Source of the DNA: Pseudoscleropodium purum
Lineage: Eukaryota > Streptophyta > Bryopsida > Hypnales > Brachytheciaceae
Direction: 5' to 3'
Length of the DNA stretch: 64,000 nucleotides
Assembly (NCBI GenBank): GCA_963969395.1
Contig: OZ017796.1
Location: 48,040,243-48,104,242, forward strand
The notes under the pieces were generated by a model, which saw only the letters and a list, made by a program, of their open reading frames with translations, had not been told where the DNA came from and ran no database searches. Shown piece after piece: positions 1 through 64,000 of the stretch. Made by a program: the position numbers and the translations under genes. Each line of letters starts with the position of its first letter. Within the stretch, counting starts at the first letter, position 1.

Positions 1-541
1 CTAATCACTTAGTAAACCGCTAAATGTCCAAGTCTTTGCAAGTGTGTTTTGGCTATCGAAAAAGAGCATGGACTTATAGTTATCCCCAATGAAGCAACTT
101 GTTCTTTTTTCAAAATCTAACAGTATAGATGTTTAACCCCTAAAGTTCTTTTTACTAAAAACACTTCAAAACTGCCATTAGTAGTGCAAATACCAAGTCT
201 TAGAAGAAAAATACTTTTGGGCATATGTAACCGTAGGATCTTGTAATAAATTAGTTGGAAAAGATGTAGAAAAAATTTTAGACAAATCCACCATTTGGAT
301 TGTAAGATATTAAATATTGAGTGTTTTATTTAAAAGGGCTATTCAATTATGTCTATTAATGAACAATTGGTAGGCTAACAAACCTAACTTAGTATGTATT
401 TTAATATTTATTGCAATTGTTTTAAGAATATTATAACATAACACTATTATAATATTCTTATAAATGATATAGTACTAAATCATTTCAAAATCAACAACAT
501 TTGAACACAATCTATCAATCTTGTCTTCCATACTCCTTTAA

Positions 542-580
<39 letters not shown>

Positions 581-2470
581 CATAAAATATATTAGATAAA
601 TCAACATGAATTAATCAATGATTATATATTTCATAAATCTATTCTTCATGAATCAAATAAGAGTGCACATTCAAATATAGATAAAGATGGTTTCTCCATT
701 TGTTCCCAAAAAATAGATAAACAAATAGAGAAAGATATGAAGTGAATGTTACTTGGAGAATTGAAGGGAAAGAAATTGAAGTACTCAATTGCATTTTATT
801 AAATTGGAAAATTGCATGTGGATGGCATGAATTAATCTTCATAGATGCTAAACTCATACGAGTTGCATTTCAACATTTATGATTTATGCAATTGATTGAA
901 TTGAAAGCTCTTGTAATTACATTTTCAAATTTTTGATTCAATCATTTAAATTTGCAAAAGTGATTTATGATAGATTTATAACTTTAAATGTGAAAGCATT
1001 GAATGCCTTTATGCGTTTGTTCATTAATATATTAATTTTAAATAAATAATATATATTTTTTATAACATATGCATAAACCATTGCATTAAAAAAAAAAAAA
1101 ACTAAGAGCCAAGCCAAATAGGTTGGTCAAATGAAGAGAACAAGAGAACAAGAGTCCTACGAGAAAGCAAAGGAAAAAAAGAAAATATCAAAAGAATTCA
1201 AAGGAAGAAGCAAGATGCATTCTTGCAAGACCGTAGAATACATAATGATTTCAAAATCCAAACACAAATATATTTTCTATTTCAATGAGAGTCAAAAATG
1301 AACTACCCTGCTCTCAAAGATTGTACAATGTACGCGTTATACAAAATGAACATATAACAGAAAGAATAGAAAACATCATTTATCATGATTGAAAACTGAA
1401 ATGATTTTTTCTTTCTATATAGAATATTTTATGAAATGTAACAATGTATTTAATTGTCATAGTAATTGGTAGAAATCTTTGTGCAATACATAGAAACATT
1501 TCATTCATATGGAGTTTTTTCATTTATTTAGGATTAAAATAGAAGTATTATACTCTACAAAGTACAAACCAAAAACAATACCATATACCTAAGTTCAAAA
1601 GTTTGCAATTGTTTCGTGAATTCATTTTGAAAACTCAAACGAAGAAATATTTTATAATCAATATCTTGTTCATTTGAATCATTTCAAAATTCGAATTCCG
1701 AATTCAATTCCTATTTATAATAGAAATTATGTTTGTCAATTTTTTAGGTCTTTAAACAATGAACCCTCTTTTTTAAAATTAATATTTAAAAACATATGAA
1801 ATAAGAATGTTGGAATTATCCTTCAAAATAAATATAGCACATGTAATCATGTATAAGTATATAATGTATTCTACTCAATCAACTCAAGTAACGAATTTTT
1901 CTATGTTTTTAAGGAAAAATATAGCCATACATGATTTGAAAGTTAAAACATTGATTCTTTTTCTTTGTTTTCAAATCTAATCAAAATTTCATTAAAAAAT
2001 ATAAAAGATTCAATGTTCATTTGAAGATCGTGATGCACTTTTAATGAGAAATCAAAACCTTTCATTAAATATCATGAGGTTGAAATCCATTAAACTGTTA
2101 TTCTAATTATGTATTGGGGCCTTTTTTTTAAATTTCATTTGCTTACAATGAAAAAGGAATTGATTAATTCTGCAAAACATTTGATTTCCTAATGAACTTT
2201 AAAAAAATCCCCACCATCTTCAGATCTTCTCAAAACCTATTTAGAGGGATAATATTAGTAAATAATCCAAACATATTCAACTTAACCACATTCCCCTCAT
2301 TCGTAAAACAATTTAGAGGAGAAAAGAAAAGGTTTAGGGTAATTAGAGTATAGGGTTTAGGGTTTACATTTAAAAATAAAATAAAATGATAAATCAATTA
2401 CATTGATCCTCATTTAGTAGTGATTATTAGGCTGTTTTTTTTGAAAATGTTACCGCTCTTTTTGAGTAAT
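1..2470. other. AT-rich intergenic DNA
   Basis: No open frame here resembles a known protein and none has a plausible gene context. The stretch is strongly AT-rich with many homopolymer A/T runs. It holds one AT microsatellite and, near 2335-2370, a few telomere-like TTTAGGG units. It is probably decayed transposon DNA, but no boundary can be defined. Confidence 0.7.
544..576. repeat. (AT)n microsatellite
   Basis: An uninterrupted run of alternating A and T of about 33 bases. It is a simple sequence repeat without coding potential. Confidence 0.95.
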
Positions 2471-2479
2471 AATGGCCTC

Positions 2480-5400
2480 ATAGGATGCTCCAATGGATAG
2501 CTGGGCGGATGTCGTCGGCGGTCAGTGTTTAAGTAGGGCGGTTGGCGTGTCCAAAGCGTGGATGGCGTCGGAAGGCAGACAGTGCGGACAGTCCCGTCCG
2601 ACCGCCCCGTCCGCTGCGTCCAACCGCCCGTCCGACCCATCTGGCCTGTCCGCCCGACTGCCCCGTCCGCTTCAGCCCCGTCCGGGTCGTTGTTTGTTTT
2701 TGAATGTAAACTGTAAAAATGAACCTTAATTTTTCTGGAGGGGATTATAAATATTAGAAGAGAAGCTTTTGTATTCACTCTCGAAAAACCGAACGCTAAG
2801 ATTTCCAAGGGCTATGAGCTTCAATTTATTGTGTCTCTTGCTTGGTAATGCATAATTTGGTGGACGGGGGGGCTTTGATTTTCAAAGCTTTGTGTGACTA
2901 ATTTCATTGATATTGTATACATTGTCATGTTGTGGGTTTCAAATTTAAAACATTCTATTGGTTTTCTTTTGAAATTGAAGTAAAACATACACTTGTCAGT
3001 ATGGGGGCCAATTTGACGGGGGATTTTTCTCCTTGGTTTAGTGTGCAAGAGGGTGGTAAAGTAAAATGTAGGCTTTGCAAAGCGAGCATGTCAAGGAAGC
3101 TCAGCCGTATGTTCATCCACTTAGGCTATTCTGGGCCTGGAAGTGTACGTGATAAAGGGGTGAGCCTTTGTCCACGATTATCAATGGCAGTTCGAGATTT
3201 ATTTCGGCATTGCAAAGGAGTTTTTCCAAAATGCGTTATAATGGACAATGTAGATGGCAACCCTGGCCCTTCAGATGTTCAAGGGTTTTCGGCCGGAAAG
3301 GCTGTGTCGCATTCTTACCACGAAGATTCTTGTCCAGCGTCCAAAGAATTGGTATTAATGGTATGTGCCACAACTGAAATGACTTTGAGTACGGAAGCTT
3401 CTAGTGAACGTGAAACCTCGAGGGCATCAAGTTCTAGGCCTCAGAGGCAAGGCAACTTAGTGAATGGGTTTGAAGAAGATCATAGACGCAAATTACATTC
3501 AGTGTAGGCAAATTTTTTTTATTCGGCGAACATACCATTTTCCGTGGCTCGAAATCCAGCTTTTAAAAAAGTAGTGAAGAAAACGGCTGCGTTCGGTAGG
3601 CCATACATTCCTCCCTCATACCACGACCTTCGGTACAAATTGTTGAATGAGGCGAAGACCAACATTCAGACACAGTTGAATGCTCGGACCGAAGATAGCA
3701 TTCGAAAATTTGGAGCAACATTGTCTATTGATGGATGAAGCTCAGTAATTAATCGACCTTTCATCAATGCCATGTTTGTATCATCCGTAGGTGAAGAATT
3801 TCTTGGATCTGTGAATACAAGTGGTTGTGAAAAAAATGCGGAGTACTTGGCAGTTGTGTTGGAAAAGTTCATTGAACAAGTGGGGTCCAAGAACGTCGTG
3901 TTAATAACTACGGATAATGCTCCTATGAATCCGTCCGCATGGGATGTAATATCTGCAAAATATCCTCATATTTTTTATCAAGGGTGCGTGGTACCTACAT
4001 TGAATTTGTTGTTGAAGGATTGGGCTGCACAGAAATGGATTGCTTCCAAATTGAATAAAAGAGTTCTTGTAGCTAAATTTATCAGGAAGAGACATATACC
4101 GCTAGCTCTATTGTGAAAGTATTCGCCAAATCTTGGTCTCTTGTCTCTTGATGCCTAGGGATACAAGGTTTGCCTCTAAATTTATCATGATGGAGCATTT
4201 GACAAAATTGAGAGGAGCATTGGAACAAATGGTGGTAGATCCGCAATGGGTTGAGTATGTACATACTCTCAAGAAGAAACGTAGAGCCAAAGTCCAACCA
4301 AAAGACTTGGCCTTAGCGGTGAAGAAAATTGTTTTTGATGACCATTTTTGGAATCGGTCCATCAATTATGTGGAGATGGTTGAACCAATCATATGTGCAC
4401 TCCGTGATTTGGATTCAAAATCACCATGCATGGGGAAGGTATTGCATATCATGAGGAAGTTAGAGAAGCACGTGAACGAATTACAAAGTTCACCATTTTG
4501 TTTGCTAGAAGAACTTGCAATTCCATTGGTACAGTCTTTTTATGCTTGAAGAAGAATGGTGGACAACGATCTCCAATCAGCCGCAGCTCTTTTGAATCCA
4601 TACCTTCTTCATGACAAAAAGTTAGAGGATGACGTAGATGCAATGTCAGGATGTAAGAAAGTTTTGGAGAGAATATGTAAACCGGATGAATATGCAGCAG
4701 TGGTGAAGGAATTTGTGGCTTTTCAACACAAGGAACCTCCATTCTATAATATGTTGAATCCCGGGAGATCAAATGTTGTCCGCACATGCTTGGTGGGATT
4801 TTGAAGGTGCATGTGGCAAGTTTATAGTTCCATTAGCGAAGAGGATATTGGCTCAATCGGTGTCATCATCTTTATGTGAATGGAATTGGAGCAACTATTC
4901 TTTTGCTCACAACAAATCTCGAAATAAATTGAAGCTGGAGAGAGTAGCAGATTTGGTGTACGTGTATGCCAATTCCAAAGTATTAAACGCATCAAAAGAA
5001 AAAGATGTGAAAAAAATGGTATAATGATAATGTGGATCCGATGGAATCAGAGGATTCAAATAGGCCGACGTTAGAAGACGATGATGACGATGATGACGAG
5101 GATTTGGAAAGGGCCCTTTCAGTTGTAGATGGCGGGAATGACTTCAATCGTGCGACAGTGTGGGGAGATGAAGACGTTATGGAAGACTTTCTCAATTTGG
5201 TGAATGATACGCATGATTATCATCTAAACTACAAGGATGTCGTTCCCGACAATGCAAACGATGCATATACCTTTTATGAAGACGAGGATAATGTAGGGGT
5301 ACAGGAGAATCTACCTTCTTTAACTACATATTGCAATGAAATGGGATTCTTGAATAGCGAAAACATTCTATCGGAAAAGGCAAACGCTATTGCCAAAGAG

Positions 5401-6828
5401 GTGAAAATCAATGAGAATGCTATTGGTGATGATGGGAGAAATAAAAAAGTTCTAATTTCTCAATCTCCATCTATAGCATTAAATGTAATGCAAGGAAACG
5501 ACAGAAGAGAAGATGCGGTCATGGAGGTGGACGTTCCAAAAGATGTGGGCAACAATAGTGGTGATGAAGGGGAACCAAATATTGTGGTACAGAAAAATAA
5601 TGATTCACTTGGGATGGCAGTCACAAATTTGGCAATTGTAAAGAGTGATAAAGGAAAAGAGCCAATGAAATCAATTTTTGAAGTACCGAGATCTAGTGCT
5701 TTTTGACCAATACCATTGAAGTCTGTTAGCACACGATTAGATGATTCTTAGAGCTTTGGATATGGAAAACGCCTAATGAACATTTCCAAAGAAATTTCTA
5801 CAGGCGATAATCTACGGAAAGTAGCGTCATCACCTACAAGCCTAAGTGATATGGATAGTGATCGGATGCCATTGGCATCTTTGCGTGCTCGCATTTTAGG
5901 AAAAGGAATGGCGCAAGAACCCATCAAATCAACAAACGGCACTCTATTACTTCAAAAGAAAGCCAAAGTAGAGATAACCGTTCATGGACATGCCGACCCT
6001 ACATCGAGATTGATGGTTCAAGAATCGAATAAGGTGAAAGCGAAAAGAGAAATGCAACCTTTTGCTACCTCTCCAGTGAAGAATAGGACCCCTCTTGATG
6101 AAAATGTTGCTACTTTGTCAAATAGAAAGAAAAGAAAGGTTCCTATTCAAAAAGCCTTTAATCGTTCTGTCAAAGTAAAAAAAAAAAAATTAAATTCGAA
6201 AGAAGGGAGTAAACCTACTTTGAGAGAAGACTTGAAGGAGATAACGATACTTGATTCCAACAATGAAGATGACTCCGATAATGAAGATTTTGAACAGAGA
6301 GCTGTAGGAGAGAGTAGTGGGGCTGAGGTTAAAGGAAATGTAGATTAACGTCCATAGGAATTGTGGAGATGTGAATTTAGATGTTTGATTGTTTAGTTGC
6401 TTATGATATATGGAGCTCATGTTGACAAATGACAATGGTTTCTTCAATCATTTTATTATAAAATTGTTTGTTTATTGATGATATACATCTTGCTTGATTT
6501 TAAAGTGATTTTGTTTCTAAATCAAAATGAAATTCAACAAAAGAAATTAAAAATATATTTCATATTTTAGCTTTTACATAAATAGTGATATACAACTCTA
6601 TTGAATCGCAATTGCAATATAAGAAAAATGAAAATCCAAATGACTTCACTCTCAATCTCTCATTGGTGAAAACAATCAAAACAAAAAACTCAAAACGGGT
6701 TTTCTAAGCCGCCCCACCCATCCGCCTTCCGACTGCGGGAGGGACACTGCGTCCTCTGGCGTCCATATGTCCGCACGTCCGGTTTACGGACGCTATTTTG
6801 GGGCGGACGTAGAAATTCGTCAACCCTG
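2480..6828 (+). mobile_element. decayed hAT-superfamily DNA transposon
   Basis: The body holds a hAT transposase relic on the + strand. Both flanks (about 2500-2690 and 6710-6810) are GC-rich and packed with GTCCG/CGGAC words, unlike the AT-rich surroundings; subterminal motif clusters of this kind are known for hAT elements, where they act as transposase binding sites. The right end reads, on the complementary strand, CAGGGTTGACG at 6828, a typical hAT terminus, and is followed by GTGAGTTA, which could be one copy of the 8-bp target duplication. I could not identify a matching left terminus. TTGAGTAA near 2461 resembles the right flank at 6 of 8 positions, but the sequence next to it is not a good inverted repeat. 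The left limit is therefore approximate. Confidence 0.7.
2932..6348 (+). pseudogene. hAT transposase relic with long acidic C-terminal extension
   Basis: Read in segments, the translation follows the plant hAT order. A BED-like zinc finger lies at about 3040-3200 (CRLC pair, later His and Cys). A DUF659-like RNase-H-fold part lies at about 3500-4050; it contains NIPFSVARNPAF, an ATLSIDG motif that runs into a stop where Trp is expected, and TTDNA with the catalytic-type Asp. The hAT dimerisation region lies at about 4775-5010 (WWDFEG, LAKRILAQSVSSS, CEWNWSNYSFAHNKSRNKL). In-frame stops occur at 3505 (TAG), 3736 (TGA) and 4547 (TGA), and frame changes near 4105, 4785 and 5010, so it cannot make a transposase. 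From 5030 an additional ~430 codons follow, with one further broken patch near 5704-5760. They carry a run of Asp (5077-5103) and basic NLS-like patches (RKKRKV and KVKKKK near 6125-6190). Such a tail is not part of the usual hAT plan. Confidence 0.85.
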
Positions 6829-6989
6829 GTGAGTTAGCGTCCTTGATAAGGAGAGAATGGAAAGGTCGGTGCTGTTTGGAGCAGATTAGGTTGTTAGGTG
6901 TCAATGATGCATGGCAGTGGCTGGCAATCCGTCTACACAAAAGTTTGTAGTGGTAGCCCAAATGGTCTACCTGGTCTGCCTGGTCATTC
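6829..6989. other. junction between hAT element and family A' relic
   Basis: Short transition after the hAT terminus. It may be the 5' part of the coding relic that follows, but no alignable residues are visible here. Confidence 0.4.
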
Positions 6990-8890
6990 TTTTCGATTTA
7001 GCCCACTAAACATAGCTAGAAGAGGACTTCATGTGTATTGGGTGTATTAGATTGTTAAATAGGTTGTGGAGTATGAAGAACAAGGAGATGGTCGAAGAAC
7101 TCATTTACGAAGTTCCAAACCAATACGAGTTGATGGAGAGGAGTCAACCCATAGCTTAGACGGAAGACATTTGAACAAATGCATATTCGTTCAAAAAGAG
7201 TGAACTCGGATTAGCCGAAAGGACGGATAAGTACGTAACCGGAAAGTTCCGGAATTTGGCTCACGTAAAGGAAGATTTTGCCATCATTGATTGCAAGAAC
7301 GAAAGGTATAGACAAGTACTAAAATTCTTCATTCCAATCTTGTATCCAGAATAGCCTACTCGAGTTACTGTCATGGTGGCTAACACCATTTTCGGGGCCT
7401 TAGAGGATCGGATTGTTCACTAGGTGAAAGTGATTCAAGGCGTAGTGGACAAACTAGTTGATAACATAGCTAGGGCAAAACACAGCCCTATCACCCCATA
7501 TATGTTCCACCTCTATCATCACATTATCACAAGGAGGTCTTGAGTGCTCAGGAAACGATTCAATACAACACTGCAGTCGAGATCCTAAAGTACGACCTGA
7601 TGAAGGACTTGGAGAAGGAGGAAAAGGAATCTAAAGAAGAAGACAACCGAAAGAAGAAGAAGCAGTCGACCAAAAACTTAGGAAGTCCACGGATCTGGCA
7701 GCATGAGGGAAAGCGCCAACGCCGGATAGAGGAAAGCTGAGTCTAGATCTGAAACATGATGAAGACCTAGATTTTTTTGAAGCTAGAATCCAATGGATGT
7801 AGTCAACCAAACAGATGTATGGTGACATGGAGGATCACATACTTCTCATCTTGGGCAAACTCAAGGTGGAGTCGAACAAGATTTTGGAAGAGATCTGGAT
7901 ACAATTGGATTTGGAAGAGTTCCAATAGAAGGAGAAACAAATTCGGAAGTTGTAAGAGGAAAGAGATAGCTTCAAGTTCCAATTGGAGTGGACAAAAGAG
8001 AAATTGAATGCAGCAAGACAAAAAGAGACAGAGGCTCTTTGACTCATCCACAACCTCAAAGAACCAATCATGGTTCTACAACATACGGTGATTAGAGCTA
8101 ACCTCTACACCGCTTGGTTGGAAAAAGAAGGGTATATGACCGGATCAAGAATGGTTAAGATCCTGGTTGATTTTGAAGCTCGAATGGGAGTTGTTTTGAG
8201 GGACATGCACAAGTTACTAGGGTACTTGGATTTGGAATGAGCCAAAGATTTAGAAGGGTTTCTGGAAGTCCCTAGAAGCATATTCTGGGATATTTCAATT
8301 CGACAAATTCTAGTCCCAAAAACTTCTAGTAGTCCGATTTAGCCACAATCGGAAGGGCTGAAGTCTATTCTTACTCTAACTATCGATCCATCAATTAGTC
8401 AAGCGCAGACTCCAACAGAACAAGCAGTTCTTGAGCCAGAAAAGGAACCAAATAGAAAATTTGTTCTGGTAAAACAAGGAGTTTCCATCCCAATTCTTCC
8501 ACCACCTAGGAGAATCACAACTAGAAAGATCATGGCACCCAAATTGATTGTTCGTAGCAATTTAGACGTACAAATTGGAGCAATGACAAATCTGGCCTGA
8601 TCTCATCTAGAAGACTTTTCACACATGCAACATTCGACACCAAAGCGAGATTGCATGAAGATTGAGCTAAGTGATTCACCACAAGCCAAAAATTTGGAGA
8701 TTCAAGAGATTGAGGAGTTGGAAGAGGAGGTGTTAAAGTCCGGATCCAAGAAAGAAAGGGAATCCGAAGACTCTCTTCCAAAAATTCAACGGAAACCTCA
8801 GATCTAGTTGACAACGAAGAATACACTAGTGAAGGCTTCGATGAAGACTTCGGTAGTCAAAACAAGAGCAGCACAAAGGAAGTACAGCAA
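6990..8890 (+). pseudogene. family A' coiled-coil element protein, decayed
   Basis: From 7088 one frame reads MVEELIYEVPNQYELMERSQP and later RYRQVLKFFIPILYPE, TRVTVMVANTIFGAL and TPYMFHLY. These match, in the same order and spacing, MVKELLGKLSNQF, RHCRLLQFLVPVLHPE, TRVTITLGNTIFGAL and CPYLFHLY of the family A protein described at 41.4, 52.9, 57.2 and 61.1 kb. In-frame stops fall where the A protein has Trp (after PIA, before the TNAYSF segment, and at the VDW position) and at a Lys codon. A frame change near 7535 leads into a Lys/Glu-rich coiled-coil-like stretch to 7740, then further broken frames to an acidic segment at 8690-8805. No enzyme motif is visible. It is an older, strongly diverged copy or sister family; its function is unknown. 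Confidence 0.75.
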
Positions 8891-9960
8891 GGTAAATAGA
8901 TAGTTGGTAGTTAGTTAGGATTTTCATTCCAAAATGGGTTTCTCAAGTGTGGGCCCAGGTTTTAGATTTTTAGAGATAGTTGGGCTATGAACTTTCCGAA
9001 TATCCCAATGTTCATTGTTTGGTTATCCTGATTTCTAGAGTGCCTTTTTGGCTTTTTAGGCATTGACTTTGGTTTTGGTTTTGGTTTTTAAGGGCGAGCA
9101 AGTTTGTTGCCCTCTCATTCCATCTTAGAGCATTTTCCATTGTATTTTATTCCTTTCTTTAATCTAAGCCACTAGTTGGATATTTATGTTTCAACATCTA
9201 TATATGAATTATGTTGGCTTGTTTGTTGGAGGGTTGAGATGTGAGAAGAACATATGAGAAGGAATCTGGATTTTGGATAATTGGATCGAATTAAAGGAGT
9301 ATTATTGTATTGGTGTTAGATTTTTTACAAAGGAGCTATACGTGGTGCCTTTGAACTACCGGATCAGTAATCCGATTATACTAAAGAGGTTTGAATGTAG
9401 ATCCAAAATTGGAAACAATTGCATGCCAAAATTAGCGACCGCCAACGGAAACTCCCTCTCACCAGAAGGTTTGCTAACCTTAGAATCCATCTTACATCTA
9501 GAAAGACTACCCCCTTGTCAGTTCCGAATGATTGAGATTTTTCATTATAGTAAGGAGGAGTGAATACAATCTTGAATAACCTGCATTTGGATTAGCCATC
9601 CGAAACATTGTGAGGATCCGGATCTTCTTTTTGTACTACAATACCTTAATTACTTGGATGTTTATTTATTTTTGTCAATTTATTAAGTGTGAGAACTAGA
9701 ATGGTGAAGTCTCTAACCCTCAAAAGATCAACAGTGGACCCCCTAATGGTTAAACAGAGGAATTGAAAACTAGTACTTTGAAGAGTTGTAACCGGAAACC
9801 AAGTGGTACTAGATGCAAATTGGAATCCAAATAGTAGTTGGATCCAGAAAAGAGAGGAAGAGAGTAGTCGGAAGAGGAGAAAGAGATCATCCGGATAATG
9901 AGGTTTGGGAGAACATTTGGAATTTTCTAGGATGATAATCTATATTATCTTACCACATTT
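8891..9960 (+). other. probable 3' non-coding part of the family A' element
   Basis: No supported gene. The stretch repeatedly shows CCGGA/TCCGG words (for example near 9357, 9610, 9788 and 9888), the same word that pervades family A, which suggests it belongs to the same element. Terminal sequences were not found. Confidence 0.45.
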
Positions 9961-11800
9961 TTGTGTGTAAAGATACTTACGCCTAGATTGCACATACGAC
10001 ATGAACCAACATTCTAACTTTTGGAGATTAACTCCAAATGCCAAACGGATTGCATCGTTGATTCCAAAATACCATTTTTAGTCGCGATTCGCGAAGCTTC
10101 TTATCCCATGTACCAAGACCAAAAATCCAACCGAAGCTAGCATGGATTAAAAATCAAGTTGGAATAAATTTTCAAATCTTGGTGGTTCCCTATTTTGAAA
10201 AAAGTCACCAGCATGTGGTCTTTGGTAGATGCAAGGGAGTAAAAAAAGACTTCCTGTTGACTTCAATCCATAGTTGTGTACTCTCGGAGCACCAGTCAAT
10301 GTTGTGATGTATCACTACGTGATTAAATCCCGAGGAATTGGACCTCCATTGGAATCCTGCCACTATCAGAATGCTGCAAAATTTGGTGGAACACATTATT
10401 AGCATAAGACAAGCTAATCTAATTTTTAGTGAGGTTTTACTGCAACTTGGGTAATTTCCATGAAATTCTCATTGGAGGTTAGAATGATTGACCACCCGGA
10501 TGAAAGTCTTTTGTAAGTCAAAAGTTGTCAAGAATTTCCATGAGACCTCTTAGAGAGTCTCATGGGAGGCATGGAGGTCCTCTTTGTCCCTAGCACATTT
10601 AGTCAGTGGAATCCAAAATGGTATCTCGTAGCATTTGTTGATGGTGTAGGAATCTTTTGCAGATGAAGGAATCTTAGAAAGTCAACTCCACCGTTGAACT
10701 CCTAGCATGGGATTTACCTTAGAACACCATCCTTAGGCAATAGATTCCTCCATGATACCATTCTTCAGTTGTGGCACCTATATACTAACAATCGGAAGTT
10801 CTTGGGAATTCATCGATCTAATGGGAAGTTTGATACCTAGCTCTAAGGCCCAACCTATTAGCCTCACTATGGATCCCTCGGACTGACTTAGCTATGAATT
10901 ACCACATTCATAGTTGAAATTAGCCCTTAAAGAATGTGTGACTCAAACTTGCAAAACCAACTATCTTGTGATTCTATCACTATTCCCAGGCTAGTTTTGG
11001 GGGAGTTCTACATATACAATCAAATCTAGACCAAATACTATATTGGGTATGTTACAACCCTATTTCCGTTCTACACTCTTTTTATGGTTTTTTGTATACT
11101 TTTATCTATTCTAATATGCAGTTTAAAACAAAAGAAAATCTATGAGTCCTAAGTGACGAATTGGGAGCTCACACAATGCCGCTAGTCTAGAATTCTTAGG
11201 CTTTGATTATACTTGTGTTGATTGAGTCATACTAATCATTTTCAAAGTTCTAGTGACTTGTGTGGGATTCACAATCCAAAGTTGTAGAAAATCTCCCATT
11301 TAGCTTGGGAATAAGGGGTCCAAGTATTGTGTTGAATTTCATTGCAATTGAGAGACTTGGGTAGGAACTAAGCTCAAAAAATTGTGTGTTCTTACTAACT
11401 TAGAAGACCTTTACTCAAAATTTGAGGGTTGACGACCCCCTTACAACAAAGCTTTCTTCATCCACTAAATTTTTGTTGAGTATTCTATTTCAATTTTAGA
11501 CAAAAATTTAAGACTAAGTTTGCCTTAAAATTCCAATTTAATATTAATTAAAGGATCCCCCCAAAAGATCCAAATAGGTAAGCAACGGCAAAATTTGTTT
11601 GTGTATAAAAAACTAGTTGGAAGTCCCATCCAAAAGACCAACCACCCCAGCTTTGTCCACAAATTGGGAATTGACCAATTGGCCGAAGGTAATCAGTACT
11701 CAATTGACTAGTTGGTATCACATCTAGAGAAGATGCCTAATCTAGGCGTCCATATTTTATTTAATTTTTTATAATATTTCTTTTTTTTCCAATAAAAGAA
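9961..11800. other. intergenic, no recognisable gene
   Basis: Moderately AT-rich sequence. Short open frames here show no recognisable domain. A small stem-loop-like palindrome (AGACCTCTTAGAGAGTCTC region, about 10544-10562) is visible. Probably old transposon sequence. Confidence 0.5.
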
Positions 11801-11804
11801 CTAA

Positions 11805-12690
11805 GGTCCAAATCATATACTGATTTGCTAAAAGTTCCTTTGAGAGAGGTCCAATAAGGGTCTAAAATCCAAACACATACTGATTGCTAAAAAATTCCTT
11901 GTAAGAGGGTCTAAAAGGATCTGAGGTCCAAACAACATACTAATTTGATCTTGAGAGAGGCCCAACAAAGACTGAGGTCCAAATCTCATACTAATTGCTA
12001 AAAAATTCAATTTAGAGGGTCTAAAAGGAATCTGAGGTCCAAAACAACATACTAATTTGATTTGAAAGAGGTCTAGTAAGGATCTAAAGTCCAAATATAT
12101 ATTAATTCCAAAAAATTTCCTTTTGAAAAGGATCTAATGAGGGTCTGAGGTCCAAATCAATATACTAATTTGATTTGAAAGAGGTCCAATAAGGGTTTGA
12201 AGTCCTAACACATATTGATTGCTAAAAATTCCTTTTAAGAAGGTTCAAAAGGGTCTAAGGTCCAAATAACATACTAATTTGATTTTGAGAGAGGTCCAGA
12301 AAACACTAAGGTCCAAATCTCACATTGATTGCTACAAAATTCCATTTAGAAAGGTCCAATAAAGGTCTGAGGTCAAATCATACACTAATTTGCTAAAGAT
12401 TCTTTTTAAGAAGGATCCAATAGGGTTTGAGGTCCTAAATACATATTGATTTGCTAAAAATTCCTTTCAAAGAGAGGTCTAGCAAGGATTGAGGTCCAAA
12501 TCACATATTGATTGCTAAAAGATTTTATTTAAAGAGAGCCAAGAAGAAATTGAGGTCTAAACACATATTAGTTGCTAAAAAAAATTCCAATTAGAGAGGG
12601 TCTAGTAGGAACGAGGGTCCAAACCCAAACTAATTTGATCTAAAGAGGGTCCAACAAGAGATCCAAAACATATTTCTTATGAAAAACTCA
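11805..12690. repeat. degenerate ~60-bp minisatellite
   Basis: About fourteen imperfect tandem copies of a unit of roughly 60 bases. Each contains AGGTCCAAAT, CATACTAATTTGCT, AAAAATTCC and AGAGAGGTCCAA segments in the same order. Copies differ by substitutions and small indels, so the array is old. It follows no codon pattern. Confidence 0.85.
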
Positions 12691-14747
12691 TTTGGAAGGA
12701 CCAGGTTGGAAGCTTGAGGCCAAATTCACAAACTCATTTTTGAAATTCAATTGAATACAGAGCCAATTGAAGAAGAAAGGGCATACCTTGGAGAATGAAA
12801 ATTTGCTCTCTTACAAATTGCAACGTATGTACTCAAGCTTTAAAACACTCCCAACTTATCTAACAAGATACGAGAGTGCACACAAGTGCTATAAATTGTG
12901 AAGAAAAAGGCTTGACCCTTGAGAGAATATTTGACATTCCCACCACAAGCAAAGTCAACTAATAAAATAAAATAAAAAAAGGAAACAAGTGACTCAGAAG
13001 ACTCTTTAGAATTAGCCATATTAGCAAGGTAATAGAAAAGTTGAGTGAAGGAATATCTAGGCTTACAAAATTGGTAGCAATCATTTAAAAAAAATTTTAA
13101 AAAAATTCTTCAAGATTTGGATTCAGAAAGAATCACCAAAAATTAGGGACAAATGAAAAATGAAAAATTTATAGAAAATTAGCAAAGAAAGTCAAAAAGA
13201 AGTAGAAAGCATTGGAAGGCATATTCAAACTTATTTTTCAATACTCAAAAAATTGGAAAAAATAAAAGAAAATATAAAGATAATACATACAAATGATGGA
13301 AGAGAGCTTTACCAAATCAATGGAATTGGACGCACAAGCCATTTACAATGTGGAGGTAAGAGCTTCACTGGAAACCTTTTAGTGTATTTTTATTAATTAA
13401 CCATAGGTATTAAGATCATAGTTAGGAATTAGGGTCAAACCAATTAAGTCAATTAGGAATTATACTTAATAATAATAATCAAACAAGAAATTTCCATAGC
13501 TTCCAAACGAGATATTAAATAGAAAAACCCAAAAATATAGAAGTTACAAACCAATAGGTACTAATCCAATACGAAGTCTTTGAAGAATATTCTAATTTTG
13601 CAAAGATAGAATATTCTAAAAAATAATTTAGGCATCTTAAAGTATTTTTACTTCAAAAATTGGACAATTACTCAATAAATTAGATTTAAGACAAAGCTTC
13701 AATTAGGAAGAATTAAAGAATTCAATCAAAGTTGACCAAATACCATCAAATTCACAAATTAGCTAAAAGATAAAAAATAGAATTTTACCCATTAAATAAA
13801 ATCCATTTCCAATAATTAGAATACTTGTAATTGCAAGATGAAGTTTTGAATAGGGCAGGGAATAGGAATAGTGCCCAAACCTCATCTGTGAAAATCTCTT
13901 AGGAATTACAATAGAATTTCCAAATCTTTATCATTTTGGAAAGAATGCAAAAAACTCTACAATTTAGCTTAGGTACATTTTGCCTCTTTCACCTGGCCCC
14001 TTAACTTTCAAAGGACCAAATACTTTTATAATTATCACCAATTCATAACTTAGATAAAAAAAAAAAATTTTAAATAAGAATAGTGAAAAGCTCCATTGCT
14101 TGGAAGGCAGCTTGTTGCTATAGACCAACTCACTTACTTACCCATAGAAATTAGATCAATAGAACCTAGTTGTGCATGTTTGGTCTCAAAGGTGGAGATT
14201 AAAACATTCATAGTTGTCCACATCAAATGTATAATGGGTTTGCTATAATTAGAGAATGACTTCCAAATGATTGGCCATGTGACTGTCCATGTGAGATGTT
14301 CAATGGATTTGTCATAACTTTTTAATGACTTCTAAATGACTAGCCACTTCAGATGCAAGGGGGTAGCACTTTCTATGAGGCAATTGAGAAGCCATTTCCT
14401 TAACTAGAACTTTCTTTATCACTTGAATAAAAACAATTGGTCATCCACTTATACTTCATCATTAGTGATAATACATTTGCAGTCATTCACCAAAATGACT
14501 TGAAAAAACGATTCTAGGACCCCAAGTCACTTTCTAGTCAAATGTAGCCACAATAAATGTTTTGTAGTCGTTTTTTCTAATCATTTTTTTCCATCATTTT
14601 CTTGCAGTGTCCATGAAACCTTGCAACTTGATGAATTTATTTTGTTGCATTACAACAAATTTTGTTCAAATCTAATATGCATAGAACAAATACTACATAT
14701 TCAATACAATTTCAATACTCATGCAATACCAACAACAATTCAATATA
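12691..14747. other. AT-rich intergenic DNA
   Basis: No supportable gene. Near 14595-14610 a CTTGCAGTG end resembles the reverse of a CACTA-type terminus (CACTGCAAG), but I found no partner, so no element is called. Confidence 0.6.
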
Positions 14748-14966
14748 CACTATAAAAAAACCCACATTTTAAATGATGAGCTTTAATTTTTTTTAATGCA
14801 TTTCAATGAATGTCCAATGCAACAAATCCATGTTTTTATATCAACATTGATGTTATATTGTATGGTTCTATTGACATAAAAACATGGGTTTTTTGTATTG
14901 GATGTTCATTAAAATGCATTAAAAAATATTTAGGCTCATTACCTAAAACATGGGTTTCTTACAGTG
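14748..14966. mobile_element. foldback MITE with CACT...AGTG ends
   Basis: The left end CACTATAAAAAAACCCA and the reverse complement of the right end, CACTGTAAGAAACCCA, are close inverted repeats. The interior continues the inverted symmetry around 14860 (TAATGCATT versus AATGCATTA; CCATGTTTTTAT versus ATAAAAACATGG). It has no coding capacity. TA lies immediately outside both ends and may be the target duplication. The ends resemble CACTA transposons, but a 3-bp duplication is not evident, so the superfamily is uncertain. Confidence 0.75.
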
Positions 14967-16929
14967 TATATAAACATTATTAGAAGCTAGCATAAATGCT
15001 TTATATTAAAAATTTGGCATTTGATATGACTAACGCAATACAAATGATATAGATAAAATCATGGATAACAATACTAAGACTTGAATCAATGCAAAAATCT
15101 TTCTTATTATTGTATTATATCAAAAGCATTCAATTCAATACTAAAACATATTGCAATTTGTATTTGAAATATATAGTACTTTGTATTTTCAATACAAAAG
15201 CATGATTCTTAGTACAACCAATAATTGTATTTATTGTCTTAAGAAAATTTGGGATCAAAAGTACTCAATTAATGCTTAGATCAAGATCCTCTTGGGTATA
15301 GCCAAAATTACATTTAGGGGGAGGCATATCTACCAAATGCACTCTTTCTCTCCTACAAGTTATTTATTGAATTAGGTATAATAGACATTCATTTTGCTTT
15401 TCATTTTAGAAGACTTGTGATTGATTGGAAGTCAAAATAATGAGTTGCATGGAGGAAACTATATATTATCCAAAATAATGACATTGGGAAGATAAAATTT
15501 ATTTAGACCAAGCAATGCACTAAGTTACCTATACCCTGAAAGCTAAAATCCTCTAAAAAAAATATTTGAGCTCGGTTTCCATTATTATAAATATTGTAGC
15601 ATTTAATCTAAATCCAAAACAATTTTTTTTTTTGTATGAAAATTAAACTCATGAACAAATCATGTATGCTATTTTTTCATAAAGAGGTCTTGATTTCTTG
15701 CATTTTTTGCATTGCTTATCCTCCAAAAATGAATCAAAGCTTCTCAATATATAAAAACATATTATGTGTGTAGAAAAATTCAATTAATTTTGAATTTTTG
15801 TAAATTTTTTTGTTGCTTAGACTTAAATATAACATATTTATGAAGGCATAATGTTTGCTCTCATGTACCAATTGAAAATTAAAAATGATCTCTCTACAAA
15901 ACTAATACATTCCTACACCTTCACACAAGTTTCAAAAAATCATAATAAAAATTTACATCAAAAGAACCTAACTAAAATCTTAAAAAGTTTATTTTGAGAC
16001 AATGATCTTTTAGAGGTCAACTATGAGTACATTAGCAAATAGTTATCAAAATAATATGTTTTTTGTAAGAATATTTTGGGATTTCAAGGTAATCAAGATG
16101 CTTAAAATTGTAATGATCATATTAGATAATGATAAAATAGGCCAAATTAACTTCACATCAATTTCAACCTCATTTTTTGTTGACATGACTATAAATCTTT
16201 TTATATGGTTATTCTTGATAGCCACATTTGATTTGCCAAAACTTAGTCCATAAATATAAGTTATCCATGGATTGACTTTTGGTTGACTATCAAGAATTGA
16301 CACCCTCATTTTTCCTTTTTGACCTTGTCAAAACACAAAAATTTATTATTTACTACAAATGAAGTTATCAAATTTGAAGAGTTGAATTTACATTTGGAAT
16401 TAGAGACTTTTAATTAGCTAGATGAAATGAAAAGTACTAAACTAAATACTAAAAAATAGAAAACAATCTTTTACTTTTATCCTTAGCTTAGACACAAAGG
16501 GGTAATTGATTCCCTTAGGCCCTCACTAGCTAATATACATCTACCATGGACTATAATAATTTCGTATTATTTTCAACATGATTTTTATTAGTTTAAACAA
16601 AATTTTAGTACAAAATTTTTAAAAAACTAAGTTTGTCCTTAGTGGATTGGTATTAGACAAACAACTACACTATTAGAAGCTTGTCTCTATACCCTAAATC
16701 CTCTATTGGTGTACTTTTTCAATAAAAAGTTCTTCAATCTACCACATGAAGAGATATGGCAATGATAATTTGTTTTGTGGGAACAACATGTACTTGTCCA
16801 ACTTACAATCTCTCACACTAATAAGACATTGGTGTGCAATGCATTGCATAGAACCTATCAAATTGACAAGATGTTACAAAGACTCCTTGAATGAAATTTG
16901 CTACATTAATCTTTAAAAGACCATGGCAT
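14967..16929. other. AT-rich intergenic DNA
   Basis: Only short, composition-driven open frames; no repeat structure that I can delimit. Confidence 0.6.
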
Positions 16930-16937
16930 TTTTTGAG

Positions 16938-17234
16938 CATGGTTGCCATAACGGGCGAGTTAGGGTCATCGGACAGGACGGACGGACGGTTTGGATGGCT
17001 TTAATTTTGTAACTTGTGCAATTTTGCGGAATGACACGACACCTCGTCCGCGCCCTAACGATCCTGTCTGCGCCTTGACGATCTTGTCCGCACCTAGCAT
17101 GTTCCTTAATCCACATGGCATCCACGTGGCCTATTTTTCCGTTATCAGAAAGTCAACTATGTGTTGACTGTATCGGACGGGCGGGACCTCTAACGGACGG
17201 GCGAACCGGACGTCCATCCACTATGACAACCATG
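16938..17234. mobile_element. non-autonomous hAT element (297 bp)
   Basis: The termini CATGGTTGCCATA and, inverted, CATGGTTGTCATA match at 12 of 13 positions. The flanking octamers TTTTTGAG (16930-16937) and CTTTTGAG (17235-17242) match at 7 of 8, the 8-bp duplication expected for hAT. The interior is GC-rich with repeated GGACGG, CGGACGGGCG and GTCCGC words in both orientations, like the ends of the hAT element at 2.5-6.8 kb. The terminus CATGGTTGCC also resembles that element's CAGGGTTGAC. It probably moved using a related transposase. It has no coding potential. Confidence 0.85.
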
Positions 17235-19080
17235 CTTTTGAGCAAAATTTGTGAAAGAAATAGCCACTTTCTAATGTAGTAAGAAAAAAAATGAAAAACA
17301 AAGTTTTTTTCAAAATTTAGTTGTACAAATTTGTGTTAGACTACTATAGGTTTGGAATGTGTAGAAAAAATTAGACAAGCTTTGACGACATGGATTTAAA
17401 GAGTGATCATAACTTTTGAAGTAAGAAGAATTTTTTTCCCAACCTTGCCCAACAAAGTCAACAAGCTTTAACTTCTTCCTAGAATTGAAGATTTTATATT
17501 GCACATGGACATCTTTTTTAATTTGTATTTTGTTTAATATATGTTACATATCTAAAAAAATTCAAAAGTAGAAGAAGAATTTTGAACATGCAATCCTAGC
17601 TATCCAAAAGATTTAGGGCAGCATAGCTTTTGATTAAGGTACTTGATTGGAAAAAAAATGATACCAAAGAGGAATATATTCACACCTTTTGACAAAGTTT
17701 CATGAACATCCAACCCAAATTCACTTTTATGCATAGCCATTGGTACCCTCTTGCATACATTGAACAATCACTTGGTCCTTTAGGAATTAATCATGTCATG
17801 TGATTGCTTTAAAGATGCTCTAAGTAAGGCATGATTTTCACCAAGCCCAAACCTTTTGACTACATATTTGAATTGTCAAAGTAGCAATTGGTCAAGAAAT
17901 GGGTAGTGGTCCAAATTGGATTTACACTTTCAATAGGCTAAAGGCCCATGCAATTTTTCATGGACAAGAAATCCAATTGAAATCTTATTCATTTGGCTAA
18001 TGTACGTAATGTTATAATTCATATTCAAGGAGTGTTTTGCTTGTCCACCTCTTCTAGATAAGCCTAAAGGATTCCTAGGAGATCAATCATAGATTTTATC
18101 TATTTCATTTATCTTCTTGTTTACAATCTCAAATCTAATAATAAAATAGAAACAATTCAACTATAGTTTCCTTTGGACTTACACCTAGACTCTTGTAAAA
18201 TGTCATCACTGTTTTTTGTTTTGGACTTCCACCTCCAATGGTAAAGTAGGATACATTTGAGTGCATGTAGTCTTTTGGTTTGGCCTTGTATAAATTGAAG
18301 TTGTCTCTTAGGATCATTGCAAGAAACACTTTTCCTATTTTCCTTTACAATTGGAGCAATGTTGATATCATTTGCTATAACTTTTGAAGCATAAGTATTC
18401 TGAATATGAAATTTTTATTAAAAAATATCTAACTTGGTATTAATCAAATCCCTTATTAGTTAGAAATTTCAAAAAGTCATCTTATATTTAAAAGTCAATT
18501 TTGTTAATTTGTCATACCTAGATTTTTAAGGTTTTTTACTACATTTGGTGTACCTAAATTGAATGATCTGGAGTTGAAATTTTGTTGGTCTATTTCCACA
18601 CTAGGTAGGCATATACCTAATAAGGAAAATTAAAAAAAAAAAAATTTATGTCATCTAGGTCGATGCAAATAGTACTTCCTTACATGAATACTTCTAAACA
18701 TAGAACTATTGAAGATGATGTCAACCTCATTATTTTGGTGAAATTTGATCACCGTCAAAACCTGACAAATGGCCAAATTTAAGGGCAGGGGTTGTTCATG
18801 ATTTTTTATTTTTTATTAATTTATAACGAATTGTTTCTATTTTCTATGACAATTTTTCTTTTTCTTTTCCCATAGTGCTATTTCAGTATTTGCAAATAGT
18901 TCATAGTATTTGCAATGGTACTTACTTTTGGCCATTGATTTTTAGAATCAACAGCTGAGATTAATCCACTAAATAGTACTCTAGGGCTAAAATGCAAATT
19001 TTGCCTAAAAACTACAAAAAATGAAAGGTGTTTCTTGCAATAACCCTTTATGGGCATATACTTAAGAGATACATGCAGGT
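17235..19080. other. AT-rich intergenic DNA with dispersed repeat
   Basis: No gene. The segment about 17620-17730 resembles 35290-35410 in word order (ATAGCTTTTGAT, then TTGGAAAAAAAAT, then TTTCATGAACATCCAACC), so a diverged dispersed repeat is present. Confidence 0.5.
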
Positions 19081-19164
19081 GTTAGAATTATAATTGGCTT
19101 TAGAATTCCAAGGGCTACGTGACGCTTAGTACAATAACACCTTTTGCATTGCATTTCTGCACAA

Positions 19165-19290
19165 TCTACATCCCCATATAAATTGGCGTTGAGAAAGCTA
19201 CTCAAATTTTCTTCAATGGCTTCTATCTATGCAAAGCCTCTGCCTTTTCTTTCCAGACTCAACAAACCGCAGCCTACATTGAGCTTGAAT
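19165..19290 (+). pseudogene. gene-like fragment: TATA box and short N-terminal exon
   Basis: A local rise in GC contains CATATAAATT (about 19176), then an ATG at 19216 opening 25 codons (MASIYAKPLPFLSRLNKPQP...) that end in TGA at 19291. Ser/Lys/Arg/Pro-rich starts of this sort resemble organellar transit peptides. The following 80 bases are also GC-richer and could be further relic coding sequence, but I see no recognisable domain. It may be a captured or abandoned first exon, or chance. The product is unknown. Confidence 0.3.
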
Positions 19291-19598
19291 GAATGATCAC
19301 CCTCGCCTTTGTTGCCTTCTTCAAGCGTCCTCGGCAATCTCTGGCAGTGGAAGCATTTTCTTTGCTATTAATGAACAGTTGCAGTCATTCCCATTGATAT
19401 TTCCATATAGGGAATATTCCAATATTCCCTAATTGGTAACTGGTCGGAGAGGTTTTGAAACTAGTAGACTACATATGTCACCAAGTTCAATGCATGTTTT
19501 ACAACTATATTATGATATATTCATCCAGAAATGAGAATAATTTAAATTAGGTTTCAGATTTTGGATTTCGTTTTTAATTGGCGAGTCAGTTCGTTGGC

Positions 19599-19792
19599 AA
19601 TGTAAATTAATTATGCAAAATACTAAAAAAATCATGATCCCACTTTTGTTCCGTTACACTTTGAACAAGAACAATGTAACCATGAGGCTCTGTCCAATGT
19701 ATATTAATTATCCAAAATACTAAAAAAAATCATGATCCACTTTTGTTATGTTACACTTTGAACAAGACCAGTGCATCCATGAGGCTCTGTCC
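19599..19792. repeat. 97-bp tandem duplication
   Basis: 19599-19695 and 19696-19792 are directly adjacent copies of 97 bases each, beginning AATGTA(A/T)ATTAATTAT and ending ATGAGGCTCTGTCC. A handful of differences separate them, so the duplication is not very recent. Confidence 0.9.
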
Positions 19793-22242
19793 CTACATGG
19801 CCCCACTCTAATTAATATCTACCCGCATTATGCAGCATAAATGCAATTGCAAATAGGGTTTGGAAACTATTCCGAAATTAGACTTGATGCTATAGTCTCT
19901 ATCAAAAGGACAAAGACAATAAAAATATGGTAGAATTACCCATAGTCAATCATTTAGTGATTTTTTGCATAACCTAGAGCAATAGAAGGCAATGTAATTT
20001 TTTTGCTCTATAGAAAAATAGAAATAATGGACATTGTAAATTTTTTGTTATTTTTTCCTTGAATCAAAATCACTACTAGTATGAGTTTTAACCCCTAAAG
20101 TCCCATTGTCCCCTCAAGGGACAAATCAAATTTGGACAGGGTTCTTGTGACCTCAATTTTTGATGAATTGTTTTGAAACTTTCCTGTAAGATAGAAAAAC
20201 TGATTATCTACGTGGGAATATAATTTTTATTTCAATTAGTGCCTGGGAGCAAAAGTTATACAACAAAAAGCCTAAAATTGAACTCAGTGGGCAGCACAAA
20301 AAAATTGCAAAAAATCAAAAAAAAATTTAAGTTTCTTTCTCCTAAAATATTTTATTTTTGTCTACATGCAAAGCTTTGATTCATTCTATTTGGACTAATA
20401 ATGAGAAAGTTAAGGACAATCTTGTTTTGGAGGCAATTTCAGCATCTTCTTGAAAAAATAACTTGTAGGATTCATTTCTGAATGCAATTTTCACAATTTT
20501 TCACAATTTTTTTTTGAGAATGTTGTATTTTCTTGCTAAAAAAATCTCACCATTGGGATTACTATCTTTCAATCCCATCTTGGAGTTATTAATGATTTAG
20601 TTTTTTTCCAATCTTAGACCTACTTCTACTTAGTATTTTTTTAAAGAATGAAAATCAAGTGTTTTTCTTTTGAATTTTTTTTCCAAGACTTTCAACTCAA
20701 TTCTTCAACATAAAAATTTTTAAGTTCAAAGTTCGTAGTGCAAAAAATTTCTATAAGGTAAACCTGCCTATGACAGGCAAATCACCCATGACAGGCACCT
20801 AGGGAACTCCCCCATTACAATCTTTCATCAACCCATGAGAAACTTTTTCTTAAAAATAGAATTAAGACTACATTAGGTAGATTTTTAGTTGTCATCAAAG
20901 CCTTGGAATATGGTTATGGAGTTATTAATAACTGTGATAGAACATTGACACCTTTCTAGTATAAACTGTTAGTAAAAAGTTATTTTTTAATTTCTTTATG
21001 TCATATCCATGTTAGGAAATCTTGTAACCATGTTAAAGAATGTTATGACTGCTTTGGGTGGTAAGATGACCATCATGGAAACACTTTTCTGCTAATTTGG
21101 GGTAGTCTACAGACTTTTTTGGGCAAACTGGACAGCAAACTTTGAAAATTCACAAAAAATTCATATTTTGTCGAAAAAATAAAATTCTAGTTGCTTCCTT
21201 CATTTCTCACATTTGTCTTTGTACAAAAAAAAATCAGATTTTTTTTGTCAATGGAAATAGGACAGATCAGCCATTCTGCCTGTCATAGGCAGGCTTACCT
21301 TAATTGGAGGTTAAAGTCATCTGAAATTGCAATCCAATGTTCACAAAAACTTCCTTTTTCAACTTTGAATGCTAATATCTTCGAGTCTATATGGTCAAAC
21401 TTCTTGAAATTTTACCACATGAGCTAAGACAAGTGAAGTACAAGATCCTACAGTTAGATTGTAAAAAAGTGATTTTTTTTGTTTTCTTGGATGAATGTAG
21501 CAAAAATGGCAGTTTTGAATGTTTTTTGACAGAAAAATGGCCTTCTGACTATAGGGGTTAAAAGCCAAAAGTTGGTTTAAATCCATACCCAATGTCAACA
21601 TTCTTCTAATTATTCTGATCATTCTTTAAATGTTTTTTTAGGCATGTAGAAGATTGTTTTAGGGTTGTTTCCAAAGTTGTTAATCAAACACTTCTGATTA
21701 TAATATTAAATAGTGATAAATATAAAATAATTTTTTAATAATTAAAATTTTAAATGAATAATCTTATTTGATGTGGTAATCATCTAACCACATCACATTG
21801 CTAATGTGGCAATGTTCCCATATTCCTTGTTGTCAAGGAATTTGTAGTCTTCTTGAGGCCTCATAAAACATCAAATACATCCATTTAAAATTGATTAAGT
21901 AGGCCATAAAAAGCAAAGTATGGATAGGTTCTTCTTCCTTGACAATTAGCATCACACATATAGTAACAAGGTGGACATTAATGTATATGATTTGTAGTTA
22001 GTATCATACACTCCAAATATGGTAGAATCACCCATTCCAAACCAAGGAGCCATACCCAACATGTAGGGTGTAGTTATTTCCAACCAACTAAAGGCTAAAA
22101 CAAATTTCCAATTGAAGCTTAGAATGTGTTGTTTTCTTCTTTTTAAGGTTGGAACTAATATGTTCAAGACACGTGTCCCTAAGTAGTAATTAAGCAAGAA
22201 AGTAGGAAGTAGTGAGCAAAAAATAGTTCTTGCCTTTTTCAA

Positions 22243-22244
<2 letters not shown>
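19793..22244. other. AT-rich repeats, no gene
   Basis: The part at about 20215-20420 matches 34300-34500 in order (ATTTTTATTTCAATT, GGAGCAAAA, TTATAC, then GCTTT.ATTCATT), so a diverged dispersed repeat is present in both. CCTGCCTATGACAGGC at 20765 and GCCTGTCATAGGCAGG at 21279 are inverted copies of one word about 500 bases apart. No coding region is supported. Confidence 0.55.

Positions 22245-22298
<54 letters not shown>
22245..22298. repeat. (AT)n microsatellite
   Basis: A pure alternating AT run of about 54 bases; its reading as Ile-Tyr repeats on either strand is meaningless. Confidence 0.95.
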
Positions 22299-22300
<2 letters not shown>

Positions 22301-23899
22301 CCTAATTTACAAAACATCTTTTTCTAATTGGGTGCCTAGATCATACATGATGTGATCTTCAAAATATCACATTACTATTGCTCTTTAGTATTTTCTAATC
22401 ATCACTAATAAATCTGAGAATTTTATGACTTACAGAAAATTTGTGACTTGATCTCAAAAATTAAAACAAGAAATTTTCACTTACACATGTAGGTAAAATT
22501 GGCAAATAGAGTACAAAGTATTTTAATGCCTAATTGATTAATCTTGAACTTTAATGCCTTTGGATGTTTTCATAGTATACATATCAAAATTCCTCATACC
22601 TATAGGTTGGATCAAAATTGTAAACTAAATTTTTTTCAATTTTAACACTTAAAAAATTTGTTGTATATATAGGCTTTACAAAATATTCATTGATTTTTTC
22701 TTGGATTTTATTTGTATCCAAAACTTGATAATTTTTAAAACTAGGAAACCTTCCAAATGGAGTCTTTTTGTAGCATGTCACACTTACTAGTGTATAGTAT
22801 ATAAATGCAATTAAAAAAGCATATTTGCTTTCATAATTCAGGGATAATAAAAACTCTCATCCACAATTGAAGGAAAATGAACTATTTTATCAATTCAAAG
22901 TATTAAAATTCTTTTTAAGTATTTTCCAAATAATTAAACATGAAACGATTCTAGAAGTGTTTAAAGTCCTTCAAATTTTAACTTAGATTATTCAACTAGT
23001 CAAAGTTAGAAGTAAACTAAAAATGTAAAGACCATGTATAAGAAACTCATCATGTATACATTTTTCCTATTTCTTTGTGATTTAGTTCACATTTAATTTC
23101 TATCTACAAGCTAATTTGAAATAAATTTTGAAAGAAGGTTTCAATCACTATATTTTATTCAATTTGAAATAAAAGGTGTAGCTTATGTAAACATCAAAAT
23201 TTTGAGAAGTGAATATACATGTTATAATTTCATTAGAATTCATTACAAAACTATCTTCAAAATGATGATTTTTGTAATAAGTTCTCTATGTGCATTAAAA
23301 ATCCAGTCAATGTTCCAGTCACTTGAATACTGGTAGCATGAAAACAACACTTCCTAATTTTCTCCAGTGCGTTTAGAACAGTCATGATTACAATTGGGTT
23401 CCCATAGGACACTTAACCATGAAGTATTAAGGGAAAAATGCCGCTAGTCTGAATCCTAGGCAAAATCCACTAATTCCACATCACCAGACATTCTCATTTT
23501 CTTCCGAAAGAAACTCCATTTGCAAATGAGTACATTGAAAGGTTAATGCACACTTTATAATTCAATATGCCAATCAATCTACAGATATGTTACACAAAAC
23601 ATAAGAAAAGGCATTCAAAAACAGGTTATAGAGCTTCAAATGATGCCGCCTGTTGAAGTCTAGACAGATTGGTGGTAATTGCCTAGACATCTTGAGAAAA
23701 TACAACTACGAGAACTGATTGATACTGTTGCTTGTATTTGGAGATTTAAACATAGGAGCAAAGCACTGGCCCCACAAGCCAACAAAAACGTTATTGAAGA
23801 TGTTTCTCTTTGCCCAAATGACCGAACAAACTGTGCTAACCAACTTTGTTTGGTTGAAATAAAGAATGATCTGTAGTTGCAGGAATAGTTTCAAAGGTA
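22299..23899. other. AT-rich DNA and 3' flank of the SPARK gene
   Basis: No gene up to about 23350. From there composition becomes less AT-rich, as expected for the 3' untranslated region of the gene ending at 23900 on the - strand. I did not find a clear AATAAA on that strand close to the stop, so the transcript end is unknown. Confidence 0.5.
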
Positions 23900-26800
23900 T
23901 TAGCTTTTAATTACTTCCCACTGCATAGCTATGATAAACAAGACGCATGACACCATGATGAGAATGTTCTCTCTTACATGACCTGCAGTTGATCAAACAT
24001 GTATGTCAGCTCAAAATTTATAGTACGTTCACAAACTATACTTTAAAGAGATTTCAACTTTGTGTCCCTGAGTAATGAAGGACTCTGTACTTTTAAACAG
24101 TTCAGGTTGTGATTAAAACAGTTCAGATGGTATATCTAAAATACTCATCTGTTTTTCACTCTTGATGTTGCAAGAGCTGAACTTCGGAAGGACCGTTTCA
24201 CAAGACACAAAGAGGGCAAACTGGTAAGTCACAAATATTGCTTTTTACTGGAACTGAACTTACCAATAAACAGGGAAGCCCCTGACGTTTCTGGAAGTGC
24301 TGGAAGAGCTACTGGGGCTGCGCAGACATGCCAAAGATCAGATTTCAAAGGGTTAAATTTGGATTCTTATTAATTACAAAGAGCATCTTGGAAGTACTTG
24401 AACAGATCCCGAGTTCTTTAATGTACACTGATCAGTCCAGCTTGCTTCAGTGGCAGCGGGAATCACAGATCGGGAGTCCGAACACATGTAAGTGCATTGG
24501 CCCCATTAATTCACAATCTCTCAAGTGATTGGTTGGATCATTTGGCGCATCAGCACAATACATTATGTGCCACACGGGCTTCGATTCATAGGAACCTGTC
24601 GTACGACATAATACACCTAATCCTTCATGTCGTACTTGGCCAGAACATCAAATAAACTCACCAAGGACTAGGTACTTACGTTGACCGCAGATTGAATGCG
24701 CTGCATTAGTGTCAAGAGTGCGGATCCACGGAGCTGCTATGTTGTCATTCAAATCGCAGGTGAAGTCGATGCCTGTGACATTGCTCACAATGTCGGAAGG
24801 TAAACTTGAAAGTAAACAACCTGCACGTATCATTTCCACATAAACTTGCACCTCTTTCAACACATTAAATGTTTATGCACTCCATTTACACTGTGCCACT
24901 GGAAGTGAAATGAGTTTGGGGTACGTCTGTCGAATGCAATAAATAGAGTATGAACGTGGTACTCATGGTAGCACGCGTTCTATGATTCATCAAGTGAATC
25001 AAACCGGGAAAAGGACAAACAGTCAGGTTGAAACTATACCTTGTCCCCCCACTCCTGCTTGGCAAGCGGTAAGTATATAAGGAAACAGGACAATTCAAAT
25101 CGTTAGAATTGATTACATGTGATGCTTAAGTTCTACAATACGAGACATAATTGTAAAGGTAAGAATATAACATCTCACCCGGAAAACGACGTGGAATTCA
25201 AACTACTTTGCTACGGCGTGCAGAAAATCTTCGAAAAACTTCCAACTCTGATTTTAAATCTTGGTAACTACAAGGAAATGAAAGAACTCAAAGCCTCAAT
25301 CATCATGACTGCTGAATTATTGGTTTATACAGAACCCTGCAAAACCAGTTATTTGATAGATCCTGAAGTGGCAACATATCTCGAAGAGTCCAAAAGCACG
25401 ACGCGCAGAGAAAAGACCGAACCTTGCAGAGAAAAATCCTTGAGGTCGATTCCGCAGAGGGAGTAGATATCTGCAGAGACGGATATATTTTGAAGCACGG
25501 AGGCCAAGAGTGTCACGCAGCGCAGCGCTTGCAAATTAGTTATTAGCATCTGTTGCTGCACTTCCAGTAAGTAACTTTCAAGGGCCCTACAACAAGAGAT
25601 ATTGGACGGTATAATTGAGCAGCCACATGATTTGGCAACAGGCATGGGATCTCCAAACTCCAGAGGACATTCTGCAAACAAACACAGGTAGTTATGAGCT
25701 ATTAGCACAGGTGGCAACCATCAGCCTAGCTCATGAAAATGAAGTGAAGACAACATGACGCGTTTAAGCTGGAGAGCCCCAGACTCTTACCTCGACAGAG
25801 GGCTTGGAGGTAAGAGAAACCAGATTCAGAAACGCACGAGCATGATGAGAGGACATTGTTAAGAACAAATCAAATTCCTATGTCCAAACCAGTCAGAGCA
25901 TCTAAAAAAACTACAACTGGCCTATTCTGTCCAAAATCCAAATGAGTCTCGATCTGCAAGCACACGGAAGCCCTATACAAAACGTAGTGATGTTCACTGC
26001 TGCAGTTGCCTGCCCTCTTCTAAGAGATTGTAGCATTGCTTTGCAGGGTACTAGCAACTTTGGAAACCATACACGCCTCAGCTAGAAAAAACCACATGTG
26101 ACAAAGTCCAGAAGGCATTCACTACTGCAGAGATTCGTTCTTCGTACCTTTGTTGACACGGCAACTGATTAAATTGCGTAACATGTTGTTAGCCGCCGTC
26201 GGACCCAACTTACTTGCCAACCATGCAAGGACCATATTTTTGCAGTCAACGACCACCTGCTGTTCACCTGGTTATTTCACAAATTCAGGGCACTTAATGA
26301 GAGCAAACAAAGTCGACAAATAGGGAGAGAAGCAGACTGCAAGCCAGTTACAATGTGTTATATCAGAGATATTGTTTATGAGAAATTATTAAGAAAGTGG
26401 TGAAACAAATGGTTGGCAAGTCATTCAGCGGATGTCATGAAATCTACTTCTGTAAATTTCGTATCAAAATTAGGAGTAGCCGAATGTTCAATTGGTCAAC
26501 CTCCCCATCTATAGCGGAACTTTTGACATGCTGAAACAAGGCACGAGTTCTGGAGTTAGAGAAGATTTACCACCTGGTGGCGCAATGCTTCCATTAAAAT
26601 GGCCCGAACTGTCCACAAGTTCACCAGCCATCTGAGACGCAACATATGTGATTTGCGATTGACAAGTCGGTTCCTCGGTACACTCCTTCAAAGGATCCAC
26701 TGATTGGCACGCGTCCAATAACATTGTAGTGTTTACAATATCTTGAAGTTGGCTAACTTTGGTGACTGGGCATAGACCGCTGGTAAGATTGGCAGGTTGG

Positions 26801-28621
26801 GCAGCGCAAAGATCTCCTACAGATGTATTGGCTCCCAAGCTAGCCATAAGATTTTCCGTGTCTGAAAAGCAGTAAGCCGCTTCTGTGCTGTTGAGCCCAA
26901 GATTGCCTGAATCTATGCTGTATAGACCCAAAGAGACCTGAAAAAGGCTTTCGAGTTGGGGGCAGCAGATGACACTTCCAACATAGAGTGCTAAAGGGGC
27001 TGGGCAATCCCCAGCAGTTCGAATGAGAGTATCTTCTAAAGCTGTAAAATTAAAAGGACACAAACCTATTCCACAAGCAGAAGAGGCACTGTGAGAAAGA
27101 CGATAATGATTTGCAGTCTAGCTAGCACATTAAGCGCATATACTATCAACTGAAGCTGTAATCTTCTCAGCATGGTTCCTACTTGTGATTCAGGGCAGCA
27201 GCCATTGTAAGGGTACAAGGTAAGTAGAAAACAGGGACTACCTGATAATTCTGGTGTAGTTGGATTGGTGATGACTGGGATCTCCAGCGGAGAAGGGGCC
27301 ACAAAGGGCATGAACCCTGAGGGGGCCTCGCTGGGTTCATAATTCGGAGAAAACACAATCGGAGAAGCGGTTGGAATGAGAAGACTCGGAGCAGGAGAAT
27401 TAGGCAACTCAGAGGGAGAAGGGGAGTAAGCCTGAATCAGATGCTGGCCAACCTGGCTCCTGTAGCCTTGACTACGACCAATCGAGAACGCACCCTGCAA
27501 CGGGCAGAATAGCACTGCGCACACATGTAGATCCACATGTCTAAGTCGCTATACATTTCAATTCAATCTCGCATCCGTTATTTCTCAATCCAGCTACATA
27601 TATAGTGGGGGACAGTCTAATCCTGAACTCGAGAAACCAGAAAGGGCCTTAATCCGATCTTAATCCGACCTTTTCGTTCAGAAAAAATTTCCAAAATCGT
27701 TAATCCTATAACGCTGCTGCGGATGCTAAGTGTCCGTTTGAATGACTTCACCTAAGACTGACGATGGAAAAAAATGTTTTTTCATCCGATAGTTTTCTTG
27801 GAAGTTGCTCATTTTCAAAGTATAGTATTGTAAATTCCCTCATTATGGTATTATTGACTTTTAAAAAAAAGAAGATGCTTAATCCTTGGATCACCTTTGT
27901 AGTATATTTTGACAATTTCTTGCTATCTAGATGTGAATTTTAACCATAAGAATAATATTTTTTGAATTTCAGTCCAACGAGAGAAATGAAGCTTATCAAA
28001 TGTAGTTTCAACTACAATTAGAGATTTTGAAAAAAATTCATAAATTTTAACATTTCATAGCAATATGAACTTTGGGCACATAACCAGGGTTTGTTAATTT
28101 TGTAATTTGAGAATGACACAGTAACTTTGATTAATACCATAATGGTTTGCACTATAATATACATCTATGGTGAAAATTGAAGACTTTTTGAGTATATTAT
28201 GTATTTGATATGAATTTGAATCTTTATTTTTTTCTTAAAAAATTCACAATAATTTCAAATTTTAATGCCTTGTATTAGACGTTTGACTTCATCTATGAAA
28301 AATAAATTTAAGAATTTTCTTTCATATCTAGTCGCAAAATGGCATCAAACAGAGTGATGGATACCCAATACGGCTTGAAATCAGTGGTCATGGGCCCGTC
28401 CTTCCAGGGTTAAGGGGACGCACAAAGTATGTGCGACAACCCAGTCGATGCGAAGAAACGTAATGAGAACCAAAGTAAGAACCAGTAGCTTCTGTGAAGG
28501 ACCTTGCCGAGAACGTAATTAAAACTCGGAAAATGAGCGTCATGTAGAGAGAGACAAGCTTACAGAAGAGAAGCAGGGTAGACCACCGCAGTCTGCAGTG
28601 TCCACAGCACCAACCCTTCAT
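23900..28621 (-). CDS. SPARK-domain GPI-anchored protein (At1g61900-like), nine exons
   Basis: Nine exons on the - strand keep one frame: 28621-28564, 27514-27242, 27065-26574, 26267-26148, 25671-25423, 25054-25040, 24820-24680, 24317-24264, 23982-23900. They total 1485 bases, 494 residues plus TAA. All introns are GT-AG and all junctions are phase 1. Residues 1-35 form a signal peptide: basic start MKGWCCGHCRLRW, then a Leu-rich core completed across intron 1. A Pro/Ser linker follows, then the Cys-rich SPARK region in exon 3 (CPFNFTAL, CCPQLE), then DCKNMVLAWLASKL, ECPLEF, CCRALESYL, ITNLQAL, GCLLSSLPSD and FTCDLNDN. The order and wording match the plant At1g61900-like family. The C terminus (ENILIMVSCVLFIIAM) is a GPI-type tail after a small-residue stretch. 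Several N-glycosylation sequons are present. The product should be an outer-leaflet plasma-membrane or apoplastic glycoprotein; its biochemical role is not established. SPARK domains also occur in a mycorrhiza-associated receptor kinase. There is no kinase here. Exon limits are my inference. Confidence 0.88.
25040..25054 (-). other. predicted 15-nt microexon of the SPARK gene
   Basis: Exon 5 ends after DFSLQ and exon 7 begins at GCLL. In the Arabidopsis family member a few residues including VG.Q lie between. The only matching piece in the intervening 600 bases on the - strand is GAGTGGGGGGACAAG, preceded by a pyrimidine-containing AG acceptor (GCCAAGCAG) and followed by GTATAG. It encodes VGGQ in the correct phase with both neighbours. 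Without transcript data it remains a prediction; skipping it would keep the frame, since it is five codons long. Confidence 0.6.
26571..26574 (-). other. tandem 5' splice sites three bases apart (exon 3)
   Basis: The exon 3 end reads CCACCAG-GTG-GTAAAT on the - strand. Either GT could serve as the donor (exon end 26574 or 26571). Both are phase 1 and would differ by one Gly, giving 494 or 495 residues. CAG|GTGGTA has the better exon side, GTG|GTAAAT the better intron side. Confidence 0.5.
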
Positions 28622-29987
28622 CCTCTCGATCTCCCGCCCACATTCACGGATCTGCTTTTAATCACCACCGCCGCAACCACGTTTCCTTGGGATCATGCTC
28701 ACAAACCCCCGCGGCCGTTTCCTAAGTCCGCTCGAAGTCACTGACGCAAAAGTCTTCAAGGAATGTTCACAGCTCTCAGCAGACTGATACAAAGAAGTAA
28801 TTAGTCATAAATTCGAATGAACACTAGAGGGCAGTCTTCATTAGGGATTAGTTGACTGGTGAAACCTAGCTCACTCGCTGTGCTTGACTCTAACTAGCAG
28901 CCAATCTACGAAAGGCTGTCTCTGTCCTCGTGTATTGGCTCGCTTTTCAAGTAACGTCCAACTCAAACTTCCTCAAAGCTTCTGTCGAGCCTCCCCTTCG
29001 GTCCAGAGCCAACAACGAGTATTACTAAGAAGTGAACGTGCTAGGTTCGCAGCTTTCGAACTCATCGGGCAATATTAACGACATCAAAATCAAGAGAATT
29101 ATTAACGTTAAACACATTCTGACGGAGAAGCTCATAGTCTAGAGATACATGCAGTACGATTATTTGAAAACAATTCCATTAGGAGCTTGCCTCCGGAAGC
29201 GCTCACTTGCCGACCTGCTTCACGCTCTCTACCTCATTACACTGTACACATTGTGCTCAAAATTTGGATATTAAGTCGTTAACATACATATGAGAAATGG
29301 AGCAGAGTTCGTAGAAGCAAGCAAACACGGGCAGACCACTATAGTGTGCATCGCTAGCAAGTTGGGCAACCCGTTGTAGCAAACAAATGGATATCTCGCG
29401 GAATGTTAACCAAAGGAGTGACGCATGTGCGTCTTGCTAGCTCAGTTCATTCTCATTAGCTGATCATTTTCAGTGCACTGGATTTTTGAGGTTCCGCTAA
29501 GCACAGCAGGGCTAGCATGCGGAATAACGCGCCAGTGGCCACATTGAACCCATTCAATAGCCACGCAGCCAACTCTCCCTTCGAGCAGGACCCTGGCGTG
29601 GTACTAACGCTAAAGACGATAGACAAGAATTTGGTCGAGTTGACTGGCGGCAATGCATAGATCAAAAGGAAAATCAAGCGAAGAGTGTTAAGGAAGAGGG
29701 AGAGAGAGAGAGAGTTTTTGCGGGGTGGAACCCTGTAGGTGCAGTGGACGCTCGAGTGACCAATGATAAGGAACACGTACAGAGAGGCAAGGACAGATGG
29801 ATGTTCCGCAAGGACACATGCATACAAGCGAAACGGAAATGTCGACATCGATCGAGAAGAGGGAAAGGAGGGTTGCAGATGAAAGGGCGGTTCGAGAAGG
29901 CAGAGAGAAGACAGTAGGAAGAGAAGTGGAGGTCGACAGAGTGAAGAAGGAGAAAAGATATTACCTGGAGCGGCAGGGGGAGTAAAG

Positions 29988-29995
29988 CTTTTATA
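29988..29995 (-). promoter_or_regulatory. TATA box (TATAAAAG)
   Basis: Read on the - strand: CCGTATAAAAGCTT. This is a consensus TATA element placed upstream of a CT-rich leader and oriented toward the SPARK gene. Transcription would start near 29960. Confidence 0.55.
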
Positions 29996-30251
29996 CGGCC
30001 ATGGGAGGAGCGACAGCGCGCGCGCATGCGGCAGCCGAGGGAGAATGAGAACCAATGCAAGGAAGGGAGAGAGGGATCCGCTAGCTTAGCTGCACCAAAC
30101 ATACAGCAAAGCACACACCCTGCGCCTGGGCGGAGTGCTGCAGCAGCAGAACAACAACAAGACCGACAGACAGACTACCGAACTGCACAAATCTCCCTAG
30201 CCCCTCCTCACCAAAGCTGTACGTTTAACAAAATTTAAGTTAGTGGCTGCC

Positions 30252-30309
30252 TCTCCTTCTCCCTTCCCCTCTGCGCCATCTCCCCCCCCCCCTCCCTCTC
30301 CTCTTTCGA
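30252..30309 (+). repeat. pyrimidine tract with a C-run
   Basis: Nearly pure C/T on the + strand, including about 14 consecutive C at 30280-30293. It lies upstream of the probable SPARK promoter and could adopt unusual DNA structure; no function is shown. Confidence 0.8.
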
Positions 30310-30480
30310 TTGCATGCCTCTCCCCGGCCCTGTTCTCGTCTGAGAGGAGTTCACTAACATACTGTAGCTCTGCCTCTGCCTCCTTTCCTTTTCTTGAATC
30401 TCCCCATGGCTTCTTACCTACTGCCGTAATAACCCGCATTCAAGTACAGTAATGACAGGTAGTCTCCAGCGGCTTCTTGC

Positions 30481-32486
30481 AGGGTTTCCTTTAGTGACTG
30501 ATTCATGGCATCCACAATGGAGCTGGCATACAGGCCCTCCAAATATATAAGCTTAGCTATCTTTTCATTGGTTTATAATTATCTGAAACTTGGAATCAGT
30601 ATGACTGTTTTTTAATTGTTTTATTGAACAAATGGGAAGAAATATTGCAATAAAAAAATAACCAAGAACAAAACGGCCAAGCTACAAAGGCTGAACAATG
30701 AAGAAATAAGAGCAAGAAACGAAACCAAATAGAAGGAAAGAGCTAAAGGAAGAGACAAGAGGGGGGACCCTTCTTGTTTCAAAGAATGCTATTGTTTATT
30801 CTAGTGGCTACCAAATATTATCAAATTTGGCCCAAATAGAAACTACTTTTTGTAGATGAATTAATATGATTGTAAGCACATCCAAATGTACCTTGAATAG
30901 ATGTAAAGTAGAAGTACTTATTCAAGATAACTGAAGCATTTCAGACTAGATGAATTGGGAAAGTCATGGGGAACTGCATTCAATGTGTGCAAACATAAGG
31001 TTGTAGAAGAATGCAAAAATAAACAAAAAAATTCTTCCAAAAAATGAATATTTTATTGAATATAAAAGTAAATTTTGCATTGAGACCCTTCCAATTTCAT
31101 AGATTCACCTATTGTGGTAAGCTTTGGCACTTTTCCCTAGGCCAAGAGGAAAGAGAGATGATTGGACTAGAAGGTACAAACCAAAAATCTTTTTCAATGA
31201 CCATTTGCATCTAATGGTTGTTCACAATAAGTTAGCCTATGAAGTAATTACAGGAGACTTGTCTAAAATAGGTACTTCTACCTTAAAGAAACTTAAAATT
31301 GGACATTGAGAATACAAAATCTATCCCACCAAATTGACATATTATTGGTATGATTTTGCTTGATTTGTCAAAGTCTCTATTTTTTGGTAATTTAGCTTGT
31401 TTTTGAAGTGGTTTATCTTGGTCATCCAAAGTCTATCAAAATCAAGATATTACTTTGTTTATTGAAAGTATTTTTGGAAGGACTTCCAATGATCATAATA
31501 TCCAATTTTATTATCACCCAATAAAAAATTTATATTGTATTTCAAAGGTCAATTTGTTATTTACACTTTACAAAGTGCATGCTTTGAGAGCATCATTAGT
31601 CAATACCTACTATTCTAACCCTATATAATAAGCAATGGGTTTCATAATGTAGCAAGGTTGTTTAATTATAGTTAAAAGTAGGCATCTACTTGTGTTTGAT
31701 GAGTAAATGAGTTTATATTGGTTGATTGGTAACTAGGGCAATTAAATAGTCTAGGTTAGAATTAAAGGGGATATTAAGATTTGTCGGGGTTAGCTACCAA
31801 GGCTTAGGGGTAGTATGAGGCAAAGCAAGATTTTGTATTAAAATTTTTGACAAGTTGAACAATTATCAGACTAAGTTTCAAATTAAAATTATTTATGGAT
31901 ATGGAAATAGAAATGTTCCAAAATTTAAGGCAGGCAAGAGGGATAATTTATTTGTGGTCTTCTACTAATGATTTGACTGTGAAACTTTGAAGGTATTTTT
32001 CTATACCTATCTCCTATCTCATTTTATAATTCTGATTACAATAAATTTTGTATATATTATAGTCAAAACTTAATATGGGGGTTTGAAGTAGTGACTATGG
32101 CAATAGAAATTTAGTAATAGTAAACCATTCACTTTAATTGAATAGTATTTTAGATGGTCATAAATATACATATGCAAAGTAATGCTAAGCTAGTTTGAGT
32201 TATGCAACCTTAAAGTCTACTACGGTGATTTAATTTATATTTCATTAGAGTTTATGAAGGGCAACAATGTAGATACAAAATAACTTGGGTTTAAAGGTTA
32301 AATAAAAAATTACCATAAAAAGAATTTTGTGCTATTTTAGATCCAATTACAAAGCCTTATAATACATGATGAAGTCTTTGAGTGCCATTTATGAATTGCA
32401 AACTTTCAACTTGCATCAAGTTAATCCCAATCTAAGAATAAAAATCTAAGTGTAAGTTGCCTTGATCCAAAATTTAAGTGCTTTGG
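30481..32486. other. AT-rich intergenic DNA
   Basis: No supportable gene or delimited repeat. Confidence 0.6.
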
Positions 32487-33035
32487 GTTACATGGGGATC
32501 CTATAGCTTTTCAACTTTTTATTTTTGGGTTTTGAGTATACCTACCCCCCATTTGTGAGGTGTATGAATCCAACCGTGGTGAAAAAAAGCTATACAATTT
32601 CACGGTTTGCGAGATCTGGCAACTTTGACTTTGATGTATGGAAGTTTGACTTTGCTTTAGGGGATGCAATTTGATGAGTTTTCGAACTAGACCAACTATT
32701 TCAGGATGTACTTCGCGAGAGCTTTCCAAAAAAGTTTAGTTCGTCTAAAATTAGGCTTTTTATTTTTAGACTCTATAGGATGGTTTAGGTGGATTTGGAC
32801 TTTAGTAAAGGTGGTCCGGGTCTATTATAGATTGGATGATCTTGTAGATCTTGTGATTGTGGTCATGAGATGATGTGGCCCTTTTCCATTGGACCCCGTA
32901 TGGATGAGTTCTTGATGGATGAAGTTTTGTTTTTTCAACTTCATCCGCAAATTGGCGCTAGTTGATGTATTGGATAACAAAGTGAAACACCTTTCTGGAA
33001 AGCACTTTCAAGCATCTAGAAGGTGGTGTACTTAT
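32487..33035. repeat. dispersed ~550-bp repeat C, copy 1
   Basis: Aligns along its full length with 62065-62614 in the same orientation at high identity, starting at GTTACATGGG and ending at GGTGGTGTACTTAT. No coding frame is conserved in it. It is part of a larger unidentified element; here it is followed by TTACACC-rich sequence. Confidence 0.9.
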
Positions 33036-33174
33036 TATCCTATAGCAAGAAGGTACCAGAATGCGACACATTCGGTGTAAATCGTTACACCTTTTAACAA
33101 AGGGTTACACCGTGTAACGAATTCCTTTGTTAATCTGTGTCGACTTTCGCTAATCTGTGGGGTTTTTGGCCTAC

Positions 33175-33590
33175 CTTGACTGATTTTTCCTCCTCTTTCC
33201 AGCGGTAGTAATCTCGTGGTGTAATTCATTACCATTCAAAAGTTATAGCCCTTTTTAGGTCGCAGTTTTCAGCACTGGCAGCAACTTCGGCGACGGAAAT
33301 CTCAAGCAATTCTCGCTTGATTGGAGAAATTTTTGTGCGCATCTGGACTGATGTCTCCTCTTCTTTCCAACGACAGTAGTCCGAAGGTCTAATTCCTCAC
33401 CCGTGAAAAGTTAAGGGGGGTTGAAGGTCGTGGTTTTCATGGGTCAAAACAACTTCGGCGACTGATATCTCCATCAATTCTTGCCCAATTGGAGAAATTT
33501 CTGAGCGCATCTGGACTGATTTCTTGTCTTCTTTCCAACGGTGTAAAGCACGTCCTCTAATTCCTTGACAATCAAAAGTTATTACAATTC
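33175..33590. repeat. tandem repeat of ~170 bp, about 2.5 copies
   Basis: Successive copies share GACTGAT...CTCTTCTTTCCA, AAAAGTTAT or AAAAGTTAA, CAACTTCGGCGACGG and AATTGGAGAAATTT in order. They are diverged, and each contains the phrase GCGCATCTGGACTGAT at its join. Confidence 0.75.
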
Positions 33591-33682
33591 TAGGGTTTAG
33601 GGGTTCACGGCTTTAGCAACTCGGGGTTGAGGGTTTTGTTTCTTTTGGTTATAGAAGAAGATATTGAAAATAAGGAACATTA

Positions 33683-34262
33683 CACCATTACACCATTACA
33701 CCTTCTTTGGGCCATAATTTTAAGTAAAGTTGAAAAATTGGAATTATTCAAAGCTTTTTAAGTTTATATGAATTTTTGGAACCAATTTCAATTTTTATTT
33801 TATTATTCAAATGATTTTTAAGGAAGTTTTCTGGGTTGCCCACCAAATAAGTTACACCATGGTTTAGGGCCGGGTTACACCATGGTTGGACTAGGTTACA
33901 CCATCACCGGGTTGGGTTTCTCCATTATTGGAGCCGGGCTACACCATGGCTGGGCAGGGTTACACCATCATTCGCCTGGGTTACACCGTTATTGGGCCGA
34001 GTTACACCATGGCTGGGTCGGATTACATTGTTATTGGGCCGGGTTACACCATGGCTAGGCAGGGTTACACCATCATCGGGTTGGGTTTATCCGTTATTGG
34101 AGCCGGGTGACACCATCATTGGACCAGGTTACACCATCATCGGGTTGGGTTTCTTTGTTATTGGACCCAGATTACATCGTATCATGGCCAAATTACACTA
34201 TCATTAGACCGGGTTACACCATCATTAGGGTTGGGTTACACCATCGTTGGGCTAGATTACAA
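33683..34262 (+). repeat. GGTTACACC minisatellite, first array
   Basis: From 33683 CATTACACC repeats three times. From about 33849 to 34262, units of about 21-24 bases each contain GGGTTACACCAT followed by a variable GGCTGGGC, CATCGGGTTGG or TTATTGGGCC part. It shares its core with the array at 39.4-40.9 kb. Isolated GTTACACC words occur already at 33083-33120. Confidence 0.9.
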
Positions 34263-34289
34263 CATCGCTAAAGTATTTGCAATTTTTGC

Positions 34290-34500
34290 AACTTTCTTGG
34301 AAATATGATTTTTATTTCAATTGGTACCAAGGAGCAAAAATTATACGACAATCACCTTAAAATAGGGGAAGCCAAGCAACAAAAAAAATTCACCAAAAAT
34401 TCAAATAATTTTTTTAAATATTTTTTATTCACAAATTAGATTTTGGTCTAAATGAGAAGCTTTCATTCATTGCATTCGGATTAGTGGTGCAAAAGATATA
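34290..34500. repeat. dispersed repeat D, second copy
   Basis: Matches 20215-20420 in order of words (ATTTTTATTTCAATTGGT, AGGAGCAAAAATTATAC, then AAGCTTTCATTCATT and GGATTAGTGGTG). Diverged, non-coding. Confidence 0.65.
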
Positions 34501-34729
34501 TAGTTTTGGGTTTAGATAGATACCAAAATATTTTGAGGGAAAAAAAGAAGATTTTTGGTGCGAAAAAAATAAATCTTACAAAATATTCATATTTTAAAGA
34601 ATCGTACTATACAATCTACTATGTTCAATGTGTGAAAAAAATTTGAGCCCATTTGACCATCTAGATTGAAAGATTATAATGTTTGGAGTCAACATAATTT
34701 TTTTTTCCTTCCTATTAAATGAGGTCTAC

Positions 34730-34882
34730 CACTACAAAAAAATGGGGGTATAAATGACTTGTCCACAATGACTATGCCAACAACAATGATTACAAAATGA
34801 CTACAAAATGACTATTTTGCAATCATTGTTGTTGATGCAATCATTGTGGACAAGTCATTGATACTACCATTTTTTTGTGGTG
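34730..34882. mobile_element. foldback MITE with CACTAC/CACCAC ends
   Basis: The ends CACTACAAAAAAATGG and, inverted, CACCACAAAAAAATGG match at 15 of 16 positions. Nearly the whole 153 bases is inverted-symmetric (ATGACTTGTCCACAATGA versus CAATCATTGTGGACAAGTCAT; CAACAACAATGATT versus AATCATTGTTGTTG). It has no coding capacity. The termini resemble CACTA elements; the flanks TAC/TAT are only a 2 of 3 match, so the superfamily is uncertain. Confidence 0.85.
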
Positions 34883-36325
34883 TATAGACTTTAAGCCTTC
34901 TTCGAGTGAAATTTGGTTTCTACTCCAAAAGGAGAACTTTAACCATTTGTAAGTATAGAAATGATATTTGGCTTACTCACAAAAAATTTCAAAAGCAAAT
35001 ACAGACTCTAGCTATTTCTAAATCACCCTACAATGTAAGGGGGTTAAGTGAATTGGCATGATGATTTCTCATGCAATAAGAATTATTTTTGTTTGAAATG
35101 AAATCAATGAAAAGTCAAAGACAAACATTTGGAATATGTGGAAAAAATTTCAAGAACTTTGACTTCTTTGAAAACAAATTTGTTTTTTACCAAATTGTAT
35201 GCTGATTTTTTTTAGTTATATACATGCTAAACTTCAAAAGTCCATGAGTATTTTAGCAAAAGATGTCCAAATACCTCAGCTACAAAAAAAGGTGAAGGCT
35301 CCATAACTTTTGATCTAGGCACCCAATTGGAAGAAAAATTATATTTCTACTAAAGGTGCAGGCATATACTTTGCATCAAATTTTTGTGAACAACCAACCA
35401 AAATTATTTTTATAGGAAAATAACTACTTCGATTCTTTATTGTCCACTCAATGGACAATTGTCCTTGAGGGATTCAATTACCAAAGGAAAAAATTAGTAT
35501 ACATGTCATATACATCTCATTCATACTTAAAGGGATTTTTAGATAGGGTTGAAAATGGGAGCTTTTATATTATGGAAAATGTGCATTTCTGCCTACAACT
35601 TTGGTCACTCCTCTAAGGTTAGTTTAAGGTCCTTGGGAACCTACAAACATCTTTAATGTAAATATGTATAAATTTACACATTGAACCCTAGTGCATTGAA
35701 ATGTCCAATTTTTGGACGATGGACAGATTCAAAATTAGTTTTCTTTTTGAGATTGCTTGGATGAAAGTCATCTAATTTGGGGAGATACTTTATCAAGTTC
35801 CTATCCTATCTAATGGTCGAATTTGGTGTTTAGGGTTTAGGGTATTTTTCTAAATTACAAATGTGGAAGCCTGTCAAGCCAAAAATTGCATTGGTTTAGG
35901 GTTCAAAACTGGATTTGTAAAAATGAGGTCATGTATTTAAAGAACACAAAATTTTTGAAACATTATCATATGAAGAGAAACTCATTTCAAATCCATTCCA
36001 ACAAATTTTACTCAAAAAATGACAATATCTTGCTTGTAATTGAGTTTAGAAATTTATATAAAAAATAGTACTGATGGCATTGGTGAATCTAATCATACAA
36101 ATGGAATCTAAAAATCAAAATCTACATTTTTTATTTGTATATCATTTCCACAATATTCTTCCAAATAGAATGTTGTGCTATCCGAATCAACAGAAAAAAT
36201 TATGATCATTTTGTTAACTTGTGCCAAATCAACAAAAACTGTTAAAATGATCCATATAATACCCACTTCAACAAAAATTTGTTGATTTTTGTGGATTTGG
36301 ACATCATTTTCTACTAGTGAAAAAG
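34883..36325. other. AT-rich intergenic DNA
   Basis: Contains the second copy (35290-35410) of the diverged repeat seen at 17620-17730 and a short TTTAGGG tract near 35830. No gene. Confidence 0.6.
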
Positions 36326-36329
36326 ATAC

Positions 36330-38010
36330 TTAGGAATTCAAAGAAGGGTCCTTGGATCCAAGGAGCCCTTCTTGGTGCCAAAGGACTCTCGCAAAGAAAG
36401 TTCTTCAAAACCTAAGAATTGGTCCTTGGAATGGAAAGAGGACTTTCCTTCCTTAGTACCAAATGGCTCTTTCAAAAAAGACTTCTTTTTTTACTTTTTA
36501 TAAGAGTGCTATAGTGGCGATCACTTAAAATTTGGTGACGTATCATAATTCTACGTTCATCCACTTTTTAGACCAAAATACACTTTTCAATCACATCCAT
36601 ACACTTTTTCATCCAAATTTGGCAATTTCATCCACATTTTTCATAGAAAAGAAAAAAATGGGCAACAAAATATTTCTTTTATGCTACGAAAAATAATCAT
36701 ACATTTTGAGATGGTGCAATTTGGCCACATGGTGCCAAAATAAAAAAGGGTTTAGTGGAATCCAAGAAAGGCTCCTTGGATCTGAAGTGCCTTTCCTTGG
36801 CACTCAAGGACTCCCACAAAGAAGGCTTGCCAAAACCCAACTAAGGCTTCTTGGATCCAAAAAGTCCTTCCTTGGTGCTAAAGGGCTCCTAGAAAAAGTT
36901 GCTCAAATTTGGGAAGCCCTTCCTTGGTGCCAAAGGGCTTTCCTTTAATGTTTAGTGGGTCGTCATTATCTTTAATTCTTGATACCATACAATACTCTAG
37001 ACCACAAATCCAAAGAGCCATTTCTTAGTACAAGTGACTCCTTTAATTTTGAGGTATGTCATATGATAGACTCTTGGTGTCACAGAAAATTCTTTAGATC
37101 AAAGAAGCCATTTTTTAGTACCAGAGGAATTTTCCTTGATTTATTCTAGTATAACATTAGATAGATTCTTGGTGCCATAGAAGGTTCCAAACTTCAAATC
37201 CAAGTAGACATTTCTTAGTACAACTAATTTTTCCTTCATGTGTTTAGTATGTCATTAGATAGATTCTTGGTGCTACAAAAGGCTCTCCAAATCAAAAGTA
37301 CCAATGGATTTTACTTCATTTTTGGGGTAAAGCATTTGATAGACTTTTGGTGCAATAAAAGGCCCTTTGAATCAAAGTAGCCATTTTTTGACACCAAAGG
37401 ATTGTCCTTCACTCCTTCACTTTTGGAGGGTGTCATTCAAAAGTCTTTTGGTTGTTTATTAAAGTTTTGTAGCCTTGGAAGGGTCTATTAGATCTTAGAA
37501 ACCTTACTGTGGTGCCAAAAAAATTTCCTTCAATTCTTTTAGGTTTGTCATTAGAAGGACTCTAGAATCTTTGAAAAGGTCTATAAGAGCCAAAAAAAGG
37601 CTTCTTTGACTAGAAGAGCCATTTTGGGGTTGAAGGTGAGTCTCTCTTCATTTTTTGTGATGTAATTGGAGAGACTTTTGGTTGGTGCCATAGAAGGCTC
37701 TTTGGGTCCAACAAGTCATTTGGGTGATGCCAAGGAGTTCTTTCTCAATTTTTGGGGTGTCATTTGAGAGACTCTTGGTTCTTTGTCAAGGTCTTTGGGT
37801 TCTCTCATATACTAAGAACTTCCTTTGGTGCTCAAAAAATCTCTCTTTAAATTTAATCCATTGTCCCCAGTAGGATGTGGGGTTCTCTATAAAAGGCTCT
37901 TATTTAGTGCCATAGAAGGGTCTTTTGAGCCAAAGTACTAATCCTTCATGCCAAGGTCCTTCCATCAAAACAATTGGTGTGTCATTTGAAAAACTCTTAG
38001 TTCTTCGTGA
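36330..38010. repeat. degenerate ~100-bp satellite
   Basis: About sixteen imperfect units, each with GA(T/G)AGACTCTTGGTGCCA, GAAGGCTCTTTG, AAGCCATTTTT and CAAAGGA-TTTCCTTCA segments. Units vary from about 80 to 110 bases. Strong divergence implies an old array. Open frames through it are incidental. Confidence 0.8.
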
Positions 38011-39358
38011 ATGGCTTAGTCAAGTGGCAAGGGATTGGCTCTCAGATCCTAGTGCCACTAGTACCACTTGTGAAGCACACTTTTGGGTACTAATATAAGC
38101 ACCATTTGTACTTTTTTAAATACTAAAGTGCAATGGGCTCAAAATATTTTTTGAAAATTAAGCTATAGTACTTAAAATGTATCAAATATAAGATTTTATG
38201 GCACTTCAATCCTTCAATATATTAAAATGTATATTTCCTCTACAAAATATAATCTCTAAATTTCACTTCTTACTCTAGTATAGTAAGTATGAAGATATAT
38301 GGTTTTTACCTTACATGTACAACTTGATCTTCATATTCTTACGAAATGAATATTTTGAAGCCCTTCATTGATGTAAGATATGGATTCTGTATTAATTTTA
38401 TATCAACAAAAAGTTTCTTGTAAAAAAGTATGTTTGAGATTTAAAAGTATAGTCCTACCATATCCTTTAAGCAATTAAACTTGTAAAATTGTTTCTTTTA
38501 AATATCAAAAGTACAGAACATCCATAAAGTTTGATTTATATATATTCAAATCTATAGAAAAAACCAATGACATTTATAAACGGTTTGAAAATGAAATAAT
38601 GCCAAAGTTGGCCTTCAAATTTGTAGAGAAATTCCTCATTTAGATTGATTCTAGAATCATGTATATTGTTCTTTTCTCAACAACAATTTCAAATATTCTT
38701 AGACAATGCCATTCCTTTGGCAAAGCCCCATAAAGAAAGTAATATATTGTTGCGTATATGAATATGGCATCCTTCAAATGTTCACTAAAAAAAAGTTCTT
38801 ATTTCACTTGGTATTTAAGCTTCACCTTAGAATTTTAGCTACTAAAACTGTTCTAATCTAAAGAATATTTTCACCCAATGGATTTCCATTCATTTCCAAC
38901 TAATGACAAATGGGGCCAAGTATAGGTCTTAAACCATAGTGCATAGAAACCATGTTTCTAAAAATAATCAATCAATGTCCATGATTTTCATAAGGATAAA
39001 GAAGACAAAGAAGTTAGGGTGAAAGCTCAATCCAGAAGTGAAAAAAATGTAGGAAGAAGTATGAAAAGACATTTGAAGGCATGTACAAAAGCAACAAGAG
39101 GAAAGATTGGGTTGCATCATGTAGCCTTGTCACATAAATATGGTATTTCTTCAAGGAGCCAAGAATCCTTGAATCTTTATTTCTTCTATAAAAAACTACC
39201 TTTTTTTTTACAAAGAAATTATTCTATCATTCGTCTTTTTATATTCTTTTGAAAATAATACTTGAATGTCAGATTTGCATGTTAGATAAAATTTATACAT
39301 TCCGAGCGGGGGCTTAACCTCTAAAGTCCCAAGGCCTTGTTTTCATTAACTGTCTTTG
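38011..39358. other. AT-rich intergenic DNA
   Basis: No gene. The phrase TTAACCTCTAAAGTCCCA at 39313 recurs in related form at 134 and 20092, hinting at a common repeat that I could not delimit. Confidence 0.55.
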
Positions 39359-40950
39359 TGGCCGAGTTACACCATTACTATGGCCAGGTTACACCATCCC
39401 TGTGGCCGGGTTACACCATCCCTATGGCCGGGTTACACCATCCCTGTGGCCGGGTTACACCATTACTATGGTAGTTTTACACCATCACTATGAACGGGTT
39501 ACACCATCCCTGTGGCCGGGTTACACCATCCCTGTGGCCGGGTTATACCATCACTACGGCCGGGTTACACCATCACTGCGGCCAGGTTATACCTTCACTA
39601 TGACAGGGTTACACCGTCTTTGTGGCTGGGTTACACCATTACTGTGGCCGGGTTACACCATCACTGTGGCCGAGTTACACCTTCACTATGACAGGGTTAC
39701 ACCGTCTTTGTGGCCGGGTTACACCATCCCTGTGGCCGGGTTACACCTTCACTATGACAAGGTTACACCGTCTTTGTGATCGGGTTACACCATCCCTGTG
39801 GCCAGGTTACACCATCACTGCAGCTGGATTACACCTTCACTATGACAGGGTTACACCGTCTTTGTGACCGGGTTACACCGTCTTTGTGACCGGGTTACAC
39901 CATCATTGTGGCCAGGATACACCATCATTGTGGCCAGGTTACACCATCATTGTGACTGGATTATACCATCCCTGTGGCCGGGTTACACCATCACTGCGGC
40001 CGGATTACACCTTCACTATGACAGGGTTACATCGTCTTTGTGACCGGGTTACACCATCACTGTGGCCGGATTACACCTTCACTATGACAGGGTTACACCG
40101 TCTTTGTGGCCGGGTTACACCATCCCTGTGGCTGGGTTACACCATTACTATGGTGGGGTTATACCGTCTTTGTGACCGCATTACACCATCACTGTGGTCG
40201 GGTTACACCATCACTGTGGTTGGGTTACACCATCATTGTGGCCAGGTTACACCATCACTGTGGCTAGGTTACACCATCACTGTGGCCGGGTTATACCATC
40301 ACTGTGGCCAGGTTATACCATCACTGTGACCGGGTTACACCATCCCTGTGGCCGGGTTACACCATCTTTGTGGCCGGGTTACACCATCACTATGGCCGGG
40401 TTACACCTTCACTATGGCCGGGTTACACCTTCACTATGGCCGGGTTACACCTTTACTATGACAGGGTTACACCGTCTTTGTGGCCGGGTTACACCATCAC
40501 TGCGGCCGGATTACACCATCACTGCGGCCGGATTACACCTTCACTATGACAGGATTACACCGTCTTTGTGACCGGGTTACACCATCACTGTGGCCGGGTT
40601 ACACCTTCACTATGACAGGGTTACACCGTCTTTGTGGCCGGGTTACACCATTACTATGGTGGGATTACACCATCACTATGGCCGGATTACACCGTCTTTG
40701 TCACCGGATTACACCATCACTGTGGTCGGGTTACACCATCATTGTGGCCGGGTTACACCATCACTATGGCCGGGTTACACCATCACTGCGGCCGGGTTAC
40801 ACCTTCACTATGATAGGGTTACACCATCTTTGTGGCCAGGTTATACTATCACTGTGACCGGGTTACACCATTGCTATGGCTGGGTTACACCATCATTGTG
40901 GCCGGGTTACACCATCACTGTGACCGGGTTATACCATTGCTATGGTTGGG
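39359..40950 (+). repeat. 22-bp GGTTACACC minisatellite, main array
   Basis: About 72 units of 22 bases with the pattern GGCCGGGTTACACCATCACTGT and variants (CTTCACTATGACAG, GTCTTTGTGGCC). Because 22 is not a multiple of 3, one frame cycles through three unit phases. The array lacks stops in that frame, which produces long repetitive open frames (up to 147 codons) that I regard as artefacts. The array is cut by family A element 1; the remnant lies at 44249-44300. Confidence 0.95.
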
Positions 40951-41224
40951 TGTCGCAGCTTAAAATTTTGATTTTCTTAGTATACACCAAAATAGGAACG
41001 GAAACTAGCCATTAGGGAACCGGATCCGATTAGGTGGGGAAAGAAAACTCAAAATTAGCACGGAACGAGAAGTAGTGGGCCTCTTGGATCTAATCCGGTC
41101 AGGAGTAACTAACGACGGAAACGGAATGCAACATGGATTAGGTCTAGGACTGGATTATGATGATGAACCGGATAATGATGATGAACCGGATTCATGATGA
41201 CGAAACCGGAAAGGGTCCAGAGAC

Positions 41225-41231
41225 TATATAA
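41225..41231 (+). promoter_or_regulatory. TATA box of the family A gene, element 1
   Basis: CTATATAAGGAGG, conserved in all four copies (52667 in element 2; equivalent - strand positions in elements 3 and 4). It sits about 175 bases before the ATG and probably drives the element's gene. Confidence 0.65.
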
Positions 41232-41399
41232 GGAGGAGCTTTCACTGTTGCACCCCCTTTTAGAAACTCGACCTTGAGAGCGCGCGGTTGAGTTTTTGCG
41301 TTTGTGCGTTTGTGTTCTGCTTGTTTTGATTCCGGTTGAGATCGGAGAGAGGAAGTGAGGAACGGGACGTGCGGCTAGGAGAGAGTGAGGTAGATTGGA

Positions 41400-43064
41400 A
41401 TGGGAATGCCTCCGCTACGTAGGTCTAGACCAACGAGTCCCTCTGAAGGTGAGGTGAAGCTCCGGAAAGTTATTCCGGTTATTCCCTCCACAGAGCCGGA
41501 AAAGTCTCAACTCATGGAGGATCTCAAATCCATGGGTTGCCTAGGGTTTGCCGAGAAACCCTAGGGTTTTAGGGAGGAGAGAATGGTCAAGGAGCTCCTC
41601 GGAAAGTTGTCCAACCAGTTTGACAACACCGTGAGAGGAACTCCCGTCAGCTGGAACGAGGGGATGTGGAGAACGGTTTACGGTTTACGGGCAGGAGGTT
41701 TAGGGATGGTGAACTGGAAGGATGAGTTTGTCCGAGGCAAGTTCTAGGGAGCCGTCAACCTGAAGGACGGATACGCGGTCGAGGATTGCGTGGATGACCG
41801 ACACTGTCGGCTTCTGCAATTCTTGGTTCCAGTCCTTCACCCGGAAAAGCCGACCAGGGTGACGATCACCCTCGGCAACACCATTTTCGGTGCCCTCAGT
41901 GGTACCTGGAAAGTGGACTGGGCACGGATCATTTCCGATCTCGTGGCCCAGCTTGTTAGTAGGGTTGGGAAGAAGAGGGCCACTTCAGTGTGCCCTTACC
42001 TCTTCCACCTCTATCGGGAACACCAAGTCCTCACCGACGCGGAGGAGAAGGTGTAGAGGACTCAAGAAGTCCTCCTGCAGTATGGGGAGTCGGAAACGGA
42101 TGACGAGGCCGAATCCGATTTCGGGTCAGACCGGGAGTCGAGCGAGGAGGAGGAGGAGTCGATGCCGCCGATCAAGCGACAGAAGTTGACGCCTCCACAC
42201 AAGCGCGGGACACCTCCCGGTCAAGACAGACCGGCCCCGGAAGAGAAACCGGAAGCCGAGAAGACCGTTTCCGGGGAAGACCCGGAAATGCAAGATCCGT
42301 TCAACGGTCTGATCAACGTCCTCTGCAACATCAGGGCGGATTGGGAGGTCAAGCACAGGACGCTTGCGGCGATCGGAAAGTTGGTAGGTGCGCCACCGGA
42401 CAGCAAGTTGGCAAAACAGGTGGCGGAGTGCATCACCAATCCGGAAGAGACCCGGAAACAGGAAGCGGAGATCCGCCGGTTACAGGAGGAGGTGGACACC
42501 CTTAAGGCCAGTCTTTTTGCCTATCGGGAAGACGTGACGGCCACCCGGGAGATGGCGTAGGAGACTCGGAAGATAGCCGAGCGAATCAAGGCGACCCTAG
42601 GAGAAACCGGAACAGCCACCGCCAAAGCGAAGCTCTTCGACGAGAAGATCCACGAAGAGAAGAAACTATCCGGTTCCCGGATGGTCCGGATTCTCACCGG
42701 CTTCGCTGAGCAAGTGGAGACGGCAATGGTAGAGGGGCGGAAGGCTGCGGACCAGATTGAGGAAAGCAGCCGGAAGCTGACTAGAGCGACGTGCTCCAAG
42801 AGGATACATCTTTCGGATATCTCGCTACCGGATATCTTTCCGGATGCAACCATTCAGAAGGATAGGAAGGATTGGACTCCTGAATCCAAGAAGTCTGCAC
42901 GGGCTGAGACTCCAGGCACGAGACCGGATATCACAATCGACCTGGAGTCTTCACCCGGATCGAATCCTGCGGAGGGGGAACGGGTCCGGAACCTGAGTGA
43001 AGTCTTCGAGGAGTTGGTCCCGGAGATTGGAAGCCCGACAATAGGATCTAGAGTTGTAGAGTAG
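41400..43064 (+). pseudogene. family A coiled-coil protein, element 1 copy
   Basis: One frame of 555 codons from MGMPPLRRSRP to GSRVVE runs without indels but is broken by four TAG codons (41562, 41745, 42054, 42558). Architecture: a predicted helical N-terminal region (about residues 25-230) with RLLQFLVPVLHPEKP and CPYLFHLYREH; an acidic Glu/Ser run followed by basic KRQK (about 245-265); a second helical piece; a long Glu/Lys/Arg coiled coil (about 340-430); a polar tail. I recognise no enzyme motif or zinc knuckle. A gag-like or DNA-binding structural role is possible. The TAG at 42054 is shared with element 2. Confidence 0.8.
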
Positions 43065-43217
43065 ATAGGATTTTGGATTTCAGTTAGGAGTAGGAGCGGA
43101 TCCGGATCCGGATCCGGCTCAACAGTATTAGGTTAGACCGGAAGATTAGATTAGGTTGGCGGCGGACCCCTACGGGTTTTCCGCTTCTTTTTGTGCTTTT
43201 AGGGTTTTTACCCTTTG

Positions 43218-43226
43218 TATATAAAT
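43218..43226 (+). promoter_or_regulatory. second TATA box in element 1
   Basis: GTATATAAATCGG lies after the coding region and is conserved in the other copies. If the unit is an LTR, this is where the retroelement promoter would be expected, with about 1 kb of R-U5 behind it. Otherwise it may be a chance AT word. Confidence 0.4.
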
Positions 43227-44248
43227 CGGTTCCTGCGATGGGAATTGGGAGTTTTTCATTTTGCAAACTTCTTGTACCTTTCTATTCTCTTCATTGTGTG
43301 TCTCTCTCCAACGCGACAGGATTGTATGATGTGGAGTTAGAATAGTACGAGCCGGTTTGCGAGTGATTTCTCCCCTTGGTGTTTCTTTTCCGATCCTAGG
43401 TGCATGTGAGTAGGTATCGAAGAGTTGGGAGTGAACTTAGTTCCTCAGCACATCTAGAATTTGAGATTCTGGGTGAGAAAGCCGTTGTTAGGCTAGGCGG
43501 GTAGGGAGGGATTCCTTAGCTGCGCTAGAACTCCCGGGTGGGAAATCCGGTTGAGTGTCCGATCTCCTGTGAGGTCTCACCACCCGTATGGGTAACGGAA
43601 GAACTTTAATTGATGTTGGAACGGACGGGTACACTTGTAACCACCTGTCTTCGCACGGATCGGAAGTAGCATCAAGGTCGTTGTAGTACGAGAGGGTCGA
43701 GTGTGGGGTCTTCATGTGACCTACAACCCGGATTGCTATCTAGGTTGTTGTGAAGGACCAAACCGGATCCGGATTAGCTTAGGAGTTTAGGAAGTAGGAC
43801 AGTGGGTCTTCAGCCACTATAAGTCACGGAAGGAGTGGTGGGCCTACCACTCTCAAAATTAAGCGGCGACCCCTTTGATGGTGAAACAGAGGCAAAACTA
43901 AACCGGATAGGATTACGGATACATGATGACTATCCCGACTGGATTGGTCAGGACGGATTTCCAGGATCGGAAGTTGTAAGATCCTGGGATTTGGGTATTT
44001 GTATGGACCGGATAGTTAGTAGGACCGGAAGAAGGAGAAATCCGGTCTATAGTTATCCGGTGTGGTGGTGTTTCTGGTTTTAGATCTAGGACCGGAAAGT
44101 AAGATTGGGATACTGACTGAGCTTAACTACTTAATAGAGCTAGATACTTCATAGGATCTCGTGGGTTCGATCTTTAGAGTCACTTAGTTATACTCTAGAG
44201 CGATTTTTGTGAGTATAATGGGGAATTGACCTGCCCTGTGCTGCGACA

Positions 44249-44300
44249 CTGGGTTACACCATCTCTATGGCCAGGTTATACAATCTTTGTGGCCACATTC
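44249..44300 (+). repeat. remnant of the 22-bp minisatellite
   Basis: About two units (GGGTTACACCATCTCTATGG and the next) continue the array of 39.4-40.9 kb on the other side of element 1. This proves that the element inserted into a pre-existing array. Confidence 0.9.
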
Positions 44301-47300
44301 AATTCATGGAAATTAATTTCCTTCTTTTTTCAAGGGTAAAGGAAAAATGAACACCAATTTAACCCTTAGTCCTACAACAACCATTTCAAGGTTGTTCCCA
44401 AACTTTGTGCAATAATTCTAGGCCCAAAATACTTCATTTAAAAATCGTTTTTGGCTCCTTCTTGTAAAAAGTTGAATTTTCTAGCACCATTTATTTTCAA
44501 AACTAAGGTTTTTACCCTAAACTGAAAACTTATTAAGGAAATAGTTTAGAAATGCCTAGTGTTGAAAAACTTACTACATACTTGGAAAAACTATTAATGT
44601 TCTTATTACTAGATCTTTTGCATTTTGGCACAAATCAATAGAAACCAAAATTTTAGCCCAAAAAATCAATTACTATTCCAAGATAGAAATTGGATTTAGG
44701 ATGGCATTTTGAAGTTATGTCTTCCAAATTCATTTGTAGGGAATTTGAAAACAATTTTTTGATTTTGAAAAGATGCAAACTCTTTACTTTCCGTGCTTCA
44801 CATTCTCTTCTTTGATATTGACTTCCAAAAAATTATAGAACTAATATTTAATAATACATTTGGCTTTTGTCCAAATTCCTTGGGCTTTGAGGGGTTACCC
44901 TATAAATGAACTCCAATATCAAGAATCATGGAATTTAAAAAAAAATGGGTGATGATTAAAATTTACAACTTCTTAATACTATAGACTTTACATTTGTTCT
45001 TCCATAGTGAATTCTAATAAAATCAGTGTATTCTTATATAGTATTTGACATATTTAGTGTCATTTTCATGGAATATTGCCATTTTAATGAATTCACCATT
45101 CCCATATTAATCAAGTTGTTTTTCACCATTTCCTTAGGAGTAGAAAAAGAGGCACTGTTTTATAATGAGGACACTCAAATCATGGAAGTCATGAAATTGA
45201 ACTAGAATAGGCAAAGACAAAATTATACAAGTCATCAATAAACTTGAGGCTTGACATTCATACCCACATTCAATCCATGCAACTTATACATTTCTTTGTT
45301 TTCTAAGGGATTAAAAAATAGCCCCATTTCTTGTGATTTAGTAAAGGCACTCTATTTGCAAAACTCATAGTATATGAATAGAAATGCACAAAGAAACAAA
45401 TCTACAAATCGTAAATGTTGGAAAAACTCAACATTCATGCCCACATGGAATCCATGCTTTCTTTTCTTCTATTTTCAAAGAGTTTGAAAACAAATTCCTA
45501 TTTCCTAGATCAGGCACTTCATTCCAAAAACTCATAGAATACAAACGGAAAGGAGCAATCAAAGAAAAGGACAAATTGTATACATTGACATCCATACCCA
45601 CAAACACATCATACATTCAATTTGACCTTCATTACATAAAGAAAGATACACCTAGTTCGAGTTCATTAAGCTCAAGTTTCTGAACTCATGGAATTGGAAT
45701 GCAAAGGGACAAGGAATAAAATGGAAAAGTCATAAATATTGTAGAGACTTGAATATCATGTTTGTTTTCACAATGTGCATTTTTTACATTTAGGGTCTAA
45801 ATAATAAAACCACATCCAATTTTAGTTAAGGGTTTTAGGGTTGCTTTGATCATAGACATTTCCATATCATACAATTTTTCCTTTCATTTTTCCAAAAGAA
45901 CACAAATAGATGAAGATTTTCAATTAAAAGAGCTCAAAATAAAGAAGCCATGCAATGTTTGGGTTTACTTTGTATCTAAAGAAAAGTACACCTGATTTTA
46001 TTTAAAGAAAATGAAGTCTCCAAACTCATGGAACATAACCCCTACAAGACCAAGGCCTTTTGGGGGGCCAAAAAACACTCAAAACTACCAATTCTATAGC
46101 AAAAGATTGAAAAAAAAAGTTGTAATTGTTTTTTTCACATCTAACCATAGGATCTTACACCTAATTAGTATGAAATGCATGGAAAAATTTTTAAAAATGA
46201 GAGGGACACAATGAGAACATTCTTTGTAAGATCTCCAAGTAGAAATAAAAAATGTTGAGTATCAAGTAGTGTAGCTTGGCCTCCAAATACACCTTGACAC
46301 TTCTTGGTCCCAAAAAGTTTCACCAACGTAGCCTGGCCTTGTGTCCTATAGAGGCAAAAGGACACTTTTTCAACTTTTTTCTTCCTTGCAATGAAATTTG
46401 TTTCATTTGTATCAAAAAAAAAATCGAATTGATCGATATTACTAGACAATACCTTTGGACTTGATTTATTTATTCCATTTGGTTCATTCCTTTCAACTAC
46501 AAGTCCAAACTTGACTATTTTCACACTTAGTTTACTCTATAAGCTACTTCCTCTAGTTTCAAATAGGACAAACTAATCTATATACTAAGTTGGTTGGCCC
46601 CCTAATTCAACTAGTTGTTGACCTGTAGTCACGCTAATTTTGGAGGCCAATGTTTGGTAATGCAAATTCCTATTTGGAGTTGCAGCTTGCAAATTTAGGA
46701 TGTTAAACCGTAGAATACTAGTCCAAATCGGTGCTTTTGGCTAACTATAGTGGAAAAAGGGCTAGTGGATATGTAGTTGAGTTGGATTCCAAGTGGGTAG
46801 TTCAATTGTGTTGGATTTTGATCGTTGTGAGTCAATTTGGTGGAGTTGAAGAAGTGCCTAGTGGGTATTTAGCCCTCTCTCCCAATTTGGATTTGGACCG
46901 AGTGTTGAGTTGAGCCCACTGCAAGTCCAGCCCTATGAAGGCTTAATTTCTTTTATGTATTTTTGGCATGTTATTCAATTGTGAATCTAGTATTGGTTGT
47001 GTCATTGTAGTTGGTTTAATAGTTGAGTTTAATATGTGAGAAAATTGAATGTCTAATTAGTATTATTAAATGGTGTGTTGGATTGAATTGGACTAAATTT
47101 GGAATTGGGTTGAAGACATGAGATTGGTTTAGGTTGAATCAAATTTTAATTAAAATTTATCTCCCTACTTAAATGTTTCCCTTGGATCGAACTTAATATA
47201 CTATATAGATAGTTACCTAATTGGCAACCAAACCCTTGTCTACATTTTGGTTAAAATAAAAAAATAAAACAAATAAAATAATAATAATTAAAAAAAAAAA

Positions 47301-47715
47301 ATGAAAGCTAAAAGAACAATTAGGCAGCTTCTAAAAATATTTTTTTATGTCAAATACTTCACTTTAAGAATGGGAAAATATTATTAGGGGATTTAATATG
47401 GAATATTAGATGAATTTAGTTAGTAATCATTACAACTTAAAAATAAATAAATAAATAGCGTGAGAATTAAAGAGCAATATAAAATTCCCGAGAGTATTAA
47501 TTAAGAAGAATAGAGATAAAGAAAAGATTTTAAGAAAATTGGAAGAGAAAGAAAATAAGGAAAAAGAAAAGTAAAAGGAATAATTGAAAATAAATTATTG
47601 GGAATTTATTTTTAGAAGATACATTTATAAGTGGCTGGTAATAAATAAGGGGATATAGATTTTAGAAAATCATATGAAAATTATTAAATAGGGTATAATC
47701 TGTAAATGCTTTGAG
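44301..47715. other. AT-rich intergenic DNA
   Basis: No supportable gene. A purine-rich, A-rich stretch lies at about 47255-47590. Open frames (the longest 119 codons) look compositional. Confidence 0.6.
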
Positions 47716-47959
47716 CAATTAATAGAACGGTTAAACCGGGTAAGGGTAATGAACACTTTGAGTGACCATGAAGGGCCCCCTAATTGAGTACACTTGTAAA
47801 ATGGCGGCATAGTAACCGGTTAAACCGTTCTTCTTCTTCTTCTTGCTCTGAATCACTGTTTGCTTGAAGCTTTGAGCGATTTCGTTGTGAAGGCGCGTGT
47901 AGAGCTTTTAGCAGAGTATGATCGTGAGTGAGAAACAACTTGGCGTGCTGTTTGAGTAA

Positions 47960-50900
47960 GCTTAAAGCGAAGATCTGAGTGTGTGAGTGGAGACTGAGCT
48001 TGGAGCTAGAGGAGAGAGACGCTTAAAGCGAATTCGAACGAAGAAGATGGCGGTGGTAGGAGAGATAAGAACGCTTGAAGCATAAAGAGGAGCGCAACAA
48101 GTTGGTGACGTTGAAGTGTAGGGCAAGAGCGGAAGCATCTGGTGGTTGCTAATCAAGAAGGAGAGTGACTTCAGCGTTGGTCTGGAGTTGCAGACGAAGT
48201 ACGAGGAGCGACTGTTTATACGCTTAAAGCGATTTTTGTTGAAGCTCTGGTTGCATTACAGAAGAAGATTGAAGGCTGAGTTGGTGAGCAACTTGTGAAA
48301 CAGTGTAACTGATTGACCGATGTTGGAAGTCATGAAATGATGTTCTTGTTTTGCTTTAAAGCAATGCTGTTTTGTTAGGTTAAATCAGTTTAGTTGATGA
48401 GGGATATTTGCTTGAGTATAAAAGTTCTCTTAAGAGTGTTTTACTAGGTTATGCCAAGTGTATTGTAAGTCGCTGAAGCGTTTAGATTGTTTGTATTGAT
48501 GGTCTGCGTCTTAGAGTGAGAAAATATAGACGCTGAAGCGTATTAAGGAGAAAGGCTTAAAACTATCTGTTTGAGGTCGATATGTTAACAGTAATGTTTG
48601 TAGCCAGTACATAGGGTTAACATGTTTAAAGCAACCGTTAGTGGAAGTTGATCTGAAGAAGGAAGGACATACGCTTTAAGCGGTTAATATTAACAAAGAT
48701 AATCATGTAAAACAGTTAAACTAATGAGTCTTAGCTAATGTAGTGAATGATCATAACTGGTTATACCAATAAGTGATTACGCTCAAAACGATTAACGAAG
48801 ACAGAGGACGTTGAAGCGATATAGAAATAGTTTAAGAGTGTATAGGAAGGATGAGTCATCGCTTTTAAGCTGTTAAGATATATTCTTTTAAAAAGAACAT
48901 CAATCTATAAGCTGACTTAATGCTTTAAGTAGTAAAGACTTTGGAGTTGGTAGCTAAGGATATAAGCGCTTTAAGCAATTGATAAAGATGATGCTAAATA
49001 TGAAATTAAAGATGTAAATGGACGAGCCAACACTTAAAGTGAAGAAGACAAAGAACGGATCAGATGAAGGAATAACACTTAAAGCGTATAAAGATGCTTG
49101 AGTCTAACCGCTTAAGCGTAATCCTATTCTTGTTACAGGTTGGAAGAATAGCATGAAGGGTGGAGAGAAGGAGGATCCGACAAACTTTAGGAAGCGACTG
49201 CATGACTACAAGGTGCCGTTGACAAGAGTGGGATTATGGAACTACTTGACGCAGTTTCGAGGTCCTACTGTTTATAGAGAAAATGTCATAGCTGCCATGA
49301 TAGGATTGATGGCAGGAGACACCAAATAATTCCAAGTTCAGCATGGTGGACATTAGTTGCTCATGGTGGCCATTGTACCTTCTGTTATTTTTCAACTCCT
49401 GGATGAGAGGACTTGTACTCCCTTGACAAGATTCAAGGAACCCACGAAGAAAGTTTGGAATTAGATTTTTCCAGGAGGCAAAAGGGAGAATTACGATTCG
49501 GAGTTTGGAATGTGGGAGTATGCGGATTCCAAGGAGCCGTGGAGTTCACTATTCTCCTTCATCAACATGTATTTCTGCTTTGAGCGGGTTTCCATGGAGT
49601 TGTCAATGGAGGTAATCCAGATGGCTGTTAAAGCTGTGGAGGGACATCGGTTGAATTGGAGCGCACTTCTAGTGAAGGAGCTGTACCGGTTTATCATTGA
49701 CATGAGGGCTGACGAGACCAGTCAATCTATCCCAAAATATATTCTTACGATGCTTTGGGAGAAGAGCTTCAAGCTGGATTACGTTAAGCCGCTTACAACG
49801 ATCACCTATTTGGGAGAACCTTCCAAACATAAAACTAAAGCTCAGGAAGGGGAAGGGGATCGCTTAAAGCGTATCAATGTGGGAACTAGTTCGACTCTGG
49901 TGGAGTCAGTCTCTCCGCAAGCTGAAAGAAGCTCTCAGAAGAGAACACGGGTGGAATCATTGCCGGTACCGGAGCAAGAAGCCAACCTCATCGATCAAAT
50001 CGTGGCTGGTGTTTCCAAACAGATGGCCGCAACACCGGATGTAGTTGCTCGTGATTTGAAGATTACACAATTGGAGGAAGCCTTGCGCAAGAGTCAAGAG
50101 GAGACCAAAGAAATCTGCAAATCCAACAACAATCTGGGTAGGCAATTGAAGGACAAGGATGACCAAATTATGTATTTGGAATCTGAAAGGTTTAGGGTGG
50201 ACGATGTGGTGAAATATCAAAAGGAACACATCCAACGGATTCTGGCTGAAGTTGCTGAAAAAGTGTCGCTTGTAGCAAAAAAGGATAAGGAACTTCAAGC
50301 CGAACGAGCTGCTCAAGAGGGAAGGATTAAGCAACTCAGAGCGAGGGATGCAGATCATGCTTTAAAGCAGCATCAAAACGCTTTAAGCGTACTCCAGTTC
50401 TAGTTAACAGTTGCTTAAGCGCAGGGAGAGAAGGCCACATTATCGGGTGCTTCAGCTTCTCGTCCGGTTGAACCTGTACTTGTGGAGAATGGAAGATTGG
50501 ATCAGATGAAGGCCCAAATTTGGGAGAGAGAGCGACCCCTTCCTTCCTTTCCATCCTTATTCCATGCTTATGAGAGCCAACGGGATTTATTCCTGATTTT
50601 GGAGGAGTTGGAGGTTAAGCAGCTGATTACTGTGAATACGTTTCAACGACTTTGGGCTGAAGCAGAGTTTACTGCAAATCAGACGCTAATAGCGGAAATG
50701 TTAGTAAGGGGGGATTTAGAATTGGTAGACTTAGTACCGGTTTTACCTATGCTAGGCGATTTAGAGGCCCAATCCCTTCAATATTATTCTACACTTGAAG
50801 CAGACTTGCAGTGTCGTAGGATGGTTAAACCTAGTCCAGAGGAAAGGGTACTCGCTTTAGAGTATTATATGGTAGGTGTCCAAAACGCTTTAAGCGCCAT

Positions 50901-51650
50901 GTCTTGGACCCAGCTTAGGCAGTAGGGAGCAGTATTAGACATCCAAGCTGCCTTTTTGAGCGATAATAGGACGCTTCAAGCGTTAGTAGTAAACTCCACT
51001 GATCGACAACGCTTAAGCGAGATGAGGGAATTTAGGGCAAAAGACTATGAGCATAGCTTTGCGTCAACTTTGAGTAGGATTTACCAGGTCATTGGGCCGT
51101 TTAAAGCGAATAGAAAGCCGCAGGGTTATGAAGTTCAGTCTACGCTTAAAGCGACTGAGGAGGTGTAACCGTTACCTAGAGAGATAGTAGTGCAGCCAGC
51201 AATGGAGGAGCGAGTGGATGACCAATAGTATTTGGAAAATTACAATGCTCTATTTGACCGCTTAAGCGAACCTCCCTTCATCAGCTGGAAAGCAATTGAA
51301 TGGATGTTGAAGGATGTGGGGATGGTGAGAAGATTGGGGTCGCCTCTGGATAAGGTGTTGCGTGAGAAAAGCGACGAGGAGAACACAACTTGGACGGTGC
51401 AACCTCCTGATGAGGTAGTGCAGAATCCAAGGTTTTATCTGTGTGAGAGGAGGTACCGCTGGGATCCTGCTTCCACGGTTGATAGCATGGAGTATAATTA
51501 ACCCAGAATTCCGGGACCATTTTACTCACCAGAAGAATGTGCAACAGCTTATAGCAGGTTCTTCAAGCAACACCGACATCATCATGATCCAGTATGCTTT
51601 AGAGCGGTGGTTCATTCAACCATTTTAGCATATTGGTGTCGCTCTAAGCG
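47960..51650. repeat. dispersed near-palindrome CGCTTAAAGCG (family B)
   Basis: Recurrent words of the form CGCTT-(N)-AAGCG occur at about 47960, 48020, 48071, 48221, 48351, 48471, 48531, 48671, 48860, 48966, 49076, 49109, 49861, 50358, 50379, 50411, 50884, 50971, 51010, 51142, 51259 and 51640, with further weaker copies. They occur in non-coding and coding parts, the latter in different reading frames. They are absent from the family A elements inserted in the middle. Confidence 0.85.
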
Positions 51651-54376
51651 TATAGCTATTGACATCAACTATTATGATGCTGTCGCAGCACAGGGCAGGT
51701 AAATTCCCCATTATACTTACAAAAATCGCTCTAGAGTATAACTAAGTGACTCTAAAGATCGAACCCACGAGATCCTGTGAAGTATTTAGCTTTATTAAGC
51801 AGTTAAGCTCAGTCAGTATCCCAATCTTACTTTCCGGTCCTAGATCTAGAACCAGAAATACCACCACACCGGATAACTATAGACCGGATTATTCCTTCTT
51901 CTGATCCTACTAACTATTCGGTCTGTGCAAATATCCAAATCCCAAGATCTTACAACTTCCGGTCTTGGAAATCCGTCCTGACCAATCTGGTCGGGATGGT
52001 CATCATGTATCCGTAATCCTATCCGGTTTAGTTTTGCCTCTGTTTCAGCATCAAAGGGGTCGCCGCTTAATTTTGAGAGTGGTAGGCGCACCACTCCTTC
52101 CGTGACTTATAGTGGCTGAAGACCCACTGTCCTACTTCCTAAATTCCTAAGCTAATCCGGATCCGGTTTGGTCCTTCACAGCAACCCAGATAGCAATCCG
52201 GGTTGTAGGTCATACAAAGACCCCACACTCGACCCTCTCGTACTACAACGACCTTGATGCTACTTCCGATCCGTGCGAAGACAAGTGGTTACAAATGTAC
52301 CCGTCCGTTCCAACATCGACTAAAGCCCTTCCGTTTGCCAACTAAGGCGGTAAGACCTCACAGGAGATCGAACAATCGACCGGATTTCCCACCTGTCGCA
52401 GCTTAGAATTTTGATTTTCTTTGTATACACCAAAATAGGAACGGAAACTAGCCATTAGGGAACCGGATCCGATTAGGTGGGGAAGGAAAACTCAAAATTA
52501 GCACGGAACGAGAAGTAGTGGGCCTCTTGGATCTAATCCGGTCAGGAGTAACTATCGACGGAAACGGAATGCAACACGGATTAGGTCTAGGACCGGATTA
52601 TGATGATGAACCGAATAATGATGGTAAACCGGATTCATGATGACAAACCGGAAAGGGTCCAGGGACTATATAAGGAGGAGCTTTCACTGTTGCACCCCCT
52701 TTTAGAAACTCGACCTTGAGAGCGCGCGGTTGAGTTTTTGTCGTTTGTGCGTCTGTACGTTTGTGTTTTGTCTGTTTTGCTTCCGGTTGAGATCGGAGAG
52801 AGGAAGTGAGGAACGGGACGTGCGGCTAGGAGAGAGTGAGGTAGATTGGAATGGGAATGCCTCCGCTACGTAGGTCTAGACCAGCGAGTCCCTCTGAAGG
52901 TGAGGTGAAGCTCCGGAAAGTTATTCCGGTTATTCCCTCCACAGAGCCGGAAAAGTCTCAACTCATGGAGGATCTCAAATCCATGGGTTGCCTAGGGTTT
53001 GCCGAGAAACCCAAGGGTTTTAGGGAGGAGAGAATGGTCAAGGAGCTCCTCGGAAAGTTGTCCAACCAGTTTGACAACACCGTGAGAGGAACTCCCGTCA
53101 GCTGGAACGAGGGGATGTGGAGAACGGTTTACGGTTTACGGGCAGGAGGTTTGGGGATGGCGAACCGGAAGGATGAGTTTGTCCGAGGGAAGTTCCAGGG
53201 AGCCGTCAACCCGAAGGACGGATACGCGGTCGAGGATTGCGTGGATGACCGACACTGTCGGCTCCTGCAATTCTTGGTTCCAGTCCTTCACCCGGAAAAG
53301 CCGACCAGGGTGACGATCACCCTCGGCAACACCATTTTCGGTGCCCTCAGTGGTACCTGGAAAGTGGACTGGGCACGGATCATTTCCGATCTCGTGGCCC
53401 AGCTTGTTAGTAGGGTTGGGAAGAAGAGGGCCACTCTAGTGTGCCCTTACCTCTTCCACCTCTATCGGGAACACCAAGTCCTCACCGACGCGGAGGAGAA
53501 GGTGTAGAGGACTCAAGAAGTCCTCCTGCAGTATGGGGAGTCGGAAACGGATGACGAGGCCGAATCCGATTTCGGGTCAGACCGGGAGTCGAGCGAGGAG
53601 GAGGAGGAGTCGATGCCGCCGATCAAGCGACAGAAGTTGACGCCTCCACACAAGCGCGGGACACCTCCCGGTCAAGACAGACCGGCCCCGGAAGAGAAAC
53701 CGGAAGCCGAGAAGACCGTTTCCGGGGAAGACCCGGAAATGCAAGATCCGTTCAACGGTCTGATCAACGTCCTCTGCAACATCAGGGCGGATTGGGAGGT
53801 CAAGCACAGGACGCTTGCGGCGATTGGAAAGTTGGTAGGTGCGCCACCGGACAACAAATTGGCGGAATAGGTGGCGGAGTGCATCACGAATCCGGAAGAG
53901 ACCCGGAAGCAGAAAGCAGAGATCCGCCGGTTGCAGAAAGAGGTGGACACCCTTAAGGCCAGTCTTTTTGCCTATCAGGAAGACATGACGGCCGCCCGGG
54001 AGATGGCGGAGGAGACTCAGAAGATAGCCGAGCAGATCAAGGCGGTCCTGGGAGAGACCGGAACGGTCGCCGCTAAGGCGAAGCTCTTCGACGAGAAGAT
54101 CCACGAAGAGAAGAAACTATCCGGTTCCCGGATGGTCCGGATTCTCGCGGACTTCGCTGAGCAGGTGGAGACGGCAATGGTGGAGGGGCGGAAGGCTGCG
54201 GACCGGATCGAGGAGAGCAGCCGGAAGCTGACTGCAGCGACGTGCAACAAAGGTATTCATCTTTCTGACATCTCGCTCCCGGACCTCTTTCTGGACGCGA
54301 CTATTGCGAAGGAGAGGAAGGATTGGACTCCTGAGTCCAAGAAGTCTACACGGACTCGGACTCCGGGCACGAGACT

Positions 54377-57300
54377 TGTCGCAGCACAGGGCAGGTCAAT
54401 TCCCCATTATACTCACAAAAATCGCTCTAGAGTATAACTAAGTGACTCTAAAGATCGAACCCACGAGATCCTGTGAAGTATCTAGCTCTATTAAGCAGTT
54501 AAGCTTAGTCAGTATCCCAATCTTACTTTCCGGTCTTAGATCTAGAACCAGAAACACCACCACACCGGATAACTATAGACCGGATTTCTCCTTCTTCCGG
54601 TCCTACTAACTATCCGGTCCGTACAAATATCCAAATCCCAGGATCTCACAACTTCCGATCTTGGAAATCCGTCCTGACCAATCCGGTCGGGATGGTCATT
54701 ATGTACCCGTAATCCTATCCGGTTTGGTTTTACCTCTGTTTCACCATCAAAGGGGTCGCCGCTTAATTTTGAGAGTGGTAGGCCCACCACTCCTTCCGTG
54801 ACTTATAGTGGCTGAAGACCCACTGTCCTACTTCCTAAACTCCTAAGCTAATCCGGATCCGGTTTGGTCCTTCACAACAACCCAGATAGCAATCCGGGTT
54901 GTAGGTCATACAAAGACCCCACACTCAACCTTCTCGTACTACAACGACCTTGATGTTACTTCCGATCCGTGCGAAGACAGGTGGTTACAAGTGCACCCGT
55001 CCGTTCCAACATCAACTAATGTTCTTCCGTTACCTATACGGGTGGTGAGACCTCATAGGAGATCGGACACTCAACCGGATTTCCCACCCGGGAGTTCTAG
55101 CGCAGCTAAGGAATCCCTCCCTACCCGCCTAGCCTAACAACGGCTTTCTCACCCGGAATCTCAAACTGTAGACGTGCTGAGGAACTAAGTGCACTCCCAA
55201 CTGTTCGATACCTACTCACATGCACCTAGGATCGGAAAACAAACACCAAGGGGAGAAATCACTCGCAAACCAACTCGTACTCTCCTAACTCCACATCATA
55301 CAATCCTGTCGCGCTGGAGAGAGACACACAATGAGGAGAAAAGAAAGGTACAACAAAATTTGCAAAATGGACAAACTCCCAATTCTCATCGCGGGAACCG
55401 ATTTATATACAAAGGGTAAAAATCCTAAAAGCACAAAAAGGAGCGGAAAACCCGTAGGGGTCCGCCGCCACCCTAATCTAACTTCCGGTCTAACCTAATA
55501 CTGTTGAGCCGGATCCGGATCTGGTTCCGCTCCTACTCCTAACTGAAATCCAAAATCCTATCTACCCTACAACTCTAGATCCTATCGTCGGGCTTCCGAC
55601 CTCCGGGACTAGCTCCTCGAAGACTTCACTCAAATTTCGGACCCGGTCCCCCTCCGCAGGATTCGATCTGGGTGGAGACTCCAGGTCGATGGTGATATCC
55701 GGTCTCGTGCCCGGAGTCCCAGTCCGTGCAGACTTCTTGGACTCAGAAGTCCAATCCTTCCTATCCTTCGCCATAGTCGCGTCCGAAAAGAGGTCCGGGA
55801 GCGAGATGTCAGAAAGATGAATACCTTTGTCGCACGTCGCTCCTGTCAGCTTCCGGCTGCTCTCCTCGATCCAGTCCGCAGCCTTCCGCCCCTCCACCAT
55901 TGCCGTCTCCACCTGCTCAGCGAAGTCCGCGAGAATCCGGACCATCCGGGAACCGGATAGTTTCTTCTCTTCGTGGATCTTCTCGTCGAAGAGCTTCGCC
56001 TTGGCGGCGGCCGTTCCGGTCTCTCCCAGGACCACCTTGATCTGCTCGGCTACCTTCCGAGTCTCCTCCGCCATCTCCCGGGCGGCCGTCACGTCTTCCT
56101 GATAGGTAAAAAGACTGGCCTTAAGGGTGTCCACCTCCTCCTGCAACCGGCGGATCTCGGCTTCCTGCTTCCGGGTCTCTTCCGGATTCGTGATGCATTC
56201 CGCCACTTGTTCCGCCAATTTGCTGTCCGGTGCAGCATCCACCAACTTGCCGATCGCCTCAAGCGTCCTGTACTTGACCTCCCAATCCACCCTGATGTTG
56301 CAGAGGACGTTGATCAGACCGTTGAACGGATCTTGCATATCCGGGTCTCCCCCGGAATTGGTCTTCTCGGCTTCCGGTTTCTCTTCCGGGGCCGGTTTGT
56401 CTTGACTGGGAGGCGTCCCGCGCTTGTATGGAGGCGTCAGCTTCTGTCGCTTGATCGGCAGCATCGGCTCCTCTTCTTCCTCGCTGGACTCCCGGTCTGA
56501 CCCGGAATCGGATTTGGCCTCGTCATCCGTCTCCGACTCCCCATACTTCAGGAGGACTTCCTGAGTCTTCCACACCTTCTCCTCCATGTCGGTGAGGACT
56601 TGGTTCTTCCGATAGAGGTGGAAGAGATAAGGGCACACTGGAGTGGCCCTCTTCTTCCCAACCCTACTAACGAGCTGGGCCACGAGATCGGAAATGATCT
56701 GTGCCTAGTCCACTTTCCGGGTACCACTGAGGGCACCGAAAATGGTGTTGCCGAGGGTGATCGTCACCCTGGTCGGCTTTTCCGGGTGAAGGACCGGAAC
56801 CAGGAATTGCAGGAGCCGACGGTGTCGGTCATCCACGCAATCCTCGACCGCGTATCCGTCCTTCGGGTTGACGGCTCCCTGGAACTTTCCTCGAACAAAC
56901 TCATCCTTCCGGCTCGCCATCCCCAAACCTCCTGCCCGTAAACCGTTCTCCACATCCCCTCGTTCCAGCTGACGGGAGTTCCTCTCACGGTGTTGTCAAA
57001 CTGGTTGGACAACTTTCCGAGGAGCTCCTTGACCACTCTCTCCTCTCTAAATCCCCAGGGTTTCTCGGCAAACCCGAGGCAACCCATGGATTTGAGATCC
57101 TCCATGAGTTGAGACTTTTCCGGCTCTGTGGAGGGAATAACCGGAATAACTTTCCAGAGCTTCACCTCACCTTCAGAGGGACTCGCTGGTCTAGACCTAC
57201 GTAGCGGAGGCATTCCCACTCGAAACTACCTCACTCTCTCCTAGCCGCACGTCCTGTTCCTCACTTCCTCTCTCCGATCTCAACCGGAAGCAAAACAGAC

Positions 57301-57676
57301 AAAACACAAACGTACAGACGCACAAACGACAAAAACTCAACCGCGCGCTCTCAAGGTCGAGTTTCTAAAAGGGGGTGCAACAGTGAAAGCTCCTCCTTAT
57401 ATAGTCCCTGGACCCTTTCCGGTTTGTCATCATGAATCCGGTTTACCATCATTATTCGGTTCATCATCATAATCCGGTCCTAGACCTAATCCGTGTTGCA
57501 TTCCGTTTCCGTCGATAGTTACTCCTGACCGGATTAGATCCAAGAGGCCCACTACTTCTCGTTCCGTACTAATTTTGAGTTTTCCTTCTCCACCTAATCG
57601 GGTCCGATTCCCTAATAAATAGTTTCCGTTCCTATTTGGGTCTATACTAAGAAAATCAAAATTCTAAGCTACGACA
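54377..57676 (-). mobile_element. family A element 3 (innermost, 3300 bp)
   Basis: A complete unit on the - strand with ends TGTCGCAGC and GCTACGACA. The flanks AGACT/AGACC match at 4 of 5 and lie in the element 2 coding sequence, where sister copies read GAGACCGGATAT across the empty site. It is the youngest insertion of the nest, because it interrupts element 2, which interrupts element 4. Confidence 0.9.
55562..57219 (-). pseudogene. family A protein, element 3 copy
   Basis: Starts MGMPPLRRSRP at 57219. Near 56940 a 7-base contraction of a GGTTTAC direct repeat shifts the frame, and TAG at 56705-56707 replaces the Trp of VDWAR. Downstream, 373 codons from MAQLVSRVGKK (56683) to GSRVVG are open. 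They cover the FHLY motif, acidic run, KRQK, the whole coiled coil and the tail. TGG is retained where elements 1 and 2 have the shared TAG. Confidence 0.8.
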
Positions 57677-59481
57677 AGACCGGATATCACCATCGACCTG
57701 GAGTCTCCACCCGGATCGAATCCTGCGGAGGGGGAACGGGTCCGAAATTTGAGTGAAGTCTTCGAGGAGCTGGTCCCGGAGATCAGAAGCCCGACAATAG
57801 GATCTAGAGTTGTAGGGTAAATAGGATTTTGGATTTCAGTTAGGAGTAGGAGCGGATCCGGATCCGGATCCGGCTCAACAGTATTAGGTTAGACCGGAAG
57901 ATTAGATTAGGGTGGCGGCAGACCCCTACGGGTTTTCCGCTCTTTTTTGTGCTTTTAGGGTTTTTACCCTTTGTATATAAATCGGTTCCCGCAATGGGAA
58001 TTGGGAGTTTTTCATTTTGCAAACTTCTTGTACTTTTCTATTTCTCTTCATTGTGTGTCTCTCTCTAACGCGACAGGATTATATGATGTGGAGTTAGGAT
58101 AGTACGAGCCGGTTTTGGGAGTGACTTCTCCCCTTGATGTTTATTTTCCGATCCTAGGTGCATGTGAGCAGGTATCGAAGAGTTGGGAGTGAACTTAGTT
58201 CCTCAACACGACTAGAGTTTGAGATTCCGGGTGAGAAAACCGTTGTTAGGCTAGGTGGGTAGGGAGGGATTCCTTAGCTGCGCTAGAACTCCCGGGTGGG
58301 AAATCCAGTTGAGTGTCCGATCTCCTGTGAGGTCTCACCACCCGTATGGGTAACGGAAGAACTTTAATTGATGTTGGAACGGACGGGTACACTTGTAACC
58401 ACCTGTCTTCGCACGGATCGGAAGTAACATCAAGGTCGTTGTAGTACGAGAGGGTCGAGTGTGGGGTCTTTGTGTGACCTACAATCCGGATTGCTATCTG
58501 GGTTGTTGTGAAGGACCAAACCGGATCCGGATTAACTTAGGAGTTTAGGAAGTAGGACAGTGGGTCTTCAGCCACTATAAGTCACGGAAGGAGTGGTGGG
58601 CCTACCACTCTCAAAATTAAGCGGCGACCCCTCTGATGGTGAAACAGAGGCAAAACTAAACCGGATAGGATTACGGATACATGATGACTATCCCGACCGG
58701 ATTGGTCAGGACGGATTTCCAGGATCGGAAGTTGTGAGATCCTGGGATTTGGGTATTTGTACGGACCGGATAGTTAGTAGGACCGGAAGAAGGAGAAATC
58801 CGGTCTATAGTTATCCGGTGTGGTGGTGTTTCTGGTTCTAGATCTAGGACCGGAAAGTAAGATTGGGATACTGACTGAGCTTAACTGCTTAATAGAGCTA
58901 GATACTTCACAGGATCTCGTAGGTTCGATCTTTAGAGTCACTTAGTTATACTCTAGAGCGATTTTTGTGAGTATAATGGGGAATTGACCTGCCCTGAGCT
59001 GTGACACCACCCGGGAATTCTAGCGCAGCTAAGGAATCCCTCCCTATCTGCCTAGCCTAACAACGGCTTTCTCACCCGGAATCTCAAACTCTAGACGTGC
59101 TGAGGAACTAAGTTCACTCCCAACTCTTAGATACCTACTCACATGCACCTAGGATCGGAAAATAAACACCAAGGGGAGAAATCACTCGCAAACCGGCTCA
59201 CACTATTCTAACTCCACATCATACAATCCTGTCGCGCTGGAGAGAGACACACAATGAGGAGAAGGGGAAGGCACAAGAAATTTGCAAAATGAAGACTCCC
59301 AGTTCCCATCGCAGGAACCGATTTATATACAAAATGTAAAAAACCCTAAAAGCACAAAAAGGAGCGGAAAACCCGTGGGGGTTCGCCGCCACCCTAATCT
59401 AACTTCTGGTCTAACCTAATACTGTTGAGCCAGATCCGGATCCGGATCCGCTCCTACTCCTAACTGAAATCAAAATCCTAT

Positions 59482-61149
59482 CTACTCTACAACCCTAGAT
59501 CCTACTGTCGGGCTTCTGCTCTCCGGATCCAGCTCCTCGAAGACTTCACTCAAGTTCCGGTTCCGTTCCCCCTCCCCAGGGTTAGATCCGGGTGAAGACT
59601 CCAGGTCGATTGTAATATCCGGTCTCGTGCCCGGAGTCTCAGTCCGTGCAGACTTTTTGGACTGGGGAGTCCAATCCTTCCCACTCTTCGGAACGGTCGC
59701 ATCCGAAAAGATATTTGGTAGCAAGATATCCGAAAGATGTATCCCCTTGGAGCACGTTGCTCCAGTCAGCTTCCGATTGCTTTCCTCAATCCGGTCCGCA
59801 GCCTTCCGCCCTTCTATCATCGCCGTCTCCACCTGCTCAGCAAAGTCGGTGAAAATCCGGACCATTCAGGAACCGGATAGTTTCTTCTCCTCGTGCATCT
59901 TCTCGTCGAAGAGCTTCGCTTTGGTGGCGGCCATTCCGGTCGCTCCCAGGGTGGCCTTGATTTGCTCGGCTATCTTCCGAGTCTCTTCCGCCATCTTCCA
60001 GGTGGCCGTCACGTCTTCCTGATAGGCAAAGAGAGTTGCCTTTAGGGTGTCCACTTCCTCCTGCAGCCGGCGGATCTCCGCTTCCTGTTTCCGGGTCTCT
60101 TCCGGATTGGTGATGCACTCCGCCACCTATTCCGCCAACTTACTGTCCAGTGGCGCATCTACCAACTTTCTGATCGCCGAAAGCGTTCTGTGCTTGACCT
60201 CCCAATCCGCCCTGATGTTGCAGAGGAGGTTGATGAGGCCGTTGAATGGATCTTGCACTTCCGTGTCTTCCCCGGGAACGGTCTTCTCGACTTCCGGTCT
60301 TTCTTCCGGGGCCGGTTTGTCGTGACCGGGAGGTGTCCCGCGCTTGTGGGGAGGTGTCATCTTCTGTCGCTTGATGGGCGGCATCGGCGACTCCTCGTCT
60401 TCCTCACTGGACTCCCGGTCTGACCCGGAATCAAACTCGGCCTCGTCATCCGTTTCCGACTCCCCATACTGCAGGAGGACTTCTTGAGTCCTCCACACCT
60501 TCTCCTCCGCGTCGGTGAGGACTTGGTGTTCCCGATAGAGGTGGAAGAGGTAAGGGCACACTAGAGTGGCCTTTTTCTTCCCAACCCTACTAACGAGCTG
60601 GGCCACGAGATCGGAAATGATCCGTGCCCAGTCCACTTTCCGGTTACCACTTAGGGCACCGAAAATGGTGTTGCCAAGGGTGATCGTCACCCTGGTCGGC
60701 TTTTCCGGGTGAAGGACCGGAACCAAGAATTGCAGAAGCCGACGGTGTCGGTCATCCACGCAATCCTCGACCGCGTACCCGTCCTGCGGATTGACGGCCC
60801 CCTGGAATTTGCCCCGGACGAACTCATCCTTCCGGTTTGTCATTCCTAACCCTCCTGCCCAGAAACCATAAACACCTCTCCACATTTCCTCGTTCCAGCG
60901 GATAGGGGATCCTCTCACGGTGTTGTCAAACTGGTTGGACAACTTTCCGAGGAGCTCCTTGACCATTCTCTCCTCCCTAAAACCCCAGGGTTTCTCTACA
61001 AACCCTAGGCAACCCATAGAGGTGAGGTCCTCCATGAGTTGAGACTTTTTCGGCTCTGTGGAAGGAATAACCGGAATGACTTTCCGGAGCTTCACCTCGC
61101 CTCCAGAGGGACTCGCTGGTCTCGACCCACGTAGCGGCGGCATTCCCAC
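59482..61149 (-). pseudogene. family A protein, element 4: best preserved copy
   Basis: Codons run in a single frame from the ATG at 61149 (MGMPPLRGSRP) to the TAG at 59482, 555 residues, with only two interruptions: TAG at 60127-60129 after KLAE, and TGA at 59866-59868 after SGS. Both sit where sister copies have sense codons (Gln and Arg). The layout is as in element 1: helical N-terminal region, acidic run then KRQK near residue 280, coiled coil about 345-430, Ser/Pro-rich tail. The in-frame integrity over 1.67 kb shows that the reading frame was under selection until recently. Reaction and partners are unknown. Confidence 0.8.
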
Positions 61150-61844
61150 TCCAATCTATCTCACTCTCTCCTAGCCGCACGTCCCGTTCCTCACGTTCTC
61201 TCTCCGATCTCGACCGGAATCAAAGCCTGCAGCACACAAACGCAAAAACTCTATAACGCGCGCTCAAAGTCGAGTTTCTAAAAGGGGGTGCAACTGCGAA
61301 GGCTCCTCCTTATATAGTCTCTGGATCCTTTCCGGTTTGGTCGTCTTGAATCCGGTTCACCCATAATCCGGTCCTAGATCTAATCCGTGTTGCATTCCGT
61401 TTCCATCGATAGTTACTCCTGACCGGATTAGACCTAAGAGGCCCACTACTTCATGTTCTGTACTAATTTTGAATTTTCCTTCTTCACCTAATCGGATCCG
61501 GTTCCCTAATGGCTAGTTTCCATTCCTATTTTGGTGTATACTAAGAAAATCAAAATTTTAAGCTGCGACAAATGCTGGTGGCGTGAGTTTTGGCTTTTCA
61601 TGAGGTTGCACTACTCAAGCTCAAAGTTTACTCGTTTGCTTGAAGCCATGGCTATTTCCAATTTCATTGCTGGAGTGCATCATTCTTTGATGGATGAGCA
61701 GAGTAACTTGTATCAACCATGTCAACGCTTCTTAGCTCATCAAGCGCGGTATAACTATAGAACGCTTAAAACGGATGAGTACCTGTTTTAGTGTTTGCAG
61801 CAAGCACAGGAATGGGAGCGGAAGCGTAATGCAAACCAAGACAG

Positions 61845-61880
61845 ACTAAGGGTTTCGGGTTTCGGGTTTCGGGTTACATG
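61845..61880 (+). repeat. telomere-like GGGTTTC run
   Basis: Three to four consecutive GGGTTTC units followed by GGGTTACATGGG, at the boundary between the family B relic and repeat C. It resembles the plant telomere repeat TTTAGGG with one substitution; too short to imply a telomere. Confidence 0.7.
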
Positions 61881-62064
61881 GGTGTTCTTGAGCATTTTGA
61901 CTTTTTTGGGGGGGTTTTTGAGTTGACCTACCCCCCCATTTGGGGGGTCTAGGAATCCAATGGTGGTGTTAATTTGCTCTACAAGTTTCTAGATTGTGAG
62001 ATATTGAGGGTTTGACTTTTCGCTTTTGCGTTGACTTTGAGGGTCTAGGGTTTGAAAAAGACTT

Positions 62065-62614
62065 GTTACATGGGTATCCTATAGCTTTTCGACTTTTTAT
62101 TTTTAGATTTTGAGTAGACCTACCCCCCCATTTGTGAGGTATATGAATCCAACCGTAGTGAAGAAAAGCTATACAATTTCACAGTTTGCGAGATGTGGCA
62201 ACTTTGACTTTGATGTATGGAAGTTTGACTTTGCCTTAGGGGATGCAATTGGATGAGTTTTCTAACAAGACCAACTATTTCAGGATGTAATTCGTGAGAG
62301 CTTTCCAAGAAAGTTTAGTTCGTCTAAAATTAGGCTTTTTATTTTTAGACTCTATAGGATGGTGTAGGTGGATTTGGACTTTAGTGAAGGTGGTCCGGGT
62401 CTATTATGGATTGGATGATCTTGTAGATCTTGTGATTGTGGTCATGAGATGATGTGGCCCTTTTCCATTGGACCCCGTATGGATGAGTTCTTGATGGATG
62501 AAGTTTTGATTTTTAAACTTCATCTGCAAATTGGCGCTAGTTGATGTATTGGATGACAAAGTGAAACACCTTTTTGGAAAGCGCTTTCAAGCATCTACAA
62601 GGTGGTGTACTTAT
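62065..62614. repeat. dispersed ~550-bp repeat C, copy 2
   Basis: Direct-orientation partner of 32487-33035. A further diverged partial copy precedes it (about 61886-62040, with GACCTACCCCCCCATTTG and GGAATCCAA.GGTGGTG), so the repeat is locally tandem. Confidence 0.9.
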
Positions 62615-62669
62615 CCTAGTCTAAAAATAGTTCTTTCAAAGGCTCAAAATATGGAATGTTCCCTAGTTG

Positions 62670-63120
62670 CTTTTGCATAAAGAAGGGTGATTATATTTGG
62701 ACTCCATGGTGTTGTAGGTCTTCTTCGTGGGATTCCAAAATGACGTGGCACTTCATGATTGGACGTCGTATGCATGAGTTAATGATGGATGAAGTTTCAT
62801 GGTTTCCTACTTCATCCGTCCATTGCCGCTATTTGAAGAGTCGGATGATAAAGTGCTATATCTTTTTGGAAAGCTCTTTTCCAAACCTTGAAGGTGGTGT
62901 CTTCATACTTGACCCAAAATAGATATTTAGGGGGGCCAAAACGGGAAGGCCTACTTTTGAGCTTCTATAAAAAGAAGGGCGATTATATTTGGACCACATG
63001 GCGTTGTAGGTCTTCTTCATGAGATTCCAAAATGACATGGCACTTCATGATTGGACGCCGTAAGCAAGAGTTATGGATGGATGAAGTTTGAATGTCTCCT
63101 ACTTCATCCGTTAATTATTG
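62670..63120. repeat. two diverged ~290-bp tandem units
   Basis: 62676-62830 and 62966-63118 share GAAGGG(T/C)GATTATATTTGGAC, GTTGTAGGTCTTCTTC, GGCACTTCATGATTGGACG and GATGGATGAAGTTT. The same words occur in weaker form at 62400-62520 in repeat C. Non-coding. Confidence 0.75.
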
Positions 63121-63640
63121 TCGGAGTCGGGTGATAGGGTTTAGGGTTACAGGAGTGTCCCATAGAGAAAATAAGTTCTTGGATTCCTATACTTTTGTTG
63201 ATATAAGTATATGGTTGGAATCACAATTCAACAGGGATCAAATCTGTGTAAAGCTTTTTCAAAAATTATTTGTTATGTGAAAGCCCTAAATTGCCCTAAT
63301 TTGGATCTTGGATGCCTTATTTTGGATCTTAATGACTATTACATATTCCTGTGACTTGAAATGAAGTTCTTCCATAGCCAAGGCGTTTGAAATCGCAATG
63401 GTTGACTATTCTACCAATCTAACATCTAATCACACCCAAAGCCATTTTGACTTTGGCTTCTATCTGTAAATGGAATGCACAGTGAATGACATGGAAATTG
63501 AATTGGTTCATAAAGCCTGTAAAGAAGCTAGTTATTCATTAAGTAATAGATTACAACTTAGAATACTTCCTAGTTGGTAGTGGAAGAAGATTTACCTGAG
63601 TCTTGGGTTAGGATTCCAATCAATTTCGAATATCAAACTT
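63121..63640. other. intergenic, nothing recognised
   Basis: AT-rich sequence with a short GGGTTTAGGGTTA tract near 63137; no gene. Confidence 0.6.
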
Positions 63641-63644
63641 TGTT

Positions 63645-63865
63645 AATCCTCCTCCAACCCACAGCACCTGGAGACAGTGTACACAGTGCTCCTCCTCCAA
63701 TCCACGGCTCTTGGAGATAGTGTACATGGCACTCCTCCAACCCACAGCACCTGGAGAACAGCACCTGGAGATAGTATAGATAGTACTCTTCCAACCCACA
63801 GCACCTAGAGATAGTATAGACGGTGCTCTTCCAATCTAGAGTACCTAGAGACAATGTACATGGGA
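63645..63865. repeat. ~45-bp minisatellite
   Basis: About five units of the pattern CCTCCAACCCACAGCACCTGGAGATAGTGTACA-GGTGCT. One copy contains an internal 17-base stutter (AGCACCTGGAGA twice). Not coding. Confidence 0.85.
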
Positions 63866-64000
63866 GAAATGTCACAAGGATTCAAAGAGAGCATGTATTG
63901 ACTTCAACGTTATTTCCATTACATGGGTGATTGGTTATTTTGGCTACGGAAGTTAAGATATGCAAATGTCATATTGTTCAATCAAACCGGATAGTAGAAG

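What the first reader, a model, noticed from the sequence alone, without database searches (positions are those of the whole stretch)
47960..51650. A near-palindrome, CGCTTAAAGCG, is carpeted over element B in all reading frames
Seen: more than twenty copies of CGCTT-(N)-AAGCG variants lie in the non-coding leader and in the coding region. Within codons they appear in different frames (DRLKRI, QNALSAM, DRLSEP, RTLQAL), so the DNA word, not the peptide, is conserved. Established parallel: VANC proteins of plant VANDAL elements bind short motifs scattered over their own element and lift silencing. Inference: element B may encode, or be recognised by, a protein that binds this palindrome for anti-silencing, packaging or transposition.
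Basis: partly seen in the sequence, partly recalled or inferred. Interest (0 to 1): 0.85.

Follow-up and report, generated by a model that had tools for sequence, protein, structure and literature searches.

The report
Retrotransposon carpeted with its own palindrome
A plant-like jumping gene is dotted with one short DNA palindrome, and some relatives and a neighbour with other short words, as if each carried docking sites for a protein that it makes itself; if so, a trick for escaping silencing known from Arabidopsis would exist in another class of mobile element.

Summary
Element B has 21 CGCTT(N0-1)AAGCG sites with at most one mismatch; shuffles average 0.2. They lie in leader and ORF, in all frames.

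B is the 3' accessory module of a Ty3-type LTR retrotransposon. In another copy the LTRs and the accessory module carry the word; 7.8 kb of gag-pol carries none.

Best reading: each element encodes a protein that binds its own scattered word and counters silencing, as VANC does. Binding, methylation and expression are untested; B's protein has no demonstrated relation to A's or to VANC.

The parts
47256..49152 (+). B: non-coding leader of the accessory module (left limit from alignment with L042; words counted from 47700)
   Evidence: similarity to L042 and L044; 10 sites with at most 1 mismatch, 4 exact
49153..51680 (+). B: accessory ORF, broken (842 codons read through, 5 TAG and 4 TAA)
   Evidence: frame open if TAA/TAG are read through, stops; 10 sites with at most 1 mismatch in all three frames
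61576..61851 (+). B: continuation after the element-A nest, cut off by another repeat
   Evidence: alignment with L042, L044, L046; 1 site
48020..48030 (.). exact word CGCTTAAAGCG (leader)
48221..48231 (.). exact word CGCTTAAAGCG (leader)
48672..48682 (.). exact word CGCTTTAAGCG (leader)
49109..49118 (.). exact word CGCTTAAGCG (leader)
49861..49871 (.). exact word CGCTTAAAGCG (ORF, frame 0)
50379..50389 (.). exact word CGCTTTAAGCG (ORF, frame 2)
50886..50896 (.). exact word CGCTTTAAGCG (ORF, frame 2)
50972..50982 (.). exact word CGCTTCAAGCG (ORF, frame 1)
51010..51019 (.). exact word CGCTTAAGCG (ORF, frame 0)
51143..51153 (.). exact word CGCTTAAAGCG (ORF, frame 1)
51259..51268 (.). exact word CGCTTAAGCG (ORF, frame 0)
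40951..44248 (+). element A, copy A0: 3.3 kb, ends TGTCGCAGC...GCTGCGACA, 30 WCCGGW words
51681..61570 (-). element A, copy A1, inserted in B (pieces 51681-52393 and 59012-61570; duplication GATGC/AATGC)
52394..59006 (+). element A, copy A2, inserted in A1 (pieces 52394-54376 and 57682-59006; duplication CCACC/CCACC)
54377..57676 (-). element A, copy A3, inserted in A2 (duplication AGACT/AGACC)
52851..53555 (+). A2: N-terminal domain of A's protein, modelled alone; best structural match VANC21-DNA (9lnj_A)

Best explanation
B is the 3' accessory module of a Ty3-type LTR retrotransposon. SHOWN: a near-palindrome is scattered over the accessory gene, its leader and the LTRs but not over gag-pol; loci with divergent B-protein relatives carry other words. 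INFERRED: the accessory protein binds its own family's word, probably as a dimer; the density of sites concentrates it on its own promoters (LTR and accessory leader); there it removes or blocks silencing marks, so the element is transcribed without waking unrelated elements. Change of protein specificity and replacement of the word go together. This is the logic of VANC in VANDAL transposons, in a different class of element.
Confidence: 0.5

Rival explanations
1. The element-encoded protein binds the word, but for another step: integration or self-targeting (A copies are nested three deep here), cDNA or RNA handling, or plain activation of its own promoters without any effect on silencing.
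For: Same carpet and layout evidence. Nesting of A in A in A in B; A3's target duplication AGACC abuts GGAT, so it entered at a CCGG word.
Against: 0 words in 7.8 kb of gag-pol argue against RNA packaging along the genome. The A0, A1 and A2 insertion points show no A word at the junction. The one structural lead is an anti-silencing protein.
Confidence: 0.22
2. The words are binding sites of host factors (a transcription factor or chromatin protein) recruited by each family to its promoters.
For: Words sit on LTRs and leader, where promoters are expected.
Against: Words also fill the coding region in all frames and differ between loci with related accessory proteins; lone sites elsewhere in the genome have no visible context (8 sites).
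Confidence: 0.13
3. A mutational or recombinational process spreads short words within fast-evolving, unconstrained parts of elements, without function.
For: Word-rich stretches are common in this genome (7 of 37 control slices reach z >= 10 at k=6); a 300-bp insert family is rich in CGGACG; conservation of B's sites is weak.
Against: Sites are dispersed, not in tandem, and their flanks are barely more alike than random positions (mean 0.311 vs 0.295). No process is known to me that places a palindrome at a 110-bp median spacing through coding and non-coding DNA. A's words are kept better than other CpG 6-mers (82.5% vs 74.3%).
Confidence: 0.1

Closest known systems
VANC proteins and target motifs of VANDAL (Mu-like) DNA transposons in Arabidopsis (PMC5735166, parts 1-3 of 6 read; PMC10398659, passages seen)
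   Same: Element-encoded protein; family-specific short word at high density in the element; related elements with different words; for A, a structural match to the DNA-bound VANC21 domain.
   Different: Carrier is a Ty3 LTR retrotransposon (B) or a 3.3-kb unit with 5-bp duplications (A), not a Mu-like transposon; words are palindromic or nearly so, dispersed, and also in coding DNA, whereas VANC motifs are in non-coding tandem repeats in one orientation. No DUF1985 or other Pfam match.
Ty3 LTR retrotransposons with an additional ORF, such as rice Retrosat2/RIRE3/RIRE8 with ORF0 (PMC3485330, passages seen)
   Same: gag-pol element with an extra ORF of unknown function; RIRE8 and Retrosat2 LTRs end in TGTCACACCC, a style like A's TGTCGCAGC ends.
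   Different: B's extra ORF lies between pol and the 3' LTR and is carpeted with a palindrome; the passages seen mention no such word, and ORF0 lies upstream of gag-pol.
Sunflower Tekay LTR retrotransposons with an extra ORF for a protein resembling dsRNA-binding proteins (PMC12844716, passages seen)
   Same: Extra ORF in an LTR retrotransposon, discussed there beside VANC.
   Different: Predicted dsRNA-binding, no carpet of a DNA word mentioned in the passages seen.

Membership tests
Ty3-type LTR retrotransposon (element B) | Direct LTR pair flanking the internal region | tested here: met
   L042:2781-4201 and L043:7828-9214, 97.3% identical
Ty3-type LTR retrotransposon (element B) | gag, then RT, RNase H, integrase in Ty3 order | tested here: met
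   Retrotrans_gag 1.3e-10, RVT_1, RNase H, H2C2, rve in that order in L043 and L044; the protease match is below its curated cut-off. The window's own B holds none of these
Ty3-type LTR retrotransposon (element B) | Target-site duplication and primer-binding site | tested here: inconclusive
   CATTG next to both LTR outer ends and TTTTGGCGCC inside the 5' LTR, read by eye; one LTR end needs a presumed base change
VANC / VANDAL | Carried by a Mu-like transposon with a MULE transposase | tested here: not met
   B: Ty3 pol. A: 5-bp duplications exact in 21 of 30 units, single ORF without Pfam domain
VANC / VANDAL | Protein with DUF1985/DUF287 domains | tested here: not met
   No such Pfam match for A's or B's protein up to E 5-10
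VANC / VANDAL | Fold of the VANC21 DNA-binding part | tested here: inconclusive
VANC / VANDAL | High density of a family-specific short word in the element | tested here: met
   B, A, L052, L054
VANC / VANDAL | Words in non-coding tandem repeats, same orientation | tested here: not met
   No tandem arrays of the word, unlike flanks, half of B's sites in the ORF
VANC / VANDAL | Protein binds the word and causes loss of DNA methylation | not testable with these tools
   needs bench work or methylome data

The most novel reading that the evidence does not exclude
Sequence-specific anti-silencing is a general strategy: several different mobile elements in one genome (Ty3 retrotransposons and a 3.3-kb unit with no recognisable transposase) each carry a VANC-like DNA-binding protein and a private, mostly palindromic address scattered through coding and promoter DNA, and rewrite that address wholesale when the protein diverges.
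Probability: 0.38. Interest if true: 0.92.

Novelty: new variant of a known kind. Interest (0 to 1): 0.77.

Why it matters
In the papers seen, self-addressed anti-silencing is documented only for Mu-like DNA transposons. If LTR retrotransposons and a small unit without a transposase do the same with palindromic words, the VANC strategy would be far older or convergent, the function of one class of extra retrotransposon ORF becomes testable by a gel shift, and the genome offers a natural series of protein-word pairs for reading out a recognition code. How dozens of dispersed sites change together without tandem repeats would become a question of its own.

Tried and rejected
Alternative genetic code (B and A read open if TAG/TAA = Gln): rejected. 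Among the A copies Trp or Lys codons stand where others have a stop, changes are mainly G>A and C>T (114 and 85 against 40 and 36 in reverse), and 10 of 30 A ORFs examined have no stop.

A as an LTR of a long-LTR element: not supported, not excluded. Of 30 units, 21 have an exact own 5-bp duplication, 1 has one mismatch, 8 have two to four; flanks are shared only in two pairs (L016/L030, L028/L036). Among the 78 scored matches one same-strand pair lies within 20 kb (L040/L041); L040 has its own duplication. Only about 300 bp was held on one side of most units and 78 of 2710 candidates were scored. The minus-strand rows were mis-oriented by my script; one search replaces them.

CGGACG as a further element word: enriched in L048 and L057 but also in control slices; in L044 and L045 it lies in short inserts with CAGGGTTGAC-like ends. 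Kept out of the case.

CpG protection: for B's exact sites 12 of 124 CpG bases changed against 63 of 598 outside (sums); for A 27 of 456 in CCGG against 89 of 1286 outside: little or no difference.

Not in print: the listings showed no report of a palindrome carpet on an LTR retrotransposon; only titles and abstract beginnings were seen there, subscription journals and preprints are not held, and a VANC paper cited (EMBO J 2022) was not held. A meeting report mentions unpublished work on VANC-DNA structure (passage).

Full report
Observation. The palindrome is real and far above chance. In B (4.2 kb) there are 11 exact CGCTT(N0-1)AAGCG sites, 21 with at most one mismatch and 38 with at most two; 300 dinucleotide-preserving shuffles gave means of 0.0, 0.22 and 2.98. 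All 11 exact sites of the window lie in B. 39 of 43 AAGCG half-sites lie in such palindromes. The 21 sites are in leader (10), ORF (10) and tail (1), and the ORF sites in all three frames. In B's main part the median spacing is 109 bp; there are no tandem arrays of the word, and flanks are barely more alike than random positions.

What B is. The window is part of a 313-Mb genome in 52 contigs. Three further copies of B were read (L042, L044, L046). At C41:40.2163-40.2326 Mb (L042, L043) the B module lies between a gag-pol region and a 1.42-kb LTR, with the other LTR at the far end, 97% identical. Gag, RT, RNase H and integrase domains are in Ty3 order; the protease match is below its curated cut-off. 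The word is on both LTRs (five sites each, same spacing) and over the accessory module (26 sites in 5.7 kb including the 3' LTR), and absent from the 7.8 kb of L043 on the other side of the internal region. The window's B has neither gag-pol nor LTRs: it spans 47256-51680 and 61576-61851 and is split by a nest of three A copies.

Genome-wide. CGCTTAAAGCG has 146 strand-wise matches against 37 for the reversed pattern. The first eight places on the list, read with 1.5-kb flanks, are lone sites unrelated to B; the list also shows clusters, and those that I read at C41:40.22, C1:40.91 and C41:24.50 Mb are B copies. L049 holds only B's LTR; L047, L048, L050 and L051 have no DNA similarity to B or its LTR.

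Relatives with other words. A genome search with B's read-through protein gave 60 matches, down to about 23% identity. Observed against shuffle means: L052 CAA[AT]TTG 26 vs 1.4; L054 CWATWG 44 vs 3.7; L057 the same word 28 vs 2.9; L047 CTCTT(N)AAGAG 13 vs 0.5, one half-site letter away from B's word. L053 (decayed) and L055 (open frame of 636 codons) show none of the six words tested above shuffles and no clear word of their own. B's word with at most one mismatch occurs 0 times in five of these and twice in L047. Exclusivity is not perfect: CWATWG is also raised in L047 (31 vs 11.3) and CGGACG is frequent in L057 and L056. In L047 most words lie outside the matched coding stretches, so its link to the protein is weaker than for L052 and L054. 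The words were found by inspection of enriched k-mers; a blind scan for exact 5-bp-arm palindromes is decisive for B only (11 vs a shuffle 99th percentile of 2), marginal for L052 and A0 (3 vs 2) and L047 (8 vs 6), and not above shuffles for L054 (2 vs 2).

Element A. A is a unit of about 3.3 kb with ends TGTCGCAGC...GCTGCGACA. Of 32 units tried outside the window, 30 were measured (L017 and L032 left out as split matches); 21 of the 30 have an exact 5-bp duplication. The genome has 2710 first-look candidates for its protein, of which the best 78 were scored. Its word WCCGGW occurs 26-30 times in the four window copies, against about 5 in shuffles, and 25-36 times in the 30 units. These sites are intact in 82.5% of ordered comparisons against 74.3% for other CpG-centred 6-mers (comparisons not independent). 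A's ORF has median pairwise dN/dS 0.41 (435 pairs), 0.33 for the 61 pairs with dS above 0.12 and 0.39 for 45 pairs of intact copies; copies were picked as best matches to an outside relative, which favours conserved ones.

B's protein remains unplaced: no Pfam match, no database relative among the candidates scored, no PDB sequence, no significant profile match to A. So the VANC fold is suggested for A and only inferred by analogy for B.

Among four B copies of about 91% identity, exact sites of the window copy differ at 3 of 207 non-CpG comparisons against 952 of 10,070 outside; CpG bases differ at 12 of 124 against 63 of 598; with sites allowing one mismatch the differences are 7.5-9.9% against 9.1-9.7% (sums and rates). 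Choosing exact sites by itself lowers the expected divergence, so this is weak support. Third codon positions of B copies change only slightly more than the others in most pairs, as expected of mostly dead copies.

Mechanism. I read the carpets as docking sites for each element's own accessory protein, dense enough to restrict it to its own family, acting near LTR and leader promoters to counter silencing. Shown: carpet, layout, different words at relatives; suggestive: VANC21-like fold for A. Inferred: binding, dimerisation, anti-silencing. The main weaknesses are the lack of functional data, relatives without carpets, and other word-rich sequence in this genome (7 of 37 control slices reach z >= 10 at k=6, one of them B's own LTR).

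Novelty. VANC works in VANDAL DNA transposons through short words in non-coding tandem repeats (PMC5735166, parts 1-3 read). Here the carriers are a Ty3 retrotransposon and a 3.3-kb unit, and the words are dispersed, mostly palindromic and also in coding DNA. I file it as working like VANC, not as a member of that family.

Noticed in passing
L044:5708-5997, L045:671-968 and 2308-2575; L046:5943-6155; L048; window 2595-2679, 6776-6804, 16979-17207: Short inserts (about 300 bp in L044 and L045) with CAGGGTTGAC-like ends, dense in CGGACG; two lie in the internal region of B-type retrotransposon copies. The window clusters share the word only; their kind was not tested.
   Followed up: partly
window 39345-40950 and 33851-34270: 22-bp minisatellite (GGCCGGGTTACACCATCACTGT-like); element A copy A0 is inserted in the larger array.
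   Followed up: no
window 32487-33035 and 62065-62614: A 550-bp repeat, 95% identical, of unknown kind; it lies just beyond the right end of B.
   Followed up: no
L055:302-2209 (-): A B-protein relative with a 636-codon open frame and no word carpet; could be a silent-free or domesticated gene.
   Followed up: partly
window 51681-61570: Three A copies nested in one another and in B, with 5-bp duplications; A3 entered at a CCGG word of A2.
   Followed up: partly
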